NCBI GenBank assembly: GCA_947454525.1
Contig: CANGJM010000002.1
Span: 62,001-126,000, forward strand
Length of the DNA stretch: 64,000 nucleotides
Origin: Flavobacteriales bacterium
GTDB lineage: Bacteria; Bacteroidota; Bacteroidia; Flavobacteriales_D; Crocinitomicaceae
Direction: 5' to 3'
Part shown: in pieces, positions 1 to 64,000 of the stretch
Numbering within the stretch: position 1 is the stretch's first letter
How the letters are laid out: each line of letters begins with the position of its first letter
Program-made: the position numbers and the translations under genes
Notes under the pieces: generated by a model
What the model saw: the letters and a program-made list of their open reading frames with translations, nothing else
Databases searched by the model: none
Told to the model about the DNA's origin: nothing

Positions 1-460
1 CATTGTTAATGCTTGCGGAAAAACGGTAACGAGCAGTAGGTTTCAACGACGATTTCATTGGGTCTGTTGACGTTTGTATCACTTCGTTTGCTCCTGTCGG
101 AAGTGTTTTGAAGTAATATACTTTTTGCTCAGGACCATAGAAATATCCGTTGGTGTCCTTGTCTTGAATGAGTGTGTCTTTTAAAATCCACGTGCGTGTA
201 ACGGTTCCGTTCACGACTTCAGAAATCGTAGCATCCACTTGGTCAAAGTAACTTGAATCCGCAATTTGTGCAATATCCAATGCGTTTCCTGGTCCAATGA
301 AAGCGCGTGTGATTTTAACGTAGTGTAGGGAGTCCGCCTGATCCAACAAACCATAGACAATAGCGGTTTCTTTAAAGTCACCAGCTAGTTTCAAATCCTC
401 GGAACAGCTTTGCAGGAATAATGCTGCTAAAAAAAGAAGGGAGAGAAAACGTTTGATCAT
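1..460 (-). CDS. Lipoprotein, possibly DUF4249-like (3' end outside window)
   Basis: The reading frame starts at an ATG at 458-460 and runs off the left edge, so only the first 153 residues are visible. The N-terminus is a lipoprotein signal peptide with hydrophobic leucine-rich core and lipobox LFLQSC, the cysteine being about residue 19. The mature part begins with a short beta-type stretch (ETAIVYGLLDQADSLHYVKI) that resembles the start of DUF4249 proteins, which are outer-membrane-associated lipoproteins of Bacteroidetes often found near TonB receptors. That family assignment is a resemblance only. It follows the two prolyl isomerase genes on the same strand after a 32-nt gap, so it may be the last gene of that operon. 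Confidence 0.7.
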   Translation of the reverse strand, partial: MIKRFLSLLFLAALFLQSCSEDLKLAGDFKETAIVYGLLDQADSLHYVKITRAFIGPGNALDIAQIADSSYFDQVDATISEVVNGTVTRTWILKDTLIQDKDTNGYFYGPEQKVYYFKTLPTGANEVIQTSTDPMKSSLKPTARYRFSASINN

Positions 461-492
461 CTGAGTTAGTTTGAATCAAAAATACAATTTAT

Positions 493-1428
493 TTAGCGAA
501 TTCCTTGAGGAGCGATTCCTAAATCGGGCGTTTCACTTTTTTCAATGGAAATTAATTCCACTTCAAAAATCAATGGTGAATAAGGTTTGATGATTGTGTT
601 TGGCGGTGGATTTCCACCATAAGCCAATTCTTGAGGAATGAAGAATTTGTATTTAGAACCGATGTTCATCAACTGAATTCCTTCTGTCCATCCCGGAATC
701 ACTTGATTTAAGACAAAGGTAACTGGCTCTCTTCCAATTGAACTATCAAAGATTCCACCTTCAGGAATGCTTCCTTGGTAATGAACTTTTACACTAGATG
801 TTGCTGTTGGATGTGCTCCTTTTCCAGCTTTTACCACTTGGTATTGCAATCCACTAGCCGTTGTCATGATTCCCGGTTTCGTTTTGTTCATTGCTAAAAA
901 TCCTTCTCCAGCTGCTTTGAACTGCTCTGTGATTTTTGCATATTTTTTATTCATTTCCACTTCGAAAGCAGCCATGATTTTCTTGCGGTCCTCGTTTTTC
1001 AATACTTCGATATCTAACTTGTTCAGTCCATCAGCGAAACCTCTTTCGACCATTTTGATGTCGATCAATGGCAAAGCATCTAAATCCTTAAAGTATCCTT
1101 CAAAACGTTGACGGTTGATTTTTCCAACAGCCAATGATCCTTCTGCATTGTATTTATCGTTGAACTCTTTTCCAGTTTTTCCGATGCATTTTGTCACGGT
1201 TTTAGACAGACCTTCAAATTCTGAATCAGAAACTTTGCATTTGAAACCTTCCACTAATTTTTCTTTATCCATCTTGTTAAATGGACTTTCTGTAATGAAT
1301 GGTTTAGCGATTTCACAACCCAATACATACGAGTATTTCTCTTGCATGGTTTTTAATTCAACTTTCTCTTCTCCACCACATGCTTGTAGGATCAGGAATA
1401 AGGCGATAAATAGGGAATAACGAATCAT
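493..1428 (-). CDS. FKBP-type peptidyl-prolyl cis-trans isomerase, lipoprotein
   Basis: A 311-residue protein with a lipoprotein signal (lipobox LILQAC, Cys about residue 17), then an alpha-helical FKBP_N-like dimerisation region (about 30-185), then a C-terminal FKBP domain (about 195-300) with the typical blocks VKVHYQGSIPEGGIFDSS, VIPGWTEGIQLM and IPQELAYG. It should catalyse proline isomerisation and act as a chaperone for exported proteins, anchored in the periplasm or outer membrane. Its ATG overlaps the stop of the upstream FKBP gene in a TAATG junction, so the two are probably translationally coupled. The C-terminal half is clearly similar to that of its neighbour, which suggests a tandem duplication. 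Confidence 0.92.
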   Translation of the reverse strand: MIRYSLFIALFLILQACGGEEKVELKTMQEKYSYVLGCEIAKPFITESPFNKMDKEKLVEGFKCKVSDSEFEGLSKTVTKCIGKTGKEFNDKYNAEGSLAVGKINRQRFEGYFKDLDALPLIDIKMVERGFADGLNKLDIEVLKNEDRKKIMAAFEVEMNKKYAKITEQFKAAGEGFLAMNKTKPGIMTTASGLQYQVVKAGKGAHPTATSSVKVHYQGSIPEGGIFDSSIGREPVTFVLNQVIPGWTEGIQLMNIGSKYKFFIPQELAYGGNPPPNTIIKPYSPLIFEVELISIEKSETPDLGIAPQGIR

Positions 1429-2027
1429 TAGTTAATGTTTAAAAGTTCAACTTCAAAAATAAGTGCACTGAATGGTTGGATGGGTCCACCTGGGTGTGGA
1501 TTTGCTCCGTAGGACAATTCTTGTGGAATGTATAAACGGAATTTAGATCCAACAGACATCAATTGCAATGCTTCAGTCCATCCTGGAATCACTTGGTGAA
1601 CGCCGAATGTTGCGGGAGTCCCACGTAACATAGAACTATCGAAAACCGTTCCATCGATTAACGTCCCGTGGTAATGAACGGTCACATTGTCCGTTGCACC
1701 TGGTTTTGCGCCATCACCTGCCGTTAAAACCTCGTATTGCAATCCTGAGAAGGTTTGGTGAATGCCTTCTTTTTTCGCGTTTTCCGCTAAAAATTCTTCA
1801 CCTTGTGTTTTGTTCGCACTAAAAGCTGCATTCTTTTTCTCATCCAAGTATTGTTGGATAAAAATGTTTGCTTCATCCGGAGTTAAAGCAGTTGTTTCAT
1901 CATTGAAAACCGCCTGAATGGCTTGCATCATCAAGTTCACGTTGATGTGCTCTAACTGTTGATTTTTCAAACTTTCACCGATGCTCATTCCAACACCGTA
2001 GCTCGCTTTTTCTTCTAAAGATTGCAT
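1428..2027 (-). CDS. FKBP-type peptidyl-prolyl cis-trans isomerase (FklB/FkpA-like)
   Basis: A 199-residue protein with no signal peptide, an N-terminal helical FKBP_N region (about 1-90, beginning KASYGVGMSIGESL) and a C-terminal FKBP domain (about 95-198) with VHYHGTLIDGTVFDSS, HQVIPGWTEALQLM and YIPQELSYG. The expected role is cytoplasmic proline isomerase/chaperone of the FklB type. It is the first gene of the pair and its stop codon is shared with the start of the lipoprotein FKBP downstream. Nothing looks truncated. Family membership is secure; substrate is unknown. Confidence 0.93.
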   Translation of the reverse strand: MQSLEEKASYGVGMSIGESLKNQQLEHINVNLMMQAIQAVFNDETTALTPDEANIFIQQYLDEKKNAAFSANKTQGEEFLAENAKKEGIHQTFSGLQYEVLTAGDGAKPGATDNVTVHYHGTLIDGTVFDSSMLRGTPATFGVHQVIPGWTEALQLMSVGSKFRLYIPQELSYGANPHPGGPIQPFSALIFEVELLNIN

Positions 2028-2122
2028 TTAATTGATTTTAAGGAGACGAAGTTAAGAAAAATGCGTCGGAGATCTTTGAAAAAATCAGGCGAATACTTGA
2101 ATAATTGTAACAACATGTAAAA

Positions 2123-2611
2123 ATGCCCGTTGAAGGCTTTATGCAAAAATCCTTTCACTTTGATTACGAGCTTCATTCCACGTGGGAAAACCTAGCTGAA
2201 TCGGACCTTCACTTGGTTGAATTAGCCTATGAGGCGATGGATTTAGCGTATGCTCCGTACAGTGAATTTAAGGTCGGCGCAGCGGTTCGTTTGTCGAATG
2301 GACTCACCTTGAAAGGAAATAACCAAGAAAACATTGCGTATCCATCTGGACTTTGTGCAGAGCGTGTGGTTCTTTTTTACGCCGGAGCAAATTATCCATC
2401 GGAATCCATCGAAACAATTTGCGTTGTGGCACGTGGAGATTTAATGCCGAGTGAGTTTTTGCTTTCCCCGTGTGGATCTTGTCGTCAAGTCATGTTGGAA
2501 ACCGAAAACCGTCAAGCGAAAAAGATTCGAGTGATCTTGGTGAACCAAGACAAGCGCACGATCATTCTTCATTCCGTTAAGGACTTGCTTCCATTTGGAT
2601 TTGGGAAGTAG
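2123..2611 (+). CDS. cdd: Cytidine deaminase
   Basis: A 162-residue homotetramer-type cytidine deaminase, which hydrolyses cytidine and deoxycytidine to uridine and deoxyuridine in pyrimidine salvage. Visible motifs are the substrate-binding YAPYSEFKVGAA (about 43-54), the zinc/catalytic CAE (C78, E80) and the second zinc motif PCGSCRQ (C117, C120). The length fits the short tetrameric class with an N-terminal extension of about 25 residues. An internal ATG at residue 7 is an alternative start. The gene is transcribed alone, divergent from the FKBP genes, and is followed by a hairpin. Confidence 0.95.
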   Translation: MPVEGFMQKSFHFDYELHSTWENLAESDLHLVELAYEAMDLAYAPYSEFKVGAAVRLSNGLTLKGNNQENIAYPSGLCAERVVLFYAGANYPSESIETICVVARGDLMPSEFLLSPCGSCRQVMLETENRQAKKIRVILVNQDKRTIILHSVKDLLPFGFGK

Positions 2612-2660
2612 GGGAAGGAAATTTCAAGAAACAATTTAACGACAGCTGATCGTAAATATT

Positions 2661-2678
2661 CACCGCAAAAATGCGGTG
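2661..2678. terminator. Hairpin between convergent cdd and the toxin gene
   Basis: CACCGCA, AAAA loop, TGCGGTG gives a perfect 7-bp stem. A third copy of CACCGCA preceded by five T residues lies at 2694-2700. It sits between two convergent genes and could end transcription of cdd, but the T-run does not follow the stem directly, so its strength as an intrinsic terminator is uncertain. Confidence 0.5.
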
Positions 2679-2749
2679 ATTAAATCAATTTTTCACCGCA
2701 AAGGAAGATGTTGAATGTCTGGAGGGGACGTTTAGTTGAAAAACGATGA

Positions 2750-3157
2750 CTATCTTTTTAAGTATTCTTCCGCTGTCATGACGGGAATGCTGGAATGTTT
2801 GAAGTCCTTTCCGTTTCGTGTGATGATCACGGAACAATTCGCTTGTAAAGCACTGTAATATTGAACGGAATCCTCAAAATCTTTGAATGGAGAATTCAAT
2901 CCTTTTTCCACGGTTTCTTCATTGACCTCACAGACTTCACAAATAATTTTAAACTTTCTTAGTTTCGTGCGAACGAATTCCTCGGACTCATATTTATTCA
3001 GGATAAAATCAACCGTAGTAAAAGAAAGGGGAGAGGATACTAGGACCAGTTTCTTTTGATCGGCTAATGTTGCCAATCGTGCAATGGCATCGAAGTGAGG
3101 ATCTCGGTGCGCTAATAAATCCAGTATGACATTGGTATCCAAAAACAATCTACTCAT
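2750..3157 (-). CDS. PIN-domain RNase toxin (VapC-like)
   Basis: A 135-residue PIN-domain protein, expected to be a metal-dependent endoribonuclease acting as the toxin of a type II toxin-antitoxin pair. The acidic site residues are visible: D7 in FLDTNVILD, D93 and D96 in FKDFEDSVQ, and D118 in TRNGKDF. Length matches the family. Its ATG overlaps the stop of the upstream antitoxin gene as ATGA, which is typical for such pairs. The RNA target cannot be told from sequence. Confidence 0.87.
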   Translation of the reverse strand: MSRLFLDTNVILDLLAHRDPHFDAIARLATLADQKKLVLVSSPLSFTTVDFILNKYESEEFVRTKLRKFKIICEVCEVNEETVEKGLNSPFKDFEDSVQYYSALQANCSVIITRNGKDFKHSSIPVMTAEEYLKR

Positions 3158-3408
3158 TTGTATTTCTTTTCTAGGTGCGTTAAACGTTCCTTTTTAGCAT
3201 CAAAATCTGCCGGAAGCTTCGTTTTGGTGGACATGCTTTTGACAAAATCAGAGATTTGATCCTCGTCGTTGCTTTCTTCAGAGATCAATGAATTCAAGTA
3301 GTTTTCAATCAATTTAGACAAACTAACCTGATGACTCTTGGCATATGTTTTTGCCTCGTGAATAATCTCGGCATTCAGATTTAAGGTGAGTTTTGTGTTC
3401 ATCATCAT
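3154..3408 (-). CDS. Ribbon-helix-helix antitoxin (DUF6364-like)
   Basis: An 84-residue protein. The first 45 residues have the ribbon-helix-helix pattern: a short beta strand (TKLTLNLNAEII) followed by two helices (HEAKTYAKSHQ, SLSKLIENYLNSL). The rest is charged and probably wraps the toxin. Three ATG codons lie in tandem at the start (3408, 3405, 3402) and any could be used. It would neutralise the PIN protein downstream and repress its own promoter; two direct repeats right upstream are candidate operator sites. Confidence 0.82.
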   Translation of the reverse strand: MMMNTKLTLNLNAEIIHEAKTYAKSHQVSLSKLIENYLNSLISEESNDEDQISDFVKSMSTKTKLPADFDAKKERLTHLEKKYK

Positions 3409-3412
3409 AGGT

Positions 3413-3447
3413 TTACGTGTAAAAATAAAAAAAAATTACGTATAAAA
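3413..3447. promoter_or_regulatory. Candidate antitoxin operator (two TTACGTRTAAAA repeats)
   Basis: TTACGTGTAAAA at 3413-3424 and TTACGTATAAAA at 3436-3447 differ at one base and start 23 bp apart, about two helical turns. They are 5-39 bp upstream of the antitoxin start. Ribbon-helix-helix antitoxins generally bind such tandem sites to autoregulate. The repeats are seen; their role is inferred. Confidence 0.5.
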
Positions 3448-3582
3448 TGAATGAACCGCTATTTTCATGAATCCTTTGGAATCGAATTGGTCCAATTAGC
3501 TAACGCAGATGTTTCGTTTTTATTTTAAGAAAGAGAAATGAGATTGTCGTTTTTTTTACGGGAATCCGGATGCTGCGAAATC

Positions 3583-4353
3583 CTATTTATGACGAAACCA
3601 ACAATCGTGACGGTCGTCTTCGTAGCCTTTAAAAACAGTATTCACGGGAGTTCCGTGCTTAAGGTTTTCGTTGAATTTCGTTCGAACCAAATAATTAAAT
3701 GCGCCCATGTCACCAGTAAAAGCGGTTTTATTCTCGCGGTTACCTCGTTCGTGAATGTCGCACAACTGTTGAATGAATTCAAAGAACAGGGGAGCTTTGG
3801 CGCCAATGATTCCGCAATTTAATAGGGTTTCATCACCAAAGGACTTTTCATAGTCGGCATAGTCCGGAAGTTTGTTGCGCAGGTGCGTGGAATGCTCGTT
3901 CATCCATTCGTTATTCAGTATTTTGGGCTCGTCCCCGCAAAAAATGGACTGTGGATTTTCCGTAAAAAATGCTTCGGTAAATGGATTTTGAACGAGCGTA
4001 ACATCGGAGATATCCGTCACGAAAATGTGATCAAACAAGTTTACATTTTTCTCCAGAAAATCACGGTAAACGAAATAGCGAAATACGTTTGGATTGAATG
4101 CTGGATTGTAATCGACGCGGATAAAAGAAATATGGTCATTTTCATATTTCCGACAGGTTTCCACGCTGAAATTGTTGTGAAAGATGATTCCGTGTAGCTT
4201 TTTGTCCGCAATGGATTCCGCCCAGGCACGCACCAATTCATAGGAGTCATCGTGTAGGGTTTCATTCCGGTTTACATCATAGACACCTGAAATGTGACAG
4301 GCCATGATAACGTTGCCGTTTGACGAAAAATTGGGGCTATCGGAAAAGGACAT
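3583..4353 (-). CDS. Putative glycosyltransferase (GT-A-like fold)
   Basis: A 256-residue soluble protein without signal peptide. It contains FDHIFVTDISDVTL, where TDISD resembles the DxD metal/nucleotide-sugar motif, then LLNCGIIGA and TGDMGAFNYLV, a pattern common to glycosyltransferases that report a bound acceptor or donor site. A sugar transfer role in surface glycan synthesis is likely but the family was not identified with certainty. It lies 3 nt after a GT2 gene on the same strand, so the two are probably one operon. Confidence 0.6.
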   Translation of the reverse strand: MSFSDSPNFSSNGNVIMACHISGVYDVNRNETLHDDSYELVRAWAESIADKKLHGIIFHNNFSVETCRKYENDHISFIRVDYNPAFNPNVFRYFVYRDFLEKNVNLFDHIFVTDISDVTLVQNPFTEAFFTENPQSIFCGDEPKILNNEWMNEHSTHLRNKLPDYADYEKSFGDETLLNCGIIGAKAPLFFEFIQQLCDIHERGNRENKTAFTGDMGAFNYLVRTKFNENLKHGTPVNTVFKGYEDDRHDCWFRHK

Positions 4354-4356
4354 CCA

Positions 4357-5007
4357 TTAACAATTGACAAGGTTTTCTTTTTTGATCGTTGAGCAAATGC
4401 TATTTGGCATGTTTCGGTGATAAATGTAGGTTCTTAAGTCCGCTTTTTTCACACGAAATTGAGCTCCAGCTTTTTCGTAAAAATCGGCGTCAGCGGCGAA
4501 TCCATTTCTGAAATCGATGCTCGTGAACACTTTTTTTATTCCGAACAAAGTACCGAAAAGGATGACCTCGTCTAAATGGATGAGTTTCGTTTGGTCGTTT
4601 TTATCCGGTACGTAGTAATCGTCCATGCTGTCAACGATTGTTTCGGTGGTAGAGCAAATCAAATCCACGTTTTCCATTTCTTTCAAGCACTCCGTTAAAT
4701 GGTTTGGTTTGTATTGATCGTCACTGTCCAAGATGGTAATGTAGTCGCCCATGCTGTAAAGTACACCGCGGTTGATGGACGCAGATTGTCCGCGGTTGCT
4801 GTGACGGATGTAGATTATTTTGTCCTCGTGTTGCTCCACGTATTGCATCAAGGCTTCACGGTTATTTTGGGTACTGCCATCATCGATAATCAGCAGCTCG
4901 AAATCTTGAAAATCCTGATTTAAAACGGAATCAATTGCTCGTTTGATATAAGAGAAATCGGTATTAAAAACAGCCATTAGAACGGATATCTTTACTTGTC
5001 TCAACAT
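4357..5007 (-). CDS. Glycosyltransferase family 2
   Basis: A 216-residue GT2 enzyme. It has the N-terminal nucleotide-binding strand KISVLMAVFNTDFSYIKRAI, LLIIDDGSTQ, the ASINRGVLYSMGDYI block and the DxD-type motif LDSDDQY near residue 95. The protein is short for the family and lacks membrane helices, but no frameshift is apparent. The acceptor is unknown. It forms a two-gene unit with the downstream glycosyltransferase-like gene and is preceded by an unusual CT-rich tract and GC palindrome. Confidence 0.85.
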   Translation of the reverse strand: MLRQVKISVLMAVFNTDFSYIKRAIDSVLNQDFQDFELLIIDDGSTQNNREALMQYVEQHEDKIIYIRHSNRGQSASINRGVLYSMGDYITILDSDDQYKPNHLTECLKEMENVDLICSTTETIVDSMDDYYVPDKNDQTKLIHLDEVILFGTLFGIKKVFTSIDFRNGFAADADFYEKAGAQFRVKKADLRTYIYHRNMPNSICSTIKKENLVNC

Positions 5008-5102
5008 AAGTGCTTGGTCTAGTGGTTGCGGCGCAAAGATAGGTAAATGTTTGGTTCAGTTTCCGTTTTCCGTTATTCGATGTACGTTTTCAGATGTCCG
5101 TT

Positions 5103-5159
5103 CGCTCTCGCTCTCTTTCTCGCTCTCTTACTCGCTCTCTTTCTCTCCGCCGCGGCGGA
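5103..5159. repeat. CT-rich short repeat tract ending in a 14-bp GC palindrome
   Basis: Units close to TCGCTCTCTTTC/TCGCTCTCTTAC repeat about four times on the plus strand from 5103, followed by the perfect palindrome TCCGCCGCGGCGGA at 5146-5159. The tract lies between the 79-residue gene and the GT2 gene, and would be transcribed as a GA-rich RNA with a GC hairpin. It may act as a terminator or a slippage-prone spacer; no function is established. Confidence 0.75.
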
Positions 5160-5160
5160 C

Positions 5161-5400
5161 TTACTCTGCGTGTTTAGCGTAGATTAGTTGACATACGGTG
5201 TCCATCGCTTTAAACAGCGTTACATCAAATTTCGGGGATGTGGTCAATTTGGTCATGGAGGAAACGGCATCGAAGAGTAGTTCGTTTTCACGTTGAGGGA
5301 TCCGTTCGATGAAGGTAATTTCCTTGCTTCCTTTCTGTGATTCCGAGACGATGACTTCGTTGGTGGTCAAATCGATGGCAAATAATAGGGTCTTTTTCAT
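5161..5400 (-). CDS. Hypothetical protein (79 aa)
   Basis: A 79-residue protein with no recognised domain. It starts MKKTLLFAIDLTTNEVIVSE, a weak beta-hairpin rather than a signal peptide, and continues with mixed charged helices. It lies 21 nt after the HNH gene on the same strand and may be co-transcribed with it. A functional link, such as an immunity or accessory protein for the HNH gene, is possible only on position. Coding status is moderately supported by the ATG and operon-like spacing. Confidence 0.5.
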   Translation of the reverse strand: MKKTLLFAIDLTTNEVIVSESQKGSKEITFIERIPQRENELLFDAVSSMTKLTTSPKFDVTLFKAMDTVCQLIYAKHAE

Positions 5401-5421
5401 TTTGTGCGAGCTTGTTGGATC

Positions 5422-5841
5422 TTAGTGAAGGTAGCAGCGTCCACTGGAATTCGTTGTTTTGTTCTTGCAACGGACACCTTTTTGAGTGGTTCCGGTACAT
5501 TGTCGAGCGGTCGTTGTTGGTTGTTTTGTCGAGCCACCATCGCAGCAATTGGTTCCAACTGTTCTATCGTGTATTTTGCAGGTGCAACTGTTCGATTTAC
5601 TTCGGTTACAGGACATGCACAGCAGTTGAATGTTTGACGCTTCACTGCTTCCGCCGCAAGAGTAAGGGGTGATGTGATCGTATTCCAGATTGGATGAACT
5701 TCCACAGCAATTACAGGTTCCGCCATCTCGGGTGAACACGATTTGTTTCGTCGTCTCCGAAATATAGCGACTCTGTGAAAAGCCGGAGATGCTGATGAAT
5801 AGGAGTGCGAGGAATAAAAGGAATTTTTTCGTTGTTTTCAT
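5422..5841 (-). CDS. Secreted HNH-nuclease-like protein with Cys/His tail
   Basis: A 139-residue protein with a clear signal peptide (hydrophobic core 8-20, GFSQ cleavage region about 20-23). An HNH domain follows: C43-x-C-C46, D55-H56 in the DHITPYSCGG block, N70, and C75-x2-C78 with CNRSKS. The C-terminal 26 residues form a second putative zinc site (C115, C125, C136, H139) resembling the short QCxGxTKKGxRC domain (DUF5763-like). HNH proteins cut DNA; export of one is unusual and would place it in the periplasm or outside the cell. The gene begins 6 nt after a ParD-like gene. Whether it is catalytically active is unknown. Confidence 0.78.
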   Translation of the reverse strand: MKTTKKFLLFLALLFISISGFSQSRYISETTKQIVFTRDGGTCNCCGSSSNLEYDHITPYSCGGSSEASNIQLLCMSCNRSKSNSCTCKIHDRTVGTNCCDGGSTKQPTTTARQCTGTTQKGVRCKNKTTNSSGRCYLH

Positions 5842-5847
5842 TTGATT

Positions 5848-6048
5848 TTAGTCTTTTCTTAGATATTTTAAATGAATTAGTTTCAGCTGTTCTTCAGGAC
5901 TAAAATCGTCTACCCATCCGCTTTCTTCACCAACAATTAGCGCCTTACGGATCACCTCAATTACTGCTTCGGAACTTCCAGGTGTTAGTTCATTTGCGAA
6001 GAATTGCTCAAAATGATTTTCGAGATCATTCGGGGTATTTTTACTCAT
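5848..6048 (-). CDS. ParD-like antitoxin (orphan)
   Basis: A 66-residue protein with the ParD pattern: NHFEQFFANEL, then SSEAVIEVIRKALIVGEESGWVDDF, the ribbon-helix-helix antitoxin segment and its toxin-binding tail. No ParE-type toxin gene is seen on either side. Downstream, 6 nt away, is the secreted HNH gene; upstream is a 155-nt spacer with nothing convincing. It may be a relic of a parDE pair or may regulate the downstream operon. Confidence 0.65.
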   Translation of the reverse strand: MSKNTPNDLENHFEQFFANELTPGSSEAVIEVIRKALIVGEESGWVDDFSPEEQLKLIHLKYLRKD

Positions 6049-6203
6049 ATTATTTTAGATGAACTTAAAACTACCAAAAATTCATAAGGTTCATACAATT
6101 CGTGATCTTATTTATTGGAATGATTTGAAAGGCAGACAATATGTTGGACTTTTTCATCAAATTAACTACAGAATAACTTCTATACCATTCATGCGAAAGG
6201 CTC

Positions 6204-6740
6204 TCATTTTCTAATCAAGGTGATGGTATCGATGCTTTTTTCGGTGTCCCAGGCTTTTTGGTCACTTGGATTTCTTTCTAGGACTTCGATTTTAAGGGTT
6301 TCCTTGAGTTCGTTGGTTAAGAAACGCACGCGAGCATTTTCATCTGCGAACTCGGCAAATTCCATGGGATGATAGGGAAGGACTCTAAATTTATGCAAAT
6401 CGTTCTTTGTTAGGTTATCGAAAGACATGCTCAAAATGTATTTGTAATCGGATTCCGATGGATAATCCTTGACACTATTTTTATTTTTTTCAATCCAGAT
6501 TTCTGCCAATTGAAAAGAATCTGATGCATCAGCTGAATAGTATGTTTTTGCATCAGGAATATAGGATCCTAGGTAAACATGTTGTTTTTTGGCTTCTTGA
6601 ATGGAGGAGGATGAGGAATAAGGTCCACGAGGCTTTTCTTCACCGGCTTTTTCCCACCAATTGTAACATTGTCTGAAGACGAAAATCAGAAAAAGAACAA
6701 TCAATATTCCCTTGGAAAAATTCTTTTCTCTTTTATTCAT
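6204..6740 (-). CDS. Hypothetical membrane-anchored protein
   Basis: A 178-residue protein of no recognised family. Residues 10-25 (GILIVLFLIFVFRQCY) form one membrane segment or uncleaved signal anchor; the remainder is hydrophilic, with a serine run (SSSSS) just after the anchor. It starts 5 nt after the YD-repeat-like gene ends, which indicates an operon. The membrane anchor suggests a periplasmic-facing or envelope protein. Confidence 0.6.
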   Translation of the reverse strand: MNKREKNFSKGILIVLFLIFVFRQCYNWWEKAGEEKPRGPYSSSSSIQEAKKQHVYLGSYIPDAKTYYSADASDSFQLAEIWIEKNKNSVKDYPSESDYKYILSMSFDNLTKNDLHKFRVLPYHPMEFAEFADENARVRFLTNELKETLKIEVLERNPSDQKAWDTEKSIDTITLIRK

Positions 6741-6745
6741 GCTTG

Positions 6746-7651
6746 TTAATAATAGCTAATTGTTCGTTCCACAATATAGTATTTTCCACCATCATCAATG
6801 TACATTTTGATCCAATTTCCAGTGGAATCATATTCGTATGTGTTGCGTTGAATTCCCGTAATTTCTCCATCACCATCTTTTTCGACGACCTCGATTTCAT
6901 TCCCATTTTCATAGGTGTAATCAATGGTTCCATCGGGTTCCCCTTCTTCGTAGTCCAACCAGTGTTCCAAGGTTTTCTGTTTATTGACATATTGATAGGT
7001 TGTTATTTCAACCATTCCTTCATCGTTGTCAGACCATTCATGTTTCACTAACAGATTAGTGCTATCGTATTCGAAGGTCTCCATTTCGGAGTATGTTCCT
7101 TTTACGTAGTCAATTTTAACTAGGTTGTTTAAGGAGTCATAAGAAAAAGTTTCCGTTGAAATGAGTTGATTGGATAGGTATTCCTCTTTTTTAACAAGTG
7201 TGTTTTTATCATTGTAGTAGTACTTAAAGTCTGACTCTATGTGTTTGTCACGAAAGATTTCCTTTGATGAACAGATGTTATTCAGCGAATCGTATGTAAA
7301 AAAGTATTCAAGGTTTCCGTTTTTGATGTCATACACGACTCTGTTTTTGTCATCCAATTTAATGGAATAAGTAACGTAGGGACTTCCGTTTTTAATGTCC
7401 TTTTTTAATTCTAGCAAGCCAAATGTATTGAAGTGAAATTCCTGATCAAATTCCCAGGAATATTGCCAGCCTTTAGTCGCTTTTACGAATTTGTTATTTT
7501 CTTTTTTAGCAAGAAAGGAAGTTGTATGGATCTTTTTCACCTTTCCTTTAAGATTACAACTTTCGAGCTTGTCAAAAGAAAGCGTAGGAATTTGACCAAA
7601 AGCACCGAAGTAACAAAGGCTACAGAGAAAGAGTAAGAATCCTTTTTTCAT
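6746..7651 (-). CDS. Secreted protein with YD-like repeats
   Basis: A 301-residue exported protein starting at the ATG at 7649-7651, which begins a good signal peptide (MKKGFLLFLCSLCYFGAFGQ); the frame opens further upstream but that part has no signal character. The body carries repeated tyrosine-aspartate units of the form (Y/F)xYDSxxN: FFTYDSLNN, FSYDSLNN, FEYDSTN, YEYDSTGN, spaced about 25-45 residues, reminiscent of RHS/YD repeats and common in Bacteroidetes surface proteins. It is followed after 5 nt by the membrane-anchored hypothetical protein. Confidence 0.7.
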   Translation of the reverse strand: MKKGFLLFLCSLCYFGAFGQIPTLSFDKLESCNLKGKVKKIHTTSFLAKKENNKFVKATKGWQYSWEFDQEFHFNTFGLLELKKDIKNGSPYVTYSIKLDDKNRVVYDIKNGNLEYFFTYDSLNNICSSKEIFRDKHIESDFKYYYNDKNTLVKKEEYLSNQLISTETFSYDSLNNLVKIDYVKGTYSEMETFEYDSTNLLVKHEWSDNDEGMVEITTYQYVNKQKTLEHWLDYEEGEPDGTIDYTYENGNEIEVVEKDGDGEITGIQRNTYEYDSTGNWIKMYIDDGGKYYIVERTISYY

Positions 7652-7768
7652 GGAAGAGATTTCGAGTTGCTTCGATAAAATTACACGATTCAAGTGGAAA
7701 AGCAAGGGTTGAGATCTATTCGAATCTAGATTTATGAAAATGAAAAGAAGTCAGACAAGCGACACGAC

Positions 7769-8338
7769 TCATTTCACCAAATACACCAAGTATTTTTCGG
7801 CAGGGATGCTAAATCCAAGTTGTTCATCGTAAACATTCATCAACGTTCGGTAAAATCCAACATTCGAGTTTGGATGTGTGTTTCGGTAGCATTTCACCAA
7901 GTTAAGTGCTGAAATCTTGGACCATATTTCGGAAAGATCTGCTGAACTTGGATTGCCAATCCACTGAATTTTTGTCGAGTCGAAGGGAATAGATTCATTG
8001 GATGAACCCAAAACGTTCGGTTCAATTTTGGTCGCGTTATACGTGAGTTTGGACATTTTTTGCTCGAACAATACCAGGTCATTTGGTATGAATTTCCAAG
8101 CTATATAATTCTCAAATCCATCGTTCATCGTCAAATGGTATATCGGCAATTTGTTTTGGATCAATTCGGTGGTAGCTAGCTGGTATTCATACGCAGCATC
8201 GAATTCCGTTCCCACCTGCAGAATTAAAAAATTCCCCTTGGACTGATATTCATTCGGTATAGCCGAAGTTGGTACTTTCTCCTTTGTGCAGCTGAAGAAA
8301 AGGAAAGAAAGAAAAAATAGGAATGTAAAGGATTTCAT
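7769..8338 (-). CDS. Hypothetical lipoprotein
   Basis: A 189-residue protein with a lipoprotein signal peptide (phenylalanine-rich core, lipobox FLFFSC, Cys about residue 17). No family is recognised in the mature part. It stands alone between the YD-repeat operon (117-nt gap) and the decayed fragment near 8500. Location is probably the periplasmic or outer-membrane leaflet. Confidence 0.65.
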   Translation of the reverse strand: MKSFTFLFFLSFLFFSCTKEKVPTSAIPNEYQSKGNFLILQVGTEFDAAYEYQLATTELIQNKLPIYHLTMNDGFENYIAWKFIPNDLVLFEQKMSKLTYNATKIEPNVLGSSNESIPFDSTKIQWIGNPSSADLSEIWSKISALNLVKCYRNTHPNSNVGFYRTLMNVYDEQLGFSIPAEKYLVYLVK

Positions 8339-8483
8339 GGTGTTTCGTTTAAGTAAGTTTTAGACAAAACGTTCCTCGCATTGGGTATTCAATGCACGTA
8401 TGAATGTCAAATAAAGTAACGCTTAATTCCTACTTGAGGTGGTGTACCAGAAATCCCTAAATGAAATCTCCAATACGACATTT

Positions 8484-8550
8484 TCAACTCTTTTTTCTTG
8501 TCAAATAAATCACATAGGATAAGGCAACATTGAACACGATTACATGTGAC
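8484..8550 (-). pseudogene. Decayed 3' end of a membrane-protein paralogue
   Basis: On the minus strand this stretch encodes VIVFNVALSYVIYLTRKKS and a stop at 8484-8486. The intact membrane protein at 11076-11687 ends IVILFNVALSYVIYLTGKK. DNA identity is high over about 45 bp (TCAAATAAATCACATAGGA is shared exactly) and lost upstream, where a stop codon appears in frame. It is a remnant of another copy of that family, just downstream of the lipoprotein gene. Confidence 0.75.
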
Positions 8551-8564
8551 ACTAAACCGCTTAT

Positions 8565-8999
8565 TTAATCCGGTATTAAGCCAATATTCATTTTTCCAGC
8601 GGCGTAGTCATGGATATCAATGACGTACGTAAATTTACCAATCCCTAATGGTTGTTCTCCAACATAGTCGATTGGTTGCAATTTAAATTCTTTGTCACCG
8701 ATATTAAACCGAATATAAGCATAATGATATGCAGTATCAAATGAGCGATAGCAGGTCGTTTCACCTTTTTTTATAATACCGCAATTAACTGGTCCGGAAA
8801 CAGGATCTAAAACCACATTACAAAAATCGTATTTACTGATATTTGTAATCCGAATGTTTGTTTTGGTCGAATCTTCTGAACAGGCAGACACAGCATGTTG
8901 ATTACAGTTCTTAATGCTGTTTTTTTTGCATGCTGAAAAGATGAACATCATCAAAGATGTTAGCATAAGCGTTCGGAATAGGACTTTTGTTTCTTTCAT
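8565..8999 (-). CDS. Hypothetical lipoprotein with an upstream palindrome
   Basis: A 144-residue lipoprotein: signal peptide with core LMLTSLMMFIFSAC and acylated Cys about residue 23, followed by KKNS. The mature part is beta-rich with several cysteines (CNQHAVSAC, FCNVV, VNCG, TTCY) that could form disulfides. No family is recognised. An 18-bp near-palindrome lies 59-76 bp upstream of the ATG, the same element found before two other units of this locus, so it is probably co-regulated with them. Confidence 0.68.
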   Translation of the reverse strand: MKETKVLFRTLMLTSLMMFIFSACKKNSIKNCNQHAVSACSEDSTKTNIRITNISKYDFCNVVLDPVSGPVNCGIIKKGETTCYRSFDTAYHYAYIRFNIGDKEFKLQPIDYVGEQPLGIGKFTYVIDIHDYAAGKMNIGLIPD

Positions 9000-9057
9000 A
9001 TTGCTTATATTTAGTGATTATTCGATTATAAAGGTAGTGATTGATGGAGTGATATTT

Positions 9058-9075
9058 TTTAGTACTTGTTCTAAA
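9058..9075. promoter_or_regulatory. Candidate operator, copy 1 (imperfect palindrome)
   Basis: TTTAGTACTTGTTCTAAA matches the perfect palindrome at 18227-18244 at 16 of 18 positions, with the conserved half-site TGTTCTAAA intact. It is 59 bp upstream of the lipoprotein gene start. A -7-like TACCTTTA (minus strand, 9029-9036) lies between site and gene, with no -33 TTG at normal spacing, which would fit an activator-dependent promoter. Confidence 0.65.
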
Positions 9076-9088
9076 AGTCAATCAATTA

Positions 9089-9127
9089 TCACCTCAACAC
9101 CAACTTCTTAAGACTTTGGTGTCTTGT
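9089..9127 (-). pseudogene. Remnant of a T9SS sorting-domain 3' end
   Basis: In a frame different from the gene that ends at 9127, the minus strand reads RHQSLKKLVLR and stop (TGA at 9089-9091). This resembles the C-terminus WVKKLVVR of the T9SS protein at 11722-13326, and the DNA ACCTCAnCACCAACTTCTT is shared between 9091 and 11722. It appears to be the leftover end of a second copy of that gene family. Confidence 0.55.
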
Positions 9128-10908
9128 TATAACTTTATGATTTTCCCTAACCAACTTCTCGACTTTCCAATTATTTTAATGTGGTATTTACCAGCGAGTT
9201 CCGAGTTTAGGTCTACTTCGAAGCCATTAAATGCCGAAACTTGTTTATAGTTGGCTACTAGGCGACCGAATTCATCGGTGATTTGAATATCGAGTAATTC
9301 ATTGGTTGGTAAAAGGATCGTGAACGAATTAAAAGTAGGATTTGGATACATGTTTAGTTCCGCTTCATTGTTGTCGGGGACATGTGCCTCTTGAATTAAT
9401 TCATAAACTAAAGTGTCTTTACAGCCTATGGTGCTCACTGTCATTTGATAAGATTTAGACTGCGCATATTGATGCTGGACAAAAAACAGTTCGCTTGAAT
9501 CGGAATAAGAAGTTTGGAAGTTGGTCGAAGGAGTACCATCACCCCAATCAATGGTTGTTTCAAAAAATGAATCAGCCTCAATTTGAACTGAGACTAATCC
9601 ATCTTGCTCATTGGTTTGAACATTGTGCATCATATCTGTCATTCTACCTAGGCAGTTGACTTTGGCTACGAAGGCTTTTTGGTAAAAGAAAAAATCTTCC
9701 ATAATGCCTCCATAAATGATAATATCATCGTTCGGCAATGAAATATAACCTAGTCCTAAAGTAGAATTTTCACTAGACGTATGAAAAGACCGTTCCCAAA
9801 TTTTTTCGCCATTTGGGTCTATACAAAGTAAGCGCGTTTGTAGGCTTTGGTCACCATCCATTTGCTGAAAGTCGCCATCAGTTCCTTTAAAAATATCGTT
9901 ACCGAAAAATAAAAGGTTGCCAGATTCGAGCTTCAATGCCCCCCAAATATTTGATGCATAGGGTTTTGCTTGGTCTTGAAGATGCAATTTTTGAATTGGA
10001 TAATAGTTTTCCCAGAGAAGATTCCCTTCTTGATTAAATTTTTTGATATAACTTATAAAATGCGTATTATTTACGGAATTTGAGGAATCTCTTACACCAA
10101 AGAAAAACAAACTACTATCAGAATTCTGAAATGAACAAGATGTTATATTTTGATTCAACAAAAACAATTGTTTTTTCCATGTGAAATCTTCATTTAATAA
10201 AAAGAATTGCCCTATTGATGAATTGATACTTGTATTTGAACGTATTTGAACTAGATAAGATTTATTTAGTAATTGTCGAACATGATGAATAGTGCCAATA
10301 TTTGAAGGTATATGTGGAATAATATGTGATAAATCTGTGGTGAACTTTAATGCCCCAGTTGTGTCAAAAATACCAATTAATGCACGTGAATTAGGACTTC
10401 GACCAAAGCAAATTATATCGCCATTTTTTTGGATGGTAAATTCAGAATACCAATCTGAATCTATTATAGATGGGTATGCATCTAACTCAAATTCTGTACT
10501 AATTCCTTGTTGTATATTCGTGTACTTTCGGAGGGTTCTTACAACGTTATCCTGCATTCCCATATCAATGAACTGGTCGTCAACAAACCCTGATGAAAAT
10601 GGTGGATTTTCAATTCCCATTAATGCAACGTTAGGCTCAATTCTCTTTTCAAGGAGCACTCCTGTATTAACATCAATAAACTCGAGTGTCCGTTGATAAA
10701 TTTGGTCATTTCCACCCAAAAATTGTTGACCCAATAATAAAACAGTGTCCTCAGATAACAGTACTCCTCCGGCATAAAAATGATAATATGAAGGATGAGT
10801 TGAATCTGAAGCTAAGTGAATTCTATTAAAATACGGATAACTTGAAGGGGTTTGAGACCTAACCCAAACCCCATAAAACATGACTGCGGCAAACGCTATA
10901 AATCTCAT
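9127..10908 (-). CDS. T9SS-exported protein with PKD-like domain
   Basis: A 593-residue secreted protein. An N-terminal signal peptide (RFIAFAAVMFYGVWVRSQ) leads into a long beta-propeller-like region rich in repeated phrases about event or value displays, then a PKD-like domain (about 440-505; TIDWGDGTPS), then a type A sorting domain (about 515-593; MYPNPTFNSF ... GKYHIKIIGKSRSWLGKIIKL shortened to KIIKL end). The T9SS would carry it across the outer membrane to the surface or medium. Its ATG overlaps the stop of a 54-codon frame (ATGA), placing it in the operon with the membrane protein and the two-component genes. Confidence 0.85.
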   Translation of the reverse strand: MRFIAFAAVMFYGVWVRSQTPSSYPYFNRIHLASDSTHPSYYHFYAGGVLLSEDTVLLLGQQFLGGNDQIYQRTLEFIDVNTGVLLEKRIEPNVALMGIENPPFSSGFVDDQFIDMGMQDNVVRTLRKYTNIQQGISTEFELDAYPSIIDSDWYSEFTIQKNGDIICFGRSPNSRALIGIFDTTGALKFTTDLSHIIPHIPSNIGTIHHVRQLLNKSYLVQIRSNTSINSSIGQFFLLNEDFTWKKQLFLLNQNITSCSFQNSDSSLFFFGVRDSSNSVNNTHFISYIKKFNQEGNLLWENYYPIQKLHLQDQAKPYASNIWGALKLESGNLLFFGNDIFKGTDGDFQQMDGDQSLQTRLLCIDPNGEKIWERSFHTSSENSTLGLGYISLPNDDIIIYGGIMEDFFFYQKAFVAKVNCLGRMTDMMHNVQTNEQDGLVSVQIEADSFFETTIDWGDGTPSTNFQTSYSDSSELFFVQHQYAQSKSYQMTVSTIGCKDTLVYELIQEAHVPDNNEAELNMYPNPTFNSFTILLPTNELLDIQITDEFGRLVANYKQVSAFNGFEVDLNSELAGKYHIKIIGKSRSWLGKIIKL

Positions 10909-11069
10909 TCAAGAATAATTAATTTTTCAAATTCGGTTGGCATACTAAAATCACATGGCAACCAACTAACTAACGGAGTTGAGGCAGAAATATTATTTTC
11001 CGCCTGAATTTTATTGTGATCAGTAGTTTCCATCAAAGAATGACTAGTATGATATGGAGTGTACGTCAT
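10905..11069 (-). CDS. Possible small protein (54 aa)
   Basis: An ATG at 11067-11069, 6 nt after the stop of the membrane protein gene, opens a 54-residue frame beginning MTYTPYHTSHSLMETT and ending FEKLIILE. Its TGA overlaps the ATG of the downstream T9SS gene as ATGA. The two tight junctions are what one expects of a translated operon gene, and an otherwise unexplained 167-nt gap is filled. It has one cysteine, no membrane segment, and no recognised family. It could instead be a chance frame. Confidence 0.5.
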   Translation of the reverse strand: MTYTPYHTSHSLMETTDHNKIQAENNISASTPLVSWLPCDFSMPTEFEKLIILE

Positions 11070-11075
11070 GTGAAA

Positions 11076-11687
11076 TTATTTTTTTCCTGTCAAATAAATC
11101 ACATAGGACAAGGCAACGTTGAACAAGATGACGATGGAATATACATATGGGAATAAGCGCATAAAGAGTGACATGTCGCTTCGGATGATGTCTTCAAAAA
11201 TGAAATACAATATGAGTGTAGAATAATAGGTGAAAACAGACACGGCGAAAAGCTTTTTGCCATTTTGAAGGGATTCTTTTGAACGAACTACGAGGTAAAA
11301 ATTGATGAAAATGACAAGGGAATAAGTGTATATTGTTGCATACCAGTTATTCAACCAAAAGTCCCAGGTTGTAAGAAATTCAATCAGAGCAATTAGTAAA
11401 ACACTAGCTTGAAACAAGCGAATGGTTCTTGTTTTAAACAGTGCTTGACTTCGGGCAAGTTCCAAGTAAAAAAGACCTTCGCAGACCACCGTAAAGTGAG
11501 CCATTGGCAAAGAGGAATCGAGTTGTTTTTCCAAGAAAAGACTGATCACATCTGTTATAAATCGATAAAGAAAAAAGGCCAGTAATAACTTGTTAAACTT
11601 GGAATGCTCCATTTTTTTCCAAGTAGTTAGGAAAAAAAATACGGGAAGCACACTTGATAAAGACGCGAAATAATAAAAGTAGCTCAT
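11076..11687 (-). CDS. Multi-pass membrane protein, paralogue A
   Basis: A 203-residue integral membrane protein with about six or seven hydrophobic segments. The ATG at 11685-11687 is chosen over an upstream TTG because it aligns with the paralogues at 16790 and 17502 (pattern MxxFxxxxxxxxxxSxLP). It shares their layout, including a conserved region near PMAHFTVVCEGLFYL, equivalent to PAAHISICIEFYILL and PAVHFSVLFEFYILL. No family name is known to me. It sits in the operon of the kinase, regulator and T9SS genes. A 7TM-type signal receptor or transporter are both conceivable. Confidence 0.75.
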   Translation of the reverse strand: MSYFYYFASLSSVLPVFFFLTTWKKMEHSKFNKLLLAFFLYRFITDVISLFLEKQLDSSLPMAHFTVVCEGLFYLELARSQALFKTRTIRLFQASVLLIALIEFLTTWDFWLNNWYATIYTYSLVIFINFYLVVRSKESLQNGKKLFAVSVFTYYSTLILYFIFEDIIRSDMSLFMRLFPYVYSIVILFNVALSYVIYLTGKK

Positions 11688-11721
11688 GGGACTCAAAAGT
11701 TGTATTCGTTCTATTATTTAC

Positions 11722-13326
11722 CTACCTCACCACCAACTTCTTCACCCATTGCTGTTCTCCTTGCGAAATATGCGCAAAATAAACTCCCGTTGCTTGTTCA
11801 CTCATATCAAAGGAATTATCAGAAGAAAGTTTATTGAGCTCAAATACTGCCACTTGTTTTCCTTGCTGGTCTAGCATGGTAATAAGCATGGGTTCTTCAC
11901 TTAAGCTAGAAACTTGAAAAATTCCGTCAGAAGGGTTGGGAAAAATTCCGATTTCTGTAGCTGTGGCATTAACTACTTCTATTCCTAAATATTGTCCGGC
12001 TTGATCGTATCCGTCTGGGTCGGTTCGGTAGGTGAAGTAATAGGTACTGTCTGAACTTGCTCTGGTTGCACCTGCAAACAATAAATCTCCATTATTGGCT
12101 ATTGTCATAGAAGTTAAATATTGTTGGGGATCACCATTGATTAAAAAATGTTTACAAAAAATGCGATTTCCAGCCATATTTCGTTTTTCTAGAAAAAACA
12201 GAGGCTCGAATGTGTTATTTTGATTTGTAACATTTCCATAAACAAAAATTGAATTTGTAAAGGTGTCGATGACAAGTTGTGGGTTGTCGTTATACAAATA
12301 TTGACTTTGAGGAAGTGTTCCAACTTTTTCACACCATTGCACATTAAATGTAGAATCCATTTTGTTTACAAAGACTTTGAATACATCTTCACCATTATTA
12401 CATGTTTCAGATCGTGTAGTAAGAAATGCTAATTTGTCCTTTTTTGAATCAGCAGATACGACCCAATCACAGGCAATTGATGAATTATGAAGGCTAAAGT
12501 CCTTATAAATTTCTTGGAAGGAAATGACAGAATCTTGATTCCAATACCAAATTGTTGGAGAGCCACCAAAAAAATCATTGTTTGGATGTAGTCCATCGGC
12601 TCTGATTTGTTCACCAATAGATAGGTAAGCATTTTTAAATGGAAACGTATATTGCAATTGGCCTTGAACAATAGGTAAGTTTGCATAAACATTACCCAAT
12701 GGTAATTCTATGGAATCTAAAATTGTAGCATCATTTTGAAGTAACAAAACATACGGCTTGGTATAAATTGACCCAAGTGCGGGAGAAATGATACTTGGAT
12801 TGAAATATGTTTTGAATCCTGATAGTGCAGATAAATTATAATCAAGTTCTGTGGAATGCATATAACGCTGAAGGGTATCAATAGAGAATTTATTTTTGTG
12901 AATGATACCTGTATTGTAATCAAACAACGCCAAATGTAATGAATCATCTAAGACTTGGTCATCTTCTTCTTTATAACCCATCATTAGAACATCGGATCGC
13001 TTTACAAGACCCGTTGAATATGTTAAAGTATATAGTGAATTTATATGTGTTGTATCTATGTATTTCCATAAGAGTGAATGGTTGTTTTTATCTAGACTTA
13101 TAATCCCCGCATAGCGATTAAAATTATACCCTTCATAACCTGAAAGGAAATATTGTTCTCCAATCTCATAGATGTATGTACCTTCAAAATAAGTATAAAC
13201 CTGTGGCAAAGTAGTTACGGCCGGAGTTGAATATTTGTAAAGCCCTCTAATAGGATTAGTAGATTGAGAAAAACTGGTGAATGCAGCCAAAAAGCATAAA
13301 ATGAGTAAGATTGCACGTATTTTCAT
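11722..13326 (-). CDS. T9SS-exported protein, beta-propeller-like
   Basis: A 534-residue secreted protein with signal peptide (ILLILCFLAAFTSFSQ), a long beta-rich body without a recognised enzyme motif, and a sorting domain (about 455-534; IGIFPNPSDGIFQVSSLSEE ... ending WVKKLVVR). The tail is closely related to that of the protein at 14962-16551, so these are paralogues. It follows the response regulator gene after 46 nt and precedes membrane paralogue A by 34 nt. A surface or secreted role is expected; substrate or partner is unknown. Confidence 0.85.
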   Translation of the reverse strand: MKIRAILLILCFLAAFTSFSQSTNPIRGLYKYSTPAVTTLPQVYTYFEGTYIYEIGEQYFLSGYEGYNFNRYAGIISLDKNNHSLLWKYIDTTHINSLYTLTYSTGLVKRSDVLMMGYKEEDDQVLDDSLHLALFDYNTGIIHKNKFSIDTLQRYMHSTELDYNLSALSGFKTYFNPSIISPALGSIYTKPYVLLLQNDATILDSIELPLGNVYANLPIVQGQLQYTFPFKNAYLSIGEQIRADGLHPNNDFFGGSPTIWYWNQDSVISFQEIYKDFSLHNSSIACDWVVSADSKKDKLAFLTTRSETCNNGEDVFKVFVNKMDSTFNVQWCEKVGTLPQSQYLYNDNPQLVIDTFTNSIFVYGNVTNQNNTFEPLFFLEKRNMAGNRIFCKHFLINGDPQQYLTSMTIANNGDLLFAGATRASSDSTYYFTYRTDPDGYDQAGQYLGIEVVNATATEIGIFPNPSDGIFQVSSLSEEPMLITMLDQQGKQVAVFELNKLSSDNSFDMSEQATGVYFAHISQGEQQWVKKLVVR

Positions 13327-13372
13327 AGCTTGTGTTTTTAAGGTTCAAATTCATTGTTTACTGACAGCTTTT

Positions 13373-14122
13373 TTAAGCATTCGGATCCCGGAGGCGTTGC
13401 ATGCGTCGTTCTAACTTTTCTATTTCGGAGGCTTCGATTTCTGCCTGTATTTCTTCGTTGGTTCTTGGGGTGTAAAATCCATCGAGGATGCTCAAACGCA
13501 TGAGTTCATTCGATGTTTTGACCTGATAAGCCTTGAGCAAGCGCGTGCGAATCAAGTCGACCGTTTTTTTCGAAGTACTGATGCGATCTCCGATTTCCTT
13601 GCTGGTTAATCCATCGCATAAATAGTGTAAGACCCTTAAATCTCGGTCGGAAAATCCACGGAAAATTTGTTTTTGCTGCCGCTTGTGGTGTTTGTATTTT
13701 TCGTTTTCAAAAGAATTTTCGGAAAAGGCACTTAAAAAAGCCCCGTTTAACTGGACTTGTTCAATGGCAAATATCATTTCTTCCATGGAACATTCTTTTA
13801 ATAAATAAGAAGCTGCTCCGAAGCGCAGGCATTCCATCGCAATTTCAGGGTCGTTGTGCATCGATAACATAATGGCCTTCACCTCCGGATGCGAAATACT
13901 CAATTGTTGCACCGTTTGAATGCCATTTAAAACGGGCATTTCGATGTCTAAGAGTACAATGTCCACCTCGCTTGACTGCAATTGGTCTAAGAATTCTTGT
14001 CCGTTGGCTGCAACAATCACCAGATTCAAATGCGCGTAGGCCTGGAGCATACTCGCTAAGCCTTGCCTAACAATGGCATGGTCGTCTACAAGCGCGAGGC
14101 GTATGTGCGTGGATTCAGTCAT
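13373..14122 (-). CDS. LuxR/NarL-type response regulator
   Basis: A 249-residue response regulator. Receiver domain: acidic pair D13-D14, phosphoacceptor D59 in VLLDIEMP, S87 and K109 in SYLLKE. Output domain: LuxR helix-turn-helix at about 155-215 (FSDRDLRVLHYLCDGLTSKE, IGDRISTSKKTVDLIRTRLL). A charged C-terminal tail of about 30 residues is extra compared with typical members. Its ATG directly follows the stop of the histidine kinase with no gap, so it is the cognate partner. NarL-type dimers bind short palindromes, so it is the prime candidate for the three 18-bp palindromes around this locus. Confidence 0.93.
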   Translation of the reverse strand: MTESTHIRLALVDDHAIVRQGLASMLQAYAHLNLVIVAANGQEFLDQLQSSEVDIVLLDIEMPVLNGIQTVQQLSISHPEVKAIMLSMHNDPEIAMECLRFGAASYLLKECSMEEMIFAIEQVQLNGAFLSAFSENSFENEKYKHHKRQQKQIFRGFSDRDLRVLHYLCDGLTSKEIGDRISTSKKTVDLIRTRLLKAYQVKTSNELMRLSILDGFYTPRTNEEIQAEIEASEIEKLERRMQRLRDPNA

Positions 14123-14929
14123 TTAAGCGAATTGAAGTTCAGTGATTAAATGAATCTCCCCCTGCTGTGCATGGCGTTGAAAGGAAAGTTTCGCGGAGAT
14201 TTGTCGGCAACGATAGCGAATATTATCTAATCCTTGTCCGTTTGTATTGGTCTGCAATTTTTCATAGTCCTCGCCGCTCAAGGCGATGCCATCGTGTTGT
14301 ATCGTCAAGTGCATTTGTGGTGCATGGTAGTCCAATTTCATGTTGACCTTTTTTGGCAAACTATGTTTCATCAAGTTGGTCATGAGTTCACTGGCAATGT
14401 AAAAGAAATGCGTCATGGTTTCCTCTTGGATGCGCAGTTTTGGGGGGAGGTTGGACTCGAATTGAAAATCATCACTCAGGACATTTGTTTTTTGTTGTCC
14501 CATGCGCTCTAGTCCTTTGGAGAGTCCAAACTTCTGCAAGTAAAAGGGCATCAGATCGTTGCTCATGCTGCGAATTTCCTCGATGCTTTGTTGGATTAAA
14601 GTCGAAGCATTCGAAAGGGTAAGCGCTTGCTGAGAAGACAACTGGGATTCATCTTCGAGTAATTGCAAGTTCTTTTGGGCCATGGACAGTAAGGCGCCTA
14701 GTTCATCGTGTAGTTTGCGTGCGATTTTACTGCGTTCGGCTTCTTGTGTGGAAACGGTCAAGGCTAGTTTGTCGTTTTCTTGTCGTTCAATTTCATCCTT
14801 CAGTAATTGCTCACCCAAGGCTTTGATCTGCCGATTTTTATCCGCGAGAAAAACCATCCCAATTCCCATCACAAGAGAAAAGAGCATTCCAAGGTTGATC
14901 AATAAAGCGAGTTCTTCCGGATTTTTCAT
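14123..14929 (-). CDS. Histidine kinase with minimal sensor region (HisKA_3)
   Basis: A 268-residue kinase starting at the ATG at 14927-14929, since a longer frame would overlap the upstream gene without added signal. One membrane segment (about 8-29), a coiled linker, the HisKA_3 box with H74 (ERSKIARKLHDELGALL), an N-box (ASELMTNLMKHS), a reduced G1 motif (IQHDGIAL) and G2 (GQGLDNIRYRC). It should autophosphorylate and pass phosphate to the adjacent LuxR-type regulator. There is essentially no periplasmic sensor domain, so sensing probably depends on partner proteins. It follows a T9SS gene after 32 nt. Confidence 0.92.
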   Translation of the reverse strand: MKNPEELALLINLGMLFSLVMGIGMVFLADKNRQIKALGEQLLKDEIERQENDKLALTVSTQEAERSKIARKLHDELGALLSMAQKNLQLLEDESQLSSQQALTLSNASTLIQQSIEEIRSMSNDLMPFYLQKFGLSKGLERMGQQKTNVLSDDFQFESNLPPKLRIQEETMTHFFYIASELMTNLMKHSLPKKVNMKLDYHAPQMHLTIQHDGIALSGEDYEKLQTNTNGQGLDNIRYRCRQISAKLSFQRHAQQGEIHLITELQFA

Positions 14930-14961
14930 GTAGTTATAGTGTATTCTAAAGTTAGGTAAAC

Positions 14962-16551
14962 TTATTGCAGCACCACTTTCTTCACCCAAAACTGATCGCC
15001 TTGTTTTACATGAATAAAGTATATTCCTGGAGCTTGGTTTTCTAGTTGAATGGTTGATGTAAATTGACCTTCTAACTGAATTCTTGAACCTTGTTGATCA
15101 TATACTTCAACTTCCATTGGTTCTTCAGACAAACTTTCTAAATGAAAAATTCCTGTTGATGGATTCGGGTAAACACCCAACTCGTTTTGATTGACTTGTG
15201 TTTCTTCGATGCCTAGGTAATCGGCATATTTGGTGATTCCATCCGGAGTAAATCGTATGATGAAAATAGGTGGGGACTCATAAGTATCCTCGTACGATAG
15301 TTGACCACTAAAAGCGATGTCTCCATTTGGACAAATGCTTCCTGCCCATATAGTCAATTTATATATTTCTTTTGTTGTTGAATAATTGGAATCAAAATAT
15401 TTCTTGAATATAAATTGCCCATTATAATCTAATTTATAAATGAATTGCTTGTAATAACTATAATCATTTCCAATAATATTAAAAATTGTCCCAGAAACAT
15501 AAATCCATTGATTTACTGTGTCGACAACGAGTGTATTCGCAGAAAATTCAAATTGATCTAATGGAAATGAGGTATTATTTCGTAAATCTTTTGTCCATTT
15601 TATGTGAAGATTGGAATCTACGTATCTTAAAATCATTTTAATCGGACCAAAACTAACTTGGCCATTTTCATACATCCAATCATCATCTCTGGATAAAGAA
15701 ACATATTCATTTTTTTTTGCTTCTTGCACATTTTTAACTAATGTGGCTTTCAAAGTATCAGATTCTGTAAGGAATTGTTCAGACAAAATCTGGCCATTTT
15801 TACTTGTGAAAATTCTGGTCTTGCAATAAGATTGATTGCCAAACATTGCATTTTTATCAACAAATGAAATAATAGAGGAATCTTTGTATTCGAATGATTT
15901 ACGAACATTAATTGGTTGCCAACCCATTGACCAAAGATTGGGTTGAAAAAAAGTATTGCTAATGATTTCTCCATCTGGGGTTATATTTAATAAAACCCCT
16001 CCTCCCAGAGAGTCAACATTATTTATTCCACTTAATAGGATTGAGCTATCTTTTAATTCCTTTACATCAAAAATTTGAATCTCATTTTGATTTGAGTCAA
16101 AATATTTTTTTCTAAAAATGATATTTCCATTAGGCGCATATTTGCTAATAACCAGTTGAAAATTGGCTGGGTCATCGTTTATGCCTGGTTCACCCTGATC
16201 TGTGACCGTCAAATAATTTCCATCAAGAGTAGTTATAAGAGAATAATACCACATGATTCCTGAATTATTGTAACCTTCAGTAATGTGATCCCAAACATAC
16301 CCCTTCCATTCTTCATCAATGCAAAAAGCATATGATTTTTGATCCCAACCTCCTGATAAGCCTATATTACCCGCTCCAATATATGTAGAATCTGTAGCAA
16401 TTAGCGCGGAGCACTGAAAGACGTAATAATCATTAGTGACGAAACCAGCAGCTGGTGTCCAATATTTTTCAAAGTAATCGGGATGATTGTTCTGCTGGGT
16501 GAACGCAAAAGAAAAAATCATCAGGGATATAACTAAAAGTGTCTGTTTCAT
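14962..16551 (-). CDS. T9SS-exported protein, paralogue of 11722-13326
   Basis: A 529-residue secreted protein: signal peptide (LLVISLMIFSFAFTQ), long beta-rich body, and a type A sorting domain (about 455-529; GVYPNPSTGIFHLESLSEE ... FWVKKVVLQ). It is the first gene of the presumed operon T9SS protein, kinase, regulator, T9SS protein, membrane protein, small protein, T9SS protein. A palindrome lies 66-83 bp upstream of its ATG. Its body is similar in style to, but not clearly the same family as, known propellers. Confidence 0.86.
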   Translation of the reverse strand: MKQTLLVISLMIFSFAFTQQNNHPDYFEKYWTPAAGFVTNDYYVFQCSALIATDSTYIGAGNIGLSGGWDQKSYAFCIDEEWKGYVWDHITEGYNNSGIMWYYSLITTLDGNYLTVTDQGEPGINDDPANFQLVISKYAPNGNIIFRKKYFDSNQNEIQIFDVKELKDSSILLSGINNVDSLGGGVLLNITPDGEIISNTFFQPNLWSMGWQPINVRKSFEYKDSSIISFVDKNAMFGNQSYCKTRIFTSKNGQILSEQFLTESDTLKATLVKNVQEAKKNEYVSLSRDDDWMYENGQVSFGPIKMILRYVDSNLHIKWTKDLRNNTSFPLDQFEFSANTLVVDTVNQWIYVSGTIFNIIGNDYSYYKQFIYKLDYNGQFIFKKYFDSNYSTTKEIYKLTIWAGSICPNGDIAFSGQLSYEDTYESPPIFIIRFTPDGITKYADYLGIEETQVNQNELGVYPNPSTGIFHLESLSEEPMEVEVYDQQGSRIQLEGQFTSTIQLENQAPGIYFIHVKQGDQFWVKKVVLQ

Positions 16552-16616
16552 AGGATTAGATTTCGTTTCGTTAAATGTAATTTTTAATCAACTGATAAAA
16601 AAACACTTACTTCAAT

Positions 16617-16634
16617 TTTAGTACATGTTCTAAA
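16617..16634. promoter_or_regulatory. Candidate operator, copy 2
   Basis: TTTAGTACATGTTCTAAA differs from the perfect palindrome at 18227 by one base. It is 66 bp upstream of the T9SS gene that leads the kinase-regulator operon, so if the regulator binds here the system controls itself. A -7-like TACATTTA is at 16572-16579 on the minus strand. Confidence 0.7.
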
Positions 16635-16789
16635 GATGGAATTCACTAACCGAACAGGCTTTAAATGAACCAGATAGTTTACGCTTGGTATCCCTCAATT
16701 GCTTGTTATTGAAAAAGTTAACAGCAATAATCACTTTCATTTGGAACCCATAAAAATCCAGCGTTTCTGCCAAATCCTGATTTTCATGT

Positions 16790-17449
16790 TCAATACGCGG
16801 AGTTCAATGATTGCTTGGTGAATTTATCAGCGGATGAATGATTTGAACGGATAATTCCCCACATGAAAGCAACACTTAAAGCTGCGTTGATGAGGGCAAA
16901 GAGCGGAAATACCATGTCTAACACAAGTGGATTGACGATCATCAAATTTCCAAAAGCCTCATGAACGAAGCATACTAAAAAGTACAGGAAAAAGGCGGTA
17001 ACAAAGTTACTTTCTTTCTTCTTTAATCCGATTTTATAGATGATTCGAAAGGCAAAACAAGCATTTGCAAAAAAGTAGATAACTCCGCTCAACTTGACAA
17101 ATTCATACAGAGATGTAACCCAAAACGCATCCGCTAAAAAGGGAAGAAGACCTGCGATGGCAATGACTTGAATGTGTTTTATCGGCAATATCGCATGAAA
17201 CAAGTAAAGCAGGATATAAAATTCAATACAAATCGAAATATGTGCTGCGGGAATCGGGTTTGAATCTAAGAAATCAAGCAGTATGATCTGCGACGCGTGG
17301 TGCAGGACATTGTAGATAAAATAGGCTATCAATCCCCTTCGTACCTGTTTCGAAAATCCTTTGAGCGCTCTGGGGAACAAGGCAAGTGCGATGAAGGGCA
17401 GTAAGCTTGTTGCAACGGTGGAGTAGTAAATGGTATTAAAAAAGTCCAT
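16790..17449 (-). CDS. Multi-pass membrane protein, paralogue B
   Basis: A 219-residue integral membrane protein with about seven hydrophobic segments and a hydrophilic C-terminal tail. It is clearly homologous to the adjacent protein at 17502 (shared YxVLHHAxxIIL, PAxHxSxxxEFYILLxLFH, IxPIKxIxxI, LPFLxDxFW) and more distantly to the one at 11076. No characterised family is recognised. It lies 52 nt downstream of paralogue C and 238 nt upstream of the T9SS gene. Confidence 0.75.
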   Translation of the reverse strand: MDFFNTIYYSTVATSLLPFIALALFPRALKGFSKQVRRGLIAYFIYNVLHHASQIILLDFLDSNPIPAAHISICIEFYILLYLFHAILPIKHIQVIAIAGLLPFLADAFWVTSLYEFVKLSGVIYFFANACFAFRIIYKIGLKKKESNFVTAFFLYFLVCFVHEAFGNLMIVNPLVLDMVFPLFALINAALSVAFMWGIIRSNHSSADKFTKQSLNSAY

Positions 17450-17501
17450 AGGGTCTAAATTGAGTGAATATCCTTTTAATGAAGTTCCTGTATGAACGGA
17501 A

Positions 17502-18134
17502 TTACGTCGTTTTCACAGAAAGTCTTTTTCGCTGTTCAAGTACTCCCCATGTCAATACTGAATAAAAGATTAGGTGGACCACCATAAAAACAGGCACCAC
17601 TTGGAGAAAAATGCTTATGTTTTCGATGATAAAATGATAAAATACAGAATAGGCCAAGCAGCATAAAAAGTATAAAAGAAGCGTAATGGAGAAAATGGTT
17701 TCTTTTCCCTCAAAGCCTTTTTCGTAAATGATTTTATAGGAAAAGTAGATGCTTGTGGAATAATACAATACCGAACTCACGATCACATCCTCCATTAATG
17801 TGGATGTCCAAAACAAATCCAACAAAAAGGGAAGGACACCAAGAATGGAAATCAGTCGAATGCGTTTGATTGGTCGGATGCCGTGAAACAAAGAAAGGAG
17901 GATGTAAAATTCAAACAAGACAGAAAAATGTACCGCAGGTTCGGAATCTCGAATCCAATATTGGAGGATAATACACGCTACATGATGCAGCACTAGGTAA
18001 ACAAAAAACCAAATTAAGCCCTTGCGCACAGCCTTGCTAAATCCTGCTAAGGAATGAGGGAATAGGATGTAGGTAATAATGGGCAATAAACTGGCTGAAA
18101 CAGTAATCCAATAAATAAAATGAAATAAACGCAT
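17502..18134 (-). CDS. Multi-pass membrane protein, paralogue C
   Basis: A 210-residue membrane protein, the tandem partner of paralogue B, with the same seven-segment pattern and conserved histidines in LVLHHVACIIL and AVHFSVLFEFYILL. It is the first gene of a two-gene unit and is preceded, 93-110 bp upstream, by the perfect 18-bp palindrome. Conserved His and Glu inside membrane segments could mean ligand or ion binding; that is a guess. Confidence 0.75.
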   Translation of the reverse strand: MRLFHFIYWITVSASLLPIITYILFPHSLAGFSKAVRKGLIWFFVYLVLHHVACIILQYWIRDSEPAVHFSVLFEFYILLSLFHGIRPIKRIRLISILGVLPFLLDLFWTSTLMEDVIVSSVLYYSTSIYFSYKIIYEKGFEGKETIFSITLLLYFLCCLAYSVFYHFIIENISIFLQVVPVFMVVHLIFYSVLTWGVLEQRKRLSVKTT

Positions 18135-18226
18135 AGTCGGTATGGGTATAATATGTTGAATTCGCCGATTTGAAAGTTAGGAAGAAAATGGATGTTTTAA
18201 AAATGCGGTATCTACATTGTGTCATA

Positions 18227-18244
18227 TTTAGAACATGTTCTAAA
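18227..18244. promoter_or_regulatory. Candidate operator, copy 3 (perfect 18-bp palindrome)
   Basis: TTTAGAACATGTTCTAAA equals its own reverse complement. It has no loop and no GC stem, so it is a protein-binding site type rather than a terminator. It lies 93 bp upstream of membrane paralogue C and is the best of three copies within 9.2 kb. Confidence 0.75.
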
Positions 18245-18460
18245 GATGACAAAGTGCATCATTGCAGCGCATTTTTTTGTTTTTGAGAAATGACATACAA
18301 CATACTACACCTTCTGAGTTAACGTTATTTTTCATCCATTAGAGGTGAGGCTTTGGATAATCTGAATGAAATTCCAAACATACAACGACCATTTTAAATC
18401 GTAAATTATGTATGTTCGCAAAAACCACCTTGACTTTCCCCCACGAAATGTTATCAACAA

Positions 18461-18493
18461 TTGAGGTAAATCGCTTGAAAGCAAGTATCTTTG
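18461..18493 (+). promoter_or_regulatory. Promoter of DUF4494-pdxH-M16 operon
   Basis: TTG at 18461-18463, 22-bp spacer, TATCTTTG at 18486-18493, matching the Bacteroidetes sigma-ABfr form TTG-N17-23-TAnnTTTG. The start site would be about 18499, giving a leader of only about 14 nt before the ATG at 18513. Confidence 0.65.
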
Positions 18494-18512
18494 TAAGCTA
18501 AAAAATTACCTC

Positions 18513-19136
18513 ATGAATAGTTGGTTTACCGTTAAAGTAAAATACACAAAACAATTAGAAAACGGATCGTTTAAACGTGTTTCCGAACCTTATTTATTAG
18601 CTGCCATGACCTTTACGGATGCAGAGGCGCGTATCTATGAGGAATTGGGTACGACCATTCGTGGTGAGTTCCAAGTAACGGGAATTGCACGAACGGATTT
18701 ACATGATATTTTTCAATACGACGACACTGAAACATGGTTCAAATGTAAGGTGACTTACGACCGCATGGACGAAGAAGGAGAGAAAGCGAAAACCGTTTCT
18801 CAAAACTTCTTGGTTTCTGCAGCAAACGTGAAAGAAGCGTATGAGCGCACGGTGGAAAGTTTGTCGACCATGATGATCGATTTCGTGATTGCTTCCATCG
18901 TTTCTTCTCCAATCGTAGAGATTTTCCCTTACCGCGAGGAAGATGTTCAGAGTCCAGCTATGAAAAAAATCGCTGTTGAAGACGACATCGAAGAACGCAC
19001 ACCTGTTCGTGCCGTATTCTCTGCTTCTGGATCTGATTTCGACGATACCGAAGAAGAAGTTTTTGTAGCGGATGAATCTGATGATGATACTACAAGTGAG
19101 TTAGAGGACGATTTTTCGAATGACGAAGACGAATGA
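18513..19136 (+). CDS. DUF4494 family protein
   Basis: A 207-residue cytoplasmic protein. Residues 1-140 match the Bacteroidetes-specific DUF4494 pattern (WFTVKVKYTKQLENGSFKRV, YLLAAMTFTDAEARIYEE, FQVTGIARTDLHDIF, TWFKCKVTYD). The last 45 residues are highly acidic and probably disordered. The function of the family is unknown. Its stop overlaps the start of pdxH by 4 nt (ATGA), indicating translational coupling. Confidence 0.88.
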   Translation: MNSWFTVKVKYTKQLENGSFKRVSEPYLLAAMTFTDAEARIYEELGTTIRGEFQVTGIARTDLHDIFQYDDTETWFKCKVTYDRMDEEGEKAKTVSQNFLVSAANVKEAYERTVESLSTMMIDFVIASIVSSPIVEIFPYREEDVQSPAMKKIAVEDDIEERTPVRAVFSASGSDFDDTEEEVFVADESDDDTTSELEDDFSNDEDE

Positions 19137-19777
19137 GTGAATGGTTGAAAAAATACCGTGAAAATCATGCGGATTTCGACAAAGGTGAATCGTTGACAGA
19201 TCTTGGTTCGAATCCATTTGCCGCCTTTTCTCGCTGGTTCGATGAAGCTGTGCAGAACGGAGAAGTGGAAGCGAATGCATTTGTACTCAGTACCGCCACT
19301 GCGGAGGTAGGAGTGAGCTCGCGCATCGTTTATTTGAAAGAACTGAAGGATGAACGTTTTGTCTTTTACACGAATTACTTGAGTCAAAAGGGCCGACAAA
19401 TGGCGGCACACCCACATGTTTCTATGTTGTTTTTTTGGCCAGGATTACAGCGTCAATTGCGCATCGAAGGTACGGTTGAGAAAGTTTCAGAGGAAGTAAG
19501 CGACGCCTATTTTGCTTCGCGTCCAAGGGAAAGTCAACTGGGTGCTTGGGCATCCCAACAATCGAGCGAATTGGCACGAACCGAAGACTTAATCGCTGCA
19601 TTCGAGAAATACGACCGTCAATTTCCAAACGAGGTCCCGCGTCCACCACACTGGGGAGGATATGCGATTCAAGCAACCAGCATCGAATTTTGGCAGGGAC
19701 GTCCATCGCGCTTGCACGACCGTGTGGTGTTTCAATTCCATGAAAATACATGGAAACAAATCCGTAAAAATCCATAA
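19133..19777 (+). CDS. pdxH: Pyridoxamine 5'-phosphate oxidase
   Basis: A 214-residue flavoenzyme that oxidises pyridoxine or pyridoxamine 5'-phosphate to pyridoxal phosphate using FMN and O2. Visible family blocks are SSRIVYLKEL, FVFYTNYLSQKGRQM, FFWPGLQRQLRIEG, SRPRESQLGAWASQQS, the PRPPHWGGY motif and the C-terminal WQGRPSRLHDR substrate loop. Length is standard. It overlaps the genes on both sides (ATGA upstream, TAATG downstream). Confidence 0.96.
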   Translation: MSEWLKKYRENHADFDKGESLTDLGSNPFAAFSRWFDEAVQNGEVEANAFVLSTATAEVGVSSRIVYLKELKDERFVFYTNYLSQKGRQMAAHPHVSMLFFWPGLQRQLRIEGTVEKVSEEVSDAYFASRPRESQLGAWASQQSSELARTEDLIAAFEKYDRQFPNEVPRPPHWGGYAIQATSIEFWQGRPSRLHDRVVFQFHENTWKQIRKNP

Positions 19778-21018
19778 TGCGAAAATTTCAACCCACGTGT
19801 CACGTTTTGTCGAATGGTATCCGAGTAGTTCACTTGCAGGTTCCCAATCAAGTGGCGCATTTAGGCTTTTTCTTTTCGGCTGGATCACGCTACGAACAAG
19901 CCCACGAAGTTGGACTAGCACATTTCCTTGAACATTGTTTGTTTAAAGGAACAAAGACACGAAACGCATTACACATCCTCTCACGGATTGATGCGGTTGG
20001 TGGTGAGTTAAATGCCTACACGGCGAAAGAAGAACTGTGCTTGCATGCTTCTTTCTCCAAAGAACATACGAAAAGAGCCTTGGAATTGTTAGCGGACATT
20101 TCCATTAACTCCACTTTTCCTGAAAAAGAAATTGAGAAAGAAAAGGAAGTGATTTTAGATGAAATCAACTCCTATTTAGATAGTCCTAGCGACAAAATAT
20201 TCGATGATTTCGAAGAACATTTGTTCAAAAATCACCCACTTGGCAACAACATTTTGGGAACGAAAGAAAGCGTTTCTAGTTTTACCCAAGCGGATTTACA
20301 GCGCTACGTGAATGCGTATTTCACTGCTGATAACATGGTGGTTTCATACGTTGGAAACATGCCTTTCAAGAAATTGGAACCTATGATGGAAGCGACCTTG
20401 AGTCACATGCCGTTAACGGCTCAACGCACGGATTTCTTGTCCTTTACTTCGTATGCGCCCTTTCAAATCAACGTGAAAGAAGCGAATTACCAAGCGCATG
20501 CCGTTCTTGGTGGAATCGCGCCGAGTTACAAAGATGATGACCGCATGGCGATGTCCTTGCTGATTAACATTCTTGGCGGACCCGCACTGAATTCCAAGTT
20601 GAATTTGTCGGTACGCGAGAAATATGGTTTGGCGTACACAGTGGAAGCGAGTTATTCTTCCTTCGTGGATTCTGGATTCTGGCAAATCTATTTCGGTTGC
20701 GAGGACAAAAACATCAACCGTACCTTGGACTTAATTGACAAAGAATTGGTGAAATTTCGATCCAAGGAATTGAGTTCGCTGCAATTAACGCGTGCGAAGC
20801 AACAATTCAAAGGTCAGATGGCTTTGGGGATGGATGTAAATGCCGGACTCATGCAAGGATTAGGAAAAAGCATGTTGGCCTTTAATCAAATCGATACGAT
20901 TCAAGAAATTCACCAAGGAATTGATAAAATCACGGGAGCAGATATCTTGCGCTTAACAAACGAATACTTGGCAAAGGATGCGATTTCTTCCTTGATTTTT
21001 GGCGTAGCTCAGGATTAA
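19777..21018 (+). CDS. M16 family zinc peptidase (processing peptidase-like)
   Basis: A 413-residue M16 peptidase. The inverted zinc motif HxxEH is H49-F-L-E52-H53 in AHFLEHCLFKGT, with the downstream glutamate in the EKEKEVILDEI region (about 125-135). Domain two (about 200-400) has the usual GLAYTVEASYSS block. No signal peptide is visible, so it is probably cytoplasmic. Its stop and the stop of the convergent PLP protein share the TTAA at 21015-21018. Confidence 0.93.
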   Translation: MRKFQPTCHVLSNGIRVVHLQVPNQVAHLGFFFSAGSRYEQAHEVGLAHFLEHCLFKGTKTRNALHILSRIDAVGGELNAYTAKEELCLHASFSKEHTKRALELLADISINSTFPEKEIEKEKEVILDEINSYLDSPSDKIFDDFEEHLFKNHPLGNNILGTKESVSSFTQADLQRYVNAYFTADNMVVSYVGNMPFKKLEPMMEATLSHMPLTAQRTDFLSFTSYAPFQINVKEANYQAHAVLGGIAPSYKDDDRMAMSLLINILGGPALNSKLNLSVREKYGLAYTVEASYSSFVDSGFWQIYFGCEDKNINRTLDLIDKELVKFRSKELSSLQLTRAKQQFKGQMALGMDVNAGLMQGLGKSMLAFNQIDTIQEIHQGIDKITGADILRLTNEYLAKDAISSLIFGVAQD

Positions 21019-21674
21019 CGTCCGCCGAAAATCGAACTTCCCACACGAATCATGGTACTTCCTTCTTCGATGGCGATTTGATAATCTCCGGACATTCCCA
21101 TGGAAATTTCTTTGAAATAAGTGTTATCCTTGAATTGACTTGCTTTCAACTGATCAAAAATACGTTTGAGTGACTGGAATTCACGGTGAACTTGTTGTTC
21201 GTCGTCTACAAAGGAAGCCATTCCCATCACGCCAACCACACGAATGTTTTGACAGGATTGAAATGCGTCACTTTCGATTAATTCTTGCGCTTCTTCTAAT
21301 GAAAGTCCAAACTTGGTTTCTTCTTGTGCGATGTGAAATTGTAAAAGCACATCAATGCTTCGCTCGTTTTTTTCTGCTTGTTTGTTGATTTCTACCAACA
21401 GTTTTAAACTGTCCACCGCATGGATCAAGTGAACAAAGGGAGCAATGTATTTGACTTTATTGGTTTGTAGGTGTCCGATGAGGTGCCAGTGAATGTCCTT
21501 GGGCAGCACTTCGGCTTTATCGACCAACTCTTGTACTTTGTTTTCTCCGAAAGCACGTTGTCCTGCGTCGTACGCTTCTTGTAAATCGCTAACAGGTTTC
21601 GTTTTGGAAACAGCGATTAATGCGACAGTTTCGGGAAGAGTGGCTGTGATTTCGTTTATTCGTTCAGCAATCAT
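21015..21674 (-). CDS. Pyridoxal phosphate homeostasis protein (YggS/PLPBP family)
   Basis: A 219-residue PLP-binding barrel protein of the YggS family, which binds PLP without known catalysis and buffers the cofactor. K24 in ALIAVSKTKP is the PLP lysine; other blocks are FGENKVQEL, IHWHLIGHLQTNK, LMGM-like VVGVMGMA and SMGMSGDYQIAIEEGSTMIRVGSSIFG. The ATG at 21672-21674 is chosen because it overlaps the upstream DUF1015 stop as ATGA and aligns with the family start. Its closeness to pdxH fits a PLP theme. Confidence 0.95.
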   Translation of the reverse strand: MIAERINEITATLPETVALIAVSKTKPVSDLQEAYDAGQRAFGENKVQELVDKAEVLPKDIHWHLIGHLQTNKVKYIAPFVHLIHAVDSLKLLVEINKQAEKNERSIDVLLQFHIAQEETKFGLSLEEAQELIESDAFQSCQNIRVVGVMGMASFVDDEQQVHREFQSLKRIFDQLKASQFKDNTYFKEISMGMSGDYQIAIEEGSTMIRVGSSIFGGR

Positions 21675-22903
21675 GCGTGCAATTGATAAATGGTGAGTCC
21701 ACTGCGTAATTTCGGTTCCACCCACGTAGATTTTGGCGGCATGTTCATTCCGGCATCCGCTACTTCTTTGACTTGGTCAATGGTTGCGGGATGTAGGATA
21801 AATCCAACTTCGAACTTACCGGACTTGATTTTATCTTCGATGGAAGACAAGGACTCGTTTCCGGGAACGAATTCCACTTGATTGCTCGTTTTTAAGTCGA
21901 CGATGCCCAACAAGGGTTTTAAAATTAAATCACTTAAAATAAAGGAATCCAATTGTTCGACTGGATTCGATTCATTGATGTACGAATGATTTGGTTCGAA
22001 AAGGTACCAATCATTTCCCATGCAAATGGTGAATTGATGTTCCTTCTCTGGTTCTGCTGCATCAGGAATGGCTTTCATGCTTCCGAGTTCACTCATAGCA
22101 GCAACGAATGCATCTTTCGTAAATCCATTCAAACTTTTCAATAAACGGTGGAAAGCCAATATTTTCACTTGGTCTTTCGCCACGATGTAACTTAAAAAGT
22201 ATCCCGTTTCCGCAGTAGCTGTTCCTTGTTCGGCTTTCATTTGTGCATAGCGAACGGAGGAAGCCGAGCGGTGGTGTCCGTCAGCGATGTACAATGCATC
22301 CACTGATTTGAACAGTGTTTGACATTCCTTCGTTTGAGCAGGGGAAAGGACCCAAAGTTCATGTTTGATGCAATCGGTCGTCGTAAACTCGTATTCTGGT
22401 CGCTCAGCGCTCACGTTTTCAATGAGTGTGTTGAGTCCAGACTGTGGGTCGTAGGTCATTAACACCGGTTCTGCATTGAATCCTACTTGGTCCAGGTAAT
22501 TTGTGAAAACTTCTTCACGCAGGGTCAATGTTTGCTCGTGTTTTTTGATGTCGTTATCGATGTACTCTTGCACACTTGCGCCACCTACGATTCCAATCAC
22601 AGAAAAATCTCCTTTTGATTGACGGTAGATGTATAAATGTTCTTCGGCATCTTGAATCAGTATTCCTTTATCTAGGAAATCGTTGAATTGCGTTTTCACC
22701 AATTGAAATCGTTCCGTTGAATTCGCTTTGGTTTTCACCGTGGTGCTAAACTCCGGATTGATGATGTGCAGGAAGGTAAATGGATTATCTTCCAATTTTG
22801 CTTTCAGCACGTTCTTTTTGTAGGAATAATAAGGCCTTGTCGCGACTAAATGAACTTTATCACGAACAGGACGAATCGCCTTGAATGCTGAAATATCGGA
22901 CAT
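21671..22903 (-). CDS. DUF1015 family protein
   Basis: A 410-residue cytoplasmic protein of the DUF1015 family (FKAIRPVRDK near the N-terminus, LYIADGHHRSASSVRYAQ in the middle with the conserved GHHR, and a C-terminal ExxxSxTxxxxKxxSGKxxxGFILHPA-like region). A substrate is not established; in Bacteroidetes such genes are often near serine/PLP genes. It is coupled to the PLP homeostasis gene by a 4-nt overlap. Confidence 0.9.
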   Translation of the reverse strand: MSDISAFKAIRPVRDKVHLVATRPYYSYKKNVLKAKLEDNPFTFLHIINPEFSTTVKTKANSTERFQLVKTQFNDFLDKGILIQDAEEHLYIYRQSKGDFSVIGIVGGASVQEYIDNDIKKHEQTLTLREEVFTNYLDQVGFNAEPVLMTYDPQSGLNTLIENVSAERPEYEFTTTDCIKHELWVLSPAQTKECQTLFKSVDALYIADGHHRSASSVRYAQMKAEQGTATAETGYFLSYIVAKDQVKILAFHRLLKSLNGFTKDAFVAAMSELGSMKAIPDAAEPEKEHQFTICMGNDWYLFEPNHSYINESNPVEQLDSFILSDLILKPLLGIVDLKTSNQVEFVPGNESLSSIEDKIKSGKFEVGFILHPATIDQVKEVADAGMNMPPKSTWVEPKLRSGLTIYQLHA

Positions 22904-22909
22904 CTTGTG

Positions 22910-25243
22910 TTAGAACTTATAATTCAAACCGAAACTAGGAAGAATAGGGAACTGATAAATAATCTTTGAAGTAATGCGGTTCACGTAGAAGATGTTGTTT
23001 CTGTTGTAAACGTTCGTAATACTTGCAACAATCTCCATCACATCCTTATTCTTGAAATTAAATTGTTTTTTGAAGGTAATGTCCAAGCGGTGGTAGTACG
23101 GCAAGCGTTGTGAGTTGAAGGTGCCTAGTAAGGTGGTGATCGCACTTGGATTATTTGTCACGTAATTACTCGTAACACCTCCAGAGAAATTCTCTCCTTG
23201 GTAATATCCAGCAGTAGGCGTGAATGGCAATCCAGAACCAAGATTCCAACGGATGTTTAGCTCGTAATTTTTTGCTTTACCGAATAAATAGGATCCAACA
23301 AGGTTTACGTTGTGACGTCGGTCAAAAACAGGAGCGTAGTTCGCAAATCCATCCCAACGGGTATTTTTTCCGTAAGAATAAACTCCCCACAAAAACAAGC
23401 GGTCTTTTGAATATTTAGCCAAGAAGTCAATACCGTAAGATTGCCCCGTTTCGATGATGAAATCTTTTTTGAACACATCGTCGATTAGCTCGAACTGGGA
23501 AACATCATCGTACAATTTATTTTGATTGATGTTGCTCAATTGCGAGAAGTATTTGTAGTACGTTTCCACGTTGAAAGACCAATTTTTCCCGAGGTCAAAT
23601 TCCATTCCTACGATGGCATGCCATGCATATTGAAGTCCGTTTTTCGTGTTTTTCACATTTTGGAATTGTGTCACAAATTGCTCTTGCACATTGGTTGGAG
23701 CGGACAAAAGTCCGTTGAATAAGTTGACAACATCCTTGTCCGAAGATGCGGAAGTAAAGTTTTGAGAAAAGCGTCCACCAGAGAATTTAAAGCGTAGGTT
23801 TTCGTTCGCATTGTATTTCAATCCAAGGCGAGGTTCAGGAGAAATAGTATTCAAAGAAGCATATACTTGAACACGCATTCCTGTTTGAATGACCCATCTT
23901 TTCTTGATCAATCGGTAATTGAAGTAACTTCCAATTTCCGTGGTGAAGTTAGTGGCTTCAATTTTTCTTTTCGCTTCGTTGTAGGTGACAAATTCCGTGT
24001 TGAATCCATTGATATTAAAACCGTAATTGATTTCACTTTCGTTTTTCAAGAAATAACTAAAGTCGAATCCAAGGTCAAATCCACCAATTTTCGAATAACG
24101 AGGTTCTTGTGCTGTTTCCGCGAAAGTCGTTTGGTAGTTGCTGCCATTTACATGTCCACGAATGAACAATGGAGAACCACTTGGTACCATTAGGAAATTC
24201 ACACCTCCACCGGAAGCATCCCATCGAAGGTTGGCGATGTCGTAATTGACAGAATCTTGGTTATGAAATCCGAAAGCACTCACTTTCGTTCCGCCATCCC
24301 CGTTGAAGGTTACTTTTCCGTACAAATCGGTGAAATTGAAGGGCAATCCGTTTCCGTCATTGACTTTCGGGTAAAGTGATTTCGATGTATAATCGAGTAA
24401 ACTGTGTTTTGCAGAGAAGACATACGATCCTGGCGCTGCTTTTTCCTTTGTTACTTTTCCAATCGGACCTTCCAATACCATTTTTGCAAGAAACGGAGAT
24501 GCTGAAACGCGTCCAGCAAATTCTCTGCGGTTTCCATCTCGGTAGGTGATGTCCATTACGGAGGAAACGCGTCCACCGTATTTTGACTCGAATCCACCTG
24601 TGTAGACGTCTACGGTTTTTACTAATTCTGTCTCAAAAATGGAAAAGAACCCAATGGAGTGAAATGGATTGTAGATGGTCATTCCGTCCAATAAAACTTT
24701 ATTTTGAATCGGTGTTCCACCACGAACGTACAATTGTCCACCTTGATCTCCAGTCGTTACTACTCCTGGCGTCACACTAATGGCTCCAACGATATCATTC
24801 TCACCACCATGACTTGGAATACGATCAAGAGATTTTTGGTTGTATTTTAATGTCCCGATGAGTACTTCATTTTTCTTCTCTTTTGAATCGATGCTAACAA
24901 CGACCTCTTTCACATTCTGCGTGTTGCGAACAAGTTTAAATTGAACATCGTAAATTTTGGTTTTGTCCGTCATGTTTACATTGACAAACGCTTTGTTGAA
25001 ACGTCCAGCTTCAATCTTTAAGATGTATGAACCTTTCGCTAATTTCGGAATTAAGAATCCACCATTGTTGTCGGTATATGCACCGGAAATAACGGTGCTA
25101 TCCAATTTCAAAAGTTTGACCTTCATTTCACCTACCGGCTCCATATTGGAATCGTCGTATACAAATCCACGGATGGAAAAGTCTTGAGCAAATGTTGTGA
25201 ATCCAACAAGGGTGATAACGAAGAAAAGTAGTTTTTTTAACAT
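22910..25243 (-). CDS. TonB-dependent outer membrane receptor
   Basis: A 777-residue receptor beginning at the ATG at 25241-25243 (an upstream TTG would add only three residues). Signal peptide about 1-20, carboxypeptidase-regulatory-like beta-sandwich (about 22-100; IRGFVYDDSNMEPVGEM), plug domain (about 125-240; GGQLYVRGGTPIQNKVLLDG) and a 22-strand barrel ending in an aromatic residue (YKF). It imports a nutrient or siderophore with energy from TonB; no SusD-like partner is adjacent, so the substrate is open. It starts 6 nt upstream of the DUF1015 frame end boundary on the same strand. Confidence 0.92.
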   Translation of the reverse strand: MLKKLLFFVITLVGFTTFAQDFSIRGFVYDDSNMEPVGEMKVKLLKLDSTVISGAYTDNNGGFLIPKLAKGSYILKIEAGRFNKAFVNVNMTDKTKIYDVQFKLVRNTQNVKEVVVSIDSKEKKNEVLIGTLKYNQKSLDRIPSHGGENDIVGAISVTPGVVTTGDQGGQLYVRGGTPIQNKVLLDGMTIYNPFHSIGFFSIFETELVKTVDVYTGGFESKYGGRVSSVMDITYRDGNRREFAGRVSASPFLAKMVLEGPIGKVTKEKAAPGSYVFSAKHSLLDYTSKSLYPKVNDGNGLPFNFTDLYGKVTFNGDGGTKVSAFGFHNQDSVNYDIANLRWDASGGGVNFLMVPSGSPLFIRGHVNGSNYQTTFAETAQEPRYSKIGGFDLGFDFSYFLKNESEINYGFNINGFNTEFVTYNEAKRKIEATNFTTEIGSYFNYRLIKKRWVIQTGMRVQVYASLNTISPEPRLGLKYNANENLRFKFSGGRFSQNFTSASSDKDVVNLFNGLLSAPTNVQEQFVTQFQNVKNTKNGLQYAWHAIVGMEFDLGKNWSFNVETYYKYFSQLSNINQNKLYDDVSQFELIDDVFKKDFIIETGQSYGIDFLAKYSKDRLFLWGVYSYGKNTRWDGFANYAPVFDRRHNVNLVGSYLFGKAKNYELNIRWNLGSGLPFTPTAGYYQGENFSGGVTSNYVTNNPSAITTLLGTFNSQRLPYYHRLDITFKKQFNFKNKDVMEIVASITNVYNRNNIFYVNRITSKIIYQFPILPSFGLNYKF

Positions 25244-25312
25244 GTGTTTCAATAAGAGTTCCCGAATTTAATGAATTGTTCCCAACAAAAAGCTATCGAA
25301 CAAGAGTATTCC

Positions 25313-26683
25313 TTACTCGATGATGCATTTTTGCAAGAAAACACCAGAAGAATGCTCAAATTGAATCCAATAAATCCCCGGACGCAGATCACTCACGGAA
25401 ATGGTGTTAGCACCGTTTTCCAGTAGAACGGACTTCGTTTTTTGTTCAAGCATGGTCCAAAAAGTAGCCTGGATTGCTTGATTTCCTTTGTTCGTAATCA
25501 CCAAAAAATCCTTGCATGGATTCGGAGACACAATGATGTATTCTTCCATTATGTTTTCGAGTCCAACAATGTTCAAATTCGGACTCGTCGCACAGCCAAA
25601 AGGAAAAGTGACTTGAACGGTATAAACGCCACTAGCATTTGGAGCTAATTCGTAGAAATCTGCAAAGGCTCCAGGGATCAATTGTCCGTCGAGAAACCAT
25701 TGATAAGAACTTCCAGGCGTAGTGGTCTGAAGGAGATTTCCATTTTGAGTGATGTCCACCGTTGGAACATTCGGACACGTTGTTTGAGTGCTTGTTCCGG
25801 GTGTGTTCGCTAAATAAAGTTGTGTTGCTTCATACGCAGCGCAAATGTCTTTCAAGTTGTAGTCCAACCAAGGATCTAAAATGGAGTATGTTGCGTTTTG
25901 CTGTTCTGCTCGACTAATGCTAATTCCCGTTGACGAAGTACTTTCCCCAAAATCACAATTGAAGTTTGTATTTGCAAAGTAACAATGTGCTCCACCGATG
26001 ATGCTCACAAAAGATTTACAGGTACTCGTCACACCGTCGTACATGGGAATGTGGTGTTGAGCAGGAGGAGTAACGCCATCTGAACTTCCAGAAAAGACAA
26101 TGCTCGGAACTTGCACATTCGGTGCAGCAGCAATGGCCGATGGATTGGTTTCCGCCGGAGCGAGTCCGATCAGTGCGTGAATGGATGTGTTGTTATTCGC
26201 CGCTAAAAAAGAAGCGCCGCCTCCCATAGAATGTCCCATGATTCCCACCTTTGGGTAAATATGGTTTTGGAAAAGTGCGTTTGTCGTTTGCAGGTCCAAC
26301 ATTTTCTGCGCGACCAATTTCAAGTCCAAACCAAAATCTCCGTGACTTGGCGAGGGAAACAGGCTGCTTTCCGTCCGAACAAATGCCATGATGTATCCAC
26401 GGGGAACATAGTGTTCCCAAATGTTGGAATAGGCGTCCCACGTCATCGCGAAACCATGTCCAAAAACGATCACTGGATACGTTCCACTAGCGACAGGCGT
26501 ACTTGTTCCCGCAGACGTTGCTGGATAATAGATTTCCGTTTGAATCTGTCTTCCGGGTCCTCCACCTGAACCGACTCCACCTGAACGTGTTGGATCGTTA
26601 AAAGTGAGTGTGGTGTGTCCGATACTCACTTGTGCGTGACAAAATTGAGCGAGAAACAGAACGAGAAACAGGATGCTTTTCAT
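25313..26683 (-). CDS. T9SS-exported alpha/beta hydrolase (lipase/esterase-like)
   Basis: A 456-residue secreted enzyme. Signal peptide about 1-18; alpha/beta hydrolase (about 25-260) with nucleophile S152 in GIMGHSMGGGA, acid D202 in FSGSSDGVTPP and H233 in IGGAHCYF, resembling the PET hydrolase/chlorophyllase-like group; an Ig-like region (about 305-370; SYQWFLDGQLIPGA); and a sorting domain (about 380-456; VSPNPCKDFLVI). It would be exposed or released to hydrolyse esters. The exact substrate is unknown. Confidence 0.88.
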   Translation of the reverse strand: MKSILFLVLFLAQFCHAQVSIGHTTLTFNDPTRSGGVGSGGGPGRQIQTEIYYPATSAGTSTPVASGTYPVIVFGHGFAMTWDAYSNIWEHYVPRGYIMAFVRTESSLFPSPSHGDFGLDLKLVAQKMLDLQTTNALFQNHIYPKVGIMGHSMGGGASFLAANNNTSIHALIGLAPAETNPSAIAAAPNVQVPSIVFSGSSDGVTPPAQHHIPMYDGVTSTCKSFVSIIGGAHCYFANTNFNCDFGESTSSTGISISRAEQQNATYSILDPWLDYNLKDICAAYEATQLYLANTPGTSTQTTCPNVPTVDITQNGNLLQTTTPGSSYQWFLDGQLIPGAFADFYELAPNASGVYTVQVTFPFGCATSPNLNIVGLENIMEEYIIVSPNPCKDFLVITNKGNQAIQATFWTMLEQKTKSVLLENGANTISVSDLRPGIYWIQFEHSSGVFLQKCIIE

Positions 26684-26714
26684 GGAGTTAATTTAGGATA
26701 AATGTACAAAAATC

Positions 26715-28259
26715 TTATTGGACCGTCCCCCAATTCCCTCTATCTAGACTTCGGTATTGAATCGCTTCTGCGATGTGATTAGATTGAATGCGTTGCGAGG
26801 CGTCCAAATCAGCGATGGTGCGCGCCACTTTGATGATGCGGTCGTATGCTCGTGCGGAGAGTCCAAGTTTGTTCATCGCCATTTTGAGCAAATTGGTTCC
26901 GGCATCGTCAAGTTGGCAATTCGCCTCAAACTCTGACTTCGACATTTGGGCATTGCAGTGCATTCCTTCTCGATTCATGAAGCGGTCGCGCTGAATTTTT
27001 CGGGCTTTTTCCACGCGCAAGCGAATCGACCGGCTTCCTTCACTTGGAACCGTAGAAGAGAGTTCATCAAAGCTCACCGGCGTAACTTCCACATGTAGGT
27101 CAATACGGTCCAAAAGTGGTCCGGATATGCGATTCAAGTATTTCTGAACCACACCGGGTCCGCACACGCAGGTTTTCTCTGGGTGGTTAAAGAATCCACA
27201 CGGACACGGATTCATTGCCGCTACGAGCATGAATCCGGCGGGATAATCAATGGAAAAGCGTGCTCTAGAAATATTGACTACGCGATCTTCTAACGGTTGA
27301 CGCATGACTTCGAGGACATCACGTTTGTATTCGGGAAGTTCATCGAGAAAAAGTACGCCGTTGTGCGCTAATGAAATTTCACCGGGTTGCGGATAGGATC
27401 CCCCGCCGATTAAGCCGATGTCCGAGATCGTGTGATGGGGTTTTCTAAACGGACGCTGGGTAATGAGTCCGACCGGATTTTTGATCTTCCCGGCAACGCT
27501 GTGAATCTTGGTCGTTTCTAGCGCTTCTTCAATCGTCATTTGTGGAAGAATGGTCGACAAGCGTTTGGCCAGCATCGATTTTCCGGCGCCAGGAGGACCG
27601 ATGAGAATTACGTTGTGTGATCCGGCTGCCGCAATTTCGAAGGCACGTTTGATGTTCATTTGTCCCTTCACGTCGCGAAAGTCGTCGTCAAAAACATCGG
27701 TATTTTGTTGGAAAGAGGCAGAGACATCTACGATGGTCGCTTCCAAGGCAGATTCATCGTTCATAAAGTCAATGACTTCGCGGATGTTCTCCACGCCGTA
27801 AACCTTTATTTCTTGAACGACGGCCGCTTCTTGCGCGTTAATCTTCGGGACGATGATTCCTTTAAATCCTTCTTTCTTCGCTTGTAGTGCAATGGGTAAA
27901 ATCCCTTTGGTTGCTTGAACGGAGCCATCGAGTGACAATTCTCCGATCATCAGGAACTCATTTAGGTGATCGCTTTTCACTTGTTCACTGACTGCTAGAA
28001 TTCCAATGGCGATGGGCAAATCGAAAACGGATCCTTCCTTGCGAATATCTGCGGGAGCCATGTTCACCGTGATTTCTTTCCCGGGGAATTTAAGGTCATT
28101 ATTTTTAAAGGCAGCTTTGATGCGTTGTTGACTTTCTTTGACGGAATTATCCGGTAATCCGACTAAATAAAAGTTAACGCCAATGCCTAAATTGACTTCA
28201 ATCGTGATGGTGGTGGCATTGATACCGAAGACGGTACTGGAGTAGGTTTTGACTAGCAT
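26715..28259 (-). CDS. YifB/ComM-type Mg chelatase-like AAA+ ATPase
   Basis: A 514-residue protein with an N-terminal Lon-protease-like fold (about 1-165), an AAA+ module with Walker A ([14 protein letters not shown]) and Walker B ([10 protein letters not shown]), a cysteine cluster ([20 protein letters not shown]) and a C-terminal Mg-chelatase-related domain. In other bacteria ComM is a helicase that extends recombination during natural transformation. Length is typical. A -7-like TATTTTTG lies 19-26 bp upstream (28278-28285, minus). Confidence 0.94.
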
Positions 28260-28371
28260 AAATGATTAAATAATAATCAAAAATAGGATTAATAATTAAT
28301 CATTCGAATTAGTAAATTAACTTTGTTTTGCTTATATTATGAAGTAACGGAGATCTTGAATCAACTTAAAA

Positions 28372-28833
28372 TTATTCACAAGGAACCTTGACAAAATAAT
28401 ATTTTCTCCTCTTTTCTCTGGCATTCATTTTTCTTCTGATCCTTTTACCTTTTCGATCATAAAGAATCAATCTCGCACCTTGTATTTTTAATTTACTGGG
28501 CCTAAAATTTACCGCATTATTTTCTGGAACATGAATTTGAAAAGAATGTAAATTACCCAAGGTATCCTTACTAATAATTTCAATGGTATCCCTTTCCTCT
28601 CTATAAGTTAGTTTAATGAGGTTTCCTTCGATTTCATAAGTACCATCGATGTGGTCGTGATAAAGATCTCCGTGAAACAAATAGTCAAAACTATGATCAT
28701 CATTCAATTTTAGTTGTGTTCCAAACCAACCGATAATGGGGAAATTGCATGAATAGCAAGCACTGATTGATTGTTGACCTTGGACAGATTCAATAGTGAA
28801 TAGGCATAGTAAAAAGAAGGATAATTTTGTCAT
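28372..28833 (-). CDS. Hypothetical secreted protein
   Basis: A 153-residue protein starting at the ATG at 28831-28833, which begins a signal peptide (KLSFFLLCLFTIESVQGQ); an earlier GTG is less likely. The mature part has a paired cysteine (CYSC) and a beta-rich pattern like small lipocalin- or lipoprotein-type domains, and a strongly basic segment near the C-terminus (DRKGKRIRRKMNAREKRRK). No family is recognised. Confidence 0.6.
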   Translation of the reverse strand: MTKLSFFLLCLFTIESVQGQQSISACYSCNFPIIGWFGTQLKLNDDHSFDYLFHGDLYHDHIDGTYEIEGNLIKLTYREERDTIEIISKDTLGNLHSFQIHVPENNAVNFRPSKLKIQGARLILYDRKGKRIRRKMNAREKRRKYYFVKVPCE

Positions 28834-28892
28834 GATGTTTATGGTAAGATGCCAAAATGAACGTGTTTTCACATAAATCGTTTTTACTTCAC

Positions 28893-29330
28893 TTATTCAA
28901 AGCAGGCTCCATTCGGTACGCAAAATACATCCGGAAGTGAGAAATATCGAATCGTTGTTTCACCAAAGGTTAAACCGTTGTTCTTTATTCTTGTAGGAAG
29001 TTCCTCTGGTAGATTAAAGGTGTAGATTTTGATGGTTTTTCCTTCCTCGTCGGTGAAAATCAATCGGCTTTGTCCCTGTTTTCCCATCGCTGCCGGAACA
29101 GATGTACATTGAGTAAGCACATGGTACGTACTAAATTTTGAATGAAAACCTCCTTCTTGCATTTCAAGTTTCCCTAAATAGGTGGTTTCAATTTTACTTG
29201 AATCTGAATCCATTTCTAGTTGTTTTTTACCTACTAAATGAAGCCTTAAGAATTTTTTGAATTCACCTTTTTGTTGACAAAATAAAGAAGGGGAGAATGC
29301 GGTGAGTAAAAGAACAAGCATCAATTTCAT
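28893..29330 (-). CDS. Hypothetical secreted protein
   Basis: A 145-residue exported protein starting at the ATG at 29328-29330, with signal peptide KLMLVLLLTAFSPSLFCQ. No recognised domain; two cysteines near the C-terminus (FCVPNGACFE) may form a disulfide. It is the second of three consecutive unrecognised small genes on this strand, spaced 59 and 90 nt apart. Confidence 0.6.
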   Translation of the reverse strand: MKLMLVLLLTAFSPSLFCQQKGEFKKFLRLHLVGKKQLEMDSDSSKIETTYLGKLEMQEGGFHSKFSTYHVLTQCTSVPAAMGKQGQSRLIFTDEEGKTIKIYTFNLPEELPTRIKNNGLTFGETTIRYFSLPDVFCVPNGACFE

Positions 29331-29420
29331 AGGGGAATTTTTAGAATAGATGTTTGGATTCATGGAATTCCACAAGTTGAAACATTGATTTTCATTTATT
29401 ATAGGAATGCAATTCTATTT

Positions 29421-29831
29421 CTAATCAGGTGAATTATTAAAGACATGCATTATGCGCCATGAATCAAATGGAAATGGCGAATCTCTGTAACGTCCAACTT
29501 CAGTTCCTAGTTCAAGACTATCCATAGGCCTATCCGGGTAAATGATATTTAAAGAGTGATCTGCTTTACTATAAAGGACAAGGTATTTGTGGCCTTTTTT
29601 AGCACGACCTATTTCTCTATATTCTCCATACCAAAGGCTATCGTAAAACTTAAATTTATACCTTAAGTGCCTTTTTCCTTTGGCGCCAATTCTGATTCCT
29701 GTCACTTCTCCTACGGTGTAATAACCATTGACTTTCAATTCGTCAGATTGAAGATAAACATAGGTTCCTAGAAGTATAAATAATGTTCCTAAAAAAATAA
29801 TGAAACGAAGCGATACATTCGATATTTTCAT
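29421..29831 (-). CDS. Hypothetical membrane-anchored protein (DUF3592-like layout)
   Basis: A 136-residue protein with one N-terminal membrane segment (about 8-27) and a soluble beta-rich domain (GYYTVGEVTGIRIGAKGKRH, YKFKFYDSLWYGEYREIG). The layout recalls small DUF3592-type proteins of Bacteroidetes, but this is a loose resemblance. Function unknown. Confidence 0.6.
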   Translation of the reverse strand: MKISNVSLRFIIFLGTLFILLGTYVYLQSDELKVNGYYTVGEVTGIRIGAKGKRHLRYKFKFYDSLWYGEYREIGRAKKGHKYLVLYSKADHSLNIIYPDRPMDSLELGTEVGRYRDSPFPFDSWRIMHVFNNSPD

Positions 29832-29875
29832 CCTTTCCTAAGGTCTAATAGCGCTGATAAAAAAAGGAAAAAAAC

Positions 29876-30724
29876 TTAATCTTTTATCACCTTGATTTGG
29901 CCTTTTTTACCAGAGTCGAACTGTACTTCCATGAAGTAAATACCTGATGAAAATTCACTTAAATTAATCCCATTTGAAATCACGGGCGTATTGAAACGAT
30001 GACCATGGACATCAATCAAGTTCACCGATTGAATTTGCTGATTACCTTTCAAATTAAAGTTGATCATTCCTGTTGTTGGATTTGGGTAAATGCTTATATC
30101 TTCTTCGAGCTCTTTTAATCCAACAAAAACTTGATTTATATTTCCAAGCGCAAAGAATAAAACATCCGTTGTGTCTTGATTGTTGTCAATGTGATGTGTT
30201 GATGTGTGCGTATAGAAAGCTGTGTCAAGATCTTTTAAAATAGTCGGATATTGGGGATTATTTCCGATGATCGCATCGAACCATCCACCAGGATGCCAAT
30301 CTGTTATGATGCTATTGGAACGACATTGATCTGTGAAAAGTGAATGATCCCATGAAATGGTGACTGGGTAAACGACATTGTTTAATTGAATCACGGAAAC
30401 ATAAAGACTTTGATCCAAGCAATCTTCCTTTTTGATCTGTTTTTTTAAATGTCCAACTACCGACGCCGTATCGAATTCTTCGCCGCTAAAATAGGGTGTC
30501 TCAAAAACACAAATTCTCGCTTCAAATTGATTTGACCATGGTTGTGTGATGATATTCGTTTCTTGAAAAGATGCATCAATGCTGTCGGTTGCCGTTGCAT
30601 CGTATCCAAATGTTATCGTGTCTTTTTGTCCAGTTGCATCTTCAAAATACATTTCGAAAGAAAACGTTTGCGAAAAAGAAAACGTAGATACAAGACAAAT
30701 AAGAATGAAAATCCATTTTTTCAT
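29876..30724 (-). CDS. T9SS-exported protein
   Basis: A 282-residue secreted protein with signal peptide (WIFILICLVSTFSFSQ), a beta-rich body (about 20-205) with two possible disulfide cysteines, and a sorting domain (about 210-282; ISIYPNPTTGMINFNLKGNQ ... GQIKVIKD). The body matches no enzyme family I can name. A surface structural or binding role is the most that can be said. Confidence 0.8.
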   Translation of the reverse strand: MKKWIFILICLVSTFSFSQTFSFEMYFEDATGQKDTITFGYDATATDSIDASFQETNIITQPWSNQFEARICVFETPYFSGEEFDTASVVGHLKKQIKKEDCLDQSLYVSVIQLNNVVYPVTISWDHSLFTDQCRSNSIITDWHPGGWFDAIIGNNPQYPTILKDLDTAFYTHTSTHHIDNNQDTTDVLFFALGNINQVFVGLKELEEDISIYPNPTTGMINFNLKGNQQIQSVNLIDVHGHRFNTPVISNGINLSEFSSGIYFMEVQFDSGKKGQIKVIKD

Positions 30725-30840
30725 AGCGTGGTTTTTAGTGTTTTTTCATGTTTAGCAAGAAGAATCACACAACTATATGCCCAACAATCCAACCAAAAAT
30801 AGAACTAATTTTATGGAATTAAGCGTTTTACAGTAAAATA

Positions 30841-31557
30841 TCACTCTTTCACCAATCGTTTCACCACTTTTTGTCCATTTTGACGATTGGTGATTTCCAC
30901 GAAGTAGGTTCCGGGAGCTACGGTTTCTCCATCAAATTCAAGGAGAACATCAGAACTTTCTTGTGTGAATAGTACGACACCGGTGGATTGGATCAGTCTA
31001 ACCGTAAGTGGCAACGATGGATCATTCTTCAAGGTCCATTTCGACGAAAATGGATTCGGTAGAATGCTCATTTCCGACATCCACGAATCGTCCATTCTCG
31101 CACTGGAACATGGTCCTGCTGTATACGAAACAACTCCTCCGTAAAACATGGCTTCGCACGCATTGGAATAGGTAATGGAATCACATCCACAAACGGGTTC
31201 AAAAATACCAGGACACAGTACATTTAAATCAATGAGGGTGCTATCGATGCACGAAAGCATAACGATTGTGTCTTGCATGCAAGCGCCATTACATTGGTAG
31301 GAACTTGGGAAAAAAGAAGTAGAATAGTCTGTGCCATTAGAACCAATCATGCTACATCCAGAAAGCATGACGCATCCGGAGTCACTTAAGGCCCAACCAA
31401 GTGGCATTGCGCACAAGCCGAAATCGACACCAAGTGGAATGACCACACAGGTATCGACAAAGTCTTTTTCCCAAATTGGATTTGGTTTTGTTTGCGCGGA
31501 TGTATTTGTCCACGAAAACAGACATGCAATAACACAGAAAAACAGTTTTTTGTTCAT
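30841..31557 (-). CDS. T9SS-exported protein with Kazal-like domain
   Basis: A 238-residue secreted protein starting at the ATG at 31555-31557, 3 nt after the DegT gene stop. Signal peptide about 1-20; cysteine-rich body; a Kazal-type segment (about 112-150: CPGIFEPVCGCDSITYSNAC followed by ...GPC) typical of serine protease inhibitors; sorting domain (about 160-238; ILPNPFSSKW ... KVVKRLVKE). Could protect the cell surface from proteases, or the fold could have another binding role. Confidence 0.83.
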   Translation of the reverse strand: MNKKLFFCVIACLFSWTNTSAQTKPNPIWEKDFVDTCVVIPLGVDFGLCAMPLGWALSDSGCVMLSGCSMIGSNGTDYSTSFFPSSYQCNGACMQDTIVMLSCIDSTLIDLNVLCPGIFEPVCGCDSITYSNACEAMFYGGVVSYTAGPCSSARMDDSWMSEMSILPNPFSSKWTLKNDPSLPLTVRLIQSTGVVLFTQESSDVLLEFDGETVAPGTYFVEITNRQNGQKVVKRLVKE

Positions 31558-31560
31558 CAA

Positions 31561-32769
31561 CTATTTTTGAAGGACCTTGAAAACGGCTGTTTTCACGGCT
31601 GCGATTACTTGCTGCACTTGTTCATCCGTCAAGTTAAAATAAACGGGCAACGAAATTTCTGTAGAATATTTATTCCATGCCTCTGGATAATCATCCATCT
31701 TGTAGCCCAAATTTTTATACGCTGTCAAGAGTGGTAAAGGTTGAAAATGTACGTTTACAGAGACATCTTGTTCGAAAATCTCTTGGATAATCGCATCGCG
31801 CTGTTCCTCGCTGACATCTGCAATTCTCAATTGGTATAAATGGTAACACGTCTGTTTGTCCGCGGTATGATATACTGGTGTGATTGCCCAAGGTGTTTGT
31901 TGGAAAGCAGCATCGTAAGCGTCAAAAATCGTTTTTCTGTGATCGAGGTTCTCTTGGTAGCGCTCCAATTCGATGAGTCCAATTGCTGCTTGAAGATCCG
32001 TCATGTTACACTTAAATCCAGGCTCCAACACATCGTAACGCCAAGCGCCTTTTTGTGCTTTTGCTAAAGCGTCTTTCGATTGTCCATGAAGGATTTTAAT
32101 ACAGAATTCTTTGTAAATTTCATTGTGGTCAAATCCAGCGGGAAGATTGAAACAAATGGCTCCACCTTCCGCAGTGGTCAGGTTTTTTACGGCGTGAAAA
32201 GAGAAACACGTGACATCGGCAATGGCTCCGGAAACTTTTCCTTTGTACGTTGCTCCAAAACTATGTGCTGCATCAGCTGCGATTAAAATCCTACCGAGTT
32301 TTTCTTGTTTTTCGTTTGACGCTTGGAAAATAGCACGATTCGCTTCAACAATTTTATAGATTGCATCATAATCACATGGATATCCAGAAATATCTACCGG
32401 CATGATTACCTTGGTGCGTTCAGTGATAGCCGCTGCGATTTTCTCATTGGAAATATTGAAATCATCGGGACTGATGTCCACCATCACAGGAGTCGCTCCC
32501 GTATGCAAAACGACATTCGCACTTGCACAATAGGTGTACACTGGAATGATGACTTCATCTCCAGGACCAACTCCCCACCAACGCAATAAAATCTCCATTC
32601 CTGCAGTCCATGAGTTCACAGCAACCGTTGTTTGACAGCCACAGTATTCCGTGATTTTCTTTTCAAACAATTTCGTGCGTGGACCGGTGGTAATCCAGCC
32701 GCTTAATAGCGCTGCCGTTACTTCATCTACGACTCTTTGGTCGATGCGAGGGGGTGAGAAAGGAATCAT
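31561..32769 (-). CDS. DegT/DnrJ/EryC1/StrS aminotransferase
   Basis: A 402-residue PLP-dependent sugar aminotransferase that makes amino-sugar nucleotides for surface polysaccharides. Motifs: GWITTGPRTKLFE at the start, AADAAHSFGATYKGK (D166, H169) and the PLP lysine K195 in CFSFHAVKNLTTAEGG, then CNMTDLQAAIGLIELE. It is read toward the Kazal-domain gene and borders the polysaccharide locus. The exact sugar (for example perosamine, viosamine) cannot be told from sequence alone. Confidence 0.93.
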   Translation of the reverse strand: MIPFSPPRIDQRVVDEVTAALLSGWITTGPRTKLFEKKITEYCGCQTTVAVNSWTAGMEILLRWWGVGPGDEVIIPVYTYCASANVVLHTGATPVMVDISPDDFNISNEKIAAAITERTKVIMPVDISGYPCDYDAIYKIVEANRAIFQASNEKQEKLGRILIAADAAHSFGATYKGKVSGAIADVTCFSFHAVKNLTTAEGGAICFNLPAGFDHNEIYKEFCIKILHGQSKDALAKAQKGAWRYDVLEPGFKCNMTDLQAAIGLIELERYQENLDHRKTIFDAYDAAFQQTPWAITPVYHTADKQTCYHLYQLRIADVSEEQRDAIIQEIFEQDVSVNVHFQPLPLLTAYKNLGYKMDDYPEAWNKYSTEISLPVYFNLTDEQVQQVIAAVKTAVFKVLQK

Positions 32770-32773
32770 AAAA

Positions 32774-32807
32774 CAAAGTTACTTTTTATATTGTAAACTC
32801 ACTTCAA
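32774..32807 (-). promoter_or_regulatory. Promoter of the DegT gene
   Basis: On the minus strand, TAACTTTG (32774-32781) with TTG 23 bp upstream (32805-32807). The expected start site is almost at the ATG (32769), so the message may be leaderless. Confidence 0.5.
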
Positions 32808-32841
32808 CCAACGGATCGTTTTCCATCGTTGCCGTTTTACT

Positions 32842-32849
32842 TACTTTTG
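32842..32849 (+). promoter_or_regulatory. -7-like element of the YdeI-like gene
   Basis: TACTTTTG matches TAnnTTTG, ending 16 nt before the ATG at 32865. No -33 TTG at normal distance was found, so this is a weak call. Confidence 0.35.
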
Positions 32850-32864
32850 TAAAAACAAAGTTCC

Positions 32865-33515
32865 ATGAGAAACGAAAAAGTAGATGATTTCTTAGCAGTT
32901 CAAAAAAAATGGCAAGCGGAATTAACAAAATTGCGCATGATTGCCTTGGATTGTCACTTGGAAGAAGGTTTTAAATGGATGCATCCGTGCTACATGTTTC
33001 AAGGAAAAAATATTTGCTTGATCCATGGATTTAAGGAATATGTTGCCATCATGTTTATGAAGGGTTCATTGTTGCAAGATTCGGAAGGAATCTTATATCA
33101 GCAAACAGATCAAGTTCAGTCAGGCCGACAAATTCGTTTTACAAATATCCAAGAAATTGAGGGAATTGAAGCCACCTTGAAACAGTATATTTTCGAAGCC
33201 ATCGAAGTGGAAAAAGCTGGATTAAAAGTGGCAATGAAAGCTCATGAAGATTATGAGGTGGTCGAAGAGTTTCAAGCAACGCTCGATTCAGATGAATCCT
33301 TGAAAACGGCCTTTTTTGCCTTGACACCAGGAAGACAACGAGGGTATTTACTTCACTTTTCTGGTGCAAAACAATCTGCTACGCGCATGAGTAGAATCGA
33401 AAACGTTCGTTCCCGCATACTGAATGGAAAAGGACTCACGGATTGTATTTGTGGATTGTCGAAGCGCATGCCAAATTGTGATGGCTCGCATAAACACCTT
33501 TCCTTAACGACTTAA
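32865..33515 (+). CDS. YdeI/DUF1801-family protein with CDGSH-like tail
   Basis: A 216-residue protein. Residues 1-115 follow the DUF1801/YdhG pattern (iron-chaperone-like fold: FKWMHPCYMFQGKNICLIHGF). Residues about 130-190 match the YdeI/OmpD-associated C-terminal segment (LDSDESLKTAFFALTPGRQR, RIENVRSRILNGKGL). The end, CICGLSKRMPNCDGSH (about 196-211), fits the iron-sulfur CDGSH pattern C-x-C-x2-S-x3-P-x-C-D-G-S-H. Role is uncertain; metal or stress related at best. Its 3' end overlaps the convergent glycosyltransferase gene by 12 nt. Confidence 0.78.
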   Translation: MRNEKVDDFLAVQKKWQAELTKLRMIALDCHLEEGFKWMHPCYMFQGKNICLIHGFKEYVAIMFMKGSLLQDSEGILYQQTDQVQSGRQIRFTNIQEIEGIEATLKQYIFEAIEVEKAGLKVAMKAHEDYEVVEEFQATLDSDESLKTAFFALTPGRQRGYLLHFSGAKQSATRMSRIENVRSRILNGKGLTDCICGLSKRMPNCDGSHKHLSLTT

Positions 33516-34517
33516 TTCCTTCTGCTTGTCACTTGGATTTTTCTTGAGCAAAAGAAAATCAATCATTCCGAGCAAATAGCCCATGCCATAACTCACGTGA
33601 ATGATGGGGAAGAGTGAAACGGTATTTAAAAAGTGTTTTATTCCCGTCAATCGGAGACTGAAAAAGGTCATTCCACACAGATAAAGCATTAGGGGTGTGA
33701 TAGAAAGAAGTTGAAGCCAAAGAGAAATAAAGTAACTCAAAGGTAAGCCACATAGGTACAACACAAATGCGGGTGGAAACAATTGACGAATCGTTGTCAT
33801 GGTTCCATGCTTTCGATTGACAAACACTTTCCAATATCCATATTGAAAAAATTGTTTCCGTAGTCCTGAAACTTTTGCTCTGACATAATATTTCAATTCA
33901 ATGTCGTGAATGAAATAGATTTTTCCGCCAGCATTCGTGACACGAAAATTAAAGTCATCATCTTGATTTCGAATCAAGTCCTCATCGAAAAAACCAATCT
34001 TTTCGAATACTTCATATGGATACATCGGACTCGTCACGGTATCCGTGTAACCGGATTGTTCCAGTGTGCGAAAATTCCCCATTCCCATTCCAAACGAAGA
34101 GGACATCACCGCCGAGATTAATTCTCCGGTTTTATTCACGGCAACATTGGCAATTTTCCCACCGACACACCAGATGTCGTTCTTTTCTTGAAGGACTTTC
34201 AAACAGTTGATCAAATAATTTGCACTGAGAATGTGCCTCGCTCCAACAATTTGAACAAAATCAACTTTTCCACCTGCGTGAATGCCTAAATTAAATGCAA
34301 ATGGCGTTAACTTTTTAGGATTATCGATGAGTGAAATGTGCGCATTGGTTTTCGTTAGTTCAAGCACTTGGTCACGTGTGCCATCATCGCTCATTCCGTC
34401 CACGACATACACGTGCATCTCGCAGTTCGAAGGAAGTTCACACGCAAAAATAGCATTCACACATTCTTTGATGAATGCGCGTTCATTGCGACACGGAATA
34501 ACAACACTTAACTTCAT
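33504..34517 (-). CDS. Glycosyltransferase family 2 with C-terminal membrane segments
   Basis: A 337-residue enzyme. GT2 domain about 1-240 (KLSVVIPCRNERAFIKECV, VYVVDGMSDDGTRD, acceptor QDDDFNFRV), then about three membrane helices (about 240-325). It should transfer a sugar onto a lipid-linked or nascent surface glycan. Its ATG overlaps the stop of the upstream O-antigen ligase-like gene as ATGA. It is in the polysaccharide gene run on this strand. Confidence 0.9.
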   Translation of the reverse strand: MKLSVVIPCRNERAFIKECVNAIFACELPSNCEMHVYVVDGMSDDGTRDQVLELTKTNAHISLIDNPKKLTPFAFNLGIHAGGKVDFVQIVGARHILSANYLINCLKVLQEKNDIWCVGGKIANVAVNKTGELISAVMSSSFGMGMGNFRTLEQSGYTDTVTSPMYPYEVFEKIGFFDEDLIRNQDDDFNFRVTNAGGKIYFIHDIELKYYVRAKVSGLRKQFFQYGYWKVFVNRKHGTMTTIRQLFPPAFVLYLCGLPLSYFISLWLQLLSITPLMLYLCGMTFFSLRLTGIKHFLNTVSLFPIIHVSYGMGYLLGMIDFLLLKKNPSDKQKELSR

Positions 34518-35740
34518 TTTTCAGCACGTTTAGGAAGTTGAATAACCGTTAACATCGCACAGATCATCATGATGTAAAACACAATTCCAGACTGACGTTG
34601 TAGCATGCTTTCAAAGAGGCAATTCAAGATTAAACTGAAAACGAGAAAGACAAGAAGTTCATCCTTTCGTTGCATCGCAAAGCGGACAACAAAGAAAAGG
34701 ATGCTTAAAAAGAAGAGCAGTCCAAAAAGACCAATTTCTGCCGCAATTTGCAAAAATTGATTGTGTGGATTGTAGTTTTTCTCGACCAATTCATGTTGGT
34801 TCAACTGAATGAGTCGCTGCTTCATTTCGCCTTCCAGATTCCCAAGTCCAATCCCAAAGGGATGGTCTGAAATGATTTGTCCGGTAATCGTCCAAACGAC
34901 TAAACGTGCTTGATTTCCAGACATTCCACTTGGTGTTTCTTGGATGAATTTTGTTGGGGATTCCACGTAATGAGCAACAATGGACGCTGTATAAGTAAGG
35001 TTGTCTTTGAGGGAAGGTTGAATCCAAAAAACAACTTGAATACTCAAGATTCCGAGGGCCATGATGGAAGCAAAAATCCAACGGGAAAAGGTAACCCACG
35101 CCCAACGCAATACTAAAAATGCGGTCAGACACCCTAAAACAAGAATGCCGGATAGACTTTCCAATGGTAAATGCAGGATGGTCAGAAAGGTGATGACGGT
35201 AATGGAAAGCCATGTTCGTTGGCGTGCTTGTGTTGGATGAATTTCTGAAATCAGAAAGAATAGTGCAAATGAAAAGAAGGCAGCGACATAACTTGGGTGG
35301 TGACTTGGGGCAAAAGCGGACGAATGAAAATAGCTGGAATCTCCAGTAGTGCTGTAGTGGTAAACGGACTGAAGAACGAAATACGTCCCAAGAATCAAAC
35401 ATCCAACGGTAAAGGCACTTAACAGTTTTTTGCGATTCACCTCAAAATTCGGACGAAAGGAAAACAAAATAGGAAAAACGATAAACGAGAGTTTGTGTTC
35501 AAGGTCCTTACTGGCTTTTCCTAGGTCATGGCTTGGAATGCAATAGAGAACATAGAGAACATAAATCAGGATGAAAGAGAAGAGTAACCAATTCCATTGA
35601 AAGGTCCCTTTTTTCGTGAAGACACCGTAGATGACCGTTATTCCGAAAAGCGCAATGGTCGGCGAGGAAATTCCGGGAATGGGAATCCACAGCGTGACCA
35701 TTAGGACTAATGAATAGAAGTATAGCTTTTCAAAGGTCAT
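34514..35740 (-). CDS. O-antigen ligase/polymerase-like membrane protein (first)
   Basis: A 408-residue protein with about 10-12 membrane segments and a large loop near residues 220-320 (PSKFIQETPSGMSGNQARLV, SDHPFGIGLGNLEGEM, NPHNQFLQIAAEIGLFG), which is the Wzy/WaaL-type catalytic loop with the HNxxL-like PHNQFL motif. It would polymerise or ligate glycan units at the periplasmic face. Overlaps the GT2 gene by 4 nt and begins 4 nt from the GT4 gene, so these are one operon. Confidence 0.85.
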   Translation of the reverse strand: MTFEKLYFYSLVLMVTLWIPIPGISSPTIALFGITVIYGVFTKKGTFQWNWLLFSFILIYVLYVLYCIPSHDLGKASKDLEHKLSFIVFPILFSFRPNFEVNRKKLLSAFTVGCLILGTYFVLQSVYHYSTTGDSSYFHSSAFAPSHHPSYVAAFFSFALFFLISEIHPTQARQRTWLSITVITFLTILHLPLESLSGILVLGCLTAFLVLRWAWVTFSRWIFASIMALGILSIQVVFWIQPSLKDNLTYTASIVAHYVESPTKFIQETPSGMSGNQARLVVWTITGQIISDHPFGIGLGNLEGEMKQRLIQLNQHELVEKNYNPHNQFLQIAAEIGLFGLLFFLSILFFVVRFAMQRKDELLVFLVFSLILNCLFESMLQRQSGIVFYIMMICAMLTVIQLPKRAEK

Positions 35741-35744
35741 TTGC

Positions 35745-36875
35745 TCACATGAATTTTTGGTAGAAATCGAATAATTTCACTTCTTCTGCTTTCCAATTAT
35801 ACGTTTCTCGCACAAGTCTTTTTCCATTTTCCCCCATTGCTTTTGCTTCTTCAGGATGTTCCTTTAGGTAATTGATAGCTTCAGCAAGTTCCTTTGGATT
35901 TGTGGGGTCTACACATATCCCACAGCTGTTTTTCTCTAATAAATCGCGCCACATCGGAAAATTGGAGCCAATTACGGGAAGTCCGGCAGCCATGTATTCA
36001 AAAATTTTATTGGGCTGTGCATTAATGTGATTCGGAAAAGGTAAAAACGTAACGATTCCGGCTATGGATTTTTGTTTGATTTCCATGGATTGTTGACGAT
36101 TTATAAATCCAAGTGCGTGAACCTTATTCCATCCCGGACTTGCTTCCAGCGTTTGTTGGAAATCAACAGGTATTTCGCCGGCCAGTTCCAAGCGACAATC
36201 GGCAAATTCCATGGCGTCCACCAGTTCTTTGGTCCCGCGAATGGGTGAGATCCCACCAATGAAACAAACCGAATTTTCTTTTGTAATGGTTGCGTTTGGT
36301 ATGAATTCAATTTCCGAATCAAGCGGGAAATTATTTATGTCAATCGTGTTTTGGTGTATTTTTTTAAATCGTTCAGCAATAAAAGGAGTTGCAGCAATAA
36401 TCCCATGAACTCTCGCACTGACAAAGTCCTCCAAGATTTCGATTATAAAAGCAATGAGTCCTTTAACGGGTAAATACGATTTCCCACTTATTTGACGCGG
36501 AAGGTCCTCATGTGCATCATAAATGACTTTTTTTCCACCTCGTTTTAAGCGAATGGCAATTCTGAGTAGCTCTGGATCGTGAAGGTGATAAATGTCCCCT
36601 TGGAGTTCCAAGGCTTTTTTACGTACCTGATTTACTGTTCTCCACATTCGGGTGAGGATGTTTCCAGTACGTTTTGGAACCGAATGAATGTGAACGCCAT
36701 CTTCTAATCTTTCTTCAACGCCAGCAAGGACAAGGTGAACTTCTGTGTTTGGATAGTTGCGTGCAAGTGAACGACATTCTTTTAAGAAAATGCGGACATC
36801 TCGGTCATTGTGTGCACTACTTAGGTGTACAATTTTTAGCTTTTTGGGTTCTTTATTCACAGTTGATTTGTCCAT
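35745..36875 (-). CDS. Glycosyltransferase family 4
   Basis: A 376-residue GT4-type enzyme with two Rossmann-like halves. N-terminal: KIVHLSSAHNDRDVRIFLKE, DIYHLHDPELLRIA; C-terminal: CFIGGISPIRGTKELVDAME, and FLPFPNHINAQPNKIFEYMAAGLPVIGS, the E-x7-E-type donor motif. It uses a nucleotide sugar to extend the surface glycan. First gene of the run GT4, ligase-like, GT2. A -7-like TATTTTTG is at 36887-36894 on the minus strand. Confidence 0.92.
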   Translation of the reverse strand: MDKSTVNKEPKKLKIVHLSSAHNDRDVRIFLKECRSLARNYPNTEVHLVLAGVEERLEDGVHIHSVPKRTGNILTRMWRTVNQVRKKALELQGDIYHLHDPELLRIAIRLKRGGKKVIYDAHEDLPRQISGKSYLPVKGLIAFIIEILEDFVSARVHGIIAATPFIAERFKKIHQNTIDINNFPLDSEIEFIPNATITKENSVCFIGGISPIRGTKELVDAMEFADCRLELAGEIPVDFQQTLEASPGWNKVHALGFINRQQSMEIKQKSIAGIVTFLPFPNHINAQPNKIFEYMAAGLPVIGSNFPMWRDLLEKNSCGICVDPTNPKELAEAINYLKEHPEEAKAMGENGKRLVRETYNWKAEEVKLFDFYQKFM

Positions 36876-36886
36876 CGGAATTCAAA

Positions 36887-36894
36887 CAAAAATA
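36887..36894 (-). promoter_or_regulatory. -7-like element of the GT4 gene
   Basis: TATTTTTG on the minus strand, ending 11 nt upstream of the ATG at 36875, which would leave only about 6 nt of leader. No -33 TTG at the right distance; weak call. Confidence 0.35.
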
Positions 36895-36996
36895 CTGATT
36901 TTCTGCGATGATTGAATTGGTTCTTTTTTGGGAGTCCATAACCCGAATGAAGGAAGTAGGAAAATTTCATTATCTTCGCTAGGCAATCAAAATCCT

Positions 36997-37575
36997 ATGT
37001 TGGGCAAACAAAAATTTATTGACAAAATTCTAAGACGATTTTTTTTATTGTTTCGTCCTGCGATGAATAGTCGAATTTTTGACAAGCATGGAAAACGTAT
37101 TGAAAAAACACGCATTTCCAACACGACCTATATTGATCATCCAGGGAGTTTAACTTTAGGGCCGAACGTTTTTATTGGGCATTTTAATTACATTGAAGCG
37201 AGCAACGGAATAACGATTGAGGAAGGCTGTCAACTCACTACGTTTATCAACATTACTTCCCATACGAGTCATATGTCCATTCGACTTTACGGAAAACATT
37301 ATGGCGAGGGAGAGATGAAAGCATACGAGCGGGGAAAGGTGCACATCGGTAAATACACGTTTATCGGTCCACATTCGACCATTATGCCAAAAACCAAAAT
37401 CGGTAAAGGTTCAATCGTTTCAGCTTACAGTTACGTTCGTGGCGAATTTCCTGATTTTTCGATTATTTCCGGGAATCCAGCTAAGGTTACCGGCGATACC
37501 CGCAACTTAGATGAACGTCAAATGAGGCAACACCCTGAGTTAAGAGCGTATTACGATGAGTGGACCAAAGAGTAA
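36997..37575 (+). CDS. Hexapeptide-repeat acyltransferase (left-handed beta-helix)
   Basis: A 192-residue acyltransferase starting at the ATG at 36997; a longer TTG-started frame gives no extra homology. The body has left-handed beta-helix repeats (PGSLTLGPNVFIGHFNYIEA, GKVHIGKYTFIGPHSTIMPK, IGKGSIVSAYSYV) and the ISGNPAKVTG end typical of sugar O- or N-acetyltransferases. It probably decorates the surface glycan. It overlaps the next gene by 20 nt. Confidence 0.9.
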   Translation: MLGKQKFIDKILRRFFLLFRPAMNSRIFDKHGKRIEKTRISNTTYIDHPGSLTLGPNVFIGHFNYIEASNGITIEEGCQLTTFINITSHTSHMSIRLYGKHYGEGEMKAYERGKVHIGKYTFIGPHSTIMPKTKIGKGSIVSAYSYVRGEFPDFSIISGNPAKVTGDTRNLDERQMRQHPELRAYYDEWTKE

Positions 37576-38773
37576 AACATGGGTCACTTATTTAGGGGTG
37601 TTTATTGTTTTCGCCTCCTTGTGTTTGCCGGCAATCACTTTACGTTCAACCTTGCCATCGATTCACATTCTTGACATTTGTTTACCGTTAATGTTTGGTT
37701 TTGTCTGGATGAACAGGTCTCAATTAGCCACCGGATATGGTGCGTGGATCCCCTTCGTTTTTTCTGGCTTCGTCCTTTTTTCTATTGTAATTCAAGGTCA
37801 TCACACATCAACAAGTGATTATTTCGAAGTCTACAAATGGATCAAATTTGGACTTGCAATCTGGTTTTTTTCCTTGTTGGATTATTCCCTATTTAAAAGG
37901 TTCATCCCGTGGATATTTGGTGTTTTGGTAGTGATAAACACGATTCATTTTTTAGAATTCACTCCCTTGAATAAAGTACTAGAGCATTATTACAACGGGG
38001 GACTTCAAATTCAGTATTTCGGGAAAGATTCTCTAGGTGCTCCTGCGGTTAAACGACTGGTGGGAACAATGGGGAATCCAAATATCAATGCACTTTTATT
38101 TGGGTTTTTTAGTTTGTATTATTTTCCGACAAACGTGAATCGAAAGAAACTTGTACTGTTTTTCGTGAGTTTACTCTTTGTTTTTCTTTGTCAATCTAGG
38201 ACAGCCCTACTTTTCATCTTCTGTATTTTTGCATTTCTGGCTATTTTCAAAGCTACGATTTGGACAAAAAAACAGTGGTTATTGGTGGTCTTCGGAACGA
38301 TTTGCACCTTTTTCATCGCATGGATGTTAGCTACGTCATTTTTTCAATACACTTCCTATAACAATAGTTTGTTGGATGGAACAGCGTTTCATAGTGGCTC
38401 CGCTCGTGGACGACTGGAAACATGGAACATGTTGGGAAAAATGATCATCGAAGAGCCCTTGTTTGGACATGGACCGTACAAAGAATTTTTCTACCAGAAT
38501 AAGATCTATTCGGAAAACGAGTACATTTTAATGACTTGGCGCTATGGCATACTTGGACTCTTGATTTACTTATCTATCTTTCTGATTCCGTTTAAAAAAT
38601 TAGTTTCTTCCGAGAATGAAATACCGTTGAAAGGAAGTTTAATGTTGATCATGATGTTGGTGAGTGCCATCACAAATAATCCATTGACGGAACGAAACAT
38701 TGAATTATTGTTTTGCATTGGAATCGCATGGATTTTTCAGCGTCATCAAACTAAAGAAAGTGCGTATGCTTAA
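37556..38773 (+). CDS. O-antigen polymerase/ligase-like membrane protein (second)
   Basis: A 405-residue membrane protein with about ten helices and a large C-terminal loop (SGSARGRLETWNMLGKMIIE, PLFGHGPYKEFFYQNKIYSE), matching the Wzy/WaaL layout. The start codon lies inside the upstream acyltransferase gene (20-nt overlap); a later start is possible. Two such proteins in one locus on opposite strands suggest that one is the polymerase and the other a ligase. Which is which cannot be told. Confidence 0.82.
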   Translation: MSGPKSKTWVTYLGVFIVFASLCLPAITLRSTLPSIHILDICLPLMFGFVWMNRSQLATGYGAWIPFVFSGFVLFSIVIQGHHTSTSDYFEVYKWIKFGLAIWFFSLLDYSLFKRFIPWIFGVLVVINTIHFLEFTPLNKVLEHYYNGGLQIQYFGKDSLGAPAVKRLVGTMGNPNINALLFGFFSLYYFPTNVNRKKLVLFFVSLLFVFLCQSRTALLFIFCIFAFLAIFKATIWTKKQWLLVVFGTICTFFIAWMLATSFFQYTSYNNSLLDGTAFHSGSARGRLETWNMLGKMIIEEPLFGHGPYKEFFYQNKIYSENEYILMTWRYGILGLLIYLSIFLIPFKKLVSSENEIPLKGSLMLIMMLVSAITNNPLTERNIELLFCIGIAWIFQRHQTKESAYA

Positions 38774-39821
38774 GTCAAAATCATTATTGTTAATTGGTGG
38801 AAGTAAGGGAAATGCTCACTTGCGAAATTACCATCATTTAGTTGCTGATTGCTTTCATGAGGTGCTCATCGTTACCAATCAAGAAATTGACTACGAAGCT
38901 TTTCGTGTGTTAAATTTTGGCTTAAAAAATCCGTATAAACTATATAAAAGCATTCGTGAAATGCGTCGTATAATACTCGATTTCAATCCAGATATTATTC
39001 ATGTTCATCAAGCTAACGCCTTCGGTTTTATTACCTTATTTGCGAATAACATCGGTAAACCTACCGTTTTAACCACTTGGGGTAGTGATGTTTTAACATT
39101 GCCTAAGCGCAGTCTTTTTGATAAATGGATGGTTAAGTACAGTTTGCGAAAAGCAAGTGAAATTACTGCTGATGCGCAATTCATGGCTGATGCCATTCAT
39201 AGTTTAGTTGGTAATGTCCCGGTAACAATAGCCAATTTTGGAGTAGAAATTCAGTCTATCGAAGAAGGAGCAGAACGCAAAAACGTCATATATTCCAATC
39301 GAATGCATGAACCCTTGTATCAAATTGATCAAATTATTAGTCAATTGGCCGACTTTCTCTCGAAAAATGACGATTGGAAATTACACATCGCAGCGAGTGG
39401 ATCGCAGACTGAAAAACTAAAGCAACTTGCACAAGAAAAACTACCTAAAGGAAGTTATCAGTTTTTAGGGTTTCAAGCGGGGAAAGATAATCAACAAAAT
39501 TACTTCACATCGAGGATTTATGTTTCCATTCCAACAACCGACGGAACATCGATTAGTTTATTAGAATCCCTAGCATATGGTTGTTTGCCCATTGTTTCTG
39601 ACTTGCCAGCAAATAAAGAATGGATTGAGGACGGAGTGAATGGAATCATTTCTACAGGAGATTTGAGCAAAGATGTGGTGCGCTTATTACAAATGGATAC
39701 ACCGTCGGTTCAAGAGCGAAATAAAACGATCATTCATCAAAAGGCAACGAAAGCTTCGAATCGAAAAAAATTCCTAGCAATTTATGAGGCCATTTTTTCA
39801 GGAGCTGCCTTTAAAGCATAA
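38766..39821 (+). CDS. Glycosyltransferase family 4
   Basis: A 351-residue GT4 enzyme starting at the ATG at 38766, which overlaps the upstream stop by 8 nt. N-terminal: DIIHVHQANAFGFITLFANN, VLTTWGSDVLTLPK; C-terminal: SIPTTDGTSISLLESLAYG with the donor-site E, then LPIVSDLPANKEW. It would add a sugar in the same glycan pathway. Its 3' end overlaps the convergent flippase gene by 40 nt. Confidence 0.92.
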   Translation: MLKSKSLLLIGGSKGNAHLRNYHHLVADCFHEVLIVTNQEIDYEAFRVLNFGLKNPYKLYKSIREMRRIILDFNPDIIHVHQANAFGFITLFANNIGKPTVLTTWGSDVLTLPKRSLFDKWMVKYSLRKASEITADAQFMADAIHSLVGNVPVTIANFGVEIQSIEEGAERKNVIYSNRMHEPLYQIDQIISQLADFLSKNDDWKLHIAASGSQTEKLKQLAQEKLPKGSYQFLGFQAGKDNQQNYFTSRIYVSIPTTDGTSISLLESLAYGCLPIVSDLPANKEWIEDGVNGIISTGDLSKDVVRLLQMDTPSVQERNKTIIHQKATKASNRKKFLAIYEAIFSGAAFKA

Positions 39822-41080
39822 TAGTAAAATACGCCAATCGTTATGAGCAACCATGCGGCTTGGGTGTAAGATATGATCTGTAGGCTCAAGTGAAAAACGG
39901 CTTGTGTTTTGCCGAGTTTCATCGGTAGTATCCAAAGAGGAATTACTTGAATCAATGAACTGACAATTCCCATCATAAAGAAAACTTTCTGTTTACTTAA
40001 TATCAATGGCAACGCGGCAATTGGTGATAAAATGAAATTGATCATCAACCAAACGGACATCGTTTCGGAGTAGGATCCTGATAATGCCCAGTCTTTTCCG
40101 AATACAAAAGCAAACAAGAATTCACCATAAAAAAATAGGATACTGAAGGGAACTATGGAAAGTCCTGTCAGAACAAGCAACATTTTATTCAATAAAGGAA
40201 CCATGGATTTTCCTTGGTTATATAACTCTGACGCCCTATTGTAGAACAATTGACCCAAGGAAACACCGATGAGCATCAGCGGTAGCCTGAGCATGGTGTA
40301 GGAATGGTTAAAAGATCCATAGACGGATTCAGAATAATAGGCAAATATGAACGTGGCAATGAGCATGTCTCGTCCATTGTCCACAAAAACATGCGGTAAG
40401 TTTAAGGTCGGGAATTCTTTGTGCTGACGCATGAGTGCAGCTGTTTTTCTTTTTGAAATAAAGTGTTTGAATTTTTGATGAATTTTCCCAAAATTAAAAG
40501 CGAATTCCAATGACGATAGGAGGGAAGCGATGAACGTCGCAAGAATGAGTCCGAATGTGCTCAAGTGAAGGTAGGCGAATGCCCATTTTAATCCGTTCGA
40601 AAGCGTTGAATTCGTGATTTTTTGACGGGAAATAATTCCGTATTTCCCTATGCGCACAGACCAACTAGTTCCAATGTTCACAACAATAATACATGCAGCA
40701 CCCATGATGGTTAAAGGAAAAAACCACCAACTAAATTTATCGTCTAATCCTTGATAATAAAGGATTAAAAATACGATGCTGGCAAGGATTAGGACTATGA
40801 ATGAGATTCGATAGGATAAACGATATAACAAAAAGGAATGTCCGTCGAGTTTTGGCAAAGGCAATGCAGCTTCATAACGTAGGGTTGCGATGGCGGAAAT
40901 GAATCCAGTTAAACGCATGTAGAATCCCAATTCACCCATTTCAGCGGTCGTGTAGAGACGTGTTAAAATCGGTGCAATCAAATACCCAACTGCTTGAGCA
41001 ATGATTGTTCCTGATAAGAGGACACTCAACGATTTTGAGAAATCAGATCCGAGTTGTTGACGAATTCGTTCAATAGCCAT
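39782..41080 (-). CDS. Polysaccharide flippase (Wzx-like, MATE/MOP superfamily)
   Basis: A 432-residue protein with about 12 membrane helices and the MOP-type polysaccharide exporter pattern near the N-terminus (SKSLSVLLSGTIIAQAVGYL, ILTRLYTTAEMGELGF). It should flip lipid-linked glycan repeats to the periplasmic side for the polymerase. Start at the ATG at 41078-41080; an upstream TTG adds three residues only. It is divergent from the dehydrogenase gene across a 47-bp spacer. Confidence 0.88.
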   Translation of the reverse strand: MAIERIRQQLGSDFSKSLSVLLSGTIIAQAVGYLIAPILTRLYTTAEMGELGFYMRLTGFISAIATLRYEAALPLPKLDGHSFLLYRLSYRISFIVLILASIVFLILYYQGLDDKFSWWFFPLTIMGAACIIVVNIGTSWSVRIGKYGIISRQKITNSTLSNGLKWAFAYLHLSTFGLILATFIASLLSSLEFAFNFGKIHQKFKHFISKRKTAALMRQHKEFPTLNLPHVFVDNGRDMLIATFIFAYYSESVYGSFNHSYTMLRLPLMLIGVSLGQLFYNRASELYNQGKSMVPLLNKMLLVLTGLSIVPFSILFFYGEFLFAFVFGKDWALSGSYSETMSVWLMINFILSPIAALPLILSKQKVFFMMGIVSSLIQVIPLWILPMKLGKTQAVFHLSLQIISYTQAAWLLITIGVFYYYALKAAPEKMAS

Positions 41081-41086
41081 TCCGGA

Positions 41087-41109
41087 CAAAGATACAATGA
41101 TTATATTTG
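41087..41109. promoter_or_regulatory. Back-to-back -7 elements between flippase and dehydrogenase genes
   Basis: TATCTTTG on the minus strand (41087-41094) faces the flippase and TATATTTG on the plus strand (41102-41109) faces the dehydrogenase. Both match TAnnTTTG but lack a clear -33 TTG. The flippase start site would fall within a base or two of its ATG. Confidence 0.4.
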
Positions 41110-41127
41110 TGAACTAAATTGATTTTT

Positions 41128-42018
41128 ATGAAAAATGTTGCTGTTATTGGTGCTGGTACAATGGGGAATGGAATCGCGCATGTCTTTGCTCAATTCAATC
41201 ACCAAGTCCATTTAATTGATGTTTCTCAAACCGCATTGGATAAAGCCATTGCTACGATTGGGAAAAACTTGGATCGTCAAGTAGCCAAAGAAGCGATCAC
41301 CATGGCAGAGAAAGAAGCAACATTGAACAACTTAAAAACGTTCACGAGTATTGCCGAAGGAGTAAAAGGTGTTGAATTAGTTGTGGAAGCAGCGACAGAA
41401 AACATCGATTTGAAACTAAAAATATTTAAAGAATTAGATGAAGTAACAGCGCCTGAAGTTATTCTCGCGACAAATACGTCTTCGATTTCGATCACAAAAA
41501 TTGCTTCTGTTACCAACCGTGCGGACAAAGTAATTGGGATGCATTTTATGAATCCAGTTCCGGTAATGAAATTGGTGGAAATTATTCGCGGGTATTCAAC
41601 TTCAGATGAGGTAACAAACCTTATCATGGAAACTTCTCGTCAGTTGAAGAAAGTTCCAGTTGAAGTAAATGACTATCCAGGATTCGTTGCCAACCGTATT
41701 TTGATGCCAATGATCAATGAAGCAATCTATACCTTGTTTGAAGGTGTTGCGGGAGTTGAAGAAATTGACACCGTAATGAAATTAGGAATGGCTCATCCAA
41801 TGGGTCCATTGCAATTGGCAGATTTTATTGGACTAGATGTTTGTTTGGCCATTTTAGAAGTGTTGCACGATGGATTTGGTAATCCAAAGTACGCACCGTG
41901 TCCCTTGTTAGTAAACATGGTCATGGCTGGAAAAAAAGGAGTGAAATCTGGTGAAGGTTTTTACTCATGGACACATGGTACGAAAGAGCTCGTTGTTGCT
42001 CCTAACTTCAAGAAATAA
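41128..42018 (+). CDS. 3-hydroxyacyl/3-hydroxybutyryl-CoA dehydrogenase
   Basis: A 296-residue NAD(P)-dependent dehydrogenase that oxidises or reduces (S)-3-hydroxyacyl-CoA, used in fatty acid, butyrate or aromatic breakdown. Rossmann motif GAGTMGNGIAHVFAQFNH near the start; catalytic region ATNTSSISIT and IGMHFMNPVPVMKLVEIIRG with His; C-terminal helical domain NRILMPMINEAIYTL. Start is the ATG at 41128, not the upstream TTG. It overlaps the convergent Nudix gene by 11 nt. Confidence 0.93.
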   Translation: MKNVAVIGAGTMGNGIAHVFAQFNHQVHLIDVSQTALDKAIATIGKNLDRQVAKEAITMAEKEATLNNLKTFTSIAEGVKGVELVVEAATENIDLKLKIFKELDEVTAPEVILATNTSSISITKIASVTNRADKVIGMHFMNPVPVMKLVEIIRGYSTSDEVTNLIMETSRQLKKVPVEVNDYPGFVANRILMPMINEAIYTLFEGVAGVEEIDTVMKLGMAHPMGPLQLADFIGLDVCLAILEVLHDGFGNPKYAPCPLLVNMVMAGKKGVKSGEGFYSWTHGTKELVVAPNFKK

Positions 42019-42451
42019 GCGTTTCCTGTAATTTAACGAGTACTATTTGATCAATTGGAAAGGTGAAATCCTGTTTCGTTAGGTCATGAATGTACACCCA
42101 TCTTTGTTTTTCTGTTTCTTCCTGAAATGGAATAGTGTAGGTCTGTCTCCCCATTTTTTCTGGTTCCTTCAGTCTGACGATGTAGTAAAATGCGACAAGT
42201 TGCTGGTAAGGATCAAATGCGGAAACTTGTTCGAAATCATTGAAATAAAAAAAAGAGGAGTCCAACATTTCTGCGGATAACTCCTCTTGTAATTCTCTTT
42301 TCAAGGCATCGATGATTCCTTCGTTTGCTTCTACCCCTCCACCTGGAAATTTTGTAAAAAAATGTCCAAAGCGAAACTCATCTGAAAGCAGGATGCGATT
42401 TTGTTCATCGATAATCAATGCGTAAACACGAAGATTAAAACGATGCGCCAA
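42008..42451 (-). CDS. Nudix hydrolase
   Basis: A 147-residue Nudix hydrolase with the box GGGVEANEGIIDALKRELQEEL (about 38-59) written as G-x5-E-x7-RE-x2-EE-x-pattern, here split for length as GGVEANEG and LKRELQEEL. It hydrolyses a nucleoside diphosphate linked to another group; the substrate is open. It lies 3 nt after enolase on the same strand, so it is the last gene of carA-eno-nudix. Confidence 0.88.
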   Translation of the reverse strand: MAHRFNLRVYALIIDEQNRILLSDEFRFGHFFTKFPGGGVEANEGIIDALKRELQEELSAEMLDSSFFYFNDFEQVSAFDPYQQLVAFYYIVRLKEPEKMGRQTYTIPFQEETEKQRWVYIHDLTKQDFTFPIDQIVLVKLQETLIS

Positions 42452-42454
42452 GAC

Positions 42455-44846
<2,392 letters not shown>

Positions 44847-44900
44847 GAATAAATTTTAGTCAAAATTAGAAACTCTAGGCCAAATGCGGTTATCATAAAC

Positions 44901-44932
44901 AAAAAAAGGCGGATAAAATCCGCCTTTTTTTA
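44901..44932 (-). terminator. Intrinsic terminator of the ribosomal superoperon
   Basis: GGCGGAT-AAA-ATCCGCC forms a 7-bp GC-rich stem (44908-44914 with 44918-44924). A-tracts on one side and T-tracts on the other give a U-run after the stem in both directions. It lies between rplQ and carA, so carA needs its own promoter. Confidence 0.88.
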
Positions 44933-44948
44933 TTAACAATGTGTCAAT

Positions 44949-45536
44949 TTATGCTTTTTCTTCGCTGTTTTCAGATTCGTCAGCCGCAGGAGCTTCTTCT
45001 GATGTAGCTTCTGGAGCAATTTCTTCAGTAGTTTCTTCAACAACTGTTTCAACTGCTGCCTCTTCAACAACTGCTTCAGTTGATTCTGTCGCTTCTACAG
45101 TAACATTATCTTCTTTTTTCGCACCACCACGACGAGAACGACGAGTAGTTTTCTTAGCGTTATCGTTGTTGTACAATTCGTTGTAGTCAACTAATTCGAT
45201 CATACACATTTCCGCGTTGTCACCTAAACGGTAACCAGTACGAATAATACGTGTGTAACCACCAGCACGATTCGCAATTTTCGGTGCTACTTCACGGAAT
45301 AATTCAGTTACCATTTCTTTATTTTGAAGGTAAGAGAATACAACACGACGTGAGTGAGTAGAATCTGTTTTTGCTTTCGTTAAAATCGGTTCAACAAATA
45401 CGCGTAACGTTTTTGCTTTAGCGATTGTGGTTGAAATACGCTTGTGTTCGATTAATGAACAAGCCATATTTTGAAGCATTGCTTTTCTGTGGCTTGTTTT
45501 TCTTCCTAAGTGATTTATTTTATTTCCGTGTCTCAT
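44949..45536 (-). CDS. rplQ: Ribosomal protein L17
   Basis: L17 of 195 residues. The core (about 1-118; [20 protein letters not shown]) is standard; about 60 extra C-terminal residues are rich in Glu, Ala, Thr and Ser and very acidic, following a basic linker ([12 protein letters not shown]). Such tails occur in Bacteroidetes L17. Last gene of the superoperon, ending just upstream of the terminator. Confidence 0.96.
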
Positions 45537-45547
45537 GACTAAAATTT

Positions 45548-46540
45548 CTAATCTTTGTCTAATTTATATTTCGCAACGTTCATACCGAAAGTTAATCCTT
45601 TGCTATCAACTAAGTCTTCCAATTCAGTTAAGGACTTCTTACCGAAGTTTCTGAATTTCAACAAGTCTGATTTCGCATAAGAAACTAGGTCTCCTAACGT
45701 TTCAACATCTGCAGCTTTCAAACAGTTCAAGGCGCGTACGGATAAATCCATATCAACCAATTTTGTTTTCAATAACTGACGCATGTGAAGTGAAGTTTCA
45801 TCAAATTCTTCTGATTCAGCTTTAATTTCACTATCCAAAGTGATGCGCTCATCAGAGAACAACATGAAGTGGTGAATTAAAATTTTAGCAGCTTCTTTCA
45901 ATGCTTCTTTCGGATGAATAGATCCATCGGTTTTAATATTGAAAACCAATTTTTCGTAATCCGTTTTTTGTTCTACACGGTAATTTTCAATTGTGTATTG
46001 AACATTAACGATTGGTGTAAAAATGGAGTCAATCGAGATTGTACCAAATGCAGCGTTAGCTGTTTTGTTTTCCTCAGCAGGAACGTAACCACGTCCTTTG
46101 ATGATTGTTAATTCCATTTCGATTTTTACAGATGATTCCATGTTGCAAATCACTAGATCTGGATTCAACACTTGGAATGCACTTGTAAATTTACCGATGT
46201 CACCAGCGGTTAATTGATTTTGTCCACCAATAGAAACAATAACAGTTTCTGAATCGGTTCCTTCTATTTGACGTTTGAAACGAACTTGTTTCAAATTCAA
46301 AACGATTTCGGTAATATCCTCAACTACACCTTTCAACGTAGAAAATTCGTGGTCTGCACCTTGAATTTTAACAGAAGAAATAGCAAATCCTTCAAGCGAA
46401 GAAAGTAGAATTCTTCGTAAGGAGTTACCTACAGTGATTCCGTATCCAGGTTCAAGTGGACGAAATTCGAACTCTCCGTTGAATTCATCGGAGTTGAGCA
46501 TGATAACCTTATCTGGTTTTTGAAAATCCAATATTGCCAT
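45548..46540 (-). CDS. rpoA: RNA polymerase alpha subunit
   Basis: 330 residues: the N-terminal assembly domain (about 1-230; [20 protein letters not shown]) and the C-terminal DNA- and activator-binding domain (about 250-330; [36 protein letters not shown]). Sits between rpsD and rplQ in the alpha-operon order. Confidence 0.98.
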
Positions 46541-46556
46541 TTTCTATCGCTTAGGT

Positions 46557-47165
46557 TTATTTAGAGTATAATTCGACGATCAACTGCTCTTTAATGTTCT
46601 CTGGGATCATTTCACGAGCCGGAAGACTAAGTACTTTTCCTTCCATTGAGGAATTGTTCCAATCTAACCAATCGTATTTTTTATTGCTTGCAGTTAAAGA
46701 ATCGTTAATCGCCTCTAAAGATTTAGATTTCTCTCTAACACTTACTACGTCACCTGGACGTACAGTGTATGAAGGAATATTAACAACTTCTCCGTTAACT
46801 GTGATGTGTTTGTGAGAAACCAACTGACGTGCACCACGACGAGAAGGGGAGATCCCAAAACGATATACCATATTGTCTAAACGCGCTTCACATAATTGAA
46901 GTAAGTTTTCACCGGTAATTCCTTTCATGCGAGACGCTTTGTCGAACATGTTAGCAAATTGACGCTCTAAGATACCGTACGTATATTTCGCTTTTTGTTT
47001 TTCACCTAACTGAATTGCGTATTCAGATTGTTTGCCACCTCTTCTTTTAGATGGACCGTGTTGTCCTGGACCGTAATTTCTTCTGTCCAAAGATTTGTCT
47101 GGGCCAAAAATTGGATCGCGAAAACGACGCGCAATTTTGGATTTAGGACCTGTGTATCTTGCCAT
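46557..47165 (-). CDS. rpsD: Ribosomal protein S4
   Basis: 202 residues, zinc-free form ([15 protein letters not shown] start; S4 RNA-binding domain [20 protein letters not shown]). S4 nucleates 30S assembly and often represses its own operon. A 78-nt gap, unusually long for this operon, lies upstream and can fold into a nested hairpin. Confidence 0.98.
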
Positions 47166-47181
47166 TTCTGTTATGTTTAGA

Positions 47182-47225
47182 CGGGAATCATGAATTAAGG
47201 CATTCCTTCGATGATTTTCTTCCCG
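47182..47225 (-). promoter_or_regulatory. Nested hairpin in the rpsK-rpsD spacer, possible S4 site
   Basis: Inside the 78-nt spacer, CGGG/CCCG (47182-47185 with 47222-47225), AATCAT/ATGATT (47186-47191 with 47211-47216) and AAGG/CCTT (47197-47200 with 47205-47208) nest into one stem with a bulge. It lies about 17-60 nt upstream of rpsD. S4 autoregulation is known in other bacteria; its use here is inferred. Confidence 0.4.
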
Positions 47226-47243
47226 CGTTGGTTAATAATTCTA

Positions 47244-47630
47244 TTATACTCTTCTTCTTTTTGGTGGTCTACAACCGTTGTGAGGAAGTGGAGTAACGTC
47301 AACGATTTCTGTTACTTCAATACCTGAGTTATGGATTGCACGGATAGCTGACTCACGTCCTGCTCCTGGGCCTTTCACATAAACTTTCACTCTACGTAGT
47401 CCGAAGTCGTGTGCTTCTTTAGATGCATCCTCACCTGCGATTTGCGCAGCGTACGGAGTGTTCTTTTTAGAACCTTTGAAGCCCATTTTACCGGCAGATG
47501 ACCAAGAGATCACTTGTCCAGCGTTGTTCGTCAAAGAGATGATTACATTGTTGAAGCTAGCTTGGATATGCGCTTCACCTGCAGCATCAACTTTAACGTT
47601 CTTCTTCTTTTTTTGATTCGTTTTTGCCAT
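47244..47630 (-). CDS. rpsK: Ribosomal protein S11
   Basis: 128 residues; typical basic N-terminus ([11 protein letters not shown]), core [20 protein letters not shown] and C-terminus [15 protein letters not shown]. Between rpsM and rpsD. Confidence 0.97.
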
Positions 47631-47642
47631 GATACCTATTTA

Positions 47643-48017
47643 TTATTTAGTTGCTTTTTTCTTGTTTGCAACTGTTTTTCTCTTACCTTTTCTCGTTCTA
47701 GAGTTGTTTTTAGTACGTTGACCACGTAATGGTAAACCAGCTCTGTGACGAATACCGCGTGTACAACCGATATCCATAAGGCGTTTAATGTTCAATTGAA
47801 CTTCAGAACGTAATTGTCCTTCTGTTTTAATCTCATTAATCGCATTTCTAATAGCAGAAAGTTGATCATCGTTCCAATCTTGAACTTTGATGTTCTCATC
47901 GATACTATTGTCCTGAAGGATTTTTTGGGAAGTACTTCTACCAATTCCGTAGATGTACGTTAGTCCGATTACTCCTCTTTTGTTTTTTGGTAAATCTATA
48001 CCTGCAATACGTGCCAT
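47643..48017 (-). CDS. rpsM: Ribosomal protein S13
   Basis: 124 residues; [20 protein letters not shown] start, helical core and basic tail with [20 protein letters not shown]. Starts 10 nt after rpmJ ends. Confidence 0.97.
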
Positions 48018-48027
48018 ATTCTACTAA

Positions 48028-48144
48028 TTAACCTTGACGTTGTTTTAATTTCGGATTCTTTTTGTTAATTACGTAAACTCTTCCTTTACGTTTAACAATC
48101 TTGCAATCTGCAGTTCTCTTTTTTACTGATGCTCTGACTTTCAT
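48028..48144 (-). CDS. rpmJ: Ribosomal protein L36
   Basis: A 38-residue frame, ATG at 48142-48144 to TAA at 48028-48030, reading [20 protein letters not shown] then [18 protein letters not shown]. It is the short L36, with one of the usual zinc cysteines kept (C14) and the others absent, the zinc-poor form seen in many Bacteroidetes. Placed between infA and rpsM, as expected. Confidence 0.95.
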
Positions 48145-48156
48145 TTCTTGAATTTA

Positions 48157-48375
48157 TTATTTGTATCTAAATGATATTCTTCCTTTTGATAAATCATATG
48201 GAGACATTTCTACTTTCACGCGATCTCCAGGTAGAATTTTAATGTAAAACATTCTCATTTTCCCTGAAATGTGTGCAGTAATGACGTGCCCATTTTCTAA
48301 CTCAACTCTAAACATTGCGTTTGGCAATGCTTCGAGAATTGTTCCATCTTGTTCTATTGATGATTGTTTAGCCAT
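48157..48375 (-). CDS. infA: Translation initiation factor IF-1
   Basis: 72 residues from the ATG at 48373-48375 ([20 protein letters not shown]), the normal length; the longer frame would run into secY's end. OB-fold pattern with [20 protein letters not shown]. Lies 4 nt after secY. No map or adk gene is inserted here. Confidence 0.97.
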
Positions 48376-48379
48376 AATA

Positions 48380-49729
48380 TTACATTCCGGAAAATTCGTT
48401 TGCACCTCTACGACCTCTAACTCTTGTTCCGTCCATAAGGCTATCCATATTTCTATTCAATTGGTAAGTTTCAATTTGTTGTAATGTATCGAGTACTACT
48501 CCGACCATGATCAGGATGGAAGTTCCACCGAAGAACATTGCGAAACCGTCGTTCACACCAGCAAGTTTTGCAACGGCTGGAAGAACTGCGATTAACGCTA
48601 GGAATAAAGATCCTGGGAAAGTAATACGAGATACCACAGAATCAATGTGTTCAGCTGTTTCTTCACCTGGACGCACACCTGGTACAAATCCGCCGCTCTT
48701 TTTCAAGTCGTCAGCAATTTTACTAGGGTTAATCATAATCGCGGTATAGAAATACGTAAAGACAATGATTAAGGTACAAAGTAATAGGTTGTAGCTAAAA
48801 CCATAAGGATCACCAAGTGTTTGTTGAAGGAATCCACCTTCACCTTTTCCACCTGTTGCGCTAGAATAGACCATCATTGGAATCGTCATGATCGCTTGAG
48901 CGAAGATGATTGGCATTACACCACTAGCATTTACTTTAATAGGTAAATAATTTCGAGCTCCGTTGATATCTTCTGCTGCACGAGCACCAGCGATACGTTT
49001 TGCCGTATTCAGTGGAATTCGTCTTACACCTTGAACAATCAGAATCGTTACAAGAATGATTAACATAAAGAACACAACTTCCAATACCAAACGAATCAAG
49101 TTACCAGCTTCTACAGACTTACCAAACTCAGCGAAGAACGCTCCTGGTAATCTAGAAAGGATTCCAACTGTAATCAACAAGGATACACCGTTACCAATTC
49201 CTTTTTCTGTAATTCTTTCACCCAACCAAACTGCAAACATAGATCCTGCGATAAGAATAAGGATTGTTTGAGTCCACCAAAACGTTGAAGCATCAGCAGG
49301 CATCGCTTGCTTTTGATCTACGTACAAGGATAAATAACTTGGCGCTTGAAGAGCACAGATAATAATGGTAAGAATTCTTGTGTAGTTGTTAATTTGCTTT
49401 CTTCCAGACTCACCTTCATTTTGCATTTTCTGTACAGCTGGAACAGCCATTCCTAGTAATTGCATAATGATGGATGCACTGATATAAGGCATGATTCCTA
49501 ACGCCATGATTGAGGCGTGAGTAAATCCACCACCAGAGAACACCGATAACAATGTTTCCAACAAGTTTTGGTCGCTACTTTTCGTTGTTAACGCCTCGTA
49601 GTTGACACCAGGAATGATGACAAATGACCCGATTCTGTAAACAAGTATCAGTCCTAAGGTCAAGATAATACGCTTGCGTAGTTCTTCAACCTTCCAAATG
49701 TTTTGAATATTTTGTATAAATCGTTTCAT
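48380..49729 (-). CDS. secY: Preprotein translocase SecY
   Basis: 449 residues, ten membrane helices, the central channel of the Sec system. Signatures [20 protein letters not shown] (helix 2 region) and [20 protein letters not shown]. Followed directly by infA. Confidence 0.98.
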
Positions 49730-49749
49730 TTAAGAGCGTGCAAAGATAG

Positions 49750-50196
49750 TTAGATTTTGTTACATGTACCACCTTGTGCTTCAATTGCTGCAACTGCAGT
49801 TGTTGAAAACCCATTAGCGGAGATGCTTACTTTCGATTTTAACTCACCTCTTCCAAGAACCTTAACTAGTTCATTGTTAGATAGTAGACCATTAGCTTTT
49901 AATACTTCTGGAGTGATTTCAACGATACCTTTAACAGCTGCTAAATTCTCGATAATATCCAAATTAATTGCTTTATATTCTACACGGTTGATGTTTTTGA
50001 AACCGAATTTAGGAACACGACGTTGCAAAGGCATTTGTCCACCTTCAAAACCAATTTTGGTTTTGTAACCTGAACGAGACTTTGCTCCTTTGTGTCCACG
50101 TGTTGCCGTTCCACCATGACCAGAACCCTGACCACGCGCGATACGTTTAACTTTTTTTACTGAACCTGAAGCAGGTGTTAGTTTATGTAATTCCAT
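49750..50196 (-). CDS. rplO: Ribosomal protein L15
   Basis: 148 residues; Gly-rich N-terminus (RIARGQGSGHGGTATRGHKG) and C-terminal VLGRGELKSKVSISANGFS. Spacing to secY is 20 nt. Confidence 0.97.
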   Translation of the reverse strand: MELHKLTPASGSVKKVKRIARGQGSGHGGTATRGHKGAKSRSGYKTKIGFEGGQMPLQRRVPKFGFKNINRVEYKAINLDIIENLAAVKGIVEITPEVLKANGLLSNNELVKVLGRGELKSKVSISANGFSTTAVAAIEAQGGTCNKI

Positions 50197-50213
50197 TTTT
50201 CTTCGACTGAATA

Positions 50214-50390
50214 TTAATCCACTACTTGAATGAGGTGTTTCACCTTATTCACCATTCCCATAATTTGAGGAGTTGCCTCTTTTTCTAAAACTTGGTTCAA
50301 GCGGCGAAATCCTAGAGCTTTAATCGTTGCTTTTTGATCAGCTGGACGTTTAATCGCACTTCTTACTTGTTTTATTTTAATCGTGTCCAT
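50214..50390 (-). CDS. rpmD: Ribosomal protein L30
   Basis: A 58-residue frame, ATG at 50388-50390 to TAA at 50214-50216: MDTIKIKQVRSAIKRPADQK, then ALGFRRLNQVLEKEATPQIM and VNKVKHLIQVVD. Length and place (rpsE, rpmD, rplO) fit L30. Confidence 0.95.
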   Translation of the reverse strand: MDTIKIKQVRSAIKRPADQKATIKALGFRRLNQVLEKEATPQIMGMVNKVKHLIQVVD

Positions 50391-50400
50391 TTCCTAAAGA

Positions 50401-50919
50401 TTAACCGTTGAATACTTTATCTAGTGAAATTCCTCTTTGACGAGCAACCGCTACAGCATCACGCATGTGAGCTAATGCATCCATCGTTGCTTTCACAACG
50501 TTGTGCGGGTTAGAAGAACCTTGTGATTTTGCAAGTACGTTATGGATACCAACACTTTCCAATACTGCACGCATCGCACCACCGGCGATAACTCCTGTAC
50601 CTTCTGTTGCAGGTTTCAAAAACACTTCTGCACCACCAAATTTACCTTTTTGAGCATGAGGAACAGTTCCTCTAAGGATAGGAACTTTAATTAAGTTCTT
50701 TTTCGCATCGTCGATTCCTTTCGTAATCGCTTCTGTTACCTCTTTTGCTTTTCCAAGACCATGACCAACAACACCGTGTTCATCACCAACAACTACGATT
50801 GCTGAGAAACTGAATGTACGTCCACCTTTCGTAACTTTCGTTACACGGTTTACAGCTACCAGTTTATCTTTTAACTCGATATCTGCTGATTTTACTCTAT
50901 TTACTGTTTGAGCTGCCAT
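50401..50919 (-). CDS. rpsE: Ribosomal protein S5
   Basis: 172 residues; double-stranded RNA-binding N-terminal half ([20 protein letters not shown]) and [33 protein letters not shown] in the C-terminal half. Confidence 0.97.
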
Positions 50920-50925
50920 TTCTTA

Positions 50926-51279
50926 TTAAAATTTAAGTCCTCCTTCTCTAGCTGAATCAGCCAAAGATTTAATTCTACCATGGTACAAGTAACCGTTACG
51001 GTCAAAAACTACTTTTTCAATTCCTGCTTGCGCAGCTACTTCAGCAATTTTCTTACCTACAATTGAAGCTTGGTTTACCTTGTTTGTTTTTTGAGCATCT
51101 TCCATTTTCAAAGAACCTGCTGATGCCAAAGTTTTTCCAGAGATGTCATCAACCAACTGAGCATAAATTTGCTTGTTGCTTCTAAAAACTGTTAATCTTG
51201 GAATCGCTGTAGTTCCGAAAACTTTCTTACGAATTCTTCGCTTAATTTTAGCTCTTCTTAATACTTTATTTAGTGCCAT
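50926..51279 (-). CDS. rplR: Ribosomal protein L18
   Basis: 117 residues; [20 protein letters not shown] and C-terminal [20 protein letters not shown]. Binds 5S rRNA. Confidence 0.97.
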
Positions 51280-51289
51280 AATCTACCTA

Positions 51290-51844
51290 TTATTTTTTAC
51301 CTGCTGACTTACCAGCTTTTCTACGAATTTCTTCACCAACGAAACGAATACCTTTTCCTTTGTATGGTTCAGGTTTTCTAAACGAACGAATTTTAGCTGC
51401 AACTTGACCTAACAATTGTTTGTCAAAAGATTCAAGTGAAACAACTGGAGCCTTTCCTTTTTCAGTAGTTGTAGTAACTTTCACTTCATTAGGAATTTCC
51501 AAAATGATTGCGTGAGAGAAACCTAAAGCAAGTTCTAATTGTTGACCTGTTGCGTTTGCGCGGTATCCAACTCCGATGATTTCCATTTCTTTTTTCCATC
51601 CTTCAGATACTCCAGCGATCATGTTGAATACTAACGCACGGTATAAACCATGTTTAGAACGATCATGTGGCGCATCAGACTGACGTGAGAATGTAATCAC
51701 ATTGTCTTCGATGGTTACACCTACACAAGTATCAATTGCTTGTGTTAATTCACCTTTTTTCCCCTTAACCGTAATAACTGCATCCTTGAAAGTGACTTCA
51801 ACGCCACTTGGGATAGTTACCGGTGCTTTTCCAATTCTTGACAT
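51290..51844 (-). CDS. rplF: Ribosomal protein L6
   Basis: 184 residues; SRIGKAPVTIPSGVEVTF and the C-terminal signature PEPYKGKGIRFVGEEIRRKA. Confidence 0.97.
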   Translation of the reverse strand: MSRIGKAPVTIPSGVEVTFKDAVITVKGKKGELTQAIDTCVGVTIEDNVITFSRQSDAPHDRSKHGLYRALVFNMIAGVSEGWKKEMEIIGVGYRANATGQQLELALGFSHAIILEIPNEVKVTTTTEKGKAPVVSLESFDKQLLGQVAAKIRSFRKPEPYKGKGIRFVGEEIRRKAGKSAGKK

Positions 51845-51855
51845 TTCTTAAATTT

Positions 51856-52254
51856 TTAATAAACGTAACAAAGGACTTCTCCGCCTACATTCAATTTACG
51901 TGCTTCTTTGTCTGTAATTACTCCTTTCGAAGTAGAGACAATCGCAATACCTAAACCATTCAATACACGTGGCATATCAACTGATCCGCTATACTTACGT
52001 AATCCTGGACGAGAAGCTCGTTGTAATTTAGTGATGGCAGGAACACGAGTAGATTGATTGTATTTCAATGCAATTTTAATCGTTCCTTGCTTGTTATCAT
52101 CTTCAAATTTGTAGTTGAGGATATAACCTTGGTCAAACAAAATTTGCGCCATTGCACGTTTAATGTTTGAGCCAGGAATTTCCACCATTTTCAAACCTGC
52201 AGCACTCGCATTACGGATGCGTGTGAGAAAATCTGCTATCGGATCTGTATTCAT
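51856..52254 (-). CDS. rpsH: Ribosomal protein S8
   Basis: 132 residues; [20 protein letters not shown] and C-terminal [20 protein letters not shown]. In enterobacteria S8 represses the spc operon; no matching RNA site was identified here. Confidence 0.97.
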
Positions 52255-52276
52255 TTCTTCTGTGTTTTTTCTTTAA

Positions 52277-52591
52277 TTACCAACTTCCCTTTTTAACTCC
52301 TGGGATTTTTCCGGCCAAAGCCATTTCTCTAAAAGTTACCCTTGAGATACCGAATTGACGCATGTACCCTCTTGGACGACCAGTTAATCCACAACGATTG
52401 TGCATTCTGATTTTGGAAGAGTTTGCAGGTAATTTTTGCAATTGCATCATTGCATCCCATTTAGCTGATTGAATTTCTTCAGACGAATCTGTAGATTTCA
52501 ATACTTTCGTTAATTCAGCACGTTTCTTTTCGTATCGAGCAACTAACCTTTCTCTTTTGCGCTCACGCGCTTTCATTGATTCCTTTGCCAT
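52277..52591 (-). CDS. rpsN: Ribosomal protein S14
   Basis: 104 residues, the zinc-free form ([20 protein letters not shown]). It is somewhat longer than the common 89-residue version because of an insert around [14 protein letters not shown], as seen in some other Bacteroidetes. Confidence 0.96.
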
Positions 52592-52597
52592 TTCTTC

Positions 52598-53149
52598 TTA
52601 TTTTTTAATAAATGGAAATCCAAATGCATCTAACAATGCTTTCGCTTCTTCATCACTAGCTGCTGATGTAACAAAAGTGATATCCATACCTAAAATACGG
52701 TTTACTTTGTCGATGTCAATCTCTGGAAAGATGATGTGTTCTTTCACTCCTAAGTTGAAATTACCACGTCCATCAAATCCTTTTGGATTAATACCACGGA
52801 AGTCACGAGTTCTTGGCAAGGCTACAGATAGAAGACGATCTAAAAAGTCGTACATTCTGTCTCCACGCAAGGTAACTTTCGTACCAATTGGCATTCCTTT
52901 ACGTAATTTGAAGTTGGAAATATCTTTTTTAGACAAAGTAGTAATAGCTTTTTGACCAGCGATTCGAGATAAATCGGCAGCAGCGCTATCGATTAATTTC
53001 TTGTCAGCTACCGCATCACCCATACCTTGGCTTAAAACGATTTTCTCTAATTTAGGAACACTCATAACGGATTTGTATCCGAAACGTTCCTGAAGCGTTT
53101 GCATAATCTCGCCTCTATACTTTTCTTTTAATCTTGGTGTGTAACTCAT
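52598..53149 (-). CDS. rplE: Ribosomal protein L5
   Basis: 183 residues; signature [20 protein letters not shown] and [20 protein letters not shown]. Its ATG overlaps the rplX stop as TAATG. Confidence 0.97.
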
Positions 53150-53463
53150 TATTTAATCACCTCCCCTGATTTCTTTGAATAACGAACTAATTTTCCTTTC
53201 TCGTCTTTACGACCGATGCGTGTAGCAACTCCTCCTGCAACTACCATAAGGTTAGAGATGTGAAGTGTTCCTTCTTTCTCTTCAATACCACCTTGTGGGT
53301 TAGATGCACTTGGTTTGTTGTGCTTTTTAATCATGTTTACACCTGATACAGTAGCACGCATTTTCTCTCGGTCGATGGAAGAGATTTGCCCTTCTTGACC
53401 TTTGGACTCGCCTGAAATTACTTTCACGGTGTCGCCAACTTTAATGTGTAGTTTCTTCTGCAT
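53149..53463 (-). CDS. rplX: Ribosomal protein L24
   Basis: 104 residues; KOW motif ([20 protein letters not shown]) and [20 protein letters not shown]. Confidence 0.97.
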
Positions 53464-53473
53464 TTTTCAATAA

Positions 53474-53842
53474 TTATAACACCTCTGGTGCTAATGAAAC
53501 AATTTTCATGTAGTTATTCTCTCTTAATTCGCGAGCAACTGGTCCGAAAATACGTGTACCTCTCATTTCGCCACCTTGGTTTAAGATCACACATGCGTTA
53601 TCATCGAAACGGATGTAAGATCCGTCAGCACGACGAATTTCTTTTTTTGTGCGAACAACTACTGCTTTCGCAACGGAACCTTTTTTCACTGCTCCGTTAG
53701 GCATCGCACTTTTTACAGTAACTACGATTTTGTCACCTACGGAAGCATAACGTCTTCTTGTCCCGCCTAAAACTCGGATGCAAAGTACTTCTTTGGCTCC
53801 TGAATTGTCTGCAACTGATAGTCTGGATTCTGTTTGTATCAT
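53474..53842 (-). CDS. rplN: Ribosomal protein L14
   Basis: 122 residues; [20 protein letters not shown] and [15 protein letters not shown], standard length. Confidence 0.98.
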
Positions 53843-53850
53843 CTCTCCGG

Positions 53851-54117
53851 TTATTTAGCTCTTTCAACAATTTCTACTAATCTCCAGTTCTTTGATTTAC
53901 TCAAAGGACGTGTTTCCATGATTTTAACAACATCACCAATGTGGCAATCGTTTGTTTCATCATGTGCAACGAATTTAGTGGTCATTTTCACGAATTTCCC
54001 GTATTTCGGGTGCTTCACTTTACGTTCCACAGCAACTACGATGGATTTCTCCATTTTGTTACTTGTAACGACACCAATTCTTTCTTTTCTTAAATTTCGA
54101 TTTTCTTCCATGTTCAT
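53851..54117 (-). CDS. rpsQ: Ribosomal protein S17
   Basis: 88 residues; [20 protein letters not shown] and [20 protein letters not shown]. The second ATG (residue 3) is an equally plausible start. Confidence 0.96.
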
Positions 54118-54132
54118 TTTTTTAGTTCAAGC

Positions 54133-54327
54133 CTAAGCTTGATTTGAACGTTTTGTTAATTCTGTACTCAATCTTGCAACCGTTTTGCGCATTGCTGTAA
54201 TGCGTAATGGATTTTCAATTGGCGCCATGCGGTGAGTTAATTTCAAGTTAGACAATTGTCCTTTGACCTCAACTAGACGATTTTTTAAATCCTCAATCGA
54301 TAGTTTATTGATTTCTGCTTGTTTCAT
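54133..54327 (-). CDS. rpmC: Ribosomal protein L29
   Basis: 64 residues; two-helix protein (LSIEDLKNRLVEVKGQLSNL, RKTVARLSTELTKR). Confidence 0.96.
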   Translation of the reverse strand: MKQAEINKLSIEDLKNRLVEVKGQLSNLKLTHRMAPIENPLRITAMRKTVARLSTELTKRSNQA

Positions 54328-54336
54328 GTTTCAATC

Positions 54337-54762
54337 TTAAATTGGTAAAACATAATCGTTTCGAACAATGAATTTACACTTCACAGGTAACTTCTGTGCA
54401 GCTAAACGCATAGCTTCTTTTGCGATTTCGTAAGGTACTCCGTCTGCTTCAAACATGATGCAACCCGGTTTAATCACCGCAACCCAGTGACTAGGAGCTC
54501 CCTTACCTTTACCCATACGTACTTCTGCTGGCTTAGAGGTCACCGGCTTGTCTGGGAAAATTCGGATCCAAACTTTTCCTTCACGCTTCATGTATCGAGT
54601 AACGGCGATACGGGAAGCTTCAATTTGACGTGAAGTAATCCATCCTGGTTCCAAAGCCTTTAATCCGAAAGAACCAAACGCAATTGTCGAACCTCTGTGC
54701 GCCAATCCACGATTTCTTCCTTTCTGTACTCTTCTAAATTTTGTTCTCTTAGGCTGTAACAT
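54337..54762 (-). CDS. rplP: Ribosomal protein L16
   Basis: 141 residues; [20 protein letters not shown] and the signature [19 protein letters not shown]. Confidence 0.97.
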
Positions 54763-54787
54763 TTCCTGTTAATTTAACTGTCTCTAA

Positions 54788-55513
54788 TTACTTTTTCTTT
54801 CTCTTGAACGATGCAGGTTTGCGATCGCCACCATTGTTGTTGTTTCCATTACCAGTTGCTACACCGATATTTGGAGATAAGTCGCGCTTACCATAAACTT
54901 CACCACGGCAAATCCAAACTTTGATACCCAAACGACCATAAGTCGTGTGTGCTTCAGATAATGCATAGTCGATGTCTGCTCTAAATGTATGAAGCGGTGT
55001 TCTACCATCTTTATACATTTCAGAACGTGCCATCTCTGCACCATTCAAACGTCCAGAAATCTTGATTTTAATTCCTTCTGCACCCATTCTCATTGTTCCA
55101 GCGATTGCCATTTTAATAGCGCGACGGAAAGAGATACGTGCTTCAAGTTGACGAGCAACTCCATCAGCTACCAATCGAGCATCCAATTCTGGACGTTTCA
55201 CCTCAAAGATATTGATTTGAATTTCTTTTTTCGTCAATTTTTTTAACTCTTCTTTTAGTTTGTCAACCTCTTGACCACCTTTTCCAATAATTACTCCTGG
55301 ACGAGCGGTGTTGATGGTAACAGTTACTAACTTCAAGGTACGTTCGATGATGATTTTAGCAATGCTTGCTTTCGCCAATCGTGCGCTCAAATATTTACGG
55401 ATTTGGTCGTCTTCTACAATTTTATCTTTGTAGTCCTTTCCTCCATACCAATTTGACTCCCATCCGGTGATGTAACCTAGTCTATTTCCAATTGGATTTG
55501 TCTTTTGTCCCAT
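54788..55513 (-). CDS. rpsC: Ribosomal protein S3
   Basis: 241 residues; KH domain with [17 protein letters not shown] and [22 protein letters not shown]-terminal tail with an Asn/Gly run (GNGNNNNGG) and a basic end is added. Confidence 0.97.
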
Positions 55514-55522
55514 TTCTTAAAC

Positions 55523-55918
55523 TTATTTAGTACCGTCAACTACGATCGTAACGTGGTTCGATCTTTTTCTAATTCTGTGTGCTCTTCCTTGAGGTGCAGG
55601 TTGAATTCTCTTCAACATTGTACCACCACCAACTTCAACGCGACTAACAACTAACTTTTCTTGACTGATGTCAGAACCTTCGTTTTTAGTTTCCCAGTTA
55701 GCAATTGCAGAACGCAATAACTTTCCTAGACTTGTCGAAGCAACTTTACCATTGAATTGTAAAATGTTCAATGCTTTGTTTACTTCAACTCCGCGAATTA
55801 AATCAGCAACTAGTCTCATCTTACGAGGAGATATTCCCGAATTATTCAAATGCGCAATCGCAATTGACTTCTTGTTTTCTTTAAGCTGTTCAGCTCTTAA
55901 GCGTTTTCTGGCTCCCAT
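55523..55918 (-). CDS. rplV: Ribosomal protein L22
   Basis: 131 residues; [20 protein letters not shown] and tail [20 protein letters not shown]. The loop lines the exit tunnel. Confidence 0.97.
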
Positions 55919-55932
55919 GACTGCTTTAAATC

Positions 55933-56211
55933 TTAACGTTTCTTATCTTTTTTATTACCTCCATGCCCACGGAAATTGCGGGTAGGGGAGAACTCTCCTA
56001 GTTTGTGACCAACCATATTTTCAGTTGCAAAAACTGGAATAAATTTATTCCCGTTGTGAACTGCGAAGGTTAATCCAACAAATTCAGGTGTAATTGTAGA
56101 CGCTCGAGACCAAGTTTTAATTACAGCCTTGCTGCTAGCAGCTTGAGCATCGTCAACTCTTTTCATTAATTTATAATGAACGAATGGCGGTTTCTTTAAT
56201 GAACGACTCAT
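55933..56211 (-). CDS. rpsS: Ribosomal protein S19
   Basis: 92 residues; [20 protein letters not shown] and [20 protein letters not shown]. Confidence 0.97.
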
Positions 56212-56214
56212 ATC

Positions 56215-57039
56215 CTATTTTTTTCTTCTTTCTACAATAAACTTATCAGAATACTTGCTTTTGGATCTTGTTTTGAATCCTTTAGCAGGCATACCATTTC
56301 TCGATCTTGGGTGTCCTCCAGAATTTCTTCCTTCACCACCACCCATTGGGTGATCAACAGGGTTCATAACCACACCACGAACACGTGGACGACGGCCTAA
56401 CCATCTTGAGCGACCCGCTTTTCCAGATACGACTAAGTTATGTTCAGAGTTTGAAACTGAACCAATTGTAGCTAGACAAGTAGTTAAGATCATTCGAGTT
56501 TCACCTGAAGGCATTTTGATGATTGCATATTTACCATCACGTGCATTCAATTGTGCATACGTTCCAGCTCCTCTTGCAATTACCCCACCAGCTCCTGGTT
56601 TCAATTCGATGTTGTGAATCACTGTTCCTAGTGGAACATCTGATAAGAACATCGCATGACCAACATTTGGTGTTGCGCTTTTCCCGGATAAAATCTGATC
56701 TCCAACTTTCATACCTGTTGGAGCGATGATGTATCGTTTCTCTCCATCTGCGTAAAACAAAAGTGCAATATTTGCCGTTCTGTTTGGATCGTATTCAATC
56801 GTTTTAACCGTTGCAGGGATGTCAAATTTGTTACGTTTGAAATCGATGATACGATATTTTTGTTTATGACCACCACCTAAGTAGCGCATTGTCATGCGAC
56901 CGTCGTTATTACGACCACCGCTTTTCTTCATACTTGAAACCAAGCTTTTTTCAGGTGAAGATGCTGTAATATCAGCGAACTCCATAGCCACTTTGTGACG
57001 TTGACCTGGTGTTGTTGGTTTGAATTTTTTAAGACTCAT
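56215..57039 (-). CDS. rplB: Ribosomal protein L2
   Basis: 274 residues; [20 protein letters not shown] start and the peptidyl-transferase-near motif [20 protein letters not shown]. Confidence 0.98.
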
Positions 57040-57048
57040 GGTTGAACA

Positions 57049-57345
57049 TTAATAATTGTTAAATAAATCAATGGTTTCACCATCTGCTACGGTTACGACA
57101 GCCTTTTTCCATTGTTTACTTTTTTGTTCAACAATGCCTTTATTGGTGTACTTCACAGAGGATTTACCACCACCATAATTTAATGTATGAACATCTGTGA
57201 CATGTACTCCATACACCTTCTCGATGGCGTTTTTAATCTCAATTTTATTAGCCGTACGAGTCACCTCGAAAGTAAAGCGATTCATTCGCTCACTTTGTAA
57301 AGTTGCTTTCTCAGTAATGATCGGCTTTCTAATAATTGTATGCAT
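57049..57345 (-). CDS. rplW: Ribosomal protein L23
   Basis: 98 residues; IRKPIITEKATLQSERMNRF and VTDVHTLNYGGGKSSVK-type loop. Confidence 0.97.
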   Translation of the reverse strand: MHTIIRKPIITEKATLQSERMNRFTFEVTRTANKIEIKNAIEKVYGVHVTDVHTLNYGGGKSSVKYTNKGIVEQKSKQWKKAVVTVADGETIDLFNNY

Positions 57346-57350
57346 AACGT

Positions 57351-57974
57351 TTAGTTAAGAATAGTTTGAATTTTATCTATTGAGCTTGCAGCCAAGACAA
57401 CTTTTCCAGCATTCAATACATCAAATGTATTAAATGAGTCTGCTGTTACGACTTTCACTCTTCCAAGGTTACGTGCCGCCAAGTATACGTTGTCTGTTTT
57501 CTCTCCAAGAATCAACAATACTTTTTGGTTTTCCAAGTTCAATGAAGCTAATAACGCTTTGAAGTCTTTTGTTTTTGCATTCAAATTCAAATCTTCAATA
57601 ATCATTAATCCATCATTCTTCGCTTTAAACGAGAAAGCTGATTTACGTGCAAGACGTTTCAATTTCACGTTTAATTTGAAGTGGTAGTTTCTTGGACGAG
57701 GTCCAAAAATACGTCCTCCTCCTACACGAGTACCTGATTTAGCGCTACCCGCACGTGCACCACCCGTACCTTTTTGTTTTTTCAACTTTTTAGTTGATCC
57801 AGCAATTTCGGCACGCTCTTTAGATTTGTGCGTTCCTTGACGACGGTTCGCCAAGTGTTGTTTTACATCCAAGTAAATGGCGTGGTTGTTTGGTTCGATT
57901 CCAAAAACCTCCTCTGAAAGTGTTACTGACTTCGCAGTAGCTACTCCTTTTGAATCGTATATTTTCAGTTTCAT
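57351..57974 (-). CDS. rplD: Ribosomal protein L4
   Basis: 207 residues; GTHKSKERAEIAGSTKKLKK and the tunnel loop GGARAGSAKSGTRVGGGRIF. Its ATG overlaps the rplC stop (TAATG). Confidence 0.97.
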   Translation of the reverse strand: MKLKIYDSKGVATAKSVTLSEEVFGIEPNNHAIYLDVKQHLANRRQGTHKSKERAEIAGSTKKLKKQKGTGGARAGSAKSGTRVGGGRIFGPRPRNYHFKLNVKLKRLARKSAFSFKAKNDGLMIIEDLNLNAKTKDFKALLASLNLENQKVLLILGEKTDNVYLAARNLGRVKVVTADSFNTFDVLNAGKVVLAASSIDKIQTILN

Positions 57975-58588
57975 TACTTGTTAATTGTTACAGTTGAACC
58001 ATTTGCACCTGGAATCGATCCTTTAATGATCACTAGATTCTTTTCTGCAATTACCTTTAACACTTGTAGGTTAGAAGCCAATCTTCTCTTGTTTCCCATT
58101 TGTCCCGCCATGCGCATTCCTTTGAATACACGTGCTGGATAAGAACAAGCTCCGATTGAACCTGGTGCACGCAGCCTGTTGTGCTGACCGTGTGTTGCTT
58201 GACCAACCCCACCAAATCCGTGTCTTCTAACTACCCCTTGGAAACCTTTACCTTTAGTGGTTCCAACGACGTCAACAAACTCTCCTTCTTCGAAGATGTC
58301 GACTAAAACAGTATCTCCTAAGTTTGCTTGATCGAATCCTTTGAATTCAACCAACTTCGCTTTTGGAGAAGTGTTCGCTTTTTTGAAATGGCCCTTCAAT
58401 GCATTCGGAGTGTTTTTTTCTTTCTTCTCTCCGAACCCTAACTGAACTGCTTCGTAACCATCTCTGTCTTGTGTTTTTATTTGGGTCACAACACAAGGAC
58501 CAGCTTCAATAACCGTGCATGGTAAAGATTTACCCTCGGCACTATAGATGCTAGTCATCCCGATTTTACGTCCAATAATTCCTGGCAT
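57974..58588 (-). CDS. rplC: Ribosomal protein L3
   Basis: 204 residues; [20 protein letters not shown] and the signature [20 protein letters not shown]. Confidence 0.97.
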
Positions 58589-58605
58589 ATACTAGTTGTT
58601 AAAAA

Positions 58606-58911
58606 TTACACTTTAATTTCTACGTCAACTCCACTTGGAAGTTCCAATTTCATCAACGCATCTACTGTTTTTGATGAACTACTGTAAATGTCCATCAATC
58701 TTTTGTACGCACACAACTCAAATTGCTCACGCGCTTTTTTGTTAACGTGTGGTGAACGCAATACAGTATAGATTCTTTTGTGCGTTGGAAGTGGAATTGG
58801 TCCACTAACTACAGCACCAGTTGATTTTACTGTTTTTACGATTTTCTCCGCTGATTTATCAAGGAGGTTGTGATCGTACGATTTTAATTTAATTCTAATT
58901 TTTTGGCTCAT
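58606..58911 (-). CDS. rpsJ: Ribosomal protein S10
   Basis: 101 residues; [20 protein letters not shown] and [20 protein letters not shown]. First of the S10 group, 12 nt after fusA. Confidence 0.97.
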
Positions 58912-58923
58912 CTGATTTTTCTT

Positions 58924-61029
58924 TTAAGCTGTGACTTTACCATTTGCTTTTGCTACTACATCCTCAGCAACATTTTTAGGTGCTTCTGAGTAATGCGAGA
59001 ATTCCATAGAAGAACTCGCACGTCCTGAAGTAATCGTACGTAATTGTGTTACGTAACCAAACATTTCAGAAAGTGGAACGTCTGCTTTCAATACTTTAGA
59101 ACCGTTACGGTCATCCATACCACGCATCATACCACGTCTTCTGTTCAAGTCACCTACAACATCTCCCATGTTTTCTTCTGGTGTTACCACTTCTAATTTC
59201 ATGATTGGCTCCAACAAAATTGGATTACAACCTTTCAATGCTGCTTTGTACGCCATACGTGCACAAAGTTCAAAGGATAAAGAATCTGAATCGACCGCAT
59301 GGAAAGATCCATCAAGTAATTCAACTTTCATCGCTTCAATTGGGTAACCAGCAAGAACTCCATTTTTCATGGAATCTTTAAATCCTTTCTCAACGGATGG
59401 AACAAATTCACGAGGAATGTTACCACCTTTGATACTGTTGATGAATTCAAGACCTGTTTTCTCTTCGTTATCTTGAGCAGAAATTTTAACCAAGATGTCG
59501 GCAAATTTACCACGACCACCAGATTGTTTTTTGTAAACCTCTCTGTGGCTTGTTTGACCTGTAATAGCCTCACGGTAAGTAACTTGAGGAGCCCCTTGAT
59601 TTACTTCTACTTTAAACTCTCTTTTCAAACGGTCTACGATGATCTCTAAGTGAAGCTCACCCATTCCTGAGATAATCGTTTGTCCTGATTCCTCATCTGT
59701 GTTTACACGGAATGTTGGATCTTCTTCAGAAAGTTTTGATAAACCGATAGATAAACGGTCAGTATCTGCTTGTGTTTTAGGCTCGATAGCTAAACCGATA
59801 ACTGGATCTGGGAATACCATAGACTCAAGTACGATTGGCGCATTCTCAGCACACAATGTATCTCCTGTTTTGATGTCTTTAAATCCAACTACCGCACCGA
59901 TATCTCCTGCGCCTAGTTCACTAATTTGATTTTGTTTATTAGCGTGCATTTGGAAGATACGAGAAATACGCTCTTTGTTGTCTGAACGTGTGTTCAAAAC
60001 ATAAGAACCTGCTTCTAATTTTCCAGAGTAAGCACGAACGAAACATAAACGTCCAACAAATGGGTCAGTAGCAATTTTAAATGCCAATCCTGCAAAAGGT
60101 TCGTCGTAAGATGGCTTACGTAACTCTTCTTTATCAGTTTTTGGATTTGTACCAATTACACCTTCGATGTCCATTGGAGATGGAAGAATTTCCATTACCA
60201 TGTCCAACATTGCTTGAACTCCTTTGTTTTTGAACGAAGAACCACACATCATAGGAACTACTTTTCCTGAGATAGTAGCCTCACGCAATGCGTTCAAAAT
60301 TTCACGTTCTGTCAATGAATTTTCGTCCTCGAAGAATTTCTCCATCAATGACTCATCAAATTCAGCAACCGCTTCTAATAATTCACTACGTAATTGACGA
60401 GCTTCGTCGATAATGTCAGCAGGAATTTCGATTTCTTGGAATGTCATTCCGAAATCTTCCTCATTCCATGTAATACCTTTAAAGTTGATCAAGTCAACAA
60501 CTCCTTTGAAGTTGTCCTCTTCGCCAATGTTAATTTGTAATGGTAATGCATGACTACCTAACATTGTTTTTACTTGGCGACAAACATTCAAGAAATCCGC
60601 ACCTTGACGGTCCATTTTATTAACGAATCCAATACGTGGAACGTTGTAGTTGTTTGCCAAACGCCAGTTTGTCTCTGATTGAGGCTCAACACCATCAACC
60701 GCAGAGAACAAGAATACCAATCCATCTAATACACGTAATGAACGGTTAACTTCAACTGTAAAGTCAACGTGTCCTGGGGTATCAATAATGTTTACATGGT
60801 AGTTTTGACCTCTGTATTTCCAATCTAAAGTAGTTGCAGCAGAAGTAATCGTGATACCACGCTCTTGCTCTTGCTCCATCCAGTCCATTGTAGCAGCTCC
60901 ATCATGAACTTCTCCAATTTTGTGACTAACACCACCGTAAAATAAGATACGCTCTGTCGTCGTTGTTTTTCCTGCGTCAATGTGAGCAGCAATTCCGATG
61001 TTTCTTGTAAATCTTAAATCTCTAGCCAT
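58924..61029 (-). CDS. fusA: Elongation factor G
   Basis: 701 residues; GTPase domain with [20 protein letters not shown] (P loop), [12 protein letters not shown] and the five-domain translocase layout ([20 protein letters not shown] in domain III-IV area). It moves tRNA-mRNA during translation. No tuf gene follows. Confidence 0.98.
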
Positions 61030-61032
61030 GTC

Positions 61033-61503
61033 TTAGAATCTGAAATGTGAAAATGCTTTGTTTGCTTCCGCCATACGCATTGTATCTTCTTTCTTCTTGA
61101 ATGCAGCACCCTCTTCTTTTGAAGCAGCGATGATTTCAGAAGCAAGTCTTTGCGACATTGTCTTTTCGTTACGTTTACGCGCATATCCAATTAACCATTT
61201 CATAGCTAGGGATGCTTTACGCTCTTCACGAACGGGAGTAGGGATTTGGAAAGTAGCTCCACCTACACGGCGACTTCTAACCTCAACAGCTGGAGTAACA
61301 TTTTCTAATGCTTTTCTCCAAACGTCTAATCCTTCTGTTTCTTCTATTTTTTTATCTACGATTTCAATTGCATCGTAAAATAAACGGAATGCTAAACTCT
61401 TTTTACCATCTAGCATTAAATTGTTCACAAATTTTGTTACTACTTGATCGTTAAATTTCGGATCTGGTAGAATCGCAATTTTTTTGGCTTTTCTTCTTCT
61501 CAT
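61033..61503 (-). CDS. rpsG: Ribosomal protein S7
   Basis: 156 residues; [20 protein letters not shown] and [20 protein letters not shown]. In enterobacteria S7 represses the str operon. Confidence 0.97.
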
Positions 61504-61519
61504 TTTGTAAAGCTTTTAA

Positions 61520-61897
61520 TTATTTCTGCTTAGGACGTTTAGTACCATATTTGGATCTTCTCTGGCTACGACCTTGAACTCCGGCCGTATCCTCTGCACC
61601 ACGAACAATGTGGTAACGTACCCCTGGAAGGTCTTTAACCCTTCCTCCTCGCACAAGTACTAATGAGTGTTCTTGAAGATTGTGGCCTTCACCACCGATG
61701 TAAGCGTTGACTTCTTTTCCGTTCGTTAAGCGAACACGCGCCACTTTACGCATAGCCGAGTTTGGCTTCTTAGGCGTAGTCGTGTAAACACGAACACACA
61801 CACCTTTACGTTGTGGACATGAATCAAGCGCAGCGGACTTACTCTTCTTCACCACCGCAGTTCTTCCTTTGCGAACTAACTGTTGAATAGTTGGCAT
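61520..61897 (-). CDS. rpsL: Ribosomal protein S12
   Basis: 125 residues from the ATG at 61895-61897 ([20 protein letters not shown]); the longer frame upstream overlaps the promoter leader and is not expected. [18 protein letters not shown] keeps the lysine where streptomycin-resistance changes occur. First gene of the superoperon. Confidence 0.98.
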
Positions 61898-61927
61898 AAA
61901 ATACTCTTGTTTTAAAATAAATAATAA

Positions 61928-61949
61928 CCCCCAAACGTACTTTGAGGGG
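61928..61949 (-). promoter_or_regulatory. 5'-terminal leader hairpin of the str mRNA
   Basis: On the minus strand CCCCTCAAA-GTACG-TTTGGGGG folds into a stem with one T-G wobble. It sits right after the predicted start site, about 30-50 nt before rpsL. It could protect the 5' end or take part in feedback control; unproven. Confidence 0.45.
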
Positions 61950-61951
61950 TG

Positions 61952-61981
61952 CAAAGATAACTATTTATTTTTATAAACCAA
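61952..61981 (-). promoter_or_regulatory. Main promoter of the ribosomal superoperon
   Basis: On the minus strand TTG (61979-61981), 19-bp spacer (AT-rich), TATCTTTG (61952-61959): an exact match to the Bacteroidetes consensus TTG-N19-TAnnTTTG. Transcription likely starts near 61946, 50 nt before the rpsL ATG. Confidence 0.85.
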
Positions 61982-62069
61982 GAGTGTTTGAAAAAATATC
62001 GTCTTTTTATTGCTTGATTATCAAAAATAAACGAGCGTGATAGATTTCCTTTTTATTTGACGCGAGCTT

Positions 62070-63998
62070 TTAGCGAATTTGATAATAGGAACGTTCCGTC
62101 ATAGGAGCGCCATATTCCAAATTTAATTGAGGATAATAGTTTTTTTCGGACTTCTGAACTTTATTTAGTCGCTTCTGAAAATGTAGCTCTTGACTAAGCG
62201 TGATTAATTTTGTGTACTGAATGCCTATTAGTTTATCTTTTTGTATGGTGTTGATGCATCGCAGAATTTGTTTTAATTGATGCTCATATAAATCAACTAC
62301 ATCGTATTCCAGAAGAATATCTATGCAATCTTGAACTTGTCCATCAAATTCGCTTTTGGTGACGGAAATGGATTCCTCCGCAGAGACTACCTCCGTTAAA
62401 TAATCGAAGCCGCGGTTACTTCTTTTGAATATGTAATTATCCCAGAATGCTGGGTCATTGATTATTTCTTGATCTTCAGTAAAATTTGAAATGTGATTTA
62501 GGTGTGTTTCCGCACAACGTAGTAACGAATAATTAGACCAATATAAAAGTGGTTTAAAATAATACCAATCATACAACGTATAGCTGTCATCAGTGTTTTT
62601 CAGTAAAACATAGAATTTAAATTCTTCATTGGAATAATAATATTCAAGATCATTTTGATCTCCTTTTAGGTTTAGGATTACCGGAAAGATAAACGCTGTC
62701 TTCTCTGGATTGGAAATCAATACATCTTTGAAGATGAATTTCTCGGTATACTGCTCATCCCAATTAGCTGTTGTTTGCTGCGAAATGCGTTGACAAAAAT
62801 ATTCATACGGACTATTTTCCTCATTGAACAACGTCGTTAATTTCGGTTCGATAACTGTTCTAACCAATGTTTCTGTTTCAACAGATGCGGGTTCATGGAC
62901 AAGTTCAATGTGGTAAAAAAGTTCAGAAAGATTTTCCGCTTCATTTTTAATTACCCAGTTTTCCTCCATAAAACGTTTGTCTGAACCAATTCCAGCATTG
63001 TAAAAAGACCTAATAACCGTTAGTGAATCTGCATTGTAATCGTTTGAATAATAGATGTGCCAGTGACCATTTTTCTTTTCAAAATTCCATTTTATCGATG
63101 TTAATTCAAGGTAGCTAATTTCTTCCTCAAGTTCCTCGTCATACTGGACTTCAAGTTCAGATGTACCACTCAATAAACTTATCTTTTGTTCATCTTTACT
63201 TATTAATACTCCTATGACCTGATCGAATGGAATGTGATATGGAATGTCTTTTAAAAGTTTTCTCGCTTGCTCGGTTCCTTTCGAAAGGTATTCTTTGGTT
63301 GTAAATCCCAGTTTACTTAGTAATGCATCTGTTTGTCTGTCTCGTTCATCTGCACTCACCAAAGTGGGATCTACCTGCAAGATGACTTTTTCCAACTGCT
63401 CCATGGCTTTTACTTCTTTGAAAAATTCACTCCAAAAGCTCAGCCAAGCCAATCTCCCAGAATCTCCATTGTCAATGAGTAGACGTCCCGTTGGACAACT
63501 AAAATGAATGGTTTGCGCCGGAGCCCCAGGGTTCTTAAGGCTCTTTACCACAATGTCCATGGCGCTTTCAGATGAACTCACTTGGATATTATTAATGGAA
63601 ATTTCGAGTGTTACTGCACCAAGCTCTTTTAATGTAACCTTTTGCAAACTGAGGTAAATAGGATCCTCTATTGTTTTTTGGTAGGTTCTAATTACTGCAT
63701 CTGCGAGTGAATATGGCGCGAAATTACTTTCTGGGTCTTTTCCTATGGTTTGAATTGCTTCAAAATAGGATTGCTGTTCGAGTCGCATATCCTTCACGTA
63801 AAAATCGTCTGACTTTTGTCTTTTGTTGAGTCTCTTGATTTGTTCTTGGATTTCTGTTTTCGTCTTCTCGACCATTTTCTGACAAATCGGATCCGTGATG
63901 CGAATGGATGAATTAGAGGAAAACAAAAAGTGTTCTGGACCTTGTGCGAAACTCGTCCCTAACCATGTGAGACTTAAAAGGAGGAAAAATGACTTCAT
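62070..63998 (-). CDS. Large secreted protein of unknown function
   Basis: A 642-residue protein with a signal peptide (SFFLLLSLTWLGTSFAQ; start ATG at 63996-63998, complete). The body is hydrophilic and mixed alpha/beta, without sorting domain, membrane helices or known enzyme motif visible to me; several acidic/aromatic-rich segments occur. It lies just upstream of the ribosomal operon promoter with its own 3' end about 90 bp from it, and no clear terminator. Probably periplasmic. Confidence 0.65.
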   Translation of the reverse strand: MKSFFLLLSLTWLGTSFAQGPEHFLFSSNSSIRITDPICQKMVEKTKTEIQEQIKRLNKRQKSDDFYVKDMRLEQQSYFEAIQTIGKDPESNFAPYSLADAVIRTYQKTIEDPIYLSLQKVTLKELGAVTLEISINNIQVSSSESAMDIVVKSLKNPGAPAQTIHFSCPTGRLLIDNGDSGRLAWLSFWSEFFKEVKAMEQLEKVILQVDPTLVSADERDRQTDALLSKLGFTTKEYLSKGTEQARKLLKDIPYHIPFDQVIGVLISKDEQKISLLSGTSELEVQYDEELEEEISYLELTSIKWNFEKKNGHWHIYYSNDYNADSLTVIRSFYNAGIGSDKRFMEENWVIKNEAENLSELFYHIELVHEPASVETETLVRTVIEPKLTTLFNEENSPYEYFCQRISQQTTANWDEQYTEKFIFKDVLISNPEKTAFIFPVILNLKGDQNDLEYYYSNEEFKFYVLLKNTDDSYTLYDWYYFKPLLYWSNYSLLRCAETHLNHISNFTEDQEIINDPAFWDNYIFKRSNRGFDYLTEVVSAEESISVTKSEFDGQVQDCIDILLEYDVVDLYEHQLKQILRCINTIQKDKLIGIQYTKLITLSQELHFQKRLNKVQKSEKNYYPQLNLEYGAPMTERSYYQIR

Positions 63999-64000
63999 CT

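Follow-up and report, generated by a model that had tools for sequence, protein, structure and literature searches.

A putative seven-helix receptor, histidine kinase and LuxR-type regulator module with exchangeable type IX surface proteins in a genomic island of an uncultured freshwater bacterium

Background

A visible sensor is lacking in many bacterial sensor kinases. In the UhpC-UhpB-UhpA and LiaF-LiaS-LiaR systems, a HisKA_3 histidine kinase paired with a NarL-type response regulator relies on a membrane partner, which is a transporter-type protein in the case of UhpC and a member of another family in the case of LiaF. The 7TMR-DISM receptors and the LytS-type sensor BtsS feed histidine kinases from seven transmembrane helices that are fused to an output domain, and type IX secretion (T9SS) is under the two-component control of PorX-PorY. 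BtsS is described as a 7-transmembrane receptor that senses extracellular pyruvate. Surface proteins of Porphyromonas gingivalis are reported to occur as mosaic variants that do not follow the genome phylogeny (PMC5266723).

The locus described here belongs to an uncultured freshwater bacterium with a genome of 2.83 Mb in 34 contigs (99.86% complete). Among named genomes, those nearest to it are MAGs with the label Flavobacteriales or Crocinitomicaceae (Kiruna_bin-11606, Ww78 and Ww7, carrying loci L106, L107 and L111, respectively). The window, i.e. the whole stretch of 64,000 nucleotides that was analysed, is G000:C2:62001-126000. We favour, with a little more confidence than doubt, the reading that it encodes a three-part signalling module with exchangeable surface output, consisting of detachable seven-transmembrane (7TM) receptors, a shared, autoregulated kinase and regulator, and surface propellers. 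No description of such a module was found in the libraries and open-licence literature searched, in agreement with an earlier sequence-only reading that knew of no named system of this composition.

Results and discussion

Genes and elements of the locus

Read along the minus strand, the genes are memA, memB, T9SS-1, kinase, regulator, T9SS-2, memC, 54-aa frame, T9SS-3 and lipoprotein; the locus has the following features:

5831..18435, no strand: variable genomic island holding the module, delimited by flank matches 200 bp apart in G114 (L289)
18227..18244, no strand: palindrome 1, before memA, candidate regulator site, 0 mismatches
17502..18134, minus: memA, 7TM membrane protein, 210 aa, without a Pfam or NCBIfam family
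16790..17449, minus: memB, 7TM membrane protein, 219 aa, seven helices in an AlphaFold2 model (pLDDT 94.5)
16617..16634, no strand: palindrome 2, before T9SS-1, 1 mismatch
14962..16551, minus: T9SS-1 (T9a), exchangeable predicted beta-propeller passenger and sorting tail (Por_Secre_tail, residues 460-527)
14123..14929, minus: HisKA_3 histidine kinase (Pfam), 268 aa, one N-terminal hydrophobic helix, without a sensor domain, start from orthologue alignment
13373..14122, minus: NarL/LuxR-type response regulator, 249 aa, Response_reg and GerE, with a recognition helix associated with the site
11722..13326, minus: T9SS-2 (T9b), exchangeable passenger, different in L106, and sorting tail (Por_Secre_tail, residues 461-533)
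11076..11696, minus: memC, third 7TM membrane protein, listed from TTG 11696; 82% identical copy in L107
10905..11069, minus: 54-aa frame overlapping the start of T9SS-3, no homologue found
9127..10908, minus: T9SS-3 (T9c), weakly conserved accessory, few homologues (Por_Secre_tail 31.1 bits)
9058..9075, no strand: palindrome 3, before the lipoprotein gene, 2 mismatches
8565..8999, minus: 144-aa putative lipoprotein, lipobox FSAC recognised by eye, without homologues in the loci searched
8491..8543, minus: remnant of the memC 3' end, 48/53 identical

All genes named in the sequence-only reading are present, and Pfam confirms the T9SS tails, the kinase and the regulator. The matches to HisKA_3 (37.8 bits), Response_reg (90 bits) and GerE (31.7 bits) are all above cut-off, giving the phosphoacceptor domain and the LuxR-type helix-turn-helix of a HisKA_3/NarL two-component pair; the HATPase match of the kinase is below the Pfam cut-off. 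Pfam finds no sensor domain in the kinase, which has one short N-terminal helix as its anchor, and the UhpB and LiaS models of NCBIfam match its distant relatives. Its start is most likely ATG 14929 rather than TTG 14989, because the orthologue in L043/L107 begins there; for memC, ATG 11687 is a likelier start than TTG 11696. The three T9SS proteins carry a C-terminal sorting domain (PF18962) at 31.1, 46.4 and 48.9 bits, over the cut-off of 27, as expected of T9SS cargo. PADLOC models of anti-phage defence, run against eight proteins, gave a single spurious match (E 0.0085), and a defence-system reading is unsupported.

The three membrane proteins align as the paralogues that they had been taken for (memA and memB at about 42% identity, memC at about 20%), and searches of Pfam, NCBIfam and PDB sequences found no home for the family. 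The 54-aa frame and the lipoprotein have no homologues among the loci searched; these two and T9SS-3, which had been counted as part of the set, are, to judge from the homologue searches, poorly or not conserved and not stable members of it.

A variable island

The unit of variation is wider than the stretch first described (8484-18244), extending from about 5831 to 18435. In G114 (L289), matches to window positions 32-5830 and 18436-21130 are separated by 200 bp only, so that this genome is an empty site for about 12.6 kb of island; elsewhere among close relatives the roughly 12 kb stretch is missing or present in other versions. At the island site, G107 lacks a 7TM-kinase unit but has one T9SS gene, two accessory genes and a palindrome, and G002 has two T9SS genes. 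The adjoining M16 peptidase is 97-99% identical in G112, G107, G114 and G036, and also occurs in a G113 fragment. The 53-bp copy of the memC 3' end at 8491-8543, 3' of the lipoprotein gene, is a remnant of a further membrane-protein copy.

In locus L106 the flanking DNA is 93-96% identical to that of the window. This locus keeps the kinase (98.6%), the regulator (93.6%) and memB (88%), has two other membrane proteins and different T9SS passengers, and lacks memA, memC, T9SS-3 and the lipoprotein.

The 7TM protein, kinase and regulator core

The 7TM family is an unnamed one, encoded just upstream of a one-helix HisKA_3 kinase, with the gene of a LuxR-type regulator next in line. Searching 100 related genomes with a profile built from the three membrane proteins gave relatives in 14, which all belong to a single genus, and a profile of 31 sequences gave them in 27 of 86 genomes of that genus. 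The co-occurrence of this family with the kinase, for which the sequence-only reading had proposed a search, is borne out and extends to the regulator: a kinase is near 55 of the 56 distinct membrane-protein clusters, the sole exception being at a contig end. The membrane gene and the kinase gene most often overlap by 22 nt (31 of 56 values). A search from the kinase side kept 80 loci, 79 of them with a kinase ORF. Nearly all close kinases (44 of 46 with HMM E < 1e-45) have a membrane protein nearby, the two exceptions lying at contig ends, with starts at nucleotides 16 and 3, and weaker kinases (E >= 1e-45) have a 7TM gene in 4 of 33 cases; none of the Flavobacterium kinases in the set has one. 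Cluster, neighbourhood and palindrome-to-7TM-gene counts, here and below, are approximate because ORFs were taken from a simple longest-ORF script and the T9SS genes in loci from a heuristic tail motif; relatedness among the genomes inflates all association tests.

The usual arrangement elsewhere is a 104-aa protein with the C-terminal end CPxxC...LNS, the membrane protein, the one-helix kinase and the LuxR-type regulator. The 104-aa protein is present in 23 of 395 genomes across the phylum, and 25 of 26 such loci inspected outside the genus, some of which overlap, have an adjoining multi-helix ORF by hydropathy count; the remaining one, L262, shares sequence with L239, which does have the gene. 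Clusters of the window's type lack the 104-aa gene and have a multiplied membrane gene, in up to seven copies. The whole set had been thought to be amplified together, which is rejected because the 7TM genes alone multiply; the T9SS genes are swapped instead.

An AlphaFold2 model of memB built from 62 sequences has seven helices (mean pLDDT 94.5, pTM 0.88). The Foldseek matches shown are rhodopsins, GPCRs and one entry titled 'membrane protein' (probability near 1, E at least 0.08, TM about 0.5), and the best 50 VIA-align matches (Z 11.1-13.6) are almost all receptors, a rhodopsin and designed GPCR-like folds, with sequence identities of 4-15% in these fold comparisons. The predicted receptor- or rhodopsin-like seven-helix bundle of memB is considered a resemblance, because helical bundles can attain such VIA-align Z scores without kinship, as the tool itself warns. 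Mean K+R counts are 2.2-2.9 in loops 1, 3 and 5 and the C-terminus and 0.4-1.1 in the N-terminus and loops 2, 4 and 6, from which an N-out/C-in topology is predicted. Microbial rhodopsins bind retinal through a lysine in helix 7; this region contains any lysine in only 19 of 62 sequences and none is conserved, so a microbial rhodopsin reading finds no support. A Pfam search of the locus proteins found no 7TMR-DISM domain.

It is conceivable, albeit unlikely, that the 7TM proteins inhibit or clamp the kinase in the way that LiaF acts on LiaS. The system would then be an envelope-stress switch, set free by disturbance of the membrane or of T9SS traffic, with the T9SS proteins as ordinary targets. 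The one-helix anchor of the kinase suits membrane sensing, the gene grouping is that of LiaFSR (membrane protein, HisKA_3 kinase and NarL-type regulator), and LiaF is described as a negative regulator (PMC3543457). The LiaF models of Pfam and NCBIfam gave no match to memA, memC or their relatives at the sequence level. The multiplication and variation of the 7TM genes, however, are better suited to a choice of ligands than to one inhibitor, and the predicted fold is receptor-like, both of which speak against this reading.

T9SS proteins and their exchange

The predicted structure of T9SS-1 (pLDDT 70.7) consists of four-strand blades and a tail, and among its best matches by fold are Sec12 and beta-propeller enzymes, taken as propellers in part on their entry titles. 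Against L106, the identity of T9SS-1 in 40-column blocks is 22-45% in the first eleven blocks and then 72, 92 and 100%; that of T9SS-2 is 2-38% and then 80-86%. Nucleotide homology with L106 ends at the start codon of T9SS-1 and returns at about codon 442. This looks like block replacement of the passengers rather than gradual divergence, the sorting tails being constant. The closest T9SS-1 passenger (77% identical, in G114) adjoins another 7TM-kinase cluster (L117), the kinase of which is just 43% identical.

A search with T9SS-1 lacking its tail found matches in 6 of 86 genomes. The relatives in G114 (77%), G112 (39%) and G107 (32%, partial) are on the same contig as a 7TM gene and about 8 kb or less from it; the G036 match is a contig-edge piece (95% over 42 aa), with the cluster continuing on another contig, and G113 has contig-edge fragments only, where a search for 7TM genes found none. 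T9SS-2 has ten matches in nine genomes, five of them within 8 kb of a 7TM gene (two in G000, including the window's own, and one each in G036, G107 and G112) and the others, in G022, G113, G010, G046 and G011, away from one.

The expected co-occurrence of T9SS genes with the core stands as an enrichment: the heuristic tail motif is found in 21 of 91 genes of at least 250 aa near the module vs 5 of 58 distant ones (p=0.018). It fails as a rule, since 17 of 50 clusters have T9SS neighbours and 33 have none. These 33 clusters, the 105 Por_Secre_tail matches in the whole genome and the T9SS genes without a 7TM-kinase unit at the island site in G107 and G002 would suit a view of the 7TM-kinase-regulator unit as a real system and of the T9SS genes and lipoprotein as cargo that has no relation to it and has collected at a recombination hotspot of a genome rich in T9SS genes. 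We think this improbable: palindromes precede T9SS genes both inside and outside the cluster, and the T9SS-1 relatives in G114, G112 and G107 and half of the T9SS-2 matches lie close to 7TM genes as listed above.

The palindrome and the regulator

The 18-bp palindrome TTTAGAACATGTTCTAAA heads memA, T9SS-1 and the lipoprotein gene, and thereby links these units as had been proposed. A scan of the window at up to three mismatches returned these three palindromes vs 0.10 expected, and the 2.83 Mb genome holds just these three of the form TTTAGWACWTGTTCTAAA (0 mismatches); on these counts and on the placement of core sites before 7TM genes given below, a chance origin is rejected. The genes had been read as one operon with the other genes linked to it by the palindrome; since the palindrome at 16617 precedes the first T9SS gene, there are three palindrome-led units. 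Scans of sigma-70 promoters (38 vs 36.1 in shuffles) and terminators (5 vs 7.2) found no excess and were uninformative.

The same site precedes memA in L043 and, in L106, the third of the membrane genes. A search for the core, TAGWACNNGTWCTA, covered 60 genomes. In 37 genomes of the genus there are 73 core sites, and for 19 of these a 7TM gene starts no more than 600 nt downstream, against an expectation of 0.07. The strict palindrome is within 600 nt of 18 of 45 7TM genes, leaving 26-27 without. Many of the 7TM genes without a palindrome are internal genes of an operon. The 13 genomes with the 7TM family have 64 sites (control pattern 16) and the 24 without it have nine (control 24), a difference significant for the site (Mann-Whitney p=3e-7) vs p=0.75 for the control pattern, on counts transcribed by hand. 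In the host genome, further core sites lie on contig C10, before a T9SS protein gene with a relative in G002 that also carries the site, and on contig C9, in the vicinity of two small proteins resembling the RNA polymerase alpha-CTD.

Regulators (51 aligned, one truncated sequence excluded) were divided by eye according to the recognition helix. Of the 35 regulators with the helix [ST]KKxxDxxR, 21 are accompanied by a strict site no more than 320 nt from a gene of the 7TM or 104-aa type and 14 have no strict site; none of the 15 without this helix is so accompanied (p=3.6e-5). Also by eye, KK[NT]xDxxRT helices pair with AGAAC..GTTCT in 11 loci and with a mixed form in a twelfth (L043), and KKSIDxxR helices pair with AGTAC..GTACT in six of six, while three near-identical KKLVD helices are split between the palindrome types (L089 vs L206/L217). 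By these associations the palindrome follows the module and the recognition helix of the regulator. That it belongs instead to another regulator (e.g. a TetR- or LexA-like repressor) and marks only recently exchanged promoters is improbable, given that the sites track both 7TM-positive genomes and that regulator's helix, although nine sites do occur in genomes without the family and NarL-type sites are often looser than so tight a palindrome.

The -7-like promoter box has the consensus TAnnTTTG. Such boxes number 39 at 22-80 nt downstream of 31 non-redundant palindromes (of 56), vs 21.3+-4.4 in shuffles, and their phasing is near 10.25 bp, roughly helical (P=0.014 at 10.5 bp). This excess and phasing fit an activator.

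Proposed mode of action

In the module that we favour, memA, memB and memC would each stand alone in the membrane, N-out/C-in, bind something at or outside it, and thereby control how active the single HisKA_3 kinase that they share is, presumably by contact with this protein and its short, single-helix anchor. The kinase would phosphorylate the NarL-type regulator, which would bind the TAGWACNNGTWCTA palindromes and activate the three local units, namely the receptors, the kinase and regulator together with the T9SS beta-propellers, and the lipoprotein, in a positive feedback. Propeller passengers and some receptors would be swapped as cassettes between related genomes around a constant kinase, regulator, promoters and T9SS sorting tails, and one switch would therefore be kept while the display, and perhaps the sensing, is varied.

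More tentatively, the stand-alone 7TM proteins might form an undescribed, phylum-wide class of receptor-fold, detachable sensor subunits of HisKA_3 kinases, usually with a 104-aa partner. In this Crocinitomicaceae lineage the module would then have turned into a hypervariable recognition island, with multiplying receptors and with propellers exchanged as cassettes under a single unchanging switch, which might serve to distinguish neighbours, prey or phages.

For one class of Bacteroidota kinases, the input that is missing would come from an unnamed 7TM partner whose gene lies immediately upstream, and the locus offers a concrete candidate receptor-kinase pair with a mapped candidate binding site. 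The island suggests that exchangeable surface proteins may be joined to a fixed two-component switch, a point of relevance to the diversification of type IX secretion cargo among close relatives.

Comparison with known systems

As in UhpC-UhpB-UhpA and LiaF-LiaS-LiaR, the gene of a membrane protein lies beside those of a HisKA_3 kinase and a NarL-type regulator, but the partner here is a 7TM protein without a Pfam or NCBIfam match and is present in several copies per kinase. Seven-helix membrane sensing as the predicted input of a histidine kinase is shared with the 7TMR-DISM receptors and BtsS, whereas here the 7TM protein is encoded by a separate gene. The link between two-component control and type IX secretion recalls PorX-PorY, from which the locus differs in that its regulator is of the DNA-binding type with a LuxR helix and is encoded beside cargo genes. 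Mosaic surface-protein variants resemble the allelic exchange reported for P. gingivalis, but in this locus the exchanged passengers lie inside a module that has its own putative receptor, kinase and regulator, and its own palindrome.

T9SS genes, and small proteins associated with the palindrome

Outside the variable island, the palindrome, a candidate regulator site, lies 5' of one T9SS protein family in both the genome under study (G000) and G002, and this family is possibly a further member of the regulon. In G000 the palindrome is also found in two intergenic regions of a group of genes encoding three adjacent small proteins that resemble the C-terminal domain of RNA polymerase alpha, two of the three scoring above the Pfam cut-off.

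L087:6229-7521, T9SS family member, G000 (contig C10)
L100:2762-4087, T9SS family member, G002
L086 (G000:C9:105000-121000), 7914-9533, alpha-CTD-like trio, G000

Three adjacent T9SS genes of genome G022 (L294, G022:C35, 81-6580) have in common a 3' end (78-86% DNA identity) of the type found in T9SS-2, an island gene with an exchangeable passenger and a sorting tail; their passengers, unlike their 3' ends, are not shared.

Genes neighbouring the kinase and at the island edge

A conserved family of 104-aa proteins ending in CPxxC...LNS, without a match in Pfam or NCBIfam, is encoded upstream of the pair of seven-helix membrane protein and HisKA_3 kinase genes in most clusters and phylum-wide, some distant members possessing an N-terminal hydrophobic segment; the window's cluster has no such gene.

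L055:7092-7406, family member (similar ones at other loci)
G000:C14:68638-68949, family member
G000:C1:160073-160384, family member

At the Flavobacterium loci L149-L168, a regulator-kinase pair has a conserved neighbourhood, which includes a T9SS-like gene and no gene for the seven-helix protein. The island edge (window 6746-8338) carries two accessory genes (products of 319 and 189 aa), found again at the same site in relatives.

Follow-up and report, generated by a model that had tools for sequence, protein, structure and literature searches.

Three copies of an 18-bp palindrome were found upstream of three transcription units of a single locus in the 64,000-nucleotide stretch of DNA that was analysed (the window), which belongs to a freshwater Bacteroidetes genome of 2.83 Mb. 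The palindrome is best read, with a probability of roughly 0.8, as the operator of the resident NarL/FixJ regulator (13373-14122), which would activate all three units, its own operon included. That the three sites serve the resident LuxR-type regulator as a common operator had been proposed in the preliminary description, and this proposal is supported by what was computed: the exclusivity of the sites, their conservation with the regulator in orthologues, variants that match the regulator clades, the phasing to the promoter -7 box and the 21-22 bp repeats among relatives. The locus is probably self-regulated, as had also been suggested, since one of the sites precedes the operon that holds both the kinase and the regulator.

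We infer that the phosphorylated regulator would bind as a dimer to the inverted repeat (core TAGAAC-AT-GTTCTA), with one half-site per monomer. The operator would lie upstream of a -33/-7 promoter in each of the three transcription units, and the bound dimer would activate transcription, probably through contacts with RNA polymerase made from positions near -42, -58 and -68. The first unit would be the stand-alone membrane-protein pair, the second the operon that encodes a T9SS-secreted protein together with kinase and regulator (hence positive autoregulation), and the third the lipoprotein gene.

Table 1. Putative operators, candidate -7 boxes and genes of the locus (positions in the window).
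Feature	Position	Strand	Remarks
Operator copy 1, perfect palindrome TTTAGAACATGTTCTAAA	18227-18244	.	0 mismatches; 92 bp before start codon (18134) of first gene of the membrane-protein pair
Candidate -7 box TAACTTTC	18172-18179	-	From TAnnTTTG consensus; operator centre at about -68.5
Membrane protein, 210 aa (mem17502)	17502-18134	-	All-helical membrane bundle predicted
Membrane protein, 219 aa (mem16790)	16790-17449	-	Paralogue of mem17502
Operator copy 2, sense strand TTTAGAACATGTACTAAA	16617-16634	.	1 mismatch; 65 bp before start codon (16551) of the T9SS-kinase-regulator operon
Candidate -7 box TACATTTA	16572-16579	-	Operator centre at about -58.5; spacing common to unrelated promoters
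Secreted protein with T9SS sorting domain (Por_Secre_tail)	14962-16551	-
Sensor kinase, HisKA_3 + HATPase_c	14123-14989	-
Response regulator, receiver + GerE (LuxR/NarL)	13373-14122	-	Recognition helix SKKTVDLIRTRLL
Second T9SS-cargo protein	11722-13326	-	Same operon, by spacing
Third membrane protein	11076-11696	-	Same family as mem17502 and mem16790
Third T9SS-cargo protein	9127-10908	-
Operator copy 3, sense strand TTTAGAACAAGTACTAAA	9058-9075	.	2 mismatches; 58 bp before start codon (8999) of the lipoprotein gene
Candidate -7 box TACCTTTA	9029-9036	-	Operator centre at about -42.5; assigned with less certainty than the other two boxes
Predicted lipoprotein, 144 aa	8565-8999	-

Genes of the locus

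The T9SS-cargo gene, the kinase and the LuxR-type regulator form one operon (16551-13373), and further T9SS and membrane genes lie downstream of the regulator (13326-9127). The regulator displayed the features of the NarL/FixJ type, with an N-terminal receiver carrying the phosphoacceptor Asp (Response_reg, E 1.4e-25; motifs DDH, LLDIEMP and LLKE in the translation), a C-terminal GerE helix-turn-helix (31.7 bits, cut-off 23.5) and a cognate HisKA_3 kinase (37.8 bits) encoded directly upstream in the operon. When genome contigs were searched with the regulator, relatives were retrieved in three MAGs (filed as Flavobacteriales, Crocinitomicaceae and Cryomorphaceae), the rest being generic NarL proteins.

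The three membrane proteins fall in one diverse family (A1). The protein at 17502-18134 matched no family in Pfam or NCBIfam. The model of one of the three was an all-helical bundle (mean pLDDT 82), and its fold search against solved structures gave weak seven-helix matches, none of them significant (best E 0.05). The adjacent multi-helix membrane proteins probably act as sensors, because no sensor domain was recognised in the kinase. The lipoprotein matched no family above the cut-off.

Copies of the palindrome in the window and in the genome

The window scan recovered the three 18-bp palindromes just where they had first been described. No fourth site was present in the window at up to three mismatches, in line with the earlier observation; shuffled sequences gave an expectation of 0.10 sites, and none of 100 shuffles reached three. 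All three copies are intergenic and upstream of minus-strand genes. A search of the whole 2.83 Mb genome for copies in unrelated places yielded no copy beyond these three at up to two mismatches, so that near-perfect copies are confined to this locus. At three mismatches ten more matches appeared, against four for a reversed control pattern.

The half-site TGTTCTAAA, which had been called invariant, is indeed so in the three window copies, but not in the family, where either half varies between A and T in orthologues (e.g. GTTAGTACATGTTCTAAA, TTTAGTACATGTTCTAAT). The conserved core consists of the inner 14 bp, TAG[A/T]AC-NN-GT[A/T]CTA, for which seven exact matches were found in the genome, three in the window and four elsewhere. 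An exact core at C10:116614 lies 94 bp before a T9SS-cargo gene, with TAATTTTG at 56 bp, and a one-mismatch core at C11:15056 precedes another T9SS-type gene and has TACATTTA at 46 bp; both are possible unlinked members of the regulon. The genome contains three regulators of this family (contigs C2, C1 and C14). Core palindromes were also observed upstream of small related genes in the window's own genome (L172:8776, 9982; L173:17012, 17033), which encode proteins of 125-129 aa containing '...PSREELNQMT...'.

Promoter geometry

Flavobacterial -7 boxes (TAnnTTTG) cover positions -12 to -5 (PMC9723704), and a candidate box was assigned to each of the three operators. Most sites of the window clade were located 46 or 56 bp upstream of a -7 box, two spacings that are one helical turn apart. 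The sequence TAnnTTT[A/G] occurred 46 bp from the operator centre in five non-redundant promoters, with 0.24 expected and none of 300 shuffles reaching five. The 56 bp spacing was observed for TAACTTTC in the mem17502-type promoter of three genomes (that of the window, G188 and G174). The box of site 3 is out of the 46/56 phase. Scans for sigma-70 promoters and terminators performed no better than on shuffled sequences, such scans being unsuited to Bacteroidetes promoters.

In the SKKS clade of regulators and a few others, a second palindrome was found at exactly 21-22 bp. At these offsets 18 of 192 neighbour positions scored at least 9/12, against 0-1 of 96 at every other tested offset. No second palindrome was present 21-22 bp from the three window sites, which are single palindromes.

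The same regulator could also use this operator for repression, its dimer blocking the promoters until the signal arrives. Negative autoregulation is common, and the computations would allow either sign of regulation. However, the predicted operator centres (-42, -58 and -68) are upstream of the -7 box and the start site, and the two spacings differ by one helical turn; because of this, activation fits better and is the likelier sign, while repression is considered rather unlikely.

Paralogous cassettes and operator variants

Variants of the core TAG[A/T]AC-NN-GT[A/T]CTA accompany the paralogous kinase-LuxR cassettes of both genus and family. When 86 genomes of the genus were scanned with the degenerate form TTTAGWACWWGTWCTAAA at up to one mismatch, 48 sites were obtained. 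Of these, 22 were within 15 kb of a family regulator, whereas none of the 25 sites of the reversed pattern were (Fisher p 2e-5). This enrichment is supportive but not independent, because the degenerate form was drawn up after some of the loci had been seen and the genomes are related; the tests in the own genome and in the orthologues are free of such circularity. Several of the one-mismatch matches sit within genes, and some near-matches are in genomes where a family regulator was not found (e.g. G148 and G151, which are fragmented assemblies). A cleaner replicate than the genus-wide scan is G113, a genome of another genus, where seven of eight exact TAGAACNNGTTCTA sites are within 13.5 kb of sequence at one HK-LuxR locus with T9SS genes; only one exact site lies outside that locus, and the reversed pattern gave none. 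Over 12 genomes, which were chosen for carrying cassettes, the TAGAACNNGTTCTA core had 37 sites, against three for the reversed pattern.

The operator variant was found to track the regulator clade and the residue after SKK in the recognition helix, which marks the start of that helix in the alignment to NarL. When operator type and this residue were mapped together on a tree of 50 regulators, 17 label changes were needed, against 35.5 after shuffling; the link involves few independent switches. The SKKS regulators pair with TAGTAC, while SKKN regulators pair mainly with TAGAAC (8 rows); among the SKKN/SRKN rows, two were 'mix' and six had no scored site. The window-type SKKT regulators occur with both TAGAAC and TAGTAC. 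No palindrome of this type was found ahead of ARKT-type cassettes, among them the C1 paralogue in the window's own genome. The agreement between variant and clade and the phasing to the -7 box together speak for the LuxR-type regulator and for a promoter function.

The palindrome might instead be bound by an unlinked regulator, for instance a LexA-like one, that happens to control the locus. The form GAAC-N4-GTTC resembles the Gram-positive SOS box, and the core GAACATGTTC matches this form. The LexA DNA-binding domain (PF01726) is however absent from the genome, by which an SOS box was rejected, and, for any unlinked regulator, the sites accompany HK-LuxR cassettes and the variant changes with the LuxR clade; such control is thus very improbable.

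Further features of the cassettes were observed. Most paralogous cassettes begin with the gene of a 104-aa protein whose cysteines are nearly invariant and whose sequence ends in ...LNS (L056, L058-L064, L066-L070, L095, L100, L131, L132, L134 and others). This gene overlaps or abuts the membrane-protein gene and does not occur in the window's locus; the one such protein that was searched had no NCBIfam match. Outside the kinase cassettes, a conserved gene for a protein of about 208 aa ('LIQxPLNKAQYYP...') has TAGTAC palindromes 80-145 bp before its start (L056:10287-10913, L066:169-795, L100:5518-6144, L107:1142-1768), with the 21-22 bp repeat in some. At L058:1886-3478, a T9SS-cargo gene 79% identical to that at 14962-16551 of the window adjoins a cassette with a regulator of only 51% identity, an indication that cargo genes are passed from one cassette to another.

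Orthologous loci

Three orthologous loci could be evaluated, with regulator identities of 94% (G188), 89% (G174) and 70% (G053); two further orthologues, in G084 and G169, were left out of the count as their loci are cut by contig ends. The palindrome was present before the kinase-regulator unit in all three, and before further units in two. Loss of the motif where the regulator is kept, which would have spoken against the proposal, was not seen in any of them. Sites ahead of the operon of the regulator and of the targets linked to it, as in a local autoregulated regulon, are therefore kept in the orthologues, although the secreted-protein (cargo) genes differ between the loci.

In G188 the palindrome occurs three times: one copy precedes a T9SS gene, one mem16790 and one the T9SS-kinase-regulator operon. 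In G174 one copy precedes mem17502-mem16790-HK-LuxR, and others, located on the same contig and on a second one, precede genes for T9SS-type or other predicted secreted proteins. The copy ahead of membrane-HK-LuxR in G053 is perfect, and a T9SS-type gene on a separate contig of that genome is preceded by another. A syntenic copy before a T9SS gene is also kept in G176, where a close regulator orthologue was not found. Comparison of L099:10847-10958 (G188) with window positions 18134-18244 revealed the mem17502 promoter, nearly unchanged, in front of mem16790, a promoter-gene swap within the locus. Shorter proteins whose LuxR-type DNA-binding region is 62-66% identical to that of the window regulator were observed at L051:9788-10309 and L148:7253-7780; in G053, one of these lies just upstream of the palindrome on the same strand.

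The palindromes might alternatively be recombination sites that exchange promoter and cargo modules, and not operators. The cargo and membrane genes are reshuffled among orthologous loci, the mem17502 promoter stands before mem16790 in G188, and in G115 a different cassette is the neighbour of a T9SS gene with 79% identity to 14962-16551. The fixed phase to the -7 box, the 21-22 bp tandem spacing, the constant position before the start and the clade dependence are, however, features of an operator, and recombination sites are judged slightly less probable even than an unlinked regulator. The least credible origin is a segmental duplication of paralogous genes that left the three copies as remnants without present function: the locus does hold three paralogous membrane genes and three T9SS genes, but the flanks of the copies are mutually unalignable beyond the palindrome, so the copies do not stem from a single duplicated stretch, and they are intact across orthologues.

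Comparison with known systems

The operator reading would imply a mechanism of a known kind, for which BvgA is the closest counterpart. BvgA, of the Bordetella BvgAS system, recognizes a 14-bp inverted-heptad site (TAAGAAATTTCCTA is the primary site of fha); its head-to-head dimers are spaced 22 bp centre to centre and bind on one face, upstream of the core promoter (PMC7250471). The resemblance consists in a NarL/FixJ-type regulator and in the 21-22 bp repeat of the window system's relatives. A BvgA-like tandem of palindromes every 22 bp was found in the SKKS clade and a few others, whereas the window sites are single palindromes of another sequence (TAGAACATGTTCTA). In addition, the window kinase is without a Venus-flytrap or PAS domain, and the linked genes encode T9SS cargo and membrane proteins.

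NarL of E. coli (7-2-7 sites) aligns with the window regulator over nearly its full length, receiver and GerE included, and its crystal structure 1a04 was among the best solved relatives of that regulator. The NarL consensus is TACYYMT. The window sequence differs from it, and the regulon is local, in contrast to the global one of NarL.

For FimS/FimR of Porphyromonas gingivalis, FimR binds the mfa1 promoter and not the fimA promoter, and neither a palindrome nor an inverted repeat is mentioned in that report (PMC1974823). This is likewise a Bacteroidetes two-component system, and it controls fimbrial surface proteins. PorX has a CheY-like receiver, is without a LuxR domain and governs genes of the secretion machine, whereas the window regulator carries GerE, is thus not of the PorX type and would control one local cargo set. 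PorXY-SigP is a Bacteroidetes two-component system tied to the T9SS (PMC8050853).

Biological significance

The related cassettes with their own operator variants are the more interesting part of this work, compared with the mechanism. Tentatively, Crocinitomicaceae-like bacteria may possess a family of self-contained cassettes, each comprising a small 104-aa protein, a multi-helix membrane sensor, a kinase and a LuxR-type regulator. Each would read an operator variant of its own, determined in part by the residue that follows SKK in the recognition helix, and would control an exchangeable set of T9SS-secreted surface proteins in its own locus. Targeted literature searches did not find such a set described, which is limited evidence of novelty. 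To our knowledge, the operators of Bacteroidetes LuxR-type response regulators are poorly known, and the control of individual T9SS cargo sets even less so. Here, operator, regulator, promoter phase and variants can be read together across dozens of paralogous cassettes; the specificity between regulator and operator becomes directly testable, and the motif helps to find further T9SS cargo under the same control. If the proposed family is real, several cassettes could coexist in one cell without cross-talk.
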